Shown here one piece after another: positions 1 to 64,000 of a stretch of DNA of 64,000 nucleotides. A program made the position numbers and the translations under genes. Below the pieces are notes generated by a model. It ran no database searches, was not told where the DNA came from, and saw only the letters and a program-made list of their open reading frames with translations. Every line of letters begins with the position of its first letter. Position 1 is the first letter of the stretch. The DNA comes from Rhytidiadelphus loreus (taxonomy: Eukaryota; Streptophyta; Bryopsida; Hypnales; Hylocomiaceae), in NCBI GenBank assembly GCA_947034895.1, contig OX344765.1, positions 31,067,001 through 31,131,000 of the forward strand, in the 5' to 3' direction.

Positions 1-570
1 CGGGCAATTTGAACATCTTCTTCAAAAAATAACTTATTGGATGCAATTTTGGATGCAATTCTCACAATTTTTCAAAAAAAAATGTTTAACAACTTTAAGT
101 TTCCTATTTAGAACAATCTCACCGTTGACATTATTGTATTTCAATTCCATTTTAGAGCTATTAACGCTTTAGTTTTTCTTTCAATCTTGAACTTGCTTCT
201 ACTTAATAATTTAAAAAAAAATGAAAATCAAGAGTGTTTTTAAAAAAACAAAATTTAATTCTAAACTTTCAACACAATTCTTGAACACAAAATTTTTTAA
301 ATGTTTAAATTCTAGATGAGCAATTTCCAAATTCTAATTTAGAGCTATTCAAATTGTATGTTCTACATTACAAAAAACTTGAATAGGAATTGTGTCCAAA
401 CCACCTCCTAGTAAAATGTTTGCCAAATATTTAAAATATCTTTAATTGAATTGAAGTTTTTAACACTAAAATTTCATGTGGAAAATTTTTAAACCACCAA
501 GTTTGACATTGTATAAGCAATAGAAATATTTTCTATTAACTACTTAACTCACAATTCAGTCTTTTTTCAA

Positions 571-923
571 TTCAGCAGACTTTGGAGGCTGTTTTTGCAT
601 AGTGAAGTCTTTTTTTTCAAAAAACTTCAAACTAGTAAAAGTTGGAAGATCAAGTAAACTTTCATCTACAAAAATCCGTTTGTGATTTTGAGTCTTCAAT
701 AAAAAGTTATGGGCAAAATTCAGAGAGAGTGTTTGTAAATATCAAAAAATAATTTCATTCCAAACCCTCTCTGAATTTTGCTCATAACTTTTTACTGAAA
801 ACTCAAAATCACATACGGATTTTTGGATATGAAAGTTTAATTGATCTTCCAAATTTTACTAGTTTGAAGTTTTTTGAAAAAAGGTACTATACTATGAGAA
901 ATTAGCCTCCAAAGTCTGCTGAA
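571..923. repeat. Nested imperfect palindrome inside CACTA copy A
   Basis: The left arm opens TTCAGCAGACTTTGGAGGCT and the right arm closes with its reverse complement AGCCTCCAAAGTCTGCTGAA. Between them the arms continue to pair through the GTTTGAAG, TTTTACTAG and CAAACGGATTTT blocks, meeting near 750. The structure could fold into a hairpin of about 170 bp. The same palindrome occurs in copy B at about 2690-3043. Confidence 0.8.
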
Positions 924-1002
924 TTGAACCAAAAATGACCAAAATTTGAAAACCGAAATAAATAACTTTTTTTTCCCATTATGGTCATGTAATTTTCCAC
1001 AT

Positions 1003-1066
1003 GGTGCAATGGATAAGACCTTGCACCCCTAGCCAAGGGGTGCAAGGTTCAAACCCCATTGCACCC
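1003..1066 (+). other. tRNA-like block (A-box and B-box like) in CACTA copy A
   Basis: A 64-nt stretch has a perfect 10-bp outer stem (GGTGCAATGG with CCATTGCACC) and an inner 10-bp hairpin (TTGCACCCCT with AGGGGTGCAA). It also has GGTTCAAACCC, matching the pol III B box, and TGGTGCAATGG, close to the A box. The D arm is too short and no anticodon loop of normal size exists, so this is not a functional tRNA; a tRNA-derived or tRNA-like insertion is the best reading. Confidence 0.45.
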
Positions 1067-1381
1067 CGCCCGCGTGGGGTGCCACCTAGGCGCTGCCCGC
1101 GTGGCGGTGCCATGTGGCGCTGGCATGGCAGTTTTAAATTTTTTTTTTTTCAAAATTGAAAAATTGAAAAAAAATTAACAAATTTTTGTTGAAAATTATG
1201 TACAAATCAACAAGTTTTAGTTGCAATTTTTGTCCAAATCAACAAGTTTTAGCTAGAATTTTGTCCAAATCAACAAAAACTTGTTGATTTTTGTCCAAAT
1301 CAACAGGTCCAAATCAACACAAACTATTTTGTCCGAATCAACACTTTTTTGTGAAGTTGGACGCTGAATTTTCTACTAGTG

Positions 1382-1560
1382 ATCCTCTAAAAGCACAGCC
1401 GTTAACGGCAAGGGGTAGGAAGGTCCATTGAAGAAGCAAAGTTGGATCTTCTAAAAGCGCAGCTGTTAATGATGGGGGGTAACAAGGTCCATCAAAAAAG
1501 TGAAGTTGGATCCTCTAAAAGCGCAGCCATTAACGGCGGAGGGTAGCAAAGAATACATGA
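1382..1560. repeat. 64-bp tandem repeat, about three copies
   Basis: Units begin GGATCCTCTAAAAGCGCAGC and contain TTAACGGC-GGGGTAGCAAGGTCC, recurring at about 1381, 1445 and 1509. A fourth, more diverged relative (CCGTCAACGGCTGGAGGTAGCAAGG) lies near 1623. CACTA copy A ends inside the first unit. The remaining loop between the CACTA copies (to 2228) holds no supported gene. Confidence 0.75.
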
Positions 1561-2548
1561 ACTACAATGTTTGACTAAATCCTAAAATTTATTGCCCTAA
1601 ATTACAACCCTAAAAATTGCACCCGTCAACGGCTGGAGGTAGCAAGGCACCTTAAAATCTTTTAAATCTAAACATTTCAAGCTAAATTTCAAGATGCTAT
1701 TGTAGTTTTGAGGTCATAAATGACTCAATATGCATCTGTTTTTTATATGCTATATATCATTGGAATCGTGCTTCCAAAGTGTACGAAATGATATAAAGTT
1801 TCAAAATTTGTCTTTAACAAAAAATTACACATACATTCAAAGTTAATATCAATTGGGGTAATTATTTCCTTACTATCTTGTTTGAACTTCTAGCATATAG
1901 GTGCTATTATTATATTTTTGTTTAGTACAAACCCTAACCAGAAGATTTATAATATTACACTTTGCAATTTTCCATGAACTTACACCTGTCCTCATTATGG
2001 AAATATAAATGAGGCCTCTATTGGAAAACGTGACATGTACATAAACTACAAACATGTTTATTATATCTTTCATTATTTGTGTAAATTTGTTTATAAGATA
2101 GACACATTCATCTACGCTCCTACCTTCAGCTTGGATGAAGTTAAGTAAGTAATTGTTGCTACCAAAATCATCAAGATGTGCGAGTATTCAAGTTGGTTGG
2201 TAGATAATAGCATCAATGAAGTAGATACATACACTAGTAGAAAATTCAGCGTCCAACTTCACAAAAAAGTGTTGATTCGGACAAAATAGTTTGTGTTGAT
2301 TTGGACCTGCTGATTTGGACAAAAATCAACAAGTTTTTGTTGATTTGGACAAAATTCTAGCTAAAACTTGTTGATTTGGACAAAAATTGCAACTAAAACT
2401 TGTTGATTTGTACATAATTTTCAACAAAAATTTGTTAATTTTTTTTCAATTTTTTAATTTTGAAAAAAATAAAATAAAAAACTACCATGCAAGCGCCACG
2501 TGGCACCGCCACGCGGGCAGCGCCTAGGTGGCACCCCACGCGGGCGGG

Positions 2549-2610
2549 GTGCAATGGGGTTTGAACCTTGCACCCCTTGGCTAGTAGTGCAAGGTCTTAT
2601 CCATTGCACC
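2549..2610 (-). other. tRNA-like block in CACTA copy B (degraded)
   Basis: This is the inverted copy of 1003-1066. The outer stem and the B-box-like GGTTCAAACCC are kept, but the inner hairpin is damaged, reading ACTACTAGCCAAGGGGTGCAAGG-like bases in place of the perfect stem. The difference shows that the two arms have diverged since duplication. Confidence 0.4.
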
Positions 2611-2689
2611 ATGCGAAATATTACATGACCATAATGGGAAAAAAAAGTTATTTATTTCGGTTTTCAAATTTTGGTCATTTTTGGTTCAA

Positions 2690-3043
2690 TTCAGCAGACT
2701 TTGGAGGCTAATTTCTCATAGTATAGTACCTTTTTTCAAAAAACTTCAAACTAGTAAAATTTGGAAGATCAATTAAACTTTCATCTCCAAAAATCCGTTT
2801 GCGATTTTGAGTTTTCAGTAAAACGTTATGGGCAAAATTCAGAGAGGGTTTGGAATGAAATTATTTTTTGATATTTACAAACACTCTCTCTGAATTTTGC
2901 CCATAACTTTTTACTGAAAACTCAAAATCACAAACGGATTTTTGTAGATGAAAGTTTACTTGATCTTCCAACTTTTACTAGTTTGAAGTTTTTTGAAAAA
3001 AAAGACTTCACTATGCAAAAACAGCCTCCAAAGTCTGCTGAAT
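2690..3043. repeat. Nested imperfect palindrome inside CACTA copy B
   Basis: This is the same ~350-bp palindrome as at 571-923, here in the inverted arm. It is bounded by TTCAGCAGACTTTGGAGGCT and AGCCTCCAAAGTCTGCTGAA, with only scattered differences from the other copy. Confidence 0.8.
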
Positions 3044-4949
3044 TGAAAAAAGACTGAATTGTGAGTTAAGTAGTTAATAGAAAATATTTCTATTGCTTAT
3101 ACAATGTCAAACTTGGTGGTTTAAAAATTTTCCACATGAAATTTTAGTGTTAAAAACTTCAATTCAATTAAAGATATTTTAAATATTTGGCAAACATTTT
3201 ACTAGGAGGTGGTTTGGACACAATTCCTATTCAAGTTTTTTGTAATGTAGAACATACAATTTGAATAGCTCTAAATTAGAATTTGGAAATTGCTCATCTA
3301 GAATTTAAATATTTAAAAAATTTTGTGTTCAAGAATTGTGTTGAAAGTTTAGAATTAAATTTTGTTTTTTTAAAAACACTCTTGATTTTCATTTTTTTTT
3401 AAATTATTAAGTAGAAGCAAGTTCAAGATTGAAAGAAAAACTAAAGCGTTAATAGCTCTAAAATGGAATTGAAATACAATAATGTCAACGGTGAGATTGT
3501 TCTAAATAGGAAACTTAAAGTTGTTAAACATTTTTTTTTGAAAAATTGTGAGAATTGCATCCAAAATTGCATCCAATAAGTTATTTTTTCAAGAAGATGT
3601 TCAAATTGCCCGAAAAACAAAATTGTTTTAAACTTTCATAGTACTAATCAAATGGAATGAATAAAAGCTTCACATGTAGACAAAAATATGATTTTCAAGA
3701 AGGAAAAAATTAAAAAATTAATTTCAAATTTCTATACATTTCTTATTCTGCCTAGTGACGTGAAATTTATGGTTAAGATGCCATAACTTTTGCTCCCGAG
3801 CACCAACTGAAATAAAATCTATATTACCACGAAGCTAATAAGTTTTTCTATCTTATGAGGAGGTTTCAAAAAGTTTAACTAAAAATTAAGATCATACAAA
3901 CTTGCCTGAAATCCATTTTGTCCACCGAGGGGACAATGGTCTTTTAGGGGTCAGAAAAATTTAAATTTAAATTTAAACCTCTAAAGAACAAAGTAGAATT
4001 TTTTGACAATATTTCTAGTGTTTTTATTCATGTATTTAGAAATTGATTTCCCTTTTTTTTCCTTTAAAATTTTACACAACATGTGGTGAAGGGATAGTTT
4101 GAAGGACTCACAATTTTTATAACTTTTGATTACATCATGAGAAAGTTATTGTTTGATGTATAGATTTTCTAGATATGTATGCATGTTAGCCAAGTAGATT
4201 TGAATGTATTTTTCAAATAAATAGGAATTTCAAATTAGTTTCTAAAATAGGATGCAAATTAGTTTCTAAAATAGGATGCAAATAGAATTTCAAATTAGTT
4301 TCTAAATAGGATGCAAATTTTTGACTACAACATATACATTAGTACATTACAACCATTAGGTTTGGAAATCTTTAGTTTCATTACTAGAATTCTTTTCATT
4401 GAATGTTGTAAATCAATCTCTATTTATATCCACTTATTATTTTCTCCAAGCATGAATATAAAATATTTTTTGTTGCAATTTTTAATATAGATTCTTTAAC
4501 ATATTTTTTTAGCATATGATGGAAAATTACAAATTGTAGAATTGATATGTATCTAAATTTTTCAAATAAAATTTTGGAAAAATGAAATATAATCATTTGG
4601 TATGAATGAAACATTATTTTTTTTTAAATCCAAGCATCGTGATGTTGCAATTGGTGAAGTTTTTTATTTTACAATTTCAAGATGGAAAATAGGTCAAAAT
4701 AAATATAAGTTAGATCATTTAGTTAAATCTATTGAAAAAATAAATATAAATGAAGATTTAAGCCTTCTTTGAAGACTAATATTTAGAAGCAATTACGGGC
4801 CTTTCATATGTTAAAAACCTTGATACAACCAAAGTTGAATTACATTATGAATTTAATTAGAACTTCAATCAAATTCAAAATATAATTGAAAATAAAATAC
4901 GATTTGAACTCTAAATTCATAATTTTTGAAAAATTCTTAAAGATTTCAA

Positions 4950-5310
4950 AAACATTCCACAAACAATCCAAAAACAACTCCAAAAAAACCCTCAAAAAAT
5001 CCAAATCCTCCCCCCTCCCCACACCGCCTCAAACCTCCTCAAACAACCTCCAAAACAACCCCCAAACAACTTCCAAACAACTCCCAAACAACTCCCAAAC
5101 AACCCCCAAACAACTCCCAAACAACCCCCAAACAACCCCCAAACAACCCCCCAAACAACCCTCAAACAACTCCCAAACAACCCCAAAACAACCTCAAAAT
5201 AACTCCCAAAACAACCCCAAAACAACCTCAAAACAACCCCAAAACAACCCCCAAAACAACCTCAAAACAACCCTAAAACAACCCTAAAACAACCCCAACA
5301 CAACCCTAAA
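4950..5310. repeat. C/A-rich low-complexity tandem repeat (ACAACCYCAAA-type)
   Basis: Dozens of ~11-bp units of the form CAAACAACCCC/CAAAACAACCTC run head to tail inside CACTA copy B. They create open frames on both strands that encode only Thr/Gln/Asn/Pro or Gly/Trp/Leu repeats, so no gene is called. Confidence 0.85.
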
Positions 5311-5535
5311 ACATTGAACAAAAACATGTTGATTTGGTTGTTGCACTATTCACATGAACAAAAATTTGTTAAACCATTTTGTTAACTTGTGCTCAAATCA
5401 ACAAAAATTTGTTAACCATTGTGTTAGCTTGGGCTCAAATCAACAAAAAAATGTAAAAAAGGTCAATGCAGTATTCAAATCAACAAGTTTTTGATGATTT
5501 TCTGTTGATTTGGACACAATTTTCTACTAGTGATA

Positions 5536-6985
5536 GTATCAATATATTATCTTCAAAATCTCTAAATTTGAGTAAGAAAGTATTATTTTCATATTCCAAT
5601 ATGTATTCTTTGTTGCAATGAAAGAATATTTTATTATGTACACAATGCTCTACATCCTACAATATTTTCACTGCATTTGTTTTCCTCTTATCTTTAGAAT
5701 TCATTGTAAATTATATGTATTCTCACTTGATCAATCCACCCTCAAACAACCTCTTAGAATGTAATATTAATTTTGAAAACATGCAATAGCACCAACTTCT
5801 CAAGCTTTTAGATATAAAATCCATGAGCATAGGTCCCATGGTAATAGGTCATTTTTTTTCTAGACATAGCAATTTTGATAAAAGAAAATCAGTCTTTTAA
5901 CTTTTTAACCAAAAATATTTACAAATTACATCATATTTTACATTTCTAGGCTCTAGGCTCATACAATCTTTGCTCACCGCTCTTAGGTTCACACAATCCC
6001 TGTTCACCGCTCTTAGGCTCACACAATCCCTGCTCACCGCTCTTAGGCTCACGCTCACACGCTCACATGCTAGCGTCGTTGCACCCAGTCATGACAATAG
6101 AAATTCTTCACTAGATAAAATCCATAGACTCAACACTCAGCATGATCACACTCTCACAACTGATACACCTAATTCAACACACTCAATCATGCACAACACA
6201 ATAGCAAGAACCCGGGGAGATCACTATCGATTTTTTAGAAAACAACGTGAGTTAAAAGATAGGGTCCATTTAATTCAAAGGGGGAAAAATTTATATTATA
6301 TGTAGGACTACTATAGGGTTTATGAAATGCTACATATTCTATTATATATAAATTAGGTTATATAAAAATATCATATAATAATTTTTTTTATTAATATGTT
6401 AGCCTTGACAAATAAGGGCTTCTAAATTTTTTCATATTACAATGAGTTTAGATATGAATAAATAATTTTGTGTACTTGATAAAGTGTATATAATCCAATA
6501 GATCTAGGGAATTATTTTGAAAGATATGTTGTTGTTGTCCAGCCTGTCTAAATCAATCTGTCCATAAGCGTGCCAGTAGTGTTAGCATGCAAGAATCTAT
6601 TGTTCTAAGAAAAAAACGTTGAGCTATTAGTGTACAATACACTAAAGACTATAATGGAGATTTGGTTGTTAAGGAATTGCTTTAGGGTTCTGGTACCTTC
6701 ACTCCCATGCAGCTAGGGTTAGTGAGGATGGTTGTCTCGCTCCTTTGCTTTGCTTCACTGCAACTAAGATTGTTAGGGTTTACTGTGAATTTTTTTTGGT
6801 TGTGTTATAGTGCAAGGCGGACAAGTTTTTTTGTGATTTTTTCAATCAACTCTTGCAATTTAGAAATTAAGGTTGTAAGGCAATTGCTTGGTGTTGGGGT
6901 TTCTTGTAGGCCTCAAGGTTTGGGTGTTGGATGCGGCTGGATTCAAGGTTTTGCTTTGATTCAACGTTTTGCTTCAAGGTACAAT
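5536..6985. other. Non-genic stretch with a 30-bp tandem repeat
   Basis: I see no supportable gene here. At about 5948-6062 a ~30-bp unit (CTCACACAATCCCTGCTCACCGCTCTTAGG type) is repeated three to four times. Open frames across it reflect the repeat. Confidence 0.6.
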
Positions 6986-8830
6986 ATGGCTTCATTGGAT
7001 CCAGACTTGACTGGATTTGAAAACTCATCTGCTACTCCAAGGTTAGTTAAATTCTTGTAAGAATGTTTCAATTTTTAGAACATTTTCTTAGCCTGATGGA
7101 TACTAGAATGTGTCATGAAGGGGATGTTTTATGTTAGCATATATTACCAAATAGAATGATCAGTTGGAAACATTTTACATATTTTAGTATCACTTGGTTG
7201 AACTTGATGTTCATGATTTGCAACCTAAATAGTCATTGGATATTGGTTTAGGATTTAGAGCACTTGTATATCAGACTGATAGTGTTTTAGCTTTTAGCAA
7301 TATGATTGCTGGAAATATTTCTGTTTGTGCAAATATTGTACTTTTCTGGAGTTACATGTTTATTGTTATAATGTTTATGTAGGTCATAGTCATCATCTTT
7401 TTCTACCTCTATTTCCCATACTGACTACTATTATATCATTTGCAACTATGACCTCTTTACTGGACTTCGAGGACTAAACTTTGAGGACTGAACTTCGAGG
7501 ACTGGATTTGGAGGACTTGCTTCGTCTGAATATTTACGAGACCTCTATACTTGTTCCAAGCTCTTTAAAGCTCAACGTCCTTAGTTGCCTAGGCTTTTCA
7601 ACTTGCAATTGCCGCAATTTTGGTATGTTCTTACAACCTAGTAGCTAATTTTCCTTCAATGTCGGGCTTTTTCTTGGTGGAGTTACAGTTACAATATCCT
7701 CAGGAAAGTTTCAGACCTAACAGAGGATATTATAAAGGAGGAAATTTCACAAAACAAAGTGGTAATGATAGTTATATTGGAATACAAAATTTTCCATTTT
7801 GCTAGAAGCCCTAGATCTGAATTATGGATTAATAGAGATCAAGGCTTTTTTTCCACATTCAGACTAGTTCTAACATCCATCATTCCATGTTGGATTAAAT
7901 AATCGTACTTGTGTGATACTAGCTCCAATATTAAGACACTAAACTGCTTATGGAGTCATATTCGATATTGACTGCTACTAGTGAATTGAATCACTTATAA
8001 TTAATATGCCATTACTCATGCAGGTTCCAGTAGTGCTTGATCAGTACTAACAAATCATAGATTTCAGATTTCAGTATGTATGTATGCTCATTGGTCAAGA
8101 TACATCTTGAATTTCAGATTTCAGAATTGAGTATGTATGTACGTTCAGTGTTAGAAATTTTCACTATTTGGGCACTTATAGATTAAGGAAGTGTTTTGCA
8201 AACTTAAATTAAATATATTCTTTAGAGGAAGATTGTCATACAACTGTGGCCTTGGCTGCGTCACATATTGACTGAATTCAAACTTATTTAATCCTAAGTT
8301 TGATTATGTATTTTTGGTATGAGTTCCAAGGAGGGCGATTCCCAGATGATTCCCACAATTGCATGTTTTTGCTTAATCAGAAACATATTTCTTGCTGATT
8401 GAATATCAATTTTATGACTGACCTTTTCTGTGCAAAGCTCCCAACCATTCCGTTTCTAAATCATTCAGTGCACTCCCTTTGACTCTTGCGATTCTTTGCA
8501 TGGATAATTGGTTATTGTAGGACATTCTCAAGGACAAACAATCCAAAAATCAGAGACAACAACTCAAAACATCATGGGTGCACTGCGAGAGTCTAAAAAG
8601 ATAGATACCAAACGCACCTCAACAAAGTATAAAAGAGCAAGACAAGCAGTCACTTATTGCCGGTATGTTGAGTAAATGACTTGGCTTCATAAATTCATCA
8701 TCGATGAATATTTGTGGATATTTGTGGAAATGTTTTTTTGGATTTCTAGATTAGTTGTTACTTGTTTTGCAGCTCATTACAGACATTGCATTTTTTATCT
8801 TGCTTTATCTTAATTGTAGCAATGGCACAG
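6986..8830 (+). CDS. Possible spliced gene, incomplete model
   Basis: Three exon-like pieces can be seen. The first is an ATG at 6986 opening a 19-codon frame to a good donor (CCAAG|GTTAGT, exon end 7041). The second is an open stretch entered at an acceptor near 7689, phase-compatible with the first and open to about 7907. The third is 8521-8662, flanked by TTATTGTAG| and CCG|GTATGT, open in one frame with a Lys/Thr/Gln-rich composition; a further acceptor lies at 8772/8773. The second and third pieces do not join in phase with any splice site I could find, and the product is not recognisable. It may be a relic. Confidence 0.22.
7455..7530. repeat. Short degenerate repeat (GAACTTCGAGGACT type)
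   Basis: Four to five imperfect copies of a ~15-bp unit, ACTTCGAGGACTGG-like, run in tandem. Function unknown. Confidence 0.6.
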
Positions 8831-8989
8831 GGAACAATAGTGCAAATTATTCCATAACAAAGAGTAGGCAGCAAGTAGCTTGGAGTTGGCAAAAGACAGC
8901 AAGTAGCTTGGAGCAAGCAATAGGCAATAGTTGGGCATTGGCTAGGTTCATTTGTTATAAGTGGCAACAAGAAACTTCTATATGGTAAG

Positions 8990-10629
8990 AAATCTTTTAG
9001 CTCTTGTGTAATGCTTTTTGTTGTTGATTATTTTTTTAAATCTAAGATTTTTTCTTAGCATTTACAATTTTTGCACTCCAAATTAATGAGAACTAGTTAG
9101 ATGCTCAAACTGATAGCATTGATGTTTCATATTATAGCTCTCTATAGTTTGTGTTATTTTGTTATCCATAATGGTTTTAACAAGGGTGTGTCATTTTGGA
9201 AGTGAATGTTGTTTTGATACCTTCTGGGAATGTAGCTTTGCAGATGTTAATGCAAGAGGCAATTCAATTCTTGTATATTTAAGGTTAATGAATATTATTA
9301 TTATTAAAGTATGGGCTGAGGTTCTTGAAATTAGATGAAAGAATCATAGGTGGGTTAAAACTTAGAAAAGTCATTAGTGTATTTTTTTATTGGGTCATGA
9401 ATTAGTTTTGCATGCTTAATAATTGTTATTAAATTTTAGGATAAACATAATGGAATGTTGTATCTAGAATAGGTGTGTTGTTTCGGATATAAAATTGTAC
9501 TAAGCTAGGGTTTTAATGTAAGTTATCACATGGTTAAGAAAAATTTCAGTTTGGAGTTCTAGGGTGCTCATTGTTAATGAGTGTTGAGTAATATGTGTTG
9601 GGCATTCATAATATTGTTAGAATTAGGCAAGAAAATTGTCATGAATTGTCATGTAGTTAGTTTGTTGTGTACATGTGTTGGTTGTGTTGTTGTGATTACC
9701 AAAGTGCAGATTATAGGTGGTCACTTTACTTGAGAAAAAAGGCGATGGTAGTTGGATGAAGTTTCTAGGTGTTTTATCTTAGGGACTAGATGGATTGTTG
9801 TGAACATTGGAGCTGGATGGACGATATTGAAGGTGTAGTGTGATGTTGTGGACATGTTGATATGGTGTTGCTTGTACATATATTTGGAAACGTTTAGAAT
9901 CATCTTCTTTATGCTAGTGTTTTTTAAACATTCTTTTATTTTTTGATCTTAAATTCTAAGCCATTCCAAATGCATGTGTACAGATTAAATATATGCTCTC
10001 CATGTTGTAGTAAAGTTTATGTTCTTGTGTGAATGTGTAGTGTTTTTTGAATGCTAATTCTTCATGTTGTTTATGTTATACTATTGGTATTGGTGCTTTT
10101 ATAGTTTCAACACCATGCTTGATGCTTCTATGATGTTGCTTGTTCCCCTCTATACTAAGTTGTTGAAAATTTATAGCATAGAATTTAGAAATACCCTTAA
10201 ACTAGGCTTAAATCATTATCATCTGAAATTATTCCATAGTACTAGTAGTGCATATATAAAAAAAATTAAGTATAAGTGTAAGACATTGATTTTATATTGC
10301 ATACCAAATATGTGTATGAAAAAACTGGACACATAAGTTTTATATGTAAAATAGCCCAACTACAAAAACTGCATGAATGAATTTATAAAAAATCATAGGG
10401 TATTTAAAATATCCTCCGATAGCTTTTTATATAAAAATATGGTCATCTAAAATACAATAATGAAGGTAAATAGCCCTACATCAAATACCCTCTTAACTCA
10501 GGTGTATACCTTAAATTACAAGGAGTGATCTCCCTGGGAGGCAATATGCCTTTAAGAAGGTAACAGCATTCTCAAAACAAACACGGAAGCATTCCAGGTT
10601 AAGAATAAAATAGAGCTGTTGAAATGCAT
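8990..10629. other. AT-rich stretch without a supportable gene
   Basis: Only short frames without coding character are present; I see no repeats, RNA genes or recognisable elements. Confidence 0.5.
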
Positions 10630-11154
10630 TCACAGCCGACTCAATAGCATCACGAAAATCCGTGGGATGAATGAGGATATGATTGAGACCATTTTTAAGG
10701 CAGCCCGTAATTTAGGGTGCTGGACAAGCCCAAGATCCATGGTACGTACATGACATGAAGTTTTACAGAAGTCAGAGTGCTCCAATGTAGTAAGAGGGTC
10801 CAAGAAAGGTTTTAATCGTAAGGCAGATTCGCACATACATACGGTAGAGACATCCAACAAATCAACAAAGGAAAATTGTTTGAAAACTTTTGTTGGCTTA
10901 TAAAATTCAGTAGAAAGGTTCCTGTGGTACGATCACGACAGAGCAATACAGTCCAGAGATATTTGCTCAGATAGTTCAAAATGGGAAAGCACCTGGTTAA
11001 AGGCCTTTCGTAAATTCAGCCACTCCATTGCACGACTGGTGTAAACAGCGTGTACAAAACGCACCCCTTGCTTGTCAGTTACACGTTTAAGCTTTAGACG
11101 CCCATAAGCATCTGGGATCACCACTCGATCCATGATCCTTGCAGACACGCACAC
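10630..11154 (-). pseudogene. Decayed coding remnants downstream of the 11.2-13.7 kb element gene
   Basis: Two short minus-strand frames (10933-11154 and 10630-10860) lie immediately 3' of the broken gene at 11163-13673, in different frames from it and from each other. The first contains a plausible protein-like stretch (basic residues followed by an aromatic/Leu-rich segment), but neither is recognisable. They may be frameshifted continuation of the same element or noise. Confidence 0.25.
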
Positions 11155-11162
11155 TAGTACAA

Positions 11163-13673
11163 TTAAATCCCGTTGCTATCCCAGTCGAGTGCACGGCCGC
11201 GCATGGAGGCTCGATTGAAGCGTGGATTGGCACGAGATGACGTCAGTTCGCTCCGTGAGGTAGCTGGAGATCTCGTAGTCGGTTGGTTTGAGTATACTGG
11301 ATCAGCACAGATAAGAGATTGCTCGTGTGTAACGTCCGGCGAGTTGAAGCGTACAGAAGACTTGGTTTGTGAAGAAGGAGTCGAGAAGACAAATGCTTCA
11401 TTGGGATTTGGTGTGTGTACCACATTCGGCCTGGCAGAGGATGAAGCATGTTTCAAGCCCCGTCCACTACCAGAGGACCGCGTATCCGGATGGAAGTTGC
11501 GGTTGTAGCCACCGCGGCCACCCCTAGCAGTACCCCGTCAATCATTACCACGTCGATTCACATAACCTCCACTGTGTTGCGAATTATCAGGAGGTACGTT
11601 GAGATTCACCGTGCGGGCCCGTTTGTTGCTTGATGGGCTTGGAATGCTAGTATTGGCAATAGAAAAACTCGCAGGTTTAATCAATTTCTCAATCTTGCGG
11701 ACGCCCAAGCCTTCCGGGTGGTCCGCTAGTAGTTTGGCAGTTGGGGTATCGGCATATTCAACAGCAGCGTGAACCATCATATCTCGCAGGTGGCAAAACA
11801 CCACTTGATGCCGCACTGCAACTCTAGCAGCATCAGTGATCCATATCAGGAATGCGCCGAACTTAGCAGACAGAGCCGGGAATGTGTCGTCAGGAAAGAA
11901 CAAACCGAGGTTGTTCACCATCATCCACACTACATGGTCAAACCATAAAACATCACCCTTGCAACCTTTAACCCCATCTCCTTTGCATAGGCACCGAAGG
12001 TATGGCCTTTGTACATTCCACAATGCAGAGGAATGTTTATCGCACCGATCAAAGCCCGTTCTCAAGTCCTGTTTTGTGTGCACCCTGACATCAGTCGTCA
12101 TGCATTTTTTGTGGTCATACATTCCAAGAGGAAATGCATTAGGAATGTCCTGTGCGTCACGTAGATGCCCAGTGTAGTTGAAGGCATTACCTTTCAGTGA
12201 TTCCATCTCCTAGTTGCTCAAATTGCCCCAAGTGCGCTACATGTGGATCGATATGGGAGCCATCAGGTTAATGTTGTTGAGAGCCCAACATTGATGGTTC
12301 CTTGACCCAAGTTGATATTCAACAGATCGTCTGGGAAGTATTGGAGCGATAGGGCCTTTGCCCGATGCCAGAAGCACAGCAATAGCTTTCTCCACCTGGG
12401 ACGACTGAATAGAGGAACAAAGGTCCTCCAGAGCAGCCTTATGCGCTTGGGCAATCTTCATCCCGCTCATTAGTGGGTGAACTGCCGACGAGGGAGAGGC
12501 AGGGGTACTGCATACCATGGAAGTGGTGGTACCCTTCGGAGCTTCCTGTGGGTTAGCACTACGAATAGCCATATCCACATTTTTGGATCGAGCAGTAGCC
12601 AAGTCAAGTTCCTCACTCTCGAACTCCAAGATGTCGGCCAGTTCAGAGTGTGCCACCTTCAGTTCATCAAGTGCCTTGTTTGGATCCTTTAAAGCGATAG
12701 AGAGAATAAGGGTCCATTGGGAGATGTCTAGGACATTAAGTAAGAGAGGCGCCGGCTCACCATCTTCATCACAGTCGGAGAAAGCAGCTTTGTCTGAAGA
12801 GATAATGAAGTCGTGGATGCCCGTTGAGTCCAACATTGCCAATGTAGCTTGCACACCTAGAGCAGGGATGGGTAGCGGTAAACCGTAGCCAAGTTCGATA
12901 AGTTCTGGGGCCCAAGCACCAACTGGTGCTACAACTTTGTCCTGTAGATTTTTCACATCAGCAAGAATTAGGAAGAAAGTGACAGATGCTCACCGCATCT
13001 GAATGGATTGAAGGCAGAGAGAAGACAGTAACTAGACATCCCTTTTCAGGGCACTTTCTGAGTAGTTCAAGCTGACGAAAAAATACCACTGGACCTTCAC
13101 AAAACGATATGCCAATATCCTTCGACAGTGCGTCTTATCAGGACATGCATGCGTGTGCTTCAATCGGCAAAGTAACAATGCCTGAGCCACAGCCTGTAAG
13201 AATCATTCTTAAAGCAAGTATCGACCAATCCGTAAAACCCATTCAACTGTAGCCACTCCGTATCGATCAAGCATATTCACCAGCCCAGATTCATTAAGTC
13301 AAAAAAATTATACCATTGTAACCAGACCATTTGAGCCACATAAATTTGTTAAGGTATATAAAAAGATATACACATAGACAGAAATGACATCCTGGAACGA
13401 TGACGTCCGAGGACCTAGGAATTTTTTAGAAAAGTATCAGAAGCAACTTCCGATGCCCAATTCAAGGGGGAATAATCTCACCTGCACCCATGCATCCCAA
13501 CATACAATCAGTTTGTCAGTATACGTACGCGAGGTGTCTTCAATTAAACCCCAGTTGTTATCCTTTGCGTGAATTGAACAAAACAAAGCATTATGCTGAA
13601 AAAAACCTTTTTTATACATACAACATTCTTGACAAACCAGAACCTGTCCAGTGCTTGTATTATCGTTCGTCAT
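11163..13673 (-). pseudogene. Two-exon element-like gene of unknown family, interrupted by three in-frame stops
   Basis: Exon 1 starts at an ATG in CCACCATG context (13673) and codes for 64 residues to CAG|GTGAGA (exon end 13482). It has a Cys-rich segment (VLVCQECCMY) and ends WDAWVQ. A 540-bp intron ends at CTACAG|GAC, and exon 2 starts at 12941 in matching phase 0. One frame then continues to 11163, broken by TAG (12237-12239), TAG (12210-12212) and TGA (11538-11540). The C-terminal part is Arg/Gly rich (RGTARGGRGG). If the first TAG is a genuine end, a 299-aa protein remains. I do not recognise the family; the layout would suit a transposon structural protein with an RNA-binding tail, which is inference. 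Confidence 0.5.
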
Positions 13674-16246
13674 GGTGGTAAACAAGTGCCGGTCTGCAAT
13701 TGACACACTTTCAAACTCCTTCAACACTCGGCAGTGACTAGCTTCGGAGCGACTAGAGATGCAGCATCCGTAAAAAATCACCCAGCAGGCACAGTAAGGG
13801 CCAGAGCAACTTGAACTGATTAGCTAGCTGTACGATGTTACCCAGAAGTATAAACCCAAGTTTATGCAAGCTCTAACCCAAAGATCAAATTCCTTTAAAG
13901 AAAAAATTGGGAGGGAAGGGGGACCGGATAACCGTTACTGTAGCTGCTTTACACCATGATGGAAAGAACGGTTGAGTCACTAAACCCAACCTGTAAAATG
14001 ATCACAACTGCAGTCGTGGAGGTCCACCATGGTACTGGTCATTGCGGTACGTCACTCATGGAAATGAGTTCAATGTACCAATATAAAGCACATAAAGAGA
14101 GCACCAAAAAAGGTTCAATGCTTGGTGTATTTGGGCTGGACAGGTGGTAAGGGAGGAGGGTGGGTACCTAATCCACAAGGAACCAACTCAAATGTACGAC
14201 CCAGTGTAAGCTGAAATTTTTTTCCGGCCGTTTCCAGAGGCTCGGTTAATTAATTAAAGTCTGAAAGTAAGATCAGATGCAAAGTAGTCAAGATAAAAGT
14301 GATTAATCCATGACCACACAGTTTTTATTGTCAAAAAAGCTGAGACAGTAGTCCAAAATACAATCTAGGCATTCTAGTCGTATTTTTTGGAGAAAGGGAG
14401 AGGGAGAGAGAGAGAGAGATGATGATGAAGACTCAATTGCAAATGGCCACTTTGTTTGTGGAAGCTTTGAAAGGGAAGGACTCTACAAGTAGTTTTAAGT
14501 AGATGTCTAATTTTCTAGATTGAAGGCATCTTTCTAATCTTGTATGGAATTTGTTTTGATTTGATTTGAGTTTGGTTTGATTTGTTCAAATTCCATTCCA
14601 TTGAATAAAAATCTTTTGTGTAATCTCCAAAAGACTTGTAGTTCAACAAAAGATGTGGTCATTCATCTTCAGGGTTTTCCAGTGATAGAAAATGGAAGCT
14701 CATTGAATTCCCAGTATTAAAATCCAATACATCCCAAGCCCTTGATTTGAACCTAAAGGAGTTCCTCAAGTCTGTCATAGGAATCATACAGAATATTATC
14801 CACATGAGCACAAGTTGAACAAAAAAACTGGGCTCCATATTTACCTTGAAAAGCCTTGGAAGTTGGTTTTAAAAATAATCTTAAACCAAAAAAATTAAAA
14901 AAGAACGTAATGAACCACACTTATAAACCACACTCAAAAGTATTTCTAAATCATAACCCTAAGCCAAAAACTAAAACCCCCAAAACAAAACACAATGCTA
15001 AGCTAACCAATCAAACAAAGCTACACAATAGAACTACCCCCTGGTTTTTTAACTCTGCAGACTCTCGGGAAAATCACCCTGGGCCCGGGCGGGTAATTGA
15101 AGTGTGAGGATGATGTAACTGCACTTGACTCTGGTGGGGGCCTGCCATTGCGCATGGGGTCCCAAATAGCCAAGGAGAACTGACCCCCTCGCTTGGCCCT
15201 GCGGGCAAACCCTGGAATTATTTATTTTTTGCACATGAATTTTTTTGCAAATTTTGAATTCATTTTTGCAATCAGAGACCCCAAATTAGCTAGGTGAGGT
15301 CAAGAGTATACCCTAGAACGGCCCAAAATAGGGGGCATTTTTTTTACTTACACCCCCGATAAGGCCGAGTGAGGGGGTCAATCCACCCTAATTGTCCCAA
15401 ACGGCCAGGGAGAACTGACCCCCTCGCTCGGCCCTGCGGGCAAACCCTGGAATTATTTATTTTTCACACATGAATTTTTTTGCAAAATTTTAATTCATTT
15501 TTGTGATCAGAGACCCCAAATTAGTCTATGGAGGTCGAGAGTATACCCTAGAACGGACCAAAATAGGGGGCTTTTTTTTTACATGCACCCCTGGTAAGGA
15601 CGAGCGAGTGGGTCAATCCCCCCTGATCGGAGCGAAGCTAGTATATGAGCATAGAGCGGGAGCGTGGAGCGTAGAGTGTAGAAATTAGAGCTTGAAATAA
15701 GATTTCAAGCCATTTTTTAAAAATTAAATAGCAGATTTATGGAGAATATTTTGAAAACACTTAAAAATAATTTTAGAACCTATAACCATGGAGAATAGGA
15801 TGCCCTAAGACCGTGTAAGAAGAATTTTTGATAAATTTTGCAGTATGTGAGAATTTGATTTGAATATAGTTTACAAGATCTATTTTTATAGTATAAATAC
15901 TTTAATAGTAAAAAAATGCAAAAGGAGGCATTTGGTGGAAAATACAAGATATTTTTAAAAATCCCCTGAAAAAAATTAGGGAACTATATTGACTACAATG
16001 TATTTTTCTAACATCTATGTCAAATGACTTTTTTGAACACAACTTTTTGTGGGTTGCATTTGAACATATTTTCTTGTTTAGGAAATACAGAAAATACTGT
16101 AATATAACATGCATGGTAAAAATGACATCCAAAATGAATCAGTGGCCCTTTTGTCTCACTGCATATATAAAATATAACGGAATACAAGAGAGTCTTTTGG
16201 TAAAGCTCTTGACAATCACGAAGGCAACATCACTATTTACTAAGAA
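13674..16246. other. Non-genic stretch with a ~236-bp tandem duplication
   Basis: No gene can be supported. A GA-rich microsatellite lies near 14398-14425. From about 15162 to 15632 a ~236-bp unit occurs twice in tandem; both copies carry GAACTGACCCCCTCGC and CCTGCGGGCAAACCCTGG. Confidence 0.6.
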
Positions 16247-19200
16247 TTAGGAAGTGTTCCTACACCTTAAGATGCCACTCTCAAGAACACGTTTCAATTC
16301 ATTGAAGCTGAAGCTCGGAGCATGAATGAAGGCATCTACCTCTGCATCTAGATTGCAAATCACAAAGAAAATGAAATACAAATGTTTGCAATTTGCCCAT
16401 TGCCCTCTCTTTCCAAGTGCCTTAGATGACATTTCCTTGAAATTAGGACAAGTACATTCAGGAAACAAACCTATAGTAATGATGTATTCATGACTATTAG
16501 GTGGATCACCTGATTGAAGCAAGATGATGCATCCAAAACCAGGATGTGGTATCATAGTCACTTGACGAATAAACGCCTTCAAAGTGAGAGCGGAGGCACA
16601 ATTGTTCGCTTGTTTTGTTGTTGGAGCGTTGGGATTTCTTCGTATCTTCTTCCCGGATCTTATACTTGGGTGCTCTCCAAGAAATGGTGGAACTTGAAAT
16701 CCTGATACATCACTTGGTATTTCATAATCTCCAAATAATTTCCTTGGAGAAATTGAAACACGCTCTGGAAGTTGAAAGCCTGCTTGCTGGAAGTCCATAA
16801 TCTCTTTTCGTGTAAGATTTGTTCCAAACTTTACTGGCCAGATGTCTGGCACTTCCGGTTTGGAAAGAACCCATTTTCGTTTTGATCCTTTCACACATCG
16901 TTCAATATCATCATTGCAAAAGAAGAATTGCATCCGATCAATCTTGTCCTTCTTGTAATTCTGCATGTTACCTGTATATGTTGGTGCTGCAGTTCCTTGA
17001 TTGCCTTGCACTATCTTTGCAATACACTTCTTTCCTGTGAGTGCTTGTAAGGCAAAGCATGCCTTAGCAGATGTCTTCGGCAGTCGTGCGATATGCCACT
17101 GTGATTCATCGCAGGCTGTTTCTTCAATGCATGTCACTTGGGCAACTCTAGATAGTGTTGATGACTTCTCAGGCATAGCTGACATTGAAAATTCAACCTC
17201 CTCTTCATTTACATTAAATAAAGCTTCCTCCGAAATAGTATCCAACTGAGCTTTAGAAGAAAATGCAGGCGTGCCCCTTTTCTTTGTATGTGGTTGCGAA
17301 AAATTGACTTTGTCAGGGCGGTGCGAATCATATTCAGAACCTGGAGGCAAGTCTGCCATCCTCTTTCGAGATCCAAACACCTCCTCGCCTTCAAAGTGGG
17401 GATCCCTTGTGCAATATTCTCCAGCCCCTAGCACATTTGCCATTGCATCATGAAGGCTTTTGGGATTGCCAATGCGTTGGGCATACCTCTGAGACACCCG
17501 AAGTTGAAGTTCTTCTTTTCCAGGACCAGTCCCCGGATTGGCACCTTTAAGGAACTGATAATATTGTACCATTTGCATGAATGCTCTAACATAGTCATCA
17601 ACTGTAGCTACGTATAAATCATTACCTCAATTTCCTGATTGTTGTAACCATTTGTTATGGACAGTCTCAGCAAGATTGCACGATGGCATTTCCGCAAGTT
17701 CGATATCTGGAAGATCCTATATCAAACACAAGAAGGTACTATAAGATAAATACAAGTATTATTATTTTGTATCATTATACACATTAGCGTCCAAACATCT
17801 ACACTATACAATCACACATTTATATTTTGGTAACCGATATATAATTGAATATTTATTATTACGATATACAGTATCCAATATAGCATGCATCATCAAAGGT
17901 CAATAGAGTAAGCAAAGGGGCTTAGAAATATAAGAATCTTACAATTTGCATGAATCCTCCCCATTGTCTATACCGAAAGTGCCAAAACGCCAACCACAAT
18001 TCGAGTCGTCGAAGCCCTTCCTCTGTTGTTGCTCCCGAAGAGTGCCACCACGAGCGAATGGCATGAAACCCAATCTCAGACTCAGATGATGATGCTGCAT
18101 CTTTATATTGCTTGCATAACTTTCGATGTTGATCTTGAAGGTCGGCCCGAATATCTGCTTTGGTATGCTTCTCCATCGATTGAGTCCAGTGGAAAAGACA
18201 AGTGCGTTCACGATTGAGCATAGGCTTAGACGCATCGCCACCTCCATAGATAATTCTGACCGCATTCTAATTTGCCATTGCACAATCAGCCATGAAGCCT
18301 TTGAAATAAGGGAGGGTAATACCATGTTTGGCCATTACTGCATTCAAATTAGTCCAGAAATTGCATTGGCAATCGCATCCTCAGACTGCATATCGCATAC
18401 AGCAATAGTCATCACACGGCAGAAAGTAGGGTCGTAAACATGACAAGCCATTGTTGTCCAGTTCTTCATTCACTTCACATGATCAAACATAATCCAAGCA
18501 TTTTGGAGGTCACCACCTTCTTGCATGAGCGTTACCAAATCAACACCGCTGCCAGGACCCAACTCAGACATTTTGAATACAAAAACTTTATCTGAATCAG
18601 ATCCTTGATCTGGAAACTTGTTCCCTTGGACAAAAGACCAATTGCTACATCCCCTAAGCTTGGTGATACTGTCCATGACCCCAAACCTTCGGAAATACTT
18701 GAAAGTTGTCACTTCATTTCTAATGCTAGGAGAACTCATGTATTTGCACTTCTCAAGAACCGGAAGGAGCTCGTCCATTCCCAACGTTGAAGGTGGAGCT
18801 CCGTCATGTCGAAGAAGAAATCCTCCCAATAGCTCCTTGCTTGCCTCTAAAACGATTGAAGAATTTGTTGTTGTTGGAGTCCTCTCTACCTGTTCGGAAA
18901 TGAATGACGGAATTTTTTCCTTTGAATCCCGACAATCTCCAATCTTTACTGGGTGATCATGAAGACCGAAGTGAACACAAGCTCGTCTCAAGTCCACGCC
19001 TCCAACCACGTAATATATTTTGGCTGGACATGTTGCAATACAAGTTGGAACTGCGCAACAAATCTTGCATACAATTATTGAACCAGCAGGGGGGGTGGTA
19101 CCAACTTCGAACGGTATGGGAGAACAACCATCCCATTCAGTCTCATTGACAACCGTTGTTCGATGCACACGAGATAGGTAGTTGCATTTTGTATTTTCAC

Positions 19201-20036
19201 AACGCAGATGACCCACACATGAAGCCAATCAAAAAGTCAGGCCGTCCATGTTCTTGATGTTAGTTGTGTGTGTATTGGACCAGACGTGACCATCATAGCA
19301 TTTCTCCATTCCAACCATAAGCTTAGCTTGAGATTGAACATTGTGAGATTGAAGGGGAGGCAACTCAAATATCACGTCACCATTGAAAACTGGTGGAACA
19401 AATTGAACATCATGTACTGGCATTGTATCATAATCAACCTTCTTAAAAGGATTCCTTGACCCTTTGGTGTGACATAGTTTCCATAGATAAGGAATAATAG
19501 ACTGACCTGTACTTGACTTAAGACTGGTGTCTACACTTGTACAAGGCATAGAGGAACTGCTTGGAACTAATGGCTCATGTGATACCTTCCGACTTGACAT
19601 CTTTGTAGGTGGTGGGGAGTCCTCTGAATTATCGCTCTCTATGGTGATGACTGATGACATCAATTCCCGGCTCAATTTTAATCCTTGTTGACAAAGGCGT
19701 GTGCTCAGTGGATGTGCTAGATAGTCTAGTTGCACCTTCTCGAGGGGACGCACCTACAATAGACTCACGTAAACCATATGCTAAATATCGACCTAAATGC
19801 AGACGCCATTCTTTACAAAGACTGTTAGGATAAGGCTCTTGACCGATTGTATGAGTCACTTCACCAGTTGAAGTATCCAATACCTCTTCGTCAATGTGTA
19901 TTGAGTATTCAGATAATCCAAATCGAACACTCAAACGAAAAGCTGAGACTACAGCATACCCCAAATCACCTATTGGAAATGTCATAGGGACAGTCTCTCC
20001 ACGAGACCTCACAAATACTATCAAATTGGATGACAT
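16247..20036 (-). pseudogene. MULE-like transposase gene with WRKY/GCM1-type and SWIM zinc fingers, broken
   Basis: Exon 1 runs from ATG 20036 to an ATT|GTAAGA donor (exon end 17943); exon 2 from an ATATAG acceptor (17715) to 16247, in matching phase. In order one sees an N-terminal domain, a Cys/His cluster (CVGHLRCENTKC, later HFGLHDHP) like WRKY-GCM1 fingers, and a DDE-type core with TIAVCDMQSED and FKGFMADCAMAN, then RTCLFHWTQSMEKHTK. A C-terminal SWIM finger follows (ECTCPNF, then NCKH). Such proteins are MULE transposases or their domesticated relatives in plants. Damage seen: frameshift near 19660, TGA 19229-19231, TGA 18470-18472, frameshift near 18370, TAG 18267-18269 (where relatives have Trp) and TGA 17627-17629. 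It cannot encode a full protein. Confidence 0.8.
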
Positions 20037-21056
20037 GATAACTCTCCGTGCATTCTAAAATTGTCGAAAATTCCCTAATTCAAAGATGAGGCTAATACAG
20101 AGCACAATTGGTAACATTTGAAATGAAAAATGAAAGACGGTAAATGGGGGGAATAGGGACATATATCAGTAAATGACCAGATCACTATATGATTGAATAG
20201 AGTACCCAATTTAAGTTACGACTAGCCGTTAGTGTATTCAAAACACGTAGAGTTCAAATGAATCTTACTAAATCACCTACATTTAAAATCCTATTCAAAA
20301 TGTACAATCTACAAAATAACGAGTCATTAAAAAATGGTTATCAAATTCTGAACCTTCCATGCATATAATATCCACACTTTTGAAGATTATTGATTCTTGG
20401 AAAAAGAATTTGAAAATTACAAAATTCGCTACAATTATATACTGTCCTCTTCGGTAACTGCGATGGACATAATAAAAGGCTGTACAATCACCTTAGGTCA
20501 TCAATATAAAAAATTATTGTAATTCATTTCACCAAAAAATGAATCTTCAAAGTAAAAACAATTATAAGAGCAGAGACCTCTGAAACCGTCACATATATAG
20601 TCTTGGAACTTGAGATTCAATTAAACCCGAATCACCAAAAAGTTAACAATTAAGAAAAAATATAAATGACCTACATATAGATGGATGTATAATATATCCT
20701 TAGTCATAGTTTCTGGAACTCAAAGGTACGCAATAAATACCTAAACGGTTATTGATGTCTCCAGAAGCATAAATTTCTTTTTATAAAAAAGTAAAGATGT
20801 TCATGAAAATCAAAAATCAAAAAGCATTATGTATTAAAGAAAACTAAGGATATTCTATTAAAGACGTGTACAAAATAAATACTGACAAATGAGCTAACCT
20901 TAATGAAATTAAGGAAGGTACGAATTTCTGCAAGTAGTAAGTAGTTCAAAAACGTTTGGTAAGCGTACTATGGATTCTCAAATCCAACGTTAGATATTGT
21001 CATGAATATCTACTTTCTCATTCAACTTCATAAGTATATATACACTCTCATACAAT
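20037..21056. other. Spacer between divergent genes
   Basis: AT-rich DNA with no coding signal. It separates the 5' end of the MULE relic from the small plus-strand ORF; a TATA-like AAGTATATATAC lies at about 21031. Confidence 0.5.
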
Positions 21057-21464
21057 ATGTTTAGTCTCTTGAAAAGTCATCATTATGTTAGAGTACTTAG
21101 ACTTTACATTGGACTGATGCAAGGAGGTAATCTTGATTCACATTCACTTGAGAGACGGAAACGGAGGAGGAGGTCCAGCTCTCATTACTCCTCAAAAAAG
21201 GCATTAGATCGATCAAGGGAACAAAGGATTCAAAAAGTAAATAGTGTGAGCGAGATTCTTAGTGTTACAAAGAAGCTCATATATACTGGTATTGGAGACA
21301 CAGAGCCTTTGGAATCGCCAATAAGGTTGTGCTCACAGATAGAGCTGGTGTTAGATCCAATTTCTGAAGTTCATGAAGGAGATGCTTCTATGGGCAATTT
21401 CGTTAAAATGGCGGTATTCCATGTGCCATTTAACCATGGAAGTTTGGCGAAGTGCGATTTTTGA
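21057..21464 (+). CDS. Small basic protein, unrecognised
   Basis: An ATG-initiated frame of 135 codons with a very basic cluster (ERRKRRRR followed by a Ser-rich stretch) near residues 32-45, resembling a nuclear localisation signal. The second half is mixed and slightly acidic. A TATA-like stretch lies about 25 bp upstream of the ATG, rather close for a promoter. No family is recognised. It lies between two transposon-derived genes on the other strand and could be an exon of a larger unit or a chance frame. Confidence 0.33.
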   Translation: MFSLLKSHHYVRVLRLYIGLMQGGNLDSHSLERRKRRRRSSSHYSSKKALDRSREQRIQKVNSVSEILSVTKKLIYTGIGDTEPLESPIRLCSQIELVLDPISEVHEGDASMGNFVKMAVFHVPFNHGSLAKCDF

Positions 21465-21909
21465 AACAGAGGGGTGTGGATTTCTTTGTAGGACTTGTAA
21501 GGAAGAAAGTGCCTTGAATTTTATATAGTTGTCCGAGTTTTGCATGATACTTCCTAGTGTGGACACGAGAGATGTCGACCTCTAGAATGGAAGGAAAGCA
21601 AACATCGGATTACATTTTGGTTAGGAGTCATGATGTGCAGAAGTTTTAGAAAATCTTTAGATTTGCATTGTTGAGGATCGTGAGGACCGCAAAGATTGAA
21701 TTTGGAGTAGGGCCTGGAAGAATAAACGAGGCATGTGCGGGAACTTGATTTTTTGGACTTTAATAAAATTGGAGGGTACAAATGTCGATGAACATGCAAA
21801 TGAGCACCATTTCTTGCATCTTCTGCCACTCTACTGACTTCTACAGTGCACGGGAGCATTGTAAGCAACAAATTTTTTTTTACCAAGAGCCCTCCGCCCT
21901 AAAAAAAAA
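21465..21909. other. 3' region between convergent genes
   Basis: Short spacer between the small plus-strand ORF and the 3' end of the DUF7869-like gene. Minus-strand frames here lack coding character. Confidence 0.4.
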
Positions 21910-24900
21910 TCAAGAGCCTCGCTGTTCGTCCTCTGCAATTTGACGTAAATGATCCACTGCAAATTGCACTTGCTGACGGGGGGCAATGAAACTGTTCCCA
22001 TCATTCTTCTTTGGTTTCCACGATGCCATTATACTGTCCGCAGAAATGTAGTCAGCCTTCTCGGCCGTACGATCAACCCTCCATCTGAAATTGGTCTTCG
22101 TGTCCCAGCCTGCGTACAATCGTTGAGGGTCCTTCGATGCTCCGCATGGGGTGTGCCATTGCACCAAAACTTCACGAAAGTGCTCCGCCGTTGGATCAAA
22201 TTGTGGATTTTCAACTGCCCTAGCAAGCCACACAAGCTCTTCACAATCCAATCCGGGCCTCACAAAGAGGTAGAACCCCTCGCGGACATCGGTGACCACG
22301 TTGTATGCTGGTGGTGGCCTCCCCTCCAGAGTGCCAATGTAAGGATCATCCATGTCGACCTCCTCCCGCGTCCTTCCATCTTGCATTAAATCCGTCGTAA
22401 GATCCCCGGGTTGTCGAGTTCGAGGCCAAAATCCATGCCTCAATTCATTGGATTGAGGAAGATCTTCTTCGGCGCCACTGCCCAAGGCATTTCTCACTCC
22501 GGTCCAGTACGTGATCAAGTGTGCAAGTCGGGCCTTGTACTCCAGTGGAGCGTCGTCTTGAGATATGTCCGTCCAATGTTGGATGTATCCATCGAGTCCA
22601 CGCAAAATCTCTGCTTCATTGGTCATTTTCTTTGGAGCTACGCACGGCGGATCACCTTGGGGAAGGATCGGTTTGTGCTCTGCATCTTCCTTCCATAACT
22701 TCAAGCCCGCTTTGGGCAACCACGGGATGTCTGTACATGCCAGTTTGTATTGCATGATTGGCCAGCCCTTGTCATCCATGAAGAATTTGTATTGCCTTCC
22801 GTTGGAGTGGCCCACGAGTTGCTGCTTCTTCATCCCAATAAACGGTTTGACGTAAGCTTTGAAATCAGGCACTTCTTCTACCAAGTGGGGAATGAAAGGA
22901 ACTTGCTCCATTTTCATGTACGACTCCATCAACGACGGCAAAGTAGGATGGTCCTTTTCGCGGAGTTGTTGACTCCACCGACCGAATGACGCATCCATAT
23001 TGTCGTGCGTGTGTCCCACAATCATGAAGGATACCACCACTTCTTTCACAATCCGCCTAGCCACCAAGAGGGACCAAAAACAAAAGACATATCTGTTCTT
23101 GTTTTCCCTCCAAGAGTTGTCCATTTGAATGTGTAACACCGGTGGCAATGGTGTGGATTCGATAGGTGGAAACGGAATCTCTCCCAACGCATCCACACAG
23201 ATATCGCTACCATTCAGCAACGCCCGATACAATTGCATGCTACCGGATCCGCGAAACAATGATCGTGAAGACTTTGCAGGAGGGTCCTCCAAATCTCGCA
23301 ACAACTTCGCCACCGATCCCACTGTGAAGTTGCTATCGCTTTTAAAGACATCCAAATTGTAGTGTGCGTACTTGCCATCCCCGTGTCCGTGTGCAAAAAT
23401 TCCTGACACCTTCACGGGTAACTTCATGAATCCATCTAGTGCCTTTGTTTTCCTCGCCAATGCGGGACATGCTGTTTTTGAATGGTCCATCTTGTCGTGC
23501 ATGATGGATAGCAGTTGCTTCGGTCGTAATCTAGACAACTGCCTACTGCGGTAGTAGGCATGCCGACACGCTTCCTGCAAGAACAAGTGCTTCTCAAAAC
23601 GCCTTTGGATGCGACTATAGTCCTCTGACCCAGGTGCAAAAGATGCCCTCAATTGTTTCAAGTTGTCGCAAATGCTACATCTCGCAAACGAGTCACCTCT
23701 TCCTTTGATGACGTATTCCAGAAAATGTTTTGTACGTATTTTACTAAAGCATGATTGCGACAAAGGGGACAGTCCGAGTTCCTCGTTCGCCTGCAAACAA
23801 AGCCGACCAGACAACCAGTAAAGTAAGTGACTTGTGCCTGAAATATGTTCCCACATTATTCCTTTTCAGAGAAATGGATGGAAAATGTAACACAGGGAGT
23901 TACATATTTCCCAAAATCTCTATGAATTACTTCAGGAGTTCTTTACACTTCGACGGTTCTAGGTCCCTACTTTCAATAGACATGAACGGACCATACATTC
24001 TTCTATCATTTGATCGATAGCAAGTGACCGAGAGTTGTCTTTCATACTCAATGGAAACCCATGTGTGATGCCGAGTGCATGTCCCATTCCTACCTCATTC
24101 ACACTCGCCAAGAACTGCTTCCATTCCGTACCCGCCGGAAGAACTTTTAAGCCCACCCTTTCGCCAGTAGGCAACGTGCGAGACAAATGGGGCATGTGGT
24201 CGGCCGCTGCTTCCAGTAATGAGCGCAAAGTCTCGATGCCCTGAACAGTTGCACTCCTCAATTTCGTCCTCTTCAGGTTGCCATGAGGACCACCTCTGAT
24301 GCCGAAATCTGCCCTAGCCTTGTATCTTTCAAACGTGCGGAGAGGGATGTTGTGAAGAATCCGCCAAGCACGTAGACAAATGTCTATGCCCTCCACGGTG
24401 ACAAGCTTCTTCCCCCTTCTAACTTCTTCATGAAACGCTCTGTGCACGTCCAGATTTTTGCTAGACTTGACTTTAAATGACTGCATGTGCATTTCCGTGC
24501 GAAGCATACGGATCGTCGAAGGACGAAACTTCCGAATGCACTCCATGTCGCAGCATAGTTCAGTGAAAACCTTTGCGATAGATTCATACGACACCATCTG
24601 TGTCCTCCGATCCACCAATGCGGCAGCACGGGTTCTTCTATCGTAGCGGTACTTCCGAACGCCTGTCCTTTTCCGATTTCCCTGTAGCTCTTCATCCATA
24701 GCAACTCGTTTACGAGCATGGTCGTACATACTAACATACCCATTTCGCCCGTGATAAAACACTTGGCGCATAGGCCAACACAGATACATGTCCCCAGCAT
24801 TGGGGTCCCCATTCCGAACTTCCAGTACAACAATGCCCACGTCGTCCTTACCCAATCTGTTCCTCCCATCAATGCAAGCGTTTGGGTCGGCAGTGATGAT

Positions 24901-25207
24901 GATCACTTCCGCGAAGTCCGAGCCGTCCGCGTGTCGTGCGAGTAGGGCCTTACCAGACCATCCGTCGCGGGCAATGCCTTCGCAATCTGGAATGGGACTA
25001 GTGTCCTCGTCCTCCGCGGCAACTGCCTCCAAGTCCACATCCTCCTCTTCACATTCTTCGAAACCCTGAGCGTCGAAGGATTCACGAATGACATTTGCAC
25101 GATGTAAGTGAAACGAAACGAAGACTTGCGAACGACAGAAAAATCAAGATAGGCTCGATAGAAAAATGCTGCACCTCGTCGCCGTCGGATTTGCTAGAAG
25201 AAGTCAT
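21910..25207 (-). CDS. DUF7869-like transposon-derived protein, three exons, about 1,002 aa
   Basis: I assemble three phase-0 exons. Exon 1 is 25207-25175 (starting MTSSSKSDGDE, then GAG|GTGCAG). Exon 2 is 25065-23971 (entered at CGCTCAG, left at AAA|GTAGGG). Exon 3 is 23790-21910 (entered at TTTGTTTGCAG). The reading frame is intact throughout. The N-terminus is acidic; a basic block (RKYRYDRRTR) and a possible HTH-like region follow. The C-terminal half carries the hallmarks of DUF7869: a CSICDNL Cys pair, HIQMDNSWRENKN and VGHTHDNMD, whose Asp/His residues resemble a DDE/RNase-H-fold core. Such proteins are common multicopy, transposon-linked genes in some plants and invertebrates; a role in transposition is inference. 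A palindrome array lies 330-1,140 bp upstream of the start. Confidence 0.72.
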
Positions 25208-25539
25208 ACGCCACAACGAAGACTCCTGAAGTGGAATCGCGTGGAAGATATACTTAGGGTTGTTGACAGGATGGTCGCGGTCATAGAATGAAATGTCAAA
25301 GAATTGGCACAGCTTGTACGAAGTAATTGCCGACGCGTGGCTGCCAGACGCGAAGGCAAATCAGACGACGTATAGGCACGAATCAAGTCTCCTGAAGAAA
25401 CAATTCAAATCTCGGTATTCCAGAAGGACAAAGTTCAAAAAAAAAGTTTCATGTACATAACTACAGAGTGGAATGTCACAGTCAAGGGTACAGGCCAAAA
25501 AAATATGGTGCCTGCCAATGCAAAGAAGAAATAAACCGA

Positions 25540-26400
25540 TTCAACAGATCAGAGCGCCCGCCCTGAACAAAACTAGACTCGGTCGTGTCACACAAGATAA
25601 ACAGGATCAATGCTTGAAGTGCCCACTCACAATTGTTTCCAAGAAAGCTGTCGGGTCTTTGGTCTCCCCAATTCAGTTCAGAGCGCCCTCTCTGAACTGG
25701 ATCCAGGTTACCGATGGGCGAGACCGTGGCCAGGGAAATCCAAATCAAAGCGGGCGCTCTAAACTGAATCGAACAAAATTGTGACTAAATCCACGTCTGC
25801 GGAAAAATGGTTTAGGGCGCCCGCTCTGAACTGGGTCCTTACAGATTGGTGAGACCGTGGCCACGGAAATCCAAATCAGGGTGGGCGCTCTAAACTGAAT
25901 CGGACCGAAAACAAACTAAGTCCACGTCTACGAAAAATAGGTTTAGGGCGCCCGCTCTGAATTGGGTCCTTAGAGATTGTCGAGTCCGTGGCCACGGAAA
26001 TCCAAATCAGAGCGGGCGCTCTGAACTGAATCGGACCGTAAACTGACTAAGTCCACGTCGGTGAAAAATAGGTTTAGGGCGCCCGCTCTGAACTGGGTCC
26101 TTACAGATTGGCGAGTCCGTGGCCACGGAAATCCAAATCAGGGCGGGCGCCCTAAACCTATTTTGGACCGAAAACTGACTAAGTCCACGTCTACGAAAAA
26201 AAGGTTTAGGGCGCCCACCCTGAACTCATTGCCAGCACAATGTGGACCTCACGATTCAGTTTAGGCCGCCCGCTCTGAATTGAAAAAGGCACCAATAACG
26301 AACGCGACTTTGGAGGCATCAAAAAGGTTCAGAGCGGGCGCACTGATCCATTCTGACGCCCCAAGAGAAAGAGAATACTAATATTGAAACCCGTCAGGGC
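25540..26400. repeat. Array of GC-rich palindromes in ~130-bp tandem units
   Basis: About four and a half units of ~129-135 bp (anchor GTTTAGGGCGCCCGCTCTGAA at about 25811, 25940, 26071 and 26203, with an older unit from 25675). Each unit holds two near-palindromic sites of opposite central orientation (GAGCGCCCGCTC and GAGCGGGCGCTC), separated by a constant GTCCGTGGCCACGGAAATCC-type block. Diverged sites continue on both sides. The array lies upstream of the DUF7869-like gene and shares its palindrome with the array at 38.1-39.5 kb. Confidence 0.85.
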
Positions 26401-27423
26401 ACCCCCGCTGAACTATGCCGGGCCCAACCACTCTGGTCATTCACTATGGTCATGAGCACATGTGCAGCTTCGGGATATATAACAAGTGAATGAACTATAC
26501 TATCAGGAATGTTTTTGGATTACGAGACAGCATCTTCACACGTCGATGATGCACGCTCCAATGAGGCTCAGAAACAATCGGGGGAACTACACTATTTGTA
26601 TGCATGAATTCAACTATTGTGAATGCAGGAATCCAATTCTTAGGCTACACTGATCATGAGTTCAAGGGAAGCACGAAAAGGAATTGCGCTCATCACATGA
26701 ATTCGGATTCCGAGAATTCAGAATTCTACGAAAAGGAAATCTTAGCTGTCCACTACGTACTAGCCATTTGCGATTCAATCACTCGGGAATTACAATGCGC
26801 GAAGACGCTATAGGCAAGCGCAATCAAGGAATCATTCAAACAATGGACCTCTAAATGAACGACTTCTACGCATGTACCAAGACTAAACCCTAATCGGTCT
26901 CAATGCACGGACGCGACATGAAATGCATGGAGTGAAAAACAATGGAAGCGTACCTCCAATTATCAAGGTCCGATTCGGTGGAGGTCCACCCGCAACACAA
27001 ATTCGAATTGGCCAACTTGCTACGCGCAAAGCTGCAAGACATGAAATTCACCACAATAAAGCGCAAATAGACGAGGTTGTTTAAAATGGAAAATCAAACA
27101 GCGAGCCTTTCAAGAGGAAAACAATCGAAATGAAAAGCACCTTTCACTTCCAGGGTGATGAAGGAAGCTGAGCAAACGGAATGGAGAGGTTGGCGGGTCC
27201 AATGCGAAGGCTGAGAAATCACCGTACACTTCACTGGAGAACTGCCGAAGGTTGCTTCGCAACTTCTGTGTGTCTACCAAAAAAAGGCAGGAATACACTT
27301 TGACACCGGAAAACCTAAAACCGCCGATAATATGCGACGACGAGGAAAGAGGACGACAACCTCACACTAGAAGTGAAAGGTAGTTAATGCGATGCAGTAA
27401 TTTTTAATTGTAAGTTGGAACTA
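26401..27423. other. Unannotated stretch upstream of the palindrome array
   Basis: A TATA-like GGGATATATAAC occurs at about 26471. Only short frames without coding character are present; a leader exon of the minus-strand DUF7869-like gene could lie here but cannot be shown. Confidence 0.35.
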
Positions 27424-27425
27424 AT

Positions 27426-27754
27426 AAGGTGGAAGCACCCCAAATTGACAGTTTAAAAAATTCAGCATATTTGGAGACAACATTTCAGGAAATTAACATT
27501 TTCGTGGTGTTCAAAAAAATGAAGAGGTTTCTGGGACTTTCAAAGTTTCAGTCCTCTAGACCACTGGAACCATCCTGAACGTGGACCCAAATCTGAATTC
27601 TGACAAATTCAGCACTTACCCAATCACAGTGAAGAGAGGAGAAAACTTTATGACACTTGTCAAGGACCATTCAATAAAAGCCCAGGGACAGTTTGATGTC
27701 CATCTAGGAACAGGGATTAGGTACAGGTGTCATATTGGGTGCTTCCACTTTAAC
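27426..27754. mobile_element. MITE-like inverted-repeat element, ~330 bp
   Basis: Terminal inverted repeats read GTGGAAGCACCCCAAATTGACA on the left and, as reverse complement, GTGGAAGCACCCAATATGACA on the right. The interior is non-coding. I could not identify a convincing target-site duplication, so the superfamily is open. Confidence 0.5.
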
Positions 27755-30700
27755 CTTGGAGCGCTCCGACGTCCATTTTGTGTATGATGTACAGACTGAA
27801 ATTTAGTTTTCTTTCTCATCACTGTTTGGATGAAAGTCATCTAATTTGTGGTGATACTTTGTCAAGTTTTTGTCCTATCTAATGGTTGGATTTGGTGTTA
27901 CTAGAGTTCATTTTTTTCTTAAATTATAAATGTTAAAGTTTATGAAGCCAAAAATTGCATTGATTTTAGTTCAAAACTGAGTTTGCAAGACCGAGGTCAT
28001 AGATTTTAAGAACACAAAAGTTTCAAAAAATCACCACATGAAGAGAACCTCGTCTGGAATACATTCCAACAAGTTTTACTCAAAAAATGATAATAGTTTG
28101 CTTGTAATTGAATTCAGAAGATATTTTGAATTTTTTTTTTTTAATTAAAAAAAAAATATCGATGGTAGCATTGGTGAATCTAACCGCACACATGGAATCT
28201 AAAATTCATAATCTACAACTTTTACTAGTATATCAAGTCCAAAATATTCTTCCAAATTGTACTTTATAATGATTTTTCCCAAGTAGCCAATTTTGGAGAT
28301 GGATCCAAACGTTCGAGGGTTAAATTGAATTGAGATGTATTTTGCATGATTTAGAAAGCGTCATGAACACTTGGAGTTCTAGGATTTGATCCATTCATTG
28401 TAGTTCCTATATTCTTTACAGCTACAGTCTATGTGCGTAATGAGCGACAGATGCACTTCTGGCTTATAAAATCGCCAAATTTCACTGTCACTGCGAAAAT
28501 TCTGAAAAACACACGAAATAAGAGCTCCTCTTCTTTCTCTAGCCATGAAAGAAATACTACATAATTTTGGTTTCGCTGGCTTCTCAAACCAGGCCTGTCC
28601 AATATATAAAAAATCTATATGTAATAAAAAATCTAGATGTAGAGTTGAAAGTTTGCTAAAGGTGTACTCAATTTAATTAATACATGTAATTCCATTTCCA
28701 ATGGCAATTGGACTATACTGTGGTCCTGTAACTAATTATCAACGTAAAAAATAGGATTAGCATAAATTAGTACTACTAGATTCTTGTATATGAACACTAT
28801 ATATTCTAATAGTGTCAGAAGTCAAGGTTTTAGCACAAAGCCACCTCATTTCATTATTATTAATTAGTATAGTACTAACTATGTTTACTAAAATTCGTTC
28901 TAAAATTTGACCTCATTTGGACATGACAAAGGCAGTACTTGACTAATACAACGACAAACCTCGAATTTTTCCAATGGGATTCGATTTTGCAGCCGCAAGC
29001 ACACCTTGTCAGTCCTTATTTTAGGCAAAAGGAATTAAGGATGTCACTTGCCAGCGACTCATGCTTCCCCAATAGAAAATAGATTCAAGATTGTAGGACA
29101 TCCTAAATTGTTTGTGTTTTACGATAGAATTGAAATACACCAATGTCTATTGTGAGGTTGTTGGAGCTTGAAAACTTGACCATGTGAACAACTTTTTTTT
29201 TCCAAATATAAAAATTGAGGTGAGAAAAGAATCCTAAAAAAATAGTATTGTTCATAATTTTCATGAAATAGATATGAATGGAATAAATCACAGATTCCTA
29301 TGTACATATTAATAATATTATAGGTACAATGTAGAAAACAAGAAATTAATTTAAAAAAATAATGTAATATATTGAGACTCCGAGTCCCGGTCCTAAATCC
29401 ATATTGTTTCCCGAAGGGAAAATGGTAACTTACTTTATGGGTTAATATGTACAAATACTTTTAACATGTATCGTTCTTCAATGTCTGTAGAGCTTCTTTG
29501 GTCCTGTATGGGTTCATTATGAGTAATCCAACTTGTTGTCCATTATCTCATTTTTGTTAAATTTGGACTTCTTGAACCTTTTGGTCTTCTAAGCCTTCTA
29601 TATTAAAAGACTTAAAATTAAGTAACCCCTAAAGGATCGGAGTGTGTTTTTTGGCTGTAAAGAAATTTTGGGCAGGTACCTTCGAGCGGAAATTTTCATA
29701 TTTGGGGCAAGGAAGATCTTTCAAACGCACCAAACTTCATTACATTTGGGCACGCGTCAAAAGTTATAGCCTAATATGTTACTTTTTATCGTAACTGGGC
29801 AGTTTGGGCACATCAAGAAAAAATCACTTTTTTGAGGAAGAGAAATTTGAAATTGATTTTCTAGAGTTTCATATACACGATAAGCTTTGGATCATTCCAT
29901 CAGTTAGATCAATGAGTCAAAAGTGATGAGGATTTTTTGTTTGGGGGCAGTTTTGGATTTCCTACTCTAAAATAAACTTTGAAATCCTTTATCTTACCCA
30001 ATTTTCAATATTTTCGGACAAAAAAAAAATCGTAGGATGTACATACATTATTACAACATTTAGACCATTCGGGTTGGAAATTTCCAATTCCATATTTAAA
30101 TTGTAAACAATTTAGTATTTTCAATCATTCTCTACTACTACATGATACTTATTATTTTTTTCCTATATGCTGTACTATTCCAAAGTATTTGAAACCTTGA
30201 AGCATGTAGCCAACTTGTCTAAGAAAATAAATCCTAAGAAGCACCACCATTTAGGTCATTTTTTTCTTAGAAATGTGACCTTGTGAAGCATAGCTGCCCT
30301 TCTTTTCGTACGGTACAAAAAATGATTTTAGTTACTTTGAATGCTTATATCTTGCAATCCACCTGGTCGAAATGTTTGAAATTTTTACCACATGATTTTT
30401 ATACAACACAATACAAGATCCTATGGGTAGATATGTCCCAAAAAAATAATCCAGAATTTTGGTACTTGTACTAGAAATGGCAGTTTTGGAGCGATTCTGG
30501 TGAAAATATAGTGAATGTCCTTAAAGGGTTAATGAACATCTCAAATCTTTTGTTGGTAATTTTTTTAGACCTTTCAATAAAAATAAATATGACAAGGAAC
30601 TAAATATAATTAAATCCGAGAAGATGAGGGGCAAACAACATAGTTTGGAGAAGATCTTAATATATAGGACATGTAGAATTAATGATCAAATTAAATTTTG

Positions 30701-30914
30701 AAACACTATAATAATCAATTTTAAGGTGGTGCACAAAAATCATGTTCAACGCTAAACCTTCTATTTTATTTAGACCATTGCACTTCCCAAAACTGTATAA
30801 ATGGCCGTGACAATGAAGTGGAAAATAATACTTACGTCATGATCGTACGGAAGATGTATAATCCAAAACCAAATTTTATTTAATACCTTCTTATTTTTTT
30901 TTTTGGACATACCA

Positions 30915-31085
30915 TTTGCAAACCATGAGTCAAACTCTATAGTTTGCAGTTTGAAACCATGAGTCAAATTCTATAGTTTACAACTTGAAAACCATGAGTC
31001 AAACTCTATAGTTTGCAGATTGAAACCATGAGTCAAATTCTATAGTTTACAACTTGAAAACCATGAGTCAAACTCTATAGAATTC
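30915..31085. repeat. ~33-bp tandem repeat (ACCATGAGTCAAACTCTATAG type)
   Basis: Five to six copies of a unit containing CCATGAGTCAAA(C/T)TCTATAGTTT in tandem, alternating between two slightly different versions, which suggests a ~66-bp higher-order unit. Confidence 0.8.
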
Positions 31086-31324
31086 CTTAAAGCGTGCGAC
31101 TATAGGATGACTATGAATGCTCCATTGCTTTTACATTATGAATTCTATTCATAGAATGGTACCAATGAATGCTGTGAATCATTGGAATGTACAACAACAA
31201 TGCTCTTATTTGAAGCCATTCATGCCTCTAATCATGCCTTAGGATGCCGAAAGGTGCATTCAGTGAGTTGACGGGCCTCAAAAAGGCCGTTTCATCCCAT
31301 TCCTATGAAGATTGTTTGCTGCCT

Positions 31325-31700
31325 ATAATATTTAATAATTTTAAAAATTTTAAAAATTTTAAAAATTTAAAGAAATTTTAAAAATTTAAAGAAACTAAAA
31401 AAATTAAAAGGAATTAAAGAAATTGTAAAAATTGTAAAAATTGTAAAGAGATTTAAGAAATATAAAGAAATATAAGAAATATAAAGAAATTTAAAAAATT
31501 TGAAGAAATTTAAAAAATTTGAAGAAATTTAAAAAATTACAAGAAATTTAAAAAAGTTCAAGAAATGTAAAAAATTTCAAGAAAATTTAAAAATTCAAAA
31601 TTTTATTTAAAATTGTTAAAATTGTTAAAAATTGAGAAATTGAGACATTAAATTTAAAAAATTTAAAAATTAGAGAAATTTAAAAATTTAAAAATTATGG
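31325..31700. repeat. AT low-complexity tract (AAATTTAAAGA type)
   Basis: A run made almost only of A and T with recurrent AAATTTAAA and AAGAAATTT units. Confidence 0.8.
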
Positions 31701-33914
31701 AAGAAGGTTGAATGTAATCAGTTATCAGTGGTATTCAAAAAATTGAACCTAGACATACTTGTGATAACACTATAATTTATGCAATTCAGTAGCTTTTCTA
31801 ATTGAAATGGCTGTTTTATATTCAATTTAGCTATTTTAGAACTAGTTTAAACTATCTCTTGAGAATTTGAATTTTTTTTGGGTATCTATGTATTGTATGA
31901 AAATGATGAGCCATGTATGATAGTTCAAAAAACCGATATTTCCAACATCTCAATATTTCTGGGACAATAAATAAGAAAATAATATATATAATTTGTTAAT
32001 GCATGTTAACCCCTAAGTGCCTAAGCCTTTCCAAGTGTGTTTTTCCCATGAGAAAAGAACATGGGCTTATAGTTATCTCCATTGAAATAAAATGAATTTT
32101 TTTCAAAATCTAACCGTATGGATGTTTAAAGAGCTTGCTTATTAGTATGTACACCAATTTTGAGTGCAAAATTGCATAAGAGTTGTTAGATTATAATAAG
32201 AGAAATGTACGTTTTCTAGTAAGTTTTAATATGTTGTCCCTCTCCACAATGTTTCAGAAATTTGCACATAAAAGCTTTTTGGGATTAGAAGTGACATGAA
32301 CAACTACAAATTGTGTTAGCACACTAAAATACCCTTTCAAAAAACTTAAGATCACTTGAAAAGCTATTAAACTCATTACACAATCCACCTTGCAATTGTT
32401 GAGATGCAATTTTTTTAATAAGTATAATTCACAAATAACTCCAAATCAACACTTGCTTGTTTAAATTTTCAATGGTGAAAATTATGAAAACACTTTACTC
32501 TTTCGATTGGGACCATTTTCAAAGCCAATGAATAAGTGGAAGTTTTTAGATCTCAAATCAAGTGAAATTGCTCAAAGTTGAAAAATGAAATAAAATTAGC
32601 AAGCTTTACTCTTCCATTAACGGACATAAATGGCTTTGGAGACCTCTCAACACTCAAATATGTACCTTTCTCAGTGAAAAATGAAAGTTCTGAATAGTTA
32701 ACCCTGAAAAATGCCCCCAAAACATTTTAAGACGGGCAAACGAATTAAACTGCTCACTTCAAAATGAGCCTGAAATTTCAGATCGACCATATATGGTCGA
32801 TGAAGCAGTTAGGGGTTAAGAACAATCGTGTAGACTTCATGACGAAATGAAATGTAACCACCTATTATTTATTTCCTTGGAAATATTCATTAAAACTTAT
32901 GGTAGAATATGACATTGTTTTGTTTTGTTTTATGGTAGAATATGACATTGTTTTGTTTTGTTTTGTTTTTGTTTGCGGTGGTTTTGCATTCAATAGTCTA
33001 AAGTAAACTTTGAAATCTTTTATCTAACTCAATTCATTTTTGGTACTTGTCTTTTTGGTACTTGTTATTATAAAAATGCCGGTGTTTTAGGGGTTAATAG
33101 GGTCAATAGAAGACAAAGTAAAAATTCCCTTGGACTACTAACGCAGTATATTAAAAAATTTGAATTGATTGTGATTTCCTTTGCCATGTGAAAGCATTCT
33201 CTTCAAATGGTGTTTCACTTCAACTTTCTAGGGAACTTTATTGTCTAAAGCACAAGTTGTTTTTAGTTACCGCCAAGCTAGACTCCTGAAATTGTATCAT
33301 TAATGTAATTTTTTCTTCATTAGTTATTACGTACTCTTTTTTTCGATAAATTGGAGTAAAACTTCCTCCCACATGTATTGCATTCATACACAGTTTAGCT
33401 TGAGTGAAAGATTAAAAATATAATTATAAAAAAAGATTAGGGTACCAAAATTAACATATAGTTATGATAAAACCTAATTTACATTTATCGTGGATTTCAT
33501 TCAAGTTCCCTTAATAAAGATTCTATATGTAGAGTGAAAAGTGCACTTTAAGTGTATTCCATTTACTTTGAAATCTTATACTTCTCTATAGGAGTCCTCA
33601 CAACTAATACTAAACAATGTGATTAATTATTAAAAAAGGAGTTCGTGGATATAATATTTTTAAAAAATATAGTTGTGATTTAATTATTTCACTATTCAAA
33701 TAGCTTTTTTTCCTCATACATTATATTTTTTCCCAAGGGAGCAATGGGGCTAAGGTTTTTGCTGGCCCAATTTTCCATTTGAGGCGGGATTGGGGTTGGA
33801 TTGGGTTCTTCCGTTGGATTGAACAAACCTCTAACATCGATAAAGAGGATTTTATTTATTTGTTTTTAAAACCTACTTCATCTTTGGTTTCATTTCATGT
33901 CGATTTCATTTCAT

Positions 33915-34012
33915 CTTTCTTTGTGTGGATTCTTCATCACTCCATGATCATGAGCTATGGATTTGTGTGGATTCTTCATTACCCTATGATCATGAGCTAT
34001 GGATTTGGGTTA
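33915..34012. repeat. ~42-bp direct duplication
   Basis: A block with GTGTGGATTCTTCAT and ATGATCATGAGCTATGGATT occurs twice in tandem with few differences. A frame across it has no coding character. Confidence 0.7.
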
Positions 34013-35514
34013 AACCGATGTTGCATAACAGATTTTTGTTTTATACATTTTCTTTTAAATAAGCAGCAATAAAGAAGTATAACATAAAAAATAAAAAATA
34101 GTGTTTACTGAGAAAAATAGCATAGTTACGGTTAAAGTTGACCCAACTCATAATTGGAGTAATTGCAGGTTTAACTTGTGGTGGATGCATTTTTAAAATT
34201 ATAATTTTAAAAACAAAAACATATAAATTATGAATAGAAAATAAAAAATTATTAAAAAAAAAACAATAAAAAAAAAGAAGTAGTGTACCTAATAAAATTT
34301 TCTTTTGTTATAATTAATTAAATAGTACAAATTAATTAATTTTAATTTTACTAAGGAATATAAAAATTTTGGGGAGAAAAGGGAGAAAAGATCAAAAGGA
34401 AGTCTAAACATTAAGTATCTTATATATATTTGTCATATATTAAATAGAAAGGAAAAAAATATATATACATAAAATATATAAAAAACAAAGAAACACCTTT
34501 TAATTTTTTTGGAATAGAAAAAATAGGAAGATAAAGGAAAGGCAGTGTATTTTATAATTTTCTTTTATGGAGCAATCCAGAAATCCAAATGCCTATTAAT
34601 CAAGAATTCAGCCTTACAATCGGGCTTCAACACTTTACATTGCCTAGGGCCTGAGTCATGAATTGGAATTTGACCCTAGAACTCAACCTCAACCCTGTAC
34701 ATTATCTAAGGTTGGAGTCGTGATTTAGGATAAGATTGGTGGCAGATCAGGCCAGCCTTCCATCCTGCCTGAGGTTGTGTGTATACCGGCCCTAAGAATC
34801 AAAAGTTTTATAGGGGTTCAAATGTACTAGTAGATGTGTGCATTTAAAGAAAAAAATATACTAAATTTCACTTAGAGAAGTACACAGTTTTTACTTTGAA
34901 TAAAAAAGGCATTATTCATCTCCTTATTATGGTTCTACTAATTACCTAAATGACATTTGTGTCCTATAGAGTTGATCATCCACAATTGTTATAATCTAAA
35001 AATCCAACGTTTGAATTTTTTATGATTTATTTTGATTCATATTAAACAAAGTAGCATTTACATTTGTACACTTTAAAATACTTATTTTAGGCGCAAATAT
35101 GAGGAAGACAATAAGAAACGAAGGTACGACAATTCCTTGGAAAATGCTACTATGAGCAAGTTCTTGGGGCTACCACTGCGTTATACAAAATAAATCATAA
35201 TAGTGTATGAATAACATGTATCACAATTATGCCTATAATAGACTACAGTTTAACAATTCTAAGGCTAAATATGGGTGGTCCAAGTGGACCCCAAGGTCTT
35301 TTCTAGAGGTAAGGAGTTCATTATTTCCTACACTTTTATTTGCAATGTCATGTTTTAAGAAATTAGTAAATGAAAAAGACAATAGAATTTTAAGTGTAGT
35401 CTGAATATGTACGATTGACAGAGTACAACCGAACTTGGATAAGTGTTACCTCGAGAAGTGTTAAAACTCTATATGTGTTATGGAGATTTCCGCTCCCTTC
35501 AAATTAAGACTAGT

Positions 35515-36276
35515 GAGTACAAGCATGCTTGGGGTACCCTAGTCAAGAACCAAGGAACAGGAATGAAATAATTTTTGATTAGCCTATTTTACAAAAATAA
35601 ATTAGAGTAATTTTTTAAAAACATTGATTATTGTTAGAACACATATAGGCAAATAATTTTCATGAATCAAAACCTACTAAATCTTTAATTTTCATATTTG
35701 TTAGGATATAGCAGCTGATATTATATCAATGGAAAATATACATGTATATACAAGAATTTTACCATGATTTTTTGCCTAATAGTATTCACTACTTTACAAA
35801 TTACTTATCATGTTTTAATTATGAAATCCAAAAGAATCTCAAATTTTGAATTCCTTTTAAACGTAACCCCTCCTTGTTATATTTAGGATGATTTGAAAAA
35901 TAATAATAAATAGTTAAATATCCCATATCAAGTTATAAATTTGTAAAATTGGTTATTAAAACATCATAAACCAATGTAGTGATTTGAAAACACTTTCTAC
36001 TAAATATTTATATTCCTTCTTGATTCCTAAATGAAAAATGGACACTGCGACAGAGTCCTGAATGGGGCTTCAGGAATCATATTAACAACTTTAATCAATT
36101 AAAGGTAACTTTTTTTTAATGATTTCATATTCTATTCTATTTGAAGCAAGTAAATTTGTATTAAAATTAAGTTTCTACAGAAAAATTTGTAGCCTAATCC
36201 TACATTAAAGAAATGAAATTCACTATATATTATTGTGTGACGGTGTTTATGGGGTACCCCAAGCATGCTTGTACCC
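35515..36276. mobile_element. Inverted-repeat element with TAGT target duplication, 762 bp
   Basis: The left end reads GAGTACAAGCATGCTTGGGG and the right end, as reverse complement, GGGTACAAGCATGCTTGGGG. The element is flanked on both sides by TAGT (35511-35514 and 36277-36280), a likely 4-bp target duplication. The interior is AT-rich without coding potential, so it is non-autonomous. The terminal repeat itself contains the palindrome AAGCATGCTT. Confidence 0.65.
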
Positions 36277-36280
36277 TAGT

Positions 36281-36980
36281 AAGTGTTATGTGTTAAGTGT
36301 TACGCAATGTCGCGCTCGCGACTTAGTTGCAAAGTGACTCTAGATGTCCATTTTAGAAACAAACTAATAGGTAGAATGATGTATTTTTCCCGATCATAAA
36401 CTAAAAGATCATATATTTTTAAGCTCATATAAAGTAAAAGATAAGTGTACTTTTAAGTTTATAAACCCAAACTTTGAAGAAGTTCTTGAAGCGAAGACCT
36501 AATGACACCATGTTATCTATTAGGAATATTGAAGCACTAGAGAAAGAAGTACAATCTTGGCGTGACGTAGAAACTCACCAAAATACTATTGATTCATTGT
36601 TTCGATGGACTTAGATGAATAATGAATCAATATTTTGTAATTTCATCCATTTTTTCTATAAAAGTTATGTATTTACCTTTTTAATCTTTCTAATTTTTTT
36701 TTTTTTAAGTGTTACAAATCATCGGCATCACCCTCTATAAGTGTTATGTGTTACTAGTGTGTAAGTGTTAATAACTAAAAGGATGCTCCCAACCCCTAAC
36801 ACTTATCGAGGTTCGACAGTAAGTGAGTTGAGTGGTAGGCTTGGGGGCAGGTTTGGGAGTAGCGTGGAGCCTCGGAGAAGGTTTCCAGCAGGATCGGTTG
36901 TCCTGGAGGTTCGGACCAGGTTTGGATGAGCGTTGGTGTACCATTGGTTTGGATCGCCGTCAATGACGTCTGGCGGTCGT
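36281..36980. other. Spacer with scattered AGTGTTA repeats
   Basis: AGTGTTATGTGTTA-like words recur at 36285-36310 and 36735-36775, but no gene can be supported. Composition changes from AT-rich to GC-richer near 36850, approaching the candidate leader exon. Confidence 0.45.
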
Positions 36981-37542
36981 CTCTCCGCGCGCACTTTCCT
37001 AGTTTTCTTGTTTTGCTTTCAGCTTGCCGCCTCGCTCTTCCTTGTTTCTGTTTCTAGTTTTCTGGAGCACATGCAGTGGAAATTTGTGGCAGTGGGTTTC
37101 GGATTTGTAGAAGGTGTCTTCTTGCACGGGAAGTTGTGGTTGGTGGGCTTCTAATTGGTGGTACGTGCGCTGAATTTCTTGTTGGGAGGGCGCTTTCATT
37201 GATGTTTTGGGAGGGCGCTTTGAGGGAAATTAGACTGTACAGTTTCTTTTGGTGGTGTGTCAAGTAGCAGCATTGAGGTAATTTCCGTTTCATGTCGGTG
37301 CGATTTAGGGTTCTTCGGGGACGATGCGATCCAGGAGGAAGTGACTTGAGTTGGCAGCGTAGGCGCGACTTCGGGTGTAAGAGTTTGTGTGTGCGCCTTG
37401 AGCTTCCACAACCCCGCGACAGAAGCAGCTGAAGAACAAGTTTCGATTTCAGCGCGCGGCGAGTTCAGAGCGGTAGCGGTGTCTTCGTTTCAGCGAGGAG
37501 GAGAGACTTGTTCTTTCACCCAGAACTAGCTACGCATTGCAG
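36980..37542 (+). other. Candidate non-coding leader exon of the ParB-like gene
   Basis: A GC-richer block ends in a strong donor, GCATTGCAG|GTAAGT (intron from 37543). A good acceptor, CTGTCTGTGCACAG|, lies at 39696, four bases before the ATG at 39701. Together they would define a 2.15-kb 5'-UTR intron that contains the whole palindrome array. The 5' boundary of the exon is not visible. This is inferred from splice signals only. Confidence 0.4.
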
Positions 37543-37579
37543 GTAAGTGTCATGTTTTTTTTTCATTCCATCAACAAGT

Positions 37580-38030
37580 TTAGTTCTCTCGTCTGCTGGT
37601 GCCTTCTTCCGATTTCACGAGAGGTAAACTAGCTGTCAAGCGGATTCATCAAATGCGGATTTAGGGTTTAGATCTTCTGCTGGTCCTTCTGCCGATTGCA
37701 CGAGCTTGTTTCTAGCTGTCAAGCAGATTCATGACGCGAGGATTTAGGGTTTAGATCATTAGTGGTGTTGCATTTCGAGTTCTGGATTTTGTGACTTGTA
37801 ACTTTGTTGATTTGCTACCCATATTCAAACATGTCAACCAGTATTGCTGCCATTTGAACATGAGCGGTGGAATTTATCGGTTAGTGCATTGCATTGCATA
37901 CGGAATTGCGATTGCATGGCACTGCAAACGTCATTGTGATTGCATTGCATTGCATTCGTCAATGAGATTGTATTGCATAGCAGTCGTCATTGTGATTGCA
38001 TTGCATTGAAATTGTCATTGCTGTAATTCT
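37580..38030. repeat. Direct duplication and GATTGCATTGCATT repeats
   Basis: Two copies of a ~95-bp unit (TCTGCTGGT..TTCT..CCGATT..CACGAG, ending GGATTTAGGGTTTAGATC) lie at about 37590-37760. From 37890 to 38020 a degenerate GTGATTGCATTGCATT / CGTCATT unit recurs four to five times. The TTTAGGG words are isolated, not a telomeric array. Confidence 0.65.
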
Positions 38031-38119
38031 GGTGCATAGAAAAATGGATAGGAGATCAGCTAGGTAATCGATACAAAAGATTGGGTCCCTGTAACCGCGC
38101 ACCCTCAAAGGCGCTTCAA

Positions 38120-39520
38120 ATGGTTTAGAGCGCCCACCCTAAACCGTCGCCGCCCTTCATGGTTTCGGGAAGGATCAGAGCGGGCGCTCTGAACCATTTC
38201 AAGCCGTGAAGGTTCAGAGCGCCCGCTCTGATCTTCCAAACAGCCTACATCGTTCCGGAAGGATCAGAGCGGGCGCTCTAAACCACTCCTAGTTGGGGAG
38301 GTTCAGAACGCCCGCTCTGATCCTCCAAACAGCCCACATCATTCCAGAAGGATCAGAGCGGGCGCTCTAAACGACTCCTAGTTGGGGAGGTTCAGAGCGC
38401 CCGCTCTGATCCTCCAAAAAGCCACAACATCCCGGGAGGACTAGAGCGGGCGCTCTAAACCACTCCTAGTTGGGGAGGTTCAGAGCGCCCGCTCTGATCC
38501 TCCAAACAGCCCACATCATTCCGGAAGGATCAGAGTGGGCGCTCTAAACGACTCCTAGTTGGGGAGGTTCAGAGCGCCCGCTCTGATCCTCCAAAAAGCC
38601 AGAATATCCCGGGAGGACCAGAGCGGGCGCTCTAAGCCACTCCTAGTTGGGGAGGTTCAGAGCGCCCGCTCTGATCCTCCAAAAAGCCCACATCATCTCG
38701 GAAGGATCAGAGCGGGCGCTCTAAACCACTCCTAGTTGGGGAGGTTCAGAGCGCCCGCTCAGATCCTCCAAACAGCCCACATCATTCCGGAAGGATCAGA
38801 GCGGGCGCTCTAAACCACTCCTAGTTGGGGAGGTTCAGAGCGGGCGCTCTGATCCTCCAAAAAGCCACAACATCCCGGGAGGATCAAAGCGGGCGCTCTA
38901 AACCATTCCTCGATGGGGAGGTCCAGAGCGCCCGCCCTGATCTTCCAAACAGCCCACAACATTCCCGGAGGATCAAAGCGCCCGCTCTAAACCATTCCTA
39001 ATTGGTGAGGTTCAGAGCGCCCGCTCTGATCCTCCAAACAGCCTACATCGTTCCGGGAGGATCAGAGCGGGCACTCTAAACCACTCCTAGTTGGGGAGGT
39101 TCAGAGCGCCCGCTCTGATCCTCTAAAAAGCCACAACATCCCGGGAGGATCAGAGTGGGCGCTCTAAACCACTCCTAGTTGGGGAGGTTCAGAGCGCCCA
39201 CTCTGATCCTATTAGAATGCTAGGGGGTGATTGGGGAATCAGGGCGGGCGCTCTGAAGCTCCAGGACCATAAGCAGTAGCTCCCGCTCCAGTCTTCAAAA
39301 TACCCCACAACATTCTGGAAGGACCAGACCAGGCACTCCGAAACATTCCGAGGAGTCGAGCATCAGAGCGCTCGCCCTAAACCATTCTGATGGTTGATGT
39401 ATATCAAAAGAATGAGAACGGGGGCTCTGGCCATTCCAAGACAAGGAGGATTAGAGCGCCCGCTCTGATCTCCCAAGCAGCCAACAGAATTCAGGGAGGA
39501 TCATAGTGGGTGCACTAAAC
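38120..39520. repeat. Large array of palindromes in 88/89-bp tandem units
   Basis: About twelve regular units lie between roughly 38200 and 39210, with more diverged sites on both sides. The anchor CTCCTAGTTGGGGAGGTTCA recurs at 38286, 38375, 38463, 38552, 38640, 38729 and 38818, alternating 89 and 88 bp. Each unit carries two sites about 42-46 bp apart: ATCAGAGCGGGCGCTCT (GG centre) and TCAGAGCGCCCGCTCTGA (CC centre). The latter is an 8-bp perfect inverted repeat around two bases, the form of a site bound by a homodimer. The array ends about 180 bp before the ParB-like gene's ATG. Confidence 0.9.
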
Positions 39521-39700
39521 CTCCACCATGATTGATCCCAAGCATTCGCAATTTCAGATTCCAATCAAATGATGATTATGAATCAACTTAGGTCCTTCGG
39601 TCGAAAACTACTTCATAGTTAGTAGTTCCACGATAGATTCATATCCATGTCCGGATTAGAGCGCACGGTCTGATTTGTACCACTGTCTGTGCACAGTGCA

Positions 39701-40264
39701 ATGGAGTCCTTCCTCGACAGCACGCCCCACCTCACCGGGTACATCAAACCAATTGCGTCAGAGAGAGTGCACGAGTCCTGGACGGCACTCGTCGAAGGGA
39801 AAACTCCTTTGGAGTTTGTCGCATCCAAGGCCCTGTGGACCGTGGAGATGAGCTACCTCGAGGGCTCCCCCGTATTTTGTTTAGAACTAGGCTTCACAAG
39901 TAACGGTGACCCCAGATGGAAAACATTCAGGGAACTCGTAGTCATCAATGTGAATGTGCTGCGCGAAGCCATTCTGGTAGATGTAGTGAACACTTCGAAC
40001 AACGCATTCGGAGTGCTAGCCATTAGGATAGAAGATGAGATGACGTTCTGTCACGAACGCATCCTGAAAAATTACGAGCATGTTCCCCATATATTCCAAA
40101 CCTTGATGCTCGACATCAGAGGTAGAGTAGAAGCTCATTTAGACGATTTTGTAGCAATTGGTCAGGCAGTAAAATCTTTTCTCACCAATGCAAACAGTCT
40201 ACAGGCTGCAGTAACAGTCGAACTCCAGTCCAAGCAGAAGCAAGTAAATCAAATGGACTCGTAA
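39701..40264 (+). CDS. N-terminal segment of the ParB-like gene (187 codons to first stop)
   Basis: The frame begins MESFLDSTPH directly after a good acceptor (GTGCACAG|TGCA-ATG) and is soluble, mixed alpha/beta in character, with a helical C-terminal end. It stops at TAA (40262-40264) but the same frame stays open for another 396 codons, so the stop looks secondary. No domain is recognised. If the stop is real, this is a stand-alone 187-aa protein. Confidence 0.5.
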   Translation: MESFLDSTPHLTGYIKPIASERVHESWTALVEGKTPLEFVASKALWTVEMSYLEGSPVFCLELGFTSNGDPRWKTFRELVVINVNVLREAILVDVVNTSNNAFGVLAIRIEDEMTFCHERILKNYEHVPHIFQTLMLDIRGRVEAHLDDFVAIGQAVKSFLTNANSLQAAVTVELQSKQKQVNQMDS

Positions 40265-41452
40265 GGTCGACAACAGAAGAAATCCAAGAGGGGAGGAGCA
40301 TCGAGCTCCAGTGCAACCACGCAGGCCAGACCGCCGGCCGCATCGGCCCTGGCTGGAGCCTCTAACGTGGCGCAAACTCGACCCCGTGCTTCTCCCGCGT
40401 CAGAGGTAACCGAGACGGGCGCGAACATCCCAGCGCAATCGGCAGCTCGAACTGGTGACACACCAACCGTCCCGGAGACAGACCCAATCATCCCTTCGCA
40501 ACCTGCTGAAGAATCTGCGGGGCATTCCGGACCGAGGTCGCGGGAAAAGAAAAAAGCCACGAGGAAGAGGAATCCTCAACCCGAGGTCGCGGCCGGATCA
40601 TCGCAAGATGCGGCGAGGATGGTCAGGCAACGGCGGGCAGATGCTGAGTCGCCCAGCTCCTCACAGCAGAGCGACCTGCCGGACAACACGGACGTCTCCG
40701 AGGAGGTCGCGCAGAAGCAGGCGATCAAGAAGGTGAATGGGAAATGGTTGGACAACCCAGACACCGTGCCTTACGATCCCGACGCCGTTTCGGATAAGTT
40801 GTTCGTGGATCTCGTCTTGAAGAGGGAGGCCAAGCGCTCGGAGGAAGAAGAGGCGAGGAAGCGACTGAAGGCCGAGGCTGTGGCGAATAAGAAGTTCAAA
40901 GAACTGTCTAAGTACATGTACATATTCGGGCAGGGGACATTCTTTGAGCTCGAAGTCGACGACATGATTCAGGCGGACGAGAAGTCGGGTATGATCTTCC
41001 GACCCCTGGAGAAGAAGGGTGTGATGGCCGTGCTTGATCAAATGGTCAAGGTCAACTTCACCAAGCAAATCCTGACCGTGATGTCGGACACGGAGGCTAG
41101 GCCAACATGCTGGGCGGACTGCGTCAAGTCCTTTCCGCTGAAGATCATCAACGGCCAGCACACCTGGAAAGCGGCCAAGGAAATCATCTCGGGAGAGGCA
41201 TCGGACGACGACGAGGCACTGAAGAAGAAGGTGCGCAAGTGGACATGCGAGGTCGTATGGTCCGACAACAAAAATCACTTACACGCGCTGTCGTGCAAGT
41301 GCGACGACGGGAACGTGACAGGTCCGTATCTGTCGTCGCTGCCGGCTACAATCCAGCACTGTCGCTATCTGTGGGACAATGCTCGAAGGCCGGCGCAGCA
41401 GCGGAAGAACCTGAGGAAGGAAGAACAAGGCGAAGAATTTGCTCGCTACGAG
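40265..41452 (+). CDS. ParB-like domain exon
   Basis: This is the direct continuation of the frame beyond TAA. After an Ala/Pro/Ser-rich linker and a Lys/Glu-rich helix, the segment from about 40930 reads FFELEVDDMI, later FRPLEKKGV, then IINGQHTWKAAKEI and CEVVWSD. This matches the order of ParB/sulfiredoxin-type domains: a short beta strand with Asp pair, an RP box, then the G-x-H-[RT]-x-x-AA box. The usual Arg of the last box is Thr here, so activity is doubtful. The exon ends GAG|GTACGC at 41452. Confidence 0.55.
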
Positions 41453-41514
41453 GTACGCATTTTAGTCGATCCATCCTGCCCATTCAATTCATGTTGAATC
41501 TAAGTCTGGGAGTC

Positions 41515-41635
41515 CGAAGATCAAAGCGGGCGCTCTGAATCGATTTGGTTAGGATACTGTCTATGGATAGGAAACTGCCCTCCCTGAGATGGAGGAATTA
41601 GGACTGGCAGGATCAGAGCGCCCGCTCTGATCCGC
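41515..41635. repeat. Two palindrome sites inside an intron of the ParB-like gene
   Basis: One site reads TCAAAGCGGGCGCTCTGA (about 41521-41538) and the other TCAGAGCGCCCGCTCTGA (41613-41630), identical in core to the upstream array. They sit within the proposed 193-bp intron. Confidence 0.75.
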
Positions 41636-41645
41636 TGAACCTCAG

Positions 41646-43091
41646 TCAGTCTACACGGATCCAACTTCCGAGTCCGACTCAAATGTGTTAATTTTCCTGC
41701 AAGAATTTCGTGTCAAAGCCGAGCAGAGTTTCGAATCGACTGGTCTTCTCAAGCCGTCGGGCAACTCCCAACGAATCTACGACCTGGACCGGATGGGGGA
41801 GCGGAAGGTGATCATGGCTTCGGAGGAGACTTGGGCCGCATGGCAGAAGGTTTTCCAAGGTCATGAGTCGGGGTCGCTTCACGACATTGACTCCGGGGGA
41901 CCCTTCAACGAAGCGACGACCAAGGAGGGGAACGTGAAGTTGTACAAGTTCCTCCCCATCACGAGCAACATGATGAAGAACCTGCATGGCCTCGATGATG
42001 CGGCGGTGGGTGAGCTTGCTCGGAAAATCCTCGATATACCGCCGAAAGTCTACCTCAACAAGAAGCCCAATTCGTGGACTTCGGCCATTCCCATCGCCAT
42101 GTGGTGCACGAACAGAAAGTACAAGAACGTGCTGGCGAGGGAGTTGGCAGACAGGGGCAAGTCGAGCGGCATGATATCGGCAAGCGAAGTCATCAACGCA
42201 GCCGGAGACATTGAACCGCAAGCGTGGCAGGACTTCAAGACACAGTTACGCATCAACGGCTTCCACACCTGGTACCTCCAGACCATCGATCCGGAGTACC
42301 TGAAGTCGGAGGTGCGCTCAGGAAAGAAGAGCGTCCTACCGTCCGATGAGCTCCTTGCCGCCTTCGACCGTGTCATGGTCAACTATGAACGGTGTGAGTA
42401 TGTGCGGAGGTATTCGCGGGCCTCAATGTGCCGCTGGCTTCGAGCCGGAAGCAGGTTCGACCCAACGCTGTATGTCTACAAGAGGGAGAACTGGGTCCCC
42501 CAGCGCGCCGTAGACGGACCCGCTAACCTCAAGTACTGCGAGGTGGGCATCATCGATTTCCGCCAGTTTCCGGGTGTGGAGACCATGGAGATCAATTCTG
42601 CCAACAAGAAAATCCTCGAGGAGGTGGAGGTGGTGTCGCAGTCCGTCATATCCTCGTCGGTCCACACGTGGATGCTGATCTTCTTTTTGAAGCGGGCGGC
42701 TGATGTGGACAAAGCTGTGAAGGAACTGTTTCCTGATTACAACATGCGGCGGGAGTGCAAGTACGTATGTCGGGCGGGGGAACCTACGTACAAGGAGAAG
42801 AACAAGGTCTCTGTGATGTACCTGCAGAGGTCCCGGTGGAGGTGGGTCAACTCGAGTGTGGTGAACACGAACGACGAGGTGCCCTCGCTGTCTGCTGATG
42901 AGGACGAGGACCTGACCAATGAGGGAACCATCTACATGAATCAAGAGGTCTGTTGTCACGACAATCCGAGGACCTTGTCGAAGTATGAGCTCCGATACGA
43001 GGTGTATCTGCGCTTCATCGACAAGTTCTGCAGGGATCAAGGAACCGTCATGTTGGTCTTCGCTGGTGCGAAGCCAATTTCGGCGTGCACG
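41646..43091 (+). CDS. Methyltransferase-like exon
   Basis: An open phase-0 exon entered near 41646 (after CCTCAG; 41727 is an alternative) and left at ACG|GTGAGC. It encodes about 480 residues. Towards the end come hydrophobic strand-like segments (CEVGIIDFRQF, then HTWMLIFFLKRAADVDKAV) and KVSVMYLQRSRWRW. The last piece, TVMLVFAGAKPISACT, continues across the intron into MLSRSSVTLIIST, recalling the FxGxGS...RxVxxE segment of class I DNA methyltransferases. A catalytic (D/N)PP(Y/F) motif is not evident, so it may be inactive or not a methylase at all. Confidence 0.4.
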
Positions 43092-43202
43092 GTGAGCACC
43101 TGACCACGCTGTGTTTTCATAGTTCTTCTGATGTACATCCCGATGTAGCGGGTGTAAGACATTGTAATATTAGTAATGACTAAATCCTTTGAGTGCCTGC
43201 AG

Positions 43203-45292
43203 ATGTTGTCGCGTAGCTCTGTCACTCTGATCATCTCCACTCAGAAGGCCCTCCTCGTCAATCCCAGCATAATCGCAAAGGCGCGGAGATGTGGCCGGAT
43301 ATTCTGGTCCCCGCTTGGACATTGCGTTACGGCTATGTCACCCCGACACCGGCGAGAGCCACCCGGCCGGAGTTGGACGAGGAGCCGAATCCTACCGTCG
43401 AGGAAGCGAAAGCGGACGAGGCCCTCAACATCGTGGACGCCGACCACGTTGAAATCGAGCACCTCGACATCAACGCGGACGAACAGGAAGGAGATGAACA
43501 CAGTGAGCAGACCGGGAATCGGCAAGACGAGGAAGGCGTCCAAGGAAACCAGGAGCCGTCGTTGGATCGTGCTAACAACGATGCGACCGAGCAATCAGAG
43601 TAGCCTGACCGGAGCGGGTGTCCAAAGCCGGACTCTCACCATGATGAGCCGGAGGATCCAATTCCTCCGGCGTCGCCGTCTCACTCCACTCCTGCAGCAG
43701 ATCAGACCGCCCGCTCTGATCCCATCCCACCTCCATCTTCTTAGTCTCAAGTTGGAGCAGATCAGAGCGGGCGCTCTGATCCCATTCCTCCTCCGTCTTC
43801 TCCTTCTCAGACCGGAGCAGATCAGAGCGGGCGGACTGATTCCAGTCCACACCAATCCCAGTCTGATCCTCTATCTCCTGCCCAACTCTATCGACCATCT
43901 CAGCCACTTGGGAGCTCCCGCTCAGGACTGGTCCACTCCCGCTTGCCTGCTTCCCTCTCCCCGCAGTCCTGGCGTCGACCTCCGCCATCCCAACAGGTTC
44001 AGGGCAGGTGCTCTGATGTGCGAGCTCACTTGTTTCGCGTTCCTGCTTCCCATACTCCATCGATCGGAACCGCGAGCTCTCATCAACCGGAATTGGTGAC
44101 GCCATCCACTCCACCCAGGATGCAGATAGAGGACCTGCAGATAGAGTTGGGTCTGCTGAGGTCACGACTCTCTGAAGAGCAGCAAAACGAGATGGAGAAA
44201 GTGAGGCTTGATCTGATTCATACCCCCGCCACGCCCTCCGAGAAGACGATGAAAGAGAGGATCCTGGAGTCGCGGACCATCGTCAAGGACTTGAAGTCCC
44301 TCCGTCCCGCGTCCGCTCTTAGAGAGGAAGTGAGCGTGACGACATTGACGCTTGTGCAGGTCGCCGTCGACGCTCTTGAGTTGGAGATCCCTGAACCCAG
44401 CCCTGAAGAGCAAGCGATGTGCGCCCATGCTACGGCGAGCGCGAGAGAACTGTCGAGAGTTAAGAATTCCAAGGAGAGCCCGATCGAACTCGACAACATG
44501 GATGAATTGGACCTCGAGACGCGCTTGTCCAATTCGGCCAAGCTGAGGCAGGAGTATGACGAGACTCTCAGGGTCGCCCAAGCTGCATCATCATCGGACG
44601 CGAGGACTGTATCTAGGGTCGGGGGGAGTTCCGCCGCGGCGACTGCGGAGACGAAGCCGGACGTCAAGGTCGGGATCAACGTCACATTCGCGGAGAGAAT
44701 TGCCGAACAAGTCAGGAGGAAGGAGTCTGGGAAGATGGACAAGTTCATTGAAGAAATCGATGCGCTGAGGAGGGAAAAGGAGGAAGAGAGGAAGCAACAA
44801 CAGCTGAGGGAGGAGAAAATGGAGCGGGAGAGGCAACAATGGCTGCAGGAGGAGGCGGAGAAGAAGGCGAGGCGAAAGGCGAAGAAAGCAGTTAGGGAGA
44901 AGGAACTTGCGGAGGAGAGGAGGAAACAGGCCGAGAAGGATGAGCTAAACGCAGCGGCTTGGAAGGAGAATATGGAGTTCATAAGGGAAATGAGGGAAAT
45001 GAAGTCGCAAATCCATACTTCCAAGACGACGCCTTCTCCCTCTCCTCCTCCCGTCTCTCCAATTCCAACTCCAACGAGCGAGCTTCACAACGTCTCGGGA
45101 GTCTCCACGAACTCGGCTTCGGCGACGGCGTCCGCGTCATCTGGCCTTCTACACCTGGCCTCCGGAGAGGCAACGCAAACCGGGGTGAGTGTCACTCACG
45201 AGCCAGACGTCGATGACCTGGCCCTCAGTCAATTTCCGTTTGTGCATGTCCATGAACTCTCCCATCGTCCTATTGTCGTACGCGCAGTCTAG
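43203..45292 (+). CDS. C-terminal acidic, repeat and coiled-coil segment of the ParB-like gene
   Basis: The exon starts at CTGCAG|ATG in the frame of the previous exon, but the protein-like frame changes near 43280. From there on it encodes an acidic stretch (VEIEHLDINADEQEGD) to TAG 43601. The same frame continues past a second TAG (43742) through Ser/Pro-rich repeats, a Leu/Glu-rich region (IEDLQIELGLLRSRL) and a long Glu/Lys/Arg coiled coil (about 44690-45010). It ends with a Ser/Thr-rich tail. The coiled coil suggests oligomerisation. Confidence 0.5.
43702..43839. repeat. Palindrome sites inside coding sequence, 60-bp period
   Basis: Sites start at 43702, 43762 and 43822 (TCAGACCGCCCGCTCTGA, TCAGAGCGGGCGCTCTGA, TCAGAGCGGGCGGACTGA). 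In the coding frame they give repeated peptides of the form ADQSGRSDPIPPPSS. A diverged fourth site lies near 44000. The exact 60-bp period keeps the frame. Confidence 0.75.
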
Positions 45293-46635
45293 GCGTAGGT
45301 ATCTTTAACACCACAAAAGCGTTAAGATGACACAAGTTATCGTCCTAGGGAATTCCAGATGTTGTCGCGATAGATAAGTGTCCGGAACTACGGATCTACC
45401 CGGAAATGACAGTCCGCTGTAGGATCCGGCACAACACAAACCCAAGTTCCGGAAATACTGTCTTCCGGAATCAAATCCGGATCCTCCCTGATCCGGATCT
45501 CTACTCTCACTATCCGTCACACCGGTTTTTGGTACCTCTGTTTTACCCTCAGAGGGTCCTCACTTGCTCTTTCCGAGGGGTGGGGAACATCACCACTCAA
45601 GTAACACACATATCAACTCCTAAACAACAAACAACTATCCGTCCTCAAAGTTCTCAGTCCGGTAAGGAGGAAAAGATGGTCCCTCTCACAACATTCCGGG
45701 TGGCCACCCGGAAGGTAGGTCACGCAGAGTTACACCCACACCCGTCCTTACTACAACGACACTCAGCTATTTTCCGGATCAAGCTTTCACCTACTCCTGA
45801 GGTTGGCAGACCTTCCGGTGGTTTGGGAATATTCCACTAGGCGGTTGCCGACTTCCGCACGGGACTCCTCTCGAGTTCCCGGACTAGCTCCCTGACCACT
45901 ACCGGATCCCACCGGATCACCGTTCCAGCGATTTAAAGGCACCACGCACAGCTCCTCACTCGTAAACTAGACTCAACTGCAAAACAACCGCGGATAGTTG
46001 GAATCCGGAACTAACGGACTTACTTTCTAACTGTCGACCGCTCTTGAGGTTGGCAGACCTTCCGATGGTTTGGGAATGTTCCTCTTGGCGGCTGCTGACT
46101 TCCGCACGAAACTACTCATGAGTTCCGGATTAGCTCCCTGACCACTACCGGATCCCAACGGATCACCGTTCCAGCGATTTAAAGGCACCACGCACAGCTC
46201 CTCAAGTTCAATCTAAACTATTCTGCAAGTTACCTTCAGCCGGATCCGGATACCAACCAATCCGGATTCCTACCTTGCACACTCTCCCGGATACACCCAC
46301 ACACAAGTAATCAAGACGCGATACGCAAGATAATGATTCCCAAGGTGTTTATTCTTAGGTGCTCAGATTGAATGACACAAAATGGAATGACAGGCCACAA
46401 GCCGGCCCGCCCTTAAAAACCAAAACAACACGACCAAAACGGTCCAAAGAAAAAGCGGCCAACGGCCAGCTGAAAATCCAGACAACGGCCAAGTGACCGT
46501 TCCGGGAAAAATGGAAAGCCGTTAAATTCCTAGAAATCCGGAACTACTTAGCATTCCGGATCAGCGGATCCCACATCCGGAAAACCCGCGATGAAGACAA
46601 AATACTAAAACTAACAATCCAACTACGCAACCTAG
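45293..46635. other. TCCGGA-rich spacer with a ~170-bp direct duplication
   Basis: Two diverged copies of a ~170-bp block (GAGGTTGGCAGACCTTCCG to CACCACGCACAGCTCCTCA) lie at about 45795-45960 and 46040-46208. The hexamer TCCGGA recurs far above chance. Frames here lack coding character. Part will be the 3' UTR of the minus-strand gene at 46636. Confidence 0.55.
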
Positions 46636-48552
46636 TCATTTACCCTTCCGCGCCTTCTTCGCTGACGTTCCGCCCTTCGTAATCCGGGTCGGCGCCTTCG
46701 GCCGGATCTGCTTCGTCGGGGTGGACTTGGTCGCGGATCGGGTCCTTGGCGGACCCGGATCCGTCTCCGCATACTCTGACTCGGAAGAGGAGTTCGTCAC
46801 TGCCTCCTCTTCCTCCGACTCGAGAACCTCCTCCGGATCGCTGCTGACCTTCCGCCGAGTAGCCTTCTTCTTCTCCAGGTCGATGACCTCAATCGGGCTC
46901 GACGGAGGCGGCCGCGGAGGAGTCTCCTGCTGCATATGTGTGAACTCCTCCGGATGGGTCCGGGCCGGATTCTGAATCCCAACCGGATCCTCCGTCATTG
47001 CCGTCACGTCTGCAGCGGGGTCCTGGAGAGGCGGGAAGAGGTTCACTGAGGTAGTCCGGGTCGTTAGAACCGGATCCGGAATCCTCCTCCCATCCGTAAT
47101 ATCCTTCTGCCCCGAGGATCTTCCGGATTGCTGGGCAGACGATCGTTCTCCCAAGTTCAGCTGAGTTGTCTCCGAAAACTCACCTCCGGGTATCTCCGGA
47201 AACTCCTCCAATCCGCTGAGTGGATCGAAGTAGCCCACCAAGTGCCGCATTTCCTTCAGTGCGACCTCAATCCGTGCCTCGAACTCTACCAATATCTTCA
47301 CAACCTTGGTTCCGGAAATGTGGCCTTCCCGGGTCATCTGGTTGTTCCAGAGCGCGGATCTGGTGATGATATCCGTTGGTGGGTCGATGAGGTCTCTCAA
47401 CTTCCGGACCAGCTCCGTCGCATCCGTCGCTCGTTTGTTGGCGGTGTGCATCTCCCTCTCCGCCCACGTTGCGTGGTTTTGAAGATGGTCGCGCTCCGCC
47501 TCTACTGCCCGGATCCGTCCCTCCAACAGGCGGACCATCTCCGGATCCGGTCTGCTCTTGATCGCCTCCACGATCTCCGTCTCGTCTGCTACCTTCAACA
47601 CCGTGCAGACTCTCCGGATCAGGGTGGCCATCCGTTCGTTGGCAGTCCTTTGACTCCGCAGCCAGGAGATCGTCGACTCGAAGATATCCAGTTCCGGATC
47701 AATGTTCCGGGATGGAACAGGATCCGGAAGCTGATTCTTTCCTCTTGAATCCGAATCCGTGCTCTTCCGGCGTGATTCGTGCTTCTCTGGTGAGTCATGC
47801 TCCAGTTCCGGTTTCACGTCCTCTTCCGGCTCCTCATCCGTCGGATCCGAATCCGGAGGCAGTCCGTATCGGAGAAGGCTATCTCCCTGCCGGTATATAA
47901 TATCTTCCGGACTACTGAGTACCTCCTGCTTGTGATACAAGTGGAGGAGGTACGGACTGATGGGGCTGGATTTCTTTCCCACCAGGTTTCCGGAAAGCTT
48001 GTCTACTATGGACTGGATGATGAGCCCCCAGCTAACTGGTCTAGGGGCCGGTTTCCCTCTTTCCCCTAAGGCTCCGAATACCGTGTTTGCCAGCGTTACT
48101 GTAATCCGGCTGGGCTTTTCCGGATACAGGATGGGGCTCAGAAACTCTAAGAGTCTCTGGTCCCTAGGGTTCCGGCAGTCGGAGGCAGTGTATCCCTCCT
48201 TCGGATCCGCCGGGTTCCGGAATCTATCCGCGGCGAATTTATCTGTCCGCCCAGCCCATCCGGATCCTCTAGAAGATGCGAAATAGACTCCGGCCCATAT
48301 CTCCGTTGTCCAGGACTTTGGACGACCTCTAACGGTTAGGTGGTACTGATTCGGAGCGCCATAGACTAACTCGTCTATCATCTCCTCGCTCCGGATACTC
48401 CAGGGTCTCTTCAGAAACCCCAGGCACCCCATATCCGTCAAGTCATCCTCCAGTTGCTGGTGGTGTTCCAGATTCTCAGGGATTTCCGGATTGATCATCC
48501 GGGCCGTGATCCCTGACTTCCATACACTGGGTCCTGCCATAACTACTGCCAT
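46636..48552 (-). CDS. 638-aa coiled-coil protein of unknown, element-like family
   Basis: An uninterrupted ATG-initiated frame. Residues 1-190 look globular with conserved-looking Trp/Arg/Pro residues. About residues 235-290 form an acidic, Ser-rich linker. Residues 300-410 are a Glu/Arg-rich helical coiled coil (RRVCTVLKVADETEIVEAI onward). The C-terminus is Pro/Ser/Thr rich with an acidic patch and ends in a Lys/Arg-rich nuclear-signal-like tail (TSAKKARKGK). A VIDL motif followed by basic residues is a plausible SUMO-interacting motif. The overall plan resembles structural proteins encoded by plant transposable elements, but I do not recognise the family. Codon use is unusual because TCCGGA recurs throughout, as in the flanks. 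Confidence 0.6.
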   Translation of the reverse strand: MAVVMAGPSVWKSGITARMINPEIPENLEHHQQLEDDLTDMGCLGFLKRPWSIRSEEMIDELVYGAPNQYHLTVRGRPKSWTTEIWAGVYFASSRGSGWAGRTDKFAADRFRNPADPKEGYTASDCRNPRDQRLLEFLSPILYPEKPSRITVTLANTVFGALGERGKPAPRPVSWGLIIQSIVDKLSGNLVGKKSSPISPYLLHLYHKQEVLSSPEDIIYRQGDSLLRYGLPPDSDPTDEEPEEDVKPELEHDSPEKHESRRKSTDSDSRGKNQLPDPVPSRNIDPELDIFESTISWLRSQRTANERMATLIRRVCTVLKVADETEIVEAIKSRPDPEMVRLLEGRIRAVEAERDHLQNHATWAEREMHTANKRATDATELVRKLRDLIDPPTDIITRSALWNNQMTREGHISGTKVVKILVEFEARIEVALKEMRHLVGYFDPLSGLEEFPEIPGGEFSETTQLNLGERSSAQQSGRSSGQKDITDGRRIPDPVLTTRTTSVNLFPPLQDPAADVTAMTEDPVGIQNPARTHPEEFTHMQQETPPRPPPSSPIEVIDLEKKKATRRKVSSDPEEVLESEEEEAVTNSSSESEYAETDPGPPRTRSATKSTPTKQIRPKAPTRITKGGTSAKKARKGK

Positions 48553-49051
48553 ATTCTATCCTCACTTCCGACTCACTTCCGCTAAGTTTCCGCTAATCTT
48601 CCGTTAAGTTTCCGTCGCCTGATCCGCTAAGTTTCCGTTCTACTTTCCGATGCAATCGGCACCGGCCTCCCCTTCTCTCCTTAACGCGTTCCTATCTCAC
48701 CACACTTTCACTCACTAAGCGCCATCGCGATAATCACGCGGAGAAAGAGGGAGAATGAAGCAAACAGCGGGGGTTAAGTAGCTTTTCGGCCTGGCATTCC
48801 CGCAAGTTCCCTAGCCGAACTAGGCCCTAGGGCCTACTCGGCCGGAACTTTCCGGTTTCCGGATTAGGGTTAGGGTTTCCGGATAGGGTTTCCGGATCCG
48901 ACTGTAACCCTAATTACAGTTTAAGGTTTTCCGTAAAGCCTCTAATTTCTATTTCTGGTTTTAGGCTTCCTATTCCCTACCTATTACGGAAATTTTGAAA
49001 ATTTCTACTCTATATAATTACTATTGTCTATTATTTCTGTCAATGTAGATA
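48553..49051. promoter_or_regulatory. Upstream region of the 638-aa gene, TTTCCG/TCCGGA-rich
   Basis: Directly upstream of the minus-strand ATG the sequence repeats CTAAGTTTCCG and CTTCCG several times (48570-48650), and GGTTTCCGGAT blocks recur at 48860-48900. No clear TATA box is visible on the minus strand. It could be promoter plus 5' UTR. Confidence 0.35.
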
Positions 49052-49953
49052 ATGCGTACTCCCACACCTATCATGCACGACGATGATCCTTACGACCTCG
49101 ACGTGGACTTGGGAGATATGGAACAGTCCTTCACTAACTTGACTGAGCAATATGCCCCGCGTGCAGGCCGCGATGGCGACGCAGCAGAGCCCGGAGACGG
49201 AAGAGGAGTAGGCGCCGGTCAATGTTGACGAGGCTCTTGCGGTGGGTAACCCTTCGACATAGCTCCCATCATTTATGTTTGTCGTGAAGGTGTGGACGCT
49301 ATGTGAGGGCGTTACGCCAGGGCCTTGAGTTCGTCCAGATCCCGGTGAGTCCACGGGGCTGTGGGTCCGTAGTCATAGGGGTTCTCTTTGTCTTCGCTAG
49401 GATTTCGGTTGTCATATTCATGGAGCGTAGACGTGGGCTTAGGATGTGAAAATCTCTTCTGTGAGAGTGGGTCCGTTTGTAAAACATTGTTATATTTGTA
49501 ATATATTGGATGTGTTGTTGACAAACATAAATTGCTCAGTCTCTGGTGACTGCATTCCATTTCGCAATACGTTTTTCTTTTCAATTGATTATGTGCAATC
49601 TAGTTACGCTCTTTTGATTTTGGGTTCAGGGTGACAAAGCTCTTGTACTGGGCGACGCGTCTGCAATGTCCCCACCTGTTCCGGTTGCTCCACCTCGTCG
49701 ATCGTTGTCCCCTCGCCGGAAGGAAACCGTCGCCATCCCCATGGAAGTCGACACTCCTGAGCAGGGTTGTTCGCTGCGACAGCGCGACACCGCGACAGAC
49801 AGACGTCGCGCGACATCTAGTAGAGCCCGCGCGACGTCACGAAAAGTCAAATTTACCTTTGACTTTACAGGAAATTACCCCCCTCTAGGTGGATGCCACA
49901 TGGCATCCACTTGGCAAACTGGAGGGTGCGTACGGGTAGGAGAGTGCGGGTAG
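49052..49953 (+). pseudogene. Broken two-exon gene fragment, acidic N-terminus and basic C-terminus
   Basis: An ATG at 49052 opens an Asp/Glu-rich frame (DDDPYDLDVDLGDMEQSF). Near 49155 the protein-like frame shifts, then meets TAG (49209-49211) and continues APVNVDEALA to a donor GCG|GTGGGT (exon end 49241). The next exon starts in phase at 49630 after GGTTCAG and encodes Pro/Arg-rich sequence (SLSPRRKETV), then RKVKFTFDFTGNYPPLG, ending at 49953. One frameshift and one TAG make it a probable relic. The repeat array at 49.93 kb overlaps its 3' end. Family unknown. Confidence 0.4.
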
Positions 49954-50220
49954 GGGCGACTGCGGGTGGGCGACTGCGGGTGGACGAGGGCGACTGCGGG
50001 TGGGCGACTACGGGTGGGCGAGGGCGACTGCGGGTGGGCGACTGCGGGTTTGGCAGGGAGACCGCGGGTTCAGGAAGTGTTCTTGGGTGGGCGACCGCGG
50101 GTGCGCAAAAGGTACCTAGACCCGGTGGTGGACCCGAAGTCGCCCAATTTGGACCCGCTGTCGCCCTCTCGAGACCCGCTGTCGCCCACGTCGGACCCGC
50201 AGTCGCTGGATACGTAGTTG
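49925..50220. repeat. GGGCGACTGCGGGT motif array upstream of the RING gene
   Basis: About twenty motifs of the form GGGCGACTGCGGGT and variants (CGACCGCGGGT, GGACCCGC-GTCGCCC) are packed into ~300 bp. The first half is in forward orientation and the last part (50130-50215) in reverse. The array ends about 40 bp before a TATA box. It belongs to the same family as the arrays at 56.4, 60.3 and 61.1-61.8 kb. Confidence 0.85.
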
Positions 50221-50260
50221 CCCTATCCATACTCGCCCCCTAGACCGAAGTCACTCGCCC

Positions 50261-50266
50261 TATATA
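50261..50266 (+). promoter_or_regulatory. TATA box of the RING gene
   Basis: TATATA in the context CGCCCTATATAGCC, 161 bp before the ATG at 50422 and just after the repeat array. Confidence 0.5.
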
Positions 50267-50421
50267 GCCAGTAGCCCATCATCATGCTATCACCTTCATT
50301 TTCCATTGAGGCTTTCTGTCTTGCAACCTTTGTTGGCTGCATGCGTGACCCTTTTGGATAATATATATACTATTTTTTGCTATCATTTGGTTCTTAGAAT
50401 TTTGCGACGTCTGCAAATCTC

Positions 50422-52929
50422 ATGGCAACTGGAGGTAGCAGTGATGGGTCCCTTCCGGGGTTTTCCACTGTACGCACTCCTGGTGCAATTAGGAAGGCTG
50501 CCAAAGACAAGACTAGAAAAAGGAGGGGTAACATTCACAAGAAGCGATGGCATGTGTTGAACAATGATAACCACCTAGCTTTCAAAGGGTGGAACGAGGA
50601 GCCAAAGCCATGGAGTATGCAGGTGTGCGAAGACTACATTGAATGGTGTCACATCGGGAAGTTCTTTCTGGCATGGCGCCATCATCACAACCGACACAAT
50701 AACAAGGCAAATTTGAAGTATTGTGAAAATCCAGCTTTCATACGAAGGTGTTTAGAATTGTGGCAGGTCCTTTACAAAACCCCTTTTGTAGATAGGAATG
50801 AGGCCCCTTTGTTCATTGCTAGAGGTGCCTATGCTGAGGTCGCCTTGAACAAACAAGTTGACTGGACTACGATTAAAGAAAGTACCTACGTGGAGCGTCC
50901 AGAAGTTGGAATAATTCCAAGAGGGGTTCTCAAATTTCCGGAGGGTGGACTTGGGCCTTTTCGAAGTGATCCACAAAACAAAGAAACTCAAGAGGTGGAC
51001 ACGGAAGAATCAAAAGAGGATAATGATTCAGATGGCACACGGATTCCTAAGCTTGTACGAGTAAAGGAGCAGATTATCACCCCCGTCCAAGTTCCAGTTC
51101 CAGTTCCAGTTCCAGATCCAAATGTTCAAGCCGCTTCATCATCGCGGGGAAAGAAGATGAAACATCCTGCGAAGGTGCGATGGTCCACCACAAAAATTAG
51201 ATTGGCATCAGCCTCAACCACAATTGCGACTCCAATCTTGCCACCACAAGACGCCAGCAACGTCTTCGACTTTGCTTTAAGTGACGACTCACCCGTATGT
51301 GCCACAAGTCACATTCCCATTCTACAGTCTGAATCTGATGTTGTTCACAATGCGATGACGTTGGCAAAGGCTCTCGACCTCTTGAAGACCAAGGATGCAC
51401 AAATTGCAACCTTAGAAGGTGATGTGAAGAAATGGCGGTCTACATGTGAACAAAAAAATGCTCTCATTTCTCAACAATCCAAAGAATTACAAGGCCTTCG
51501 AGAAAAAGAGTGTCAGACTTTCACATTGTCGGACATGGACGAAACCTTTGTTGAGCAGGATCCACATCACTTGGACAAGCTTGTTGGGGACCTCACCAGC
51601 GATGTCATTCACCTTTCTCCCCCTGCCAAGCGTACGAAGCGTTCTTCAATTCTTCCAATGGCACCACTTCCGTTTGTCTCAAGAGATTCTAGCAATCCGC
51701 ACGTTGATGGTTTGCAAGGGACTCAGGATTCACTTTCATTTCCTGCCATTCCACATCTACAATCATCAAAGGAACTTGATTTGGCTAAGGAAAATAGAAT
51801 GCTTCGAGAGAAGTTGGTAGTGTTGGCAGCGACATACTATCATTGGAAGGTCGCGTGCATTCTCTCCGTGGATCGATCTCAACAAGTTGCGAAAGAGCTA
51901 GACAAAGTTTCGAAGAACTTTGTAGCAAATGCCCCTAAACGAGAGAATGGATTGACATCATGGGCATTGATGGAGGACATGTTTCCAGATAACATGTCCA
52001 TGCTTGACGTGGCGGAAAAAAATGTCATAGACTGGGCACAAAATGGTTGGGACCATGGAAATCAGATGTCTAGTCACTTCAACGAAAAAGACCAAAGTCT
52101 ATTGTGGCCAAAGCCAGCTCATTTCGTCTTGGATCATACCAAATGCCCCATATGTCTAGAACAATTTGGGCCAGAAGGAAGATGGGCACTTGGATCATGT
52201 ACACATGTGTACCATCCTCAGTGTCTCATCACTCAATGTCTGATTAGACGACGATGTGTGATTTGTGCAGCACCATTCCATGATCGCTTGTATACCATGT
52301 TCAACTTGATGATTTACATACCACCTTCTTGGGAACACAATAGAGACACGACGGCAGAGACCCGATTTTGGGGACGAGACTTGCTTTGGAGTTGGCGAGA
52401 AGGCCTACATGATCAAGAAATGGGAGCTGCTGCCTCACAATTGAATTGGGAAACGGACCCGCGTGAAATTCTAAGAGTGGCATTCAACCTTATGGGAAAA
52501 GGAGCTCACAATGCAGGGAAGAGGGCATTTTTTTTTCAATGCCTTGGTGGATATTTTGATAAGACATCCCAAACCTTCAAGTGGGGTGCTCATCCGGAAG
52601 GACACCGTTGGAATTTTGAAGGTGAACAAGGGGCTAATCGTGATGAAAATGCCACTCCAGAAGACTTGAATAGTATGGCTTACCTCGACTCAACATACGG
52701 GCCTTATTATCAAAGCCAAGCACTCGATTATCTATTGGAGTTACACTCTCCGCAAACTAAAAGGACACTTGAAGCTCTCAAGAACTCCAATGTCTTGGAA
52801 TCTATTTTAGAAGTAGATGGACCTGCTTCAAGGACTCGTGCTAAGAAGAAACTCGTTGTTGGAGAGTCCAATGATTACGAACAAGGTGCAACGAGTGGTT
52901 CTCATAACAATCCAATGGACTTGAACTAA
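50422..52929 (+). CDS. 835-aa RING-H2 finger protein with an element-type N-terminal module
   Basis: A single uninterrupted ATG-initiated frame without introns. A basic, nuclear-signal-like stretch lies near residues 24-42. Residues ~43-150 form a module shared with the protein at 54602-56089 (WCHI.K.F..WRH, NKANL.YC, RRCLE.WQ.LY, VDWTT.KE). A Ser/Asp-rich linker and a short coiled coil (about 310-365) follow. A RING-H2 finger spans residues 575-615 (CPIC, then GSCTHVYHPQC, then CVIC), the C3H2C3 arrangement that binds two zinc ions. RING-H2 proteins are usually E3 ubiquitin ligases, so ubiquitin transfer is likely but not shown. After the finger come ~220 unrecognised residues (FFFQCLGGYFD, GPYYQSQALDYLLELH). 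Confidence 0.78.
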   Translation: MATGGSSDGSLPGFSTVRTPGAIRKAAKDKTRKRRGNIHKKRWHVLNNDNHLAFKGWNEEPKPWSMQVCEDYIEWCHIGKFFLAWRHHHNRHNNKANLKYCENPAFIRRCLELWQVLYKTPFVDRNEAPLFIARGAYAEVALNKQVDWTTIKESTYVERPEVGIIPRGVLKFPEGGLGPFRSDPQNKETQEVDTEESKEDNDSDGTRIPKLVRVKEQIITPVQVPVPVPVPDPNVQAASSSRGKKMKHPAKVRWSTTKIRLASASTTIATPILPPQDASNVFDFALSDDSPVCATSHIPILQSESDVVHNAMTLAKALDLLKTKDAQIATLEGDVKKWRSTCEQKNALISQQSKELQGLREKECQTFTLSDMDETFVEQDPHHLDKLVGDLTSDVIHLSPPAKRTKRSSILPMAPLPFVSRDSSNPHVDGLQGTQDSLSFPAIPHLQSSKELDLAKENRMLREKLVVLAATYYHWKVACILSVDRSQQVAKELDKVSKNFVANAPKRENGLTSWALMEDMFPDNMSMLDVAEKNVIDWAQNGWDHGNQMSSHFNEKDQSLLWPKPAHFVLDHTKCPICLEQFGPEGRWALGSCTHVYHPQCLITQCLIRRRCVICAAPFHDRLYTMFNLMIYIPPSWEHNRDTTAETRFWGRDLLWSWREGLHDQEMGAAASQLNWETDPREILRVAFNLMGKGAHNAGKRAFFFQCLGGYFDKTSQTFKWGAHPEGHRWNFEGEQGANRDENATPEDLNSMAYLDSTYGPYYQSQALDYLLELHSPQTKRTLEALKNSNVLESILEVDGPASRTRAKKKLVVGESNDYEQGATSGSHNNPMDLN

Positions 52930-54601
52930 ATATTTCTATGAGATACTTACTTCAACGGTGGTTCTAGTTAATCGTAGTAGTATACAAGATGTAAGGCCCA
53001 TAGTATAAGGGCCATAGTATATCCATACTCGCACAATGTAGTACTCTAGCAAAAGTTAGGGTTCAGATGTTGGCTTCTAAAACTATACCGCCTTGGCTGT
53101 GTATTGTACTACTCTGCTTATGGACAACAACCTTCTATTGCTTTGGTTTTGAAGGTTTGGGCATACTTATACATTTGTAGCCTAAAATGTAATTGGTGAA
53201 ATGCAAATACATTTGTTGTAATGCCTCGCACAATGATTCCATACACGGTCCCCACAAAATTGCTATCTTCAAATCTTTTAATGAATTTTTTCCTTTTGGA
53301 TTTTTTTCTCATACAACATGTTTTGGTTTACATGGAAAAATTTGATTCATTCCATTCAGATTTTTTATGATAAAGTTATGGACCATTTTGTTTGGCGGGC
53401 AACTTGAGTCTACAGCTTCTTCTTTTAAAAGTTGCTTGTAGGATTTGTTTCTCCAGGCAATTTCTACAATCTAAAAAAAAATTAGGTCCGGTCGCATAGT
53501 TAACTTCACTTGATAGCACACTCTCACCATTTTCATTTCATTTTAGAGATATTCATTATTTAAATTTTACAACTACATCTTACCTACTTCTACTCAACAA
53601 TTTCTTAAAGTATCCAAAATTGTTTTTGAAAATTGTTTTTTTCCCACACATAACCATATGATCTTACACCTTACTAGTATGAGAATGTGTGGAAAAAATT
53701 TCAGAATTTTTCATCTTACAGATTGCAAGATATCCGCATTTAAAGTGAAAAAAACAATTTTTTCAGCACATTGCTGGACTACATTATTTGACTTTTAACA
53801 TTTTTCACTTTAATTTCTTGCACTACAGAGTTTTGAGCTTTAAACAAATATAGTGGAGAATTGAGTTGAGAGTCTAAATAAAAAAAAGGTTTTCAAAAAA
53901 ACTTAATTTTCATTCTTAAAAAACTTGTAGAATAGAAGTACATATGAGATTGAATGAAAATCTATTTTCTTTCTAAGATAGAATTAAAATGCACTAATCC
54001 CCACGGTCAAATTGTTGTTGCAAGCAAACTAAACCATGTCAAACTTCTTTTCTTGAACAATTGCCAAAATTGCGTTCCTAAATTAATCTTACAAGGTATT
54101 TTTCCCACCAGAAGCTCTAATTGCCCAATAAACAAGATTGTCCATAACTTTCTCATAAAATATCCAAATGAAATGAAAAAAAGCTTTCCGGATAGACAAA
54201 ATTATAATCTATGAGGGAAAAAAACTTAGAAAAATAAATTCAAATGCTTGTCACATTTTTTTGCTGCCCATTCTCCCCTGCTTTGGAGTTTGGACTATAT
54301 GGGCATAACTTTTGTTCCCGGGCACCGATTGGAAAAAAAGTTATATTACCACAAAGGTAATCATTTTTTCTATCTTCAAATAAAGTTTCAAAAATTCAGT
54401 CCCAAATTTCAGCCCGTAGGTACCATCTCTGACATCCATTCTTGCAAAGACACCAAATTCATAGCCCTCGTATTCAAAATATAATAAAAACATATGTACA
54501 TTTCAAAAACAAAGGTGTGAATTTCTTTATTCCACAAAACCTTTGGAAAATCAAAAATTGGAAGGCCAAATTGTTTTTTTCTACCACACTAGATCCAACC
54601 A
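52930..54601. other. AT-rich spacer with a diverged relative of the CACTA arm sequence
   Basis: No gene seen. From about 53340 to 54480 the sequence shares ordered, diverged blocks with 1-400 and 3530-3950. Examples are CATTTTAGAG..ATT, CTTCTACT.AA.AATTT, CATAACTTTTG.TCCCGGGCACC-like and TATATTACCAC.AAG. It is probably an old member of the same repeat family. Confidence 0.45.
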
Positions 54602-56089
54602 CTAAGCATTTTTTTCACTATTCACAAAGTCACTTTCTTTGGGCTCCGGTCTCATTCTTTGAAGTTCCGCACGGGTGGCACCTATGCCTTCATAGGCCCA
54701 CTTGCGCCATTCCTTAAAATAAAGGATGTGGCGCTCCAAGTCCAATATGCCCTCGTGCAACAACTCTTGTTTTTTCTCCAGTAGCTTCACCAAATAAAAA
54801 AGCGTTGCTCTTTCTTCTGTATTGCTACCATAATCCGGAGCTAAAGCCAAGATGCCCTCTTTTTTGGCTTCTTTTAAGGCATCATCATAATATTCCATCT
54901 CTAGCTCACGTATTTGAAGATTCAAGCTTCTCCTTTCGCTTTGATGGGACCATTTATCACGTTGCAAAAGATCAAGTTTATTTTGAAGCACCACTAAATC
55001 ATCGGAAATGTGTGCTCGCCCGTCTTCGATCTTCTTGAAATAATTTACTCTACTTTTGTTTAACTTAGAGTAAATCTTCTCATTTTCAGCAACGGCGTTT
55101 TCAGTCGCCTCTAACTCCTTCAACCCATCCACAACAGTTGGATTCACTGGAAGATGTTGTACCTTCTCTTTCAAATTCATAAGATCCGCTACTGTTGAAG
55201 TCAAAGCTGCTCGTGTACTTTCGATCTTAGTGCCCAACATCTCCAAATTGTCTTCCGAATCATTGTCACTACTTCCGCTAGACCCAATGTCTGCACCAGA
55301 ACGGTCCACATTGATCGGTACATGAACATCTAAGCTTTGTTTTTGAATCTTGGACAATGATTGCGGCTCCTCCAGCTTCCTCTTGCCCTTCTTGTCAACT
55401 TGAACGTCCTCAGCCGCCTCTTGTTTTTCTTTGCCAATGTCTTCGTCGTCACTCTCAAAAGAATATCCATCGTATTCGTGAGTGTGCTCATTTGAGCTAG
55501 AAGTTGAAGACCATTGAACTTGGTCATCACCAACAGCCAACTTGCCAGGCTTTGCCTCTAAAAGCTTCTGATTTGCTTGAAGAAGTCCTTCTTCATCCAG
55601 CACTATCGGTCTGTCCGAGCGGTCACCAATAGGAAGCTCCTTCAAGGTTGTCCAATCTACCTTTTTCTTCAATTGAACTTCAACGTACACCATTTGCACA
55701 AGATAGAAAGAGAAGTTGTCATTTCGATAAGGCTGGGACTCCAAATAGAGTTGCTGCCATACCTCCAAACACCTTCGCTGGAAGACAACACTCTTGCAGT
55801 AAGCCAAATTTGCCTTATTAGACTTCACGTGCAAAGGGTGTCGCCAAAACGGGAACAACTTGTTGATGTGGCACCAATCCACATATTTGTTTACAGTTTC
55901 ATATGTCCAAGGCTCTGGTTCTACTTCCCATCCCAAAAAGGCCTTCATCTTTGGATGCAACAAGATGGGTACACGCTTCTTGCGAGGTTTGCCGCTCTTT
56001 TTACGATCCTTGTCACGAACCGCCTTTTTGTTGAGCCGAAGTCGGTATCTTGACATACCGTGTGGCGGTTGAGAGTCCTCGCCCTCCAT
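54602..56089 (-). CDS. 495-aa coiled-coil protein sharing the RING protein's N-terminal module
   Basis: Translation starts at ATG 56089 (MEGEDSQPPHG). A Lys/Arg-rich stretch (residues ~18-40) precedes the module at about residues 42-152, which aligns with the RING protein (WCHINKLFPFWRHPLH, NKANLAYC, RRCLEVWQQLY, KKVDWTTLKE). An acidic/Ser-rich linker and a basic patch follow. From about residue 270 to 480 the chain is mostly helical heptad-like coiled coil. There is no RING. The frame is intact. The protein probably dimerises, perhaps with the RING protein through like domains (inference). Its upstream region carries a motif array and a leader block homologous to that of the kinase gene. Confidence 0.72.
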   Translation of the reverse strand: MEGEDSQPPHGMSRYRLRLNKKAVRDKDRKKSGKPRKKRVPILLHPKMKAFLGWEVEPEPWTYETVNKYVDWCHINKLFPFWRHPLHVKSNKANLAYCKSVVFQRRCLEVWQQLYLESQPYRNDNFSFYLVQMVYVEVQLKKKVDWTTLKELPIGDRSDRPIVLDEEGLLQANQKLLEAKPGKLAVGDDQVQWSSTSSSNEHTHEYDGYSFESDDEDIGKEKQEAAEDVQVDKKGKRKLEEPQSLSKIQKQSLDVHVPINVDRSGADIGSSGSSDNDSEDNLEMLGTKIESTRAALTSTVADLMNLKEKVQHLPVNPTVVDGLKELEATENAVAENEKIYSKLNKSRVNYFKKIEDGRAHISDDLVVLQNKLDLLQRDKWSHQSERRSLNLQIRELEMEYYDDALKEAKKEGILALAPDYGSNTEERATLFYLVKLLEKKQELLHEGILDLERHILYFKEWRKWAYEGIGATRAELQRMRPEPKESDFVNSEKNA

Positions 56090-56275
56090 AACGATCACTT
56101 CGTCTCAAAAGTAGCCAACTAAGTACTATGCGGTTTAGGGTTGCAAGCCTAAACCATAGGTGTAAAAAATGCTAAACGTAATCCTATCACATTTAACATT
56201 TACAAAAATACAATGTTCTCGTGAAACACCCTATGTCATCCAAGCGTGAATAAAATGAGCCGTGCAAAGGGACAA

Positions 56276-56352
56276 AAATCCCCCCCCACAACTCAAACCC
56301 CTAGCTTCTGTGCACGCATTCAGCCACGTCAACAGGTGAAAGACAGTGCGCA
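56276..56352 (-). promoter_or_regulatory. Leader block of the coiled-coil gene, shared with the kinase gene
   Basis: A ~77-bp block, C-rich then CACGCATTCAGCCAC and AGGTGAAAGACAGTGCGCA on the plus strand, lies 190-265 bp upstream of ATG 56089. It is closely matched at 60116-60192 in the same relative place before the kinase gene, between the ATG and the motif array. It is likely core promoter or transcribed leader. Confidence 0.6.
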
Positions 56353-56369
56353 GAATGCCAGGGAAAATT

Positions 56370-56705
56370 TAATGGCGACTGCGGGTGGAAGAGAACGCTG
56401 ATGTACCCGAGGTCGCCCCTGGGACGCGTGCGGGTCCTGAAGTGGGGCGAGTGCGGGTCTGCCCAGTGCTCCAGGGCGACCGCGGGTCCGGAAGTGGGGC
56501 GACTGCGGGTCTGGACAGGTGCTCCAACGCGACCGCGGGTCGAAGGAGCCCGGGCGAGTGGGCGACCGCGGGTCCAGGGCGACTTCGGGTCCAGGACGAC
56601 CACGGGTCCACTTTGCGAAGGCGACTGCGGGTCCTGGGCGACAGCGAGTCCTGGGTGACAGCGGGTCCTGGGCGACCTCGGGTCCCAGGCGACCGCGGGT
56701 CCATC
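56370..56705. repeat. GGGCGACTGCGGGT motif array upstream of the coiled-coil gene
   Basis: Some twenty motifs, GGCGACTGCGGGT and GGCGACCGCGGGTCC, mostly in one orientation. They run from about 280 to 615 bp upstream of the minus-strand ATG. Frames across it encode only Arg/Gly/Pro-rich repeats and are not genes. Confidence 0.85.
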
Positions 56706-58474
56706 TATTAATGCATGGACTTTTCTTTTCTTTCTTAGTACATGTTTATAGATTGTGATATTTTTTTCCATTTTTCCTTGCGCTGGGAAAGTGGCGATAC
56801 TAAATGTTATGGAGGGGCTCCAAGCTTCAACATTCATCCACGTACTGGATAGAAAATGTGATACTAAGTATCTAAAATTCTATTTTCATTTACATTGTGG
56901 CGATTTCATCGAAGACTTTTCTAGAAGTTGAAGTTTTTCTAGCAATTTCATCCAAAATTTTCCTAAGAAATTCCTATAGCTTATAGCTAGCCTAAATTTT
57001 TTGTTGCTTTTGAGCACAAAATCTCAAGGGAAAAAAAAAGGATTGTGAGCTCAATCCCATTTGTGTTGCAAAATTTATGGAATACTAGTTTATACTTTAT
57101 ACTATATTTGGGGAGCCATTAGGGTTGAGGTCGGTTGTGGTACAAATGGATTCCTTATTGATTATCTGAACAAAAGTTAAATCTTTGCAATTGTTTTAGA
57201 AGAAGTTGTTGTTAACTAATTTTTTTCTTATTAATTAATTTCATTGTTAATTCTTAATTTTATTGTAAATGACTTATTTCATTGTTAATGACTAATTTTA
57301 TTGTTAATAACTAATTCAATTGTTAATAACCAATGTTATGATTATTAAGTATTAACCATTGCAATTGTAACAATAATGTCTTTGTAATTGTTTTGACATG
57401 AGATGTTCATTATGTATTTTTGGATGTAGACTCAAATTACATACTATGTTACACACACTAATTTTGGTAAATTACATGCCTAATAACTAAATTTCTTGTA
57501 CGGACACAAATCTATAAATGAAAGTCATTGTTGGACTTATATCATACACCAACCATCTATGAAAGAATGTGTGTTTTTATCAATTTGGATGACATATACC
57601 AAAAAAAAGAATATGGTAGGAAAACATTATGCTACTAGGAATAATAAATATGGTAAAACCAGATTTACATTTATTATTGAATTCATCCAAGTTTTCTCGA
57701 ATTGCGTGTTTAATAAATGACAAAGATTATGGCTACATATCTTTTTTGCAATATCCACTCTTGTTTCATTGTCTCAAAAAAAAAAGGGGGTCGCAAGAAG
57801 TCAATGAACTTCCTTTTTCCAAATAAAATAAATAGGAAGAGAGCGAAAAAAGTTAAATAAATAAATAAAAACATCTCTCATCTATTTTGAAATAGGTAAA
57901 GTACGAATAAAAAGGAAAAGTCTAAAAAAGTCTAAAATGTATGTTTCCTATATTTGAATTAGAATAAATAGGAAAAAAAACCCAACTTGCTTTTATTTTT
58001 GGAAATAGAAAAAATAATAAGAGAATGTAAATGATGTATGGCTTACATTTTTTTAGGGATTGAAAAAACAACTATTTGAATTCAATGACCATGAAAGTAA
58101 AACTCCTTTCAAGTGCATACTAGCACATTTTATTCAAGAAATAATACAAGTCTTCAACATCAATTACCAACTAATTTATTTTCATTTTCTTATTTTCCTT
58201 GCGTCCATTATATACTACGGAATCAAAAAGGACCAAGAACATTTGAATTCAAAAGTTGTTATACTTTGCATAACAATGTGTAAAAGGCCATATTCAATAT
58301 ATACAATTTGACAAATAGCCCATTGAGTAATTGTTTTTCTAAAGACAAGGCGCGTAGCATAAAATTCCTTCATATATTATAGGAAAATATTACAAAGTAA
58401 GCAACACATAATTGGCCACCAAGCTCATTGCTTGCAGCACTAAACTCTTGCTCTAGACTATCCTATTACAAAGG
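56706..58474. other. AT-rich spacer with TAATGACTAATTT repeats
   Basis: No gene supported. At about 57235-57350 a ~22-bp unit of the type TTTCATTGTTAATGACTAAT recurs four to five times. Confidence 0.5.
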
Positions 58475-60058
58475 TCAGTCTCGGAACACCAATTCGGGGG
58501 GCATCATGGACCATGGTGGAGACATAAGGGAATTTGTGATCTCTATATACGTTGGTCTCTTCTTTGGGTCAGTGTTCACGAGTTCACGCAACTTCATTCC
58601 AAAGTACATTGATCCCTCGCGGTTCTTGAACAAATCCTTGTCCCAATCGTCCATATCACCAATTCTCATCCATTCGGTCAACTTCCCAATAGAATACGAG
58701 TCTGACTGTTGCGTATATTTATACCGTTGTTGCATGATCGGTATGCTTGTATCGGAATTTGGAGGTCCATATGCATAAAACAACTCCGGGGCAACCCACC
58801 AACGACCTTCTTGGTATTGATCCCTCTCGGCCTCAGATGGCTTTCCAAAATGTGAAGGCGTGTTTTCGTCAAAACGACTTGATATTCCAAAATCACAAAT
58901 TCCAATGTTGATTATGTCGTTTGAATAATCCGGAAAATGCAACATGATGTTCATGGGAGACAAGTCATTGTGTAGCACGCGGCACTTGTGCATGAGATTT
59001 GTCACATATACTAAAGCCCATGCCAACTTTGCCTTGTGCCTTCGGAAGAGACCAAATTCTTTTTGTTTCTCTTCAGGAAGTCTTGTGGCTTTTTGCATTT
59101 CATGCCAGTCAATGGTTGGTGATACAGAACGATCTAAATGCCTCAACTCATTCAAATGGCCCCCATTCCACCACAAAGTGTACGCTTCATTCGTGCGAGA
59201 ATGAATGGCAAAAAACTTAATGATGCCAGGGTGGTTTAAGGGGCATGCAAGGGCCTCCATGGATTGTTGCGCTCTCCCCTCGCGCGGGTTTATTGCCTTG
59301 GATACTTTCCCAGCAAAAGCGATGTAGCTTGGAATTGTATCCATTCCTTCAATGCGTACCTTACGCACTTTTGCATACCCCCCTTCACGTTCAAAAGCAC
59401 TAAGGGGCACCACTTTCGCCGTATCGGGGATCCACGTGATACACAATCCACCATCTCGTGCAAATGCTGCTTGCACCGCTGCATTTTTCCACTTAAAACC
59501 CCTTGCCGAGCCTCTTGCCAATTTCTTCACTGCGCTGGACCACCACTCCATTTTTTGGCGGAATGCCTTGATGTCTTCTGATTCCTCTACTATCGGAAGA
59601 AACGGTCGATGTTCCTCCATCAATTTCTTGGTATTGAACATCACCGCTTTCAATGTGTTATCAAGCCATTCAAATAGTCTCGAAGAATATGTCAAGTCAA
59701 TGTCTGCGAAATCATCGGATCCCTTTAGCTTGGTTAAAATCCGTGCTTGTAAATCGTTTGGCAAGGCCACACTACCAGTTGTAGGACACCTCAAATAGCT
59801 TGCCTCCAAGAATTGTACACTTTTCCCTGCGTACCACTAGAGACACGCTTCGTATGCATATCGGGTATAACTCGGGGGAGGATAGTTGGAGTCCTTGTCA
59901 TGTGCTGACTTCTGCTTCTTGCCCTTCCGTCGCTCTTGACTCCCTCCTTCTTCGTTTTCATTTACAGCTATCGGAACCTCGAAAAAAATTGGATCATCAA
60001 GGTCCAGATCCCATAAAGACTTTCTCCTTGTAGTGTTGCCTTCATGTGGAAAAGCCAT
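58475..60058 (-). pseudogene. Protein-kinase-like gene interrupted by one in-frame TAG
   Basis: A frame starts at ATG 60058 (MAFPHEG) and codes 73 residues with an acidic segment and a basic patch, stops at TAG (59837-59839), then stays open in the same frame to 58475 (447 more codons). Beyond the stop there is a ~130-residue helical region, then a complete kinase domain. It has a Gly-rich loop (GGYAKVRKV), a candidate lysine in AFAGKV, a catalytic loop VLHNDLSPMN (HND for HRD), DFG in ICDFGIS, APE in WVAPEL, and the SDSYSIG and KRP motifs. Catalytic residues are kept, so the loss is recent or the TAG is read through. A Trp or Gln codon converted by one transition explains it. The leader block and motif array match those of the coiled-coil gene. 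Confidence 0.7.
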
Positions 60059-60115
60059 GTTGTACTTAGGAACAATTCAAAACCGTAGTTCAAAATTCGT
60101 AGATTGAAAGGGTAA

Positions 60116-60192
60116 AAATTCTCCCCCCAATTGAAACCCCAGCCCATGGGCACGCATCCAGCCACCTGAAGGTAGGTGAAAGACAGTGCGCA
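60116..60192 (-). promoter_or_regulatory. Leader block of the kinase gene, shared with the coiled-coil gene
   Basis: The C-rich run, CACGCATCCAGCCAC and AGGTGAAAGACAGTGCGCA match 56276-56352 in order and spacing. It lies 58-134 bp upstream of the ATG; the motif array follows further upstream. Confidence 0.6.
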
Positions 60193-60234
60193 AGGCTAAA
60201 GTAAGGTGAGAATCGAAAGTAGGGCTAACGCTTA

Positions 60235-60445
60235 AGTACCCGAAGTCGCCTCAGGGCGCGTGCGTTTGGGTGACTGCAGGTCGGGAGGGGGCGACTGCGG
60301 GTCTGAAGTGGGGCGACTGCGGGTCTGAGGAGGGGCGACTGCGGGTCTGAAGACAGCGGGAATGGGCGACTGCGCGTTTTTGGAGCGCTGAAATGGGCGA
60401 CTGCGCATCAAGGGCGATTGCGGATCGTGGGCGACCGCGGGTACC
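60235..60445. repeat. GGGCGACTGCGGGT motif array upstream of the kinase gene
   Basis: About ten motifs (GGGCGACTGCGGGTCTGA and variants GCGCGT, GCGCATC), about 180-390 bp upstream of the minus-strand ATG. Confidence 0.85.
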
Positions 60446-60561
60446 AACTAAACCATCCCGAAACTTTTATCTAGAATCAAATCCTTAAACCTACATAAAA
60501 TATTTACACATCCTACATGAGATGTAGTGTTTTAGACCTAAAACAGAATCATGTCTTTTTT

Positions 60562-61085
60562 GTCTTGTTGAATTTGTAAACAAAATGGAGGAAGTAACAT
60601 ATGATTAAAGGGAATTAGAAACAATAAGGGAGAGGTCCCAAAAAAAACACCATCTCGTGAATCATGCCCAAATAAATCTAATTACACCTCCCCACTATTA
60701 GAATGTATATAAAACTTTCATTTGGAACTTCTTGCCAAAGGAGTGTTGGAGAGCTAATGCAAAACCTAGGATTTGTTTGTCTTGTTGAATTTGTAAACAA
60801 AATGGAAGAAGTAACATATGATTAAAGGGAATTAGAAACAATAAGGGAGAGGTCCCAAAAAAAACACCATCTCGTGAATCATGCCCAAATAAATCTAATT
60901 ACACCTCCCCACTATTAGAATGTACATAAAACTTTCATTTGGAACTTCTTGCCAAAGGAGTGTTGGAGAGCTAATGCAAAACCTAGGATTTGTTTGTCTT
61001 GTTGAATTTGTAAACAAAATGGAGGAAGTAACATATGATTAAAGGGAATTAGAAACAATAAGGGAGAGGGGTCCCAAAAAAAAAT
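60562..61085. repeat. 217-bp tandem repeat, about 2.4 nearly identical copies
   Basis: Units start GTCTTGTTGAATTTGTAAAC at 60562, 60779 and 60996, exactly 217 bp apart, with very few differences, so the duplication is recent. The third copy breaks off where the next motif array begins. Confidence 0.9.
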
Positions 61086-61107
61086 TTAATCTTGTGAAAC
61101 ATGCCCA

Positions 61108-61820
61108 TACCCGCAGTTGCCCAAAGCGCAGTCGCCCTAGAACCCCAGGTCTGATTTTGGAAGTGATCTGGGGACCCGCAGTCGCCCCCTACGCGCAGTC
61201 GCCCTGATGGAAGGGGGGAGATTGCATTTTCGAAATTTTTGGTGTCTCCCACCTTGACCCGCACTCGCCCCCTACGCGTAGTCGCCCTGATTGAAGGGGG
61301 GAGATTGCATTTTGAAATAGTTAGGTTGCTCCCACCTTGACCCGCAGTCGCCCCCTACGCGCAGTCGCCCTGATGGAAGGGGGGAGATTGTATTTTCGAA
61401 ATTTTTGGTGTCTCCCACCTTGACTTGCAGTCGCCCCCTACGCGTAGTCGCCCTAATAGAGGGCAGAAAAGTATTTGGTGTCTCCCTCCCTTCCATATGG
61501 GCGATTGCGCGTAGGGGGCGACTGCGGGTCAAGGAGTTTGCATTTTCTCCTTGACCTGCAGTCGCCCCCTATGCGCAGTCGCCCTGATGGAGGGGGGATT
61601 TTGAAATGTGTTTCCCCCTCGAGGACCCGAGGTCGCCCTGACCCGCGGTCGCCCTGATCCGAGGTCGCCCTCACCCGAGGTCGCCCTTGAAAGACGCGAG
61701 GGATCCTTGGACCGGACCCGCGGTCGCCCCACGCGCAGTCGTCCCATGCGCAGTCGCCCCATGCGCTGTCGCCCTAGTATCCGTGTTAGGGTTAGCGCAT
61801 GCGCCCCTGGCGACCGCGGG
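61108..61820. repeat. GACCCGCAGTCGCCC motif array with ~85-bp higher-order units
   Basis: More than twenty motifs, mostly in the reverse orientation of the other arrays (CCCGCAGTCGCCC, CGCGCAGTCGCCC, CGAGGTCGCCC). At 61180-61600 they are embedded in units of roughly 83-100 bp with a constant GGAGATTGCATTTTCGAAAT / TTGGTGTCTCCC spacer. The array lies 0.5-1.2 kb upstream of the five-exon gene. Confidence 0.85.
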
Positions 61821-62326
61821 TATTTCATGGGCTGTTCCAGCCTGTGGTCCATAATTTCCATAACTGCGCCTTGTAGTTCACCTACCTTGTAGTGGCTGAA
61901 TGTGGGCCCAATGTTGTGGAGGTCTCGTGGTTTTTTTGGTTTCCCACAAACAGCCAACAATACAGCAGACACTTTTTGTATACTTCAATGAACCCAAAAT
62001 CTTTTTCATTAGTTTAGGATAGTGAGAATATCAAAGCCATTTGATGTAGAGGGCCTTGAAACGGCAATTGCATTCATTGTGGCAAAGTTGTTGAATAATA
62101 AGGATGCACACACAAATGGGTGTGAAGTCACCAAAAAAGGGTACACTAAATTCACATTTAAAACAATTAGCAATTCAAATGAAAATGATTCATTTGGTTC
62201 TTCATTGATTCTCTTTCATTTTTGGGTGTTATAGTAACGTAGGGGGGCCTCAATTGTTATGTAGCCTATTCAAATTTAATCTTCTTGCATTGCTAATGAT
62301 TAGTTATTTGGCTCCTTACAGGCTTA

Positions 62327-63268
62327 ATGGCAGGTGTTCAATTTAGCAAGTGCTCAGAGGAAGTCATAATTATTCTCGACCATGAATATTTCCGGTAAAA
62401 ATTTGTTTAGTTTGCGTTTGACTTCCTTATTGTCATCCACTTGTATTGTAGACAATGTCTTTTTAATAGGTGGGAGAATCACCATGACAATGATTATTCT
62501 ATTGGAATTGATTTGTGATCTTTGAAATAGGATTAAGGACTTTTGGAAAGGCTACAAATTGTATTGCTTTGCTCATTATGACCAATGCAATGAGTCCAAA
62601 GGCCATTTCCAAGCCAGCAAAATGGGTGAGTAAAATATTGCCCTTCATTTTGTATAGGTGATTTGAATCCTTGAATAATGAAATGAACATGTATTAATGA
62701 ACATTTCTAGTTGGATAGTTAGTGGTGGACATTTCATCTCAATATTAGTGCTTATTTGCTGTAGGACGAGTGATGTGTTTGATACAAAACATACGCAATA
62801 TTGTTTGGGGAGCCAAATTTGATGAGGCCATTAGGGAGGGGTGGGCCATGATGGAAGAATATGTGTGGGTTCGGCAAGGAAAAGATTGCACAAACCTCAG
62901 GTTCGGTTGTTCTAATATAGAACTTGTATTATAAGATTATATGCTAAAAATACCCATATGTAGTTGTTATGTTTTAATATTCATTGATATGGGGGGCCGG
63001 GAGATGCAGGGCTTTATTAGAAGAATTTGAGGATGTCGAGAAACTTTTCGAGTCTGAGAATGGATGCTTGTTGTTACAACTCATTAAGGTTAGTGCAATA
63101 CCACAACACGAGTTAATATACTTGCTAGGTTAGTATTGTTTGTACCCCATTCTGTGAATATCATATGTACTAATGACAATTCCACCTTAGGATGATGAGC
63201 ACGGGACGGAACGCGCATTTACACAATCTCTGAGCGTTCAAATCAACACCACGGATATCTTTGAGTAG
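62327..63268 (+). CDS. Five-exon gene encoding a 151-aa protein of unknown family
   Basis: Exons 62327-62394, 62531-62625, 62765-62900, 63010-63088 and 63191-63268 join with consistent phases, and all introns are GT-AG (101-138 bp). The protein starts MAGVQFSKCSEEV, continues LDHEYFRIKDFWKGY, contains a Cys/His-bearing stretch (LYCFAHYDQC) and an amphipathic region (NIVWGAKFDEAIREGWAMMEE). It ends in an acidic helix and DDEHGTERAF...TTDIFE-stop. No signal peptide or membrane segment is evident and no family is recognised. The first coding exon may extend upstream: a frame at 62022-62175 (KPFDVEGLETAIAF) could be an earlier exon but its donor is weak. The five matching splice junctions make chance unlikely. 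Confidence 0.7.
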
Positions 63269-64000
63269 ACCAATAATAGGTTAAACCAAGCTCGCGCAAA
63301 CTTGGACAACCTTGTGCCACGGGCAAATCGTTCGTGACTAGAGACATTGTTGTGGTGCATCAAACGGCAGCCTTGTACCATGGCATAAGACCCTATTTTG
63401 ATTTTTGAGTTGGAATCATAAAAAGAAATAAGTTATTTATGAAGATAATAGTACTAAAGTCATGCTAGACATGTGAAATAGCAATGTGCTTGACAAAGAA
63501 CTTCATTTTACATTTCTATACTATGATTTTGCTAAACAATGCATGGATTGTTTATCTCAGATGGATGATCATATTTTGCTAAACAGTCCATGGTATATGA
63601 ATGTTTAATTGATTAGTGCCCAATACTTTAATGGTTTACATATGTGACCCCTCCCAAAAAATATATACCCATAAATGTGACCCCCCCAATAAAATATATA
63701 CCCATAAATGTTGTGGCTTGTTATTCTTGGTTCACAAGTTTGAAATCCCCAAATATTGAAAATGTACAAATGTATGCCCTTGATTTAATCCCTTTGTTTG
63801 TAAATATGATGGCTACACTTTTAATTAATATGAAACAAGTTTTATTGTTTGGATACCTATGAATGTACAGATAAATAAAATTTGAACAAAACCATGAAAT
63901 CAGCTGGGAAATAGCTATGACAATTAATTGTGACAATTAGTTCCCAGCTACACCTTCACGGTGCTTGATGAAGCACATGATGAAAGTTATATGGGAGCTC
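63269..64000. other. AT-rich downstream region
   Basis: Probable 3' UTR of the five-exon gene, then AT-rich DNA. A short duplication with ATGTGACCCC..AAA.ATATATACCCATAAA lies at about 63640-63710. No gene seen to the window end. Confidence 0.5.

Follow-up and report, generated by a model that had tools for sequence, protein, structure and literature searches.

The locus considered here raises the question of why a moss chromosome should carry a ParB-like gene directly behind a dense array of palindromes, and whether the two amount to a ParB-parS-like system, as a sequence-only reading had proposed. The window, that is the whole stretch analysed, comprises 64,000 nucleotides of Rhytidiadelphus loreus (contig OX344765.1). 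Its features are collected in Table 1.

Table 1. Features of the giant transposon and its palindromic sites (window coordinates).
Feature	Position	Strand	Remarks and basis
Giant transposon copy, preserved part in window	21392..49760		Nested insertion inside; right end missing; blastn against C1 copies
Left terminal inverted repeat, 31 bp	21392..21422	+	AT-flanked; exact in window copy
Transposase-like gene, two ORFs	21913..25143	-	DUF7869 (PF25273) in second ORF; Pfam E 2.3e-43
Palindrome array 1	25549..26411		131-bp units, 5' of DUF7869 gene; 11 sites with <=3 mismatches, outermost (26394) with 4
Spacer between the two divergent genes, 11 kb	26501..37542		0 palindrome sites
Putative 5' UTR intron with array 2	37543..39693	+	CAG|GTAAGT ... 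CACAG; sequence context only
Palindrome array 2	38125..39673		89-bp units, CC/GG centres mostly alternating; outermost site (38125) with 4 mismatches
Exon 1	39704..41452	+	N-terminal region, proline-rich linker, ParB-like region (box I helix, box II NGQHTW)
Intron 2 (ends approximate)	41453..41723	+	Two palindromes (41521, 41613)
Exon 2 (ends approximate; frame open to 43103)	41724..43091	+	Helical part, then possible degenerate beta-class N4/N6 DNA methyltransferase; homologues, fold ranking
Short acidic coding piece	43217..43600	+	Protein-level match in copies A, B, D and E; none in L029
Probable intron	43601..44182	+	Four palindromes (43702, 43762, 43822, 43999)
Coiled-coil-like coding part	44183..45273	+	By eye
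Nested insertion	45274..49066		Absent from copies A, B, D and E
Element continues past nested insertion	49067..49760	+	Homology ends at 49760

Palindromic arrays

The region ahead of the multi-exon ParB-like gene is filled with sites of the 18-bp palindrome TCAGAGCG-SS-CGCTCTGA. With up to three mismatches on both strands the window holds 71 matches, against 0.02 expected from 100 shuffles; with up to four mismatches, 51 sites were found, where 200 shuffled half-sites with the palindromic layout kept averaged 2.0 and reached 27 at most. TRF gave an 89-bp array of 11.8 copies at 38164–39210, and the putative 5' UTR intron holds 28 sites (<=3 mismatches), 25 of them in array 2 proper. The mismatch search, the shuffles and TRF thus confirm two dozen or more dimer-type palindromes 5' of the ParB-like gene, as first described from the letters. 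The two-base centre given in that description also stood, but not as a neutral or fixed CC: of 287 sites in the fetched loci, 279 have CC or GG there. Because of this bias every site has an orientation, and neighbours are mostly opposite in orientation. Genome-wide, the exact palindrome occurs 853 times and a reversed-pattern control not at all.

The frame of one array and one gene proved too small. Array 2 is real, but array 1 and a gene for a DUF7869 protein lie in the same transposon; palindrome and alternation are common to both arrays although their unit sequences differ.

A giant transposon

Both genes and both arrays belong to one giant chromosomal TIR DNA transposon of about 25–30 kb (29–30 kb in the two copies that have both their ends). 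Copies on contig C1 were compared by blastn, once with alignments of at least 300 bp outside the arrays and once with alignments outside array 2; one nucleotide alignment listing covered alignments of at least 150 bp, and the protein-level comparison covered matches of at least 30 residues. The terminal repeat of the window copy is matched at the left ends of copies A, B and C and, inverted, at the right ends of A, B, D and E (five mismatches in E). Copies A and B carry the 31-bp repeat at both ends, with 1–3 mismatches and AT on each side, and hold both genes and both arrays together between these repeats. AT flanks all five left ends and the right ends of A, B and D, while the right end of E is without it. 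Terminal repeats and a target site duplication, which define TIR DNA transposons, are both present, a 2-bp duplication being weak evidence when taken alone. Beyond the point matching 49760, copies B and D run on for about 5 kb, which contain an NIF/FCP1-like phosphatase domain (PF03031; 40.5 and 38.7 bits, cut-off 21.8) and the right terminal repeat; the NIF/FCP1-like part is absent from the window copy. In the order of parts along the element, the coiled-coil-like part and then this phosphatase-like domain come after exons 1 and 2 of the accessory gene.

The transposase-like gene, divergent from the ParB-like accessory gene, has a DUF7869 match of 148.4 bits (PF25273; cut-off 26). No paper containing 'DUF7869' was found in the literature searched, a body of text to which most subscription journals do not belong. 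The dN/dS ratio of this gene is 0.22–0.28 in four pairs, and across the element ratios fall below 1 in 26 of 26 pairs; the proteins of the element are under mostly purifying selection. Stops occur in individual copies: exon 2 of D has one, exon 1 of A has two, and the DUF7869 ORFs contain one in copy A and one in copy B.

The accessory gene: ParB-like exon 1

A ParB-type exon had been placed at 40265–41452. Its ParB-like boxes are present, but its extent had to be revised, the exon beginning at ATG 39704; in homologues P0002 and P0003 the frame is uninterrupted from the matching start. The window copy has an in-frame stop at 40262, and in other copies the exon 1 frames are open for 607–609 aa.

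An hhalign comparison of 11 family rows with six phage ParB domains of our own choosing gave Prob 53, E 1.3e-4 and a score of 32.7 over 41 columns; the best of 200 column shuffles scored 22.6, so that none of the 200 reached the real score. The ParB-like PHROG phrog_723 was matched by six of 15 family members (best E 0.0077), though not by the window copy's own protein. Stray matches such as 2OG-FeII_Oxy_6 (Pfam, E 0.027 in two of the 15 ParB members) are about as strong, and the PHROG alone would therefore not carry the ParB claim. On these alignments the relation of exon 1 to the ParB/Srx superfamily, as first suspected from its boxes, appears distant but supported. Neither the ParB part nor the exon 2 part had an accepted sequence match in Pfam, NCBIfam or PDB. 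The AF2 model of the ParB region (pLDDT 41.8) was too poor, and Foldseek returned no useful match. Among phages, tblastn gave one match at E 10 for P0005 and none for P0015, and the ParB alignment, when scanned against viral contigs, produced 37 pattern matches, of which none was confirmed.

The distant ParB resemblance and the clustered palindromes are what a partition system for an episome would offer, yet this reading is extremely improbable. It is disfavoured because the element is a chromosomal TIR transposon, because all 13 homologues that have the box II GxxR motif lack its arginine (T in 12, S in one; P0014 ends before box II), and because no ParA was seen among the ORFs scanned. A Pfam scan of 20 ORF pieces, in which divergent forms can be missed, gave neither ParA nor an HTH parS-binding domain.

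The accessory gene: exon 2

In the fold ranking of the predicted exon 2 model, amino-methyltransferases come first. The score against a methyltransferase profile (12.6) lies below the shuffle mean of 14.2 (maximum 26.0) and is not significant. With positions assigned by eye, the putative DPPY site reads DFRxF or DLRxF in the five homologues, out of six, that showed the pattern, and all six have FAGAK or FAGSK in place of FxGxG. Exon 2 is perhaps a decayed N4/N6 DNA methyltransferase. Its members, too, gave weak stray matches of roughly the strength of the ParB PHROG match, to ARD (E 0.0068 in two of seven), Myb_DNA-bind_5 (E 0.028 in one of seven) and phrog_11754 (E 0.023 in three of seven).

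The fold ranking would also suit an accessory protein that is an active N4/N6 DNA methyltransferase and modifies the palindromes as self-marking, a role put forward in print for the algal gene class in the accessible part of PMC12477816. The degenerate DPPY and FxGxG motifs of the exon 2 homologues speak against activity, and we consider this reading improbable. Both chemistries, that of ParB and that of the methyltransferase, have probably decayed, and the accessory protein would therefore act as a reader, not as an enzyme.

Function of the palindromes

All 45 sites of the element lie within 5' regions and introns, and none in 8.5 kb of coding DNA or in the 11-kb spacer. Sites so placed are where promoters or enhancers would be, as if the element had borrowed the sites of a host DNA-binding factor for its transcription. 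Such a factor has a low probability, given that among the matches listed all 73 exact sites on contig C1 (up to 17.27 Mb) fall within element copies, and that divergent relatives differ in their palindrome. Among those matches the arrays thus go with the element family. Thirteen viral contigs match the two palindromes described here, with one site apiece.

Tandem arrays grow by slippage, and the 131-bp array of copy C has grown to about 8 kb, as functionless satellite expansions might. It is very unlikely that the arrays are nothing else, considering the palindrome and alternation kept across different units and the single sites in introns.

We infer that a dimeric protein encoded by the element, most likely the accessory protein, would bind the palindromes that both genes have in their introns and 5' regions. 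Through dense binding the element would be marked as self, so that both genes stay transcribed, by anti-silencing or activation. TnpA in Spm, like VANC in VANDAL, acts in anti-silencing or activation. We hold with moderate confidence that this giant TIR transposon possesses such a self-recognition system, for anti-silencing or transcription, through its accessory protein on the palindromes. Against it, no DNA-binding domain, HTH or otherwise, turned up in the element proteins scanned, and several copies contain stops.

The transposase could equally be the protein that reads the palindromes. They would then serve the transposition complex and control of its own gene, with the ParB-like gene as passenger or helper. 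The DUF7869 gene has array 1 directly on its 5' side, transposition proteins of other superfamilies bind subterminal arrays, and the 8.4-kb stretch at locus L020, which has a left terminal repeat (three mismatches) and a weak right match of 19 bp, contains a DUF7869 relative and sites, no ParB match having been found there. Against this stands the position of the sites away from the ends: 4 kb separate array 1 from the left end, array 2 is interior, and the introns of the accessory gene also carry sites. We consider this reading rather unlikely.

At one divergent ParB-type locus (L029, with I at the position of the box II arginine) and one divergent DUF7869-type locus (L020) the usual palindrome is replaced in the same way, by TCAGACCG-CG-CGGTCTGA. 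On these two loci, one for each gene, there seems to be a sister subfamily with a different palindrome at both genes. A switch at both genes is expected if element and reader evolve together. The genome has at least 152 ParB-region matches; the 150 ParB-core matches listed, to which L029 does not belong, form two identity groups, 73 at 86–100% and 77 at 62–70%.

A more specific form of the self-recognition reading is offered tentatively. A phage-type ParB-DNA methyltransferase fusion, captured by a eukaryotic transposon, may have turned into a pure reader after losing both its NTP and its SAM chemistry, clamping alternating palindromes at two promoters and in introns against silencing; a simultaneous change of the palindrome at both genes would keep the subfamilies separate. 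Few transposon families of plant-like genomes have had their escape from silencing worked out in detail. With its obvious putative binding site and two clear identity groups, the element is a candidate for such self-recognition, and the protein of each subfamily is predicted to bind its own palindrome.

Comparison with known systems

Chromosomal ParB-parS systems have in common with the moss element the distant N-terminal box resemblance and clustered palindromes; the element differs in the missing box II arginine, the transposon context and the parts scanned, where neither ParA nor HTH was found. Phages possess a class of ParB-N4/N6 methyltransferase fusions, as the accessible text of PMC12704722 describes. 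Those compared (L053 Gp25 and Gp24, and L054) share with the accessory protein the order of a ParB-like part followed by a methyltransferase part. Gp25 and L054 keep DPPY and FGGSGT, and Gp24 has SPPY and FSGSGT, whereas in the moss protein, which is far larger, such motifs are not intact.

The comparison with VANDAL elements drawn in the sequence-only reading is apt. In the available portions of PMC5735166 and PMC10398659, VANC proteins are associated with short motifs in tandem repeats of noncoding DNA and introns, protein and motif differing together between families. The likeness would be in function only: the VANC21 motif is described there as 9 bp in one orientation, whereas here an 18-bp palindrome alternates, with another protein and another transposase-like gene.

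Similar in layout is the 21.5-kb giant transposon Sola1-1_Ec32 of the brown alga Ectocarpus, whose ParB-methyltransferase accessory gene stands opposite the transposase and, according to the part of PMC12477816 available, is proposed to bind and modify its own transposon; the same text cites Iyer 2011 and Petroll 2025 for such genes in green and red algae. It was the only paper found to treat this gene type in the literature searched, the others being judged by title and start of abstract. The moss element is likewise a giant DNA transposon with an accessory gene on the strand opposite the transposase, a ParB-like part and, here, a possible N4/N6 methyltransferase-like part. It is set apart, by description, by its DUF7869 transposase-like gene, degenerate motifs, arrays at both genes (none being mentioned for Sola1-1_Ec32 in that part of the paper) and NIF-like domain. 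Since giant algal transposons with accessory genes of the ParB-methyltransferase type have been published (PMC12477816), the element is a variant and not a new class, and it suggests that the algal genes may work through binding and not through methylation. New here are the degenerate motifs, the palindrome arrays at both genes and the apparently subfamily-specific palindrome.

Palindromes and their arrays

Palindrome 1, an 18-bp site with 8-bp arms and a 2-bp centre, was matched 71 times at up to three mismatches on both strands of the window, against 0.02 expected, and the 407-Mb genome holds 853 exact sites, against none for a reversed-pattern control. With up to four mismatches 51 sites were scored; for shuffled half-sites the mean was 2.0 and the highest count 27. 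The palindrome that the sequence-only reading had noted before the ParB-like gene is real and far above chance. In the array 5' of that gene (array 2) every 89-bp unit contains two sites; array 1 lies 5' of a minus-strand gene carrying a DUF7869 domain (E 2.3e-43). Of the 287 sites in the window and fetched loci, 279 have CC or GG as their central dinucleotide, so the site has an orientation; adjacent sites alternate in it with few exceptions.

At up to three mismatches the window copy of the element contains 45 sites. Eleven lie on the 5' side of the DUF7869 gene. In the ParB-like gene there are 28 in a putative intron of the 5' UTR, two in intron 2 and four in a further probable intron, the introns being placed by splice-like context and homologue boundaries, not by RNA. 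At this threshold the ~8.5 kb of coding sequence, the 11-kb spacer and the nested insertion of this copy hold none.

Structure and copies of the element

The window was compared by BLAST with palindrome-holding places on one contig (C1). Copies A and B keep the order and orientation of the window. In copy C the DUF7869 gene is in broken frames, the array-2 stretch is present and the ParB gene, in the fetched part, is reduced to a 32-residue remnant. Array 1 of copy C has grown to ~8 kb of 131-bp repeats (C1:17262204-17270256) and is a "satellite in the making". Copies D and E possess the ParB gene and the right end; their complete left parts were not found.

Coordinates of arrays, element copies and insertion
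Feature	Position	Content
Array 1	window 25549-26411	131-bp units; palindrome 1 in otherwise different unit sequence, alternating
Copy A	C1:16145627-16174877	both genes and both arrays
Copy B	C1:17153302-17183336	both genes and both arrays
Nested insertion	window 45274-49066	in window copy

The left end is a 31-bp TIR (window 21392), which recurs inverted at the right end of copies A, B, D and, with five mismatches, E. AT adjoins all five left ends (window, A, B, C and locus L020). On the right, copies A, B and D have it too and E lacks it; the flanks in A and B are compatible with a 2-bp AT duplication. Homology of the window copy to the element is lost at 49760, and its right end is therefore missing. 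Copies B and D have ~5 kb of further sequence with a NIF (FCP1-like phosphatase) domain (E 2.8e-10 and 1e-9).

A 0.8-kb repeat (window 32005-32820) is, in copies A, B and C, located elsewhere (at window 27755) and inverted, and the right part of the element contains 700-bp units, direct and inverted, at two fetched loci (L028 about 2100-3500, L027 about 1735-3140). The nested insertion carries a 639-aa ORF on the minus strand (46636-48555), which by eye resembles one at about L028:7017-8708.

Elsewhere in the window, minus-strand ORFs at 16247-19753 resemble by eye a MULE transposase with a SWIM-type motif, and Pfam gave no match for them. The ORFs at 50398-52929 and 54602-56104 have N-terminal parts that look alike, the former with a RING-like Pfam match under the cut-off. 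A protein kinase domain (PF00069, E 4.4e-12) is encoded on the minus strand at 58475-59836, in a region of G-rich tandem repeats. The first 400 bases of C1, of which the first 200 read N, contain no telomere repeat.

Association with the ParB family

Exact palindrome-1 sites were compared with the gene family over the first 100 places listed, which amount to 73 distinct sites on C1 and reach as far as 17.27 Mb. Copy C accounts for 46 of them; the other 27 belong to A, B, D and E. No listed site fell outside the element family; as far as the listing reaches, the arrays accompany that family. A ParB-core match was found within 3.1 kb of 25 of the 27 sites in A, B, D and E; the two array-1 sites of copy B are ~15 kb from one.

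The ParB core has at least 152 matches genome-wide (150 of 792 candidates scored). Among the 150 listed, 73 show 86-100% identity and 77 show 62-70%, with none between. Around one match of 62-66% (C1:1740515), no palindrome-1 site occurs within 1.6 Mb among the sites listed.

The encoded proteins

Twenty homologues of the ParB-like protein were found, all named merely "hypothetical protein". Two of them (P0002 and P0003) share the start ATG at 39704 and are open from there into the ParB-like region. In the window copy a stop interrupts the frame between this ATG and that region, and other genomic copies have open frames of 607-609 residues. Nei-Gojobori dN/dS was 0.15-0.73 for the N-terminal part (6 pairs), 0.20-0.33 for the ParB part (6 pairs), 0.09-0.61 for exon 2 (10 pairs) and 0.22-0.28 for DUF7869 (4 pairs), the highest values coming from pairs with few changes. 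Stops occur in one or two compared pieces of copies A, B and D. Selection on the element's proteins is mostly purifying.

In the PHROG comparison, phrog_723 ("ParB-like partition protein") was matched by 6 of 15 members around NGQHTWKAAKE (best E 0.0077), the window protein giving no match to it; other families give stray matches of similar strength. The better test is hhalign, in which 11 family rows aligned with six phage ParB domains of our choosing over 41 columns (Prob 53, E 1.3e-4, score 32.7), against at most 22.6 in 200 column shuffles and 15.5 and 11.8 in two cross-controls. The ParB-type likeness first noticed from short boxes in the exon is supported by this score as a distant relation. 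The box II arginine position is T or S in all 13 homologues having the motif; according to PMC12704722, replacing this arginine abolished nucleotide binding in the ParB-fold proteins tested. The AF2 model of the ParB-like region was of too poor quality for a comparison of folds.

No paper on DUF7869 was found in the literature searched. By its place in the TIR element, the DUF7869 protein is presumably a transposase.

A second palindrome and the putative reader

A different palindrome, TCAGACCG-CG-CGGTCTGA (palindrome 2), is the repeated one at loci L029 and L020. L029 has, in divergent form, the gene order N-terminal, ParB-like, exon 2, coiled coil and NIF, with frames partly broken; it was put in the second ParB group by its 64% identity and is absent from the 150 listed ParB-core matches. 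L020 is an 8.4-kb stretch that has a left TIR, matches the right end weakly and encodes a DUF7869 relative. The scored loci hold 287 sites of palindrome 1 and 34 of palindrome 2, the latter divided among L029 (17), L020 (13) and L021-L022 (4, not assigned).

The placing of arrays at 5' regions and introns of the two genes, together with the variation of the site among relatives, suggests a protein by which the element may recognise itself. If one trans-acting reader were shared, the site would be expected to change at both gene kinds, ParB-type and DUF7869-type, and the switch at L029 and L020, two loci only, is what such a reader predicts. The main rival explanation is that the transposase, not the accessory protein, reads the palindromes. 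We favour the accessory ParB-like protein as the putative reader; by analogy, the predicted effect of its binding would be anti-silencing or activation.

Comparison with known systems

Arrays of motifs in introns and other noncoding DNA are bound by VANC, and the motifs are specific to each family (PMC5735166); TnpA and MURA are further proteins tied to loss of DNA methylation (PMC10398659). The accessible text of PMC12477816 describes an Ectocarpus protein of 1104 residues that combines a ParB-like domain with an N4/N6 methyltransferase domain and is encoded on the strand opposite to the transposase in a 21.5-kb Sola1 element; it also cites similar proteins from green and red algae, and suggests that such proteins may attach to the transposon that encodes them and alter it epigenetically. 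That text mentions no palindrome arrays. The Ectocarpus precedent lends weight to a ParB-methyltransferase-type reading of the accessory gene, a reading first reached without it, and we make no claim of a new class.
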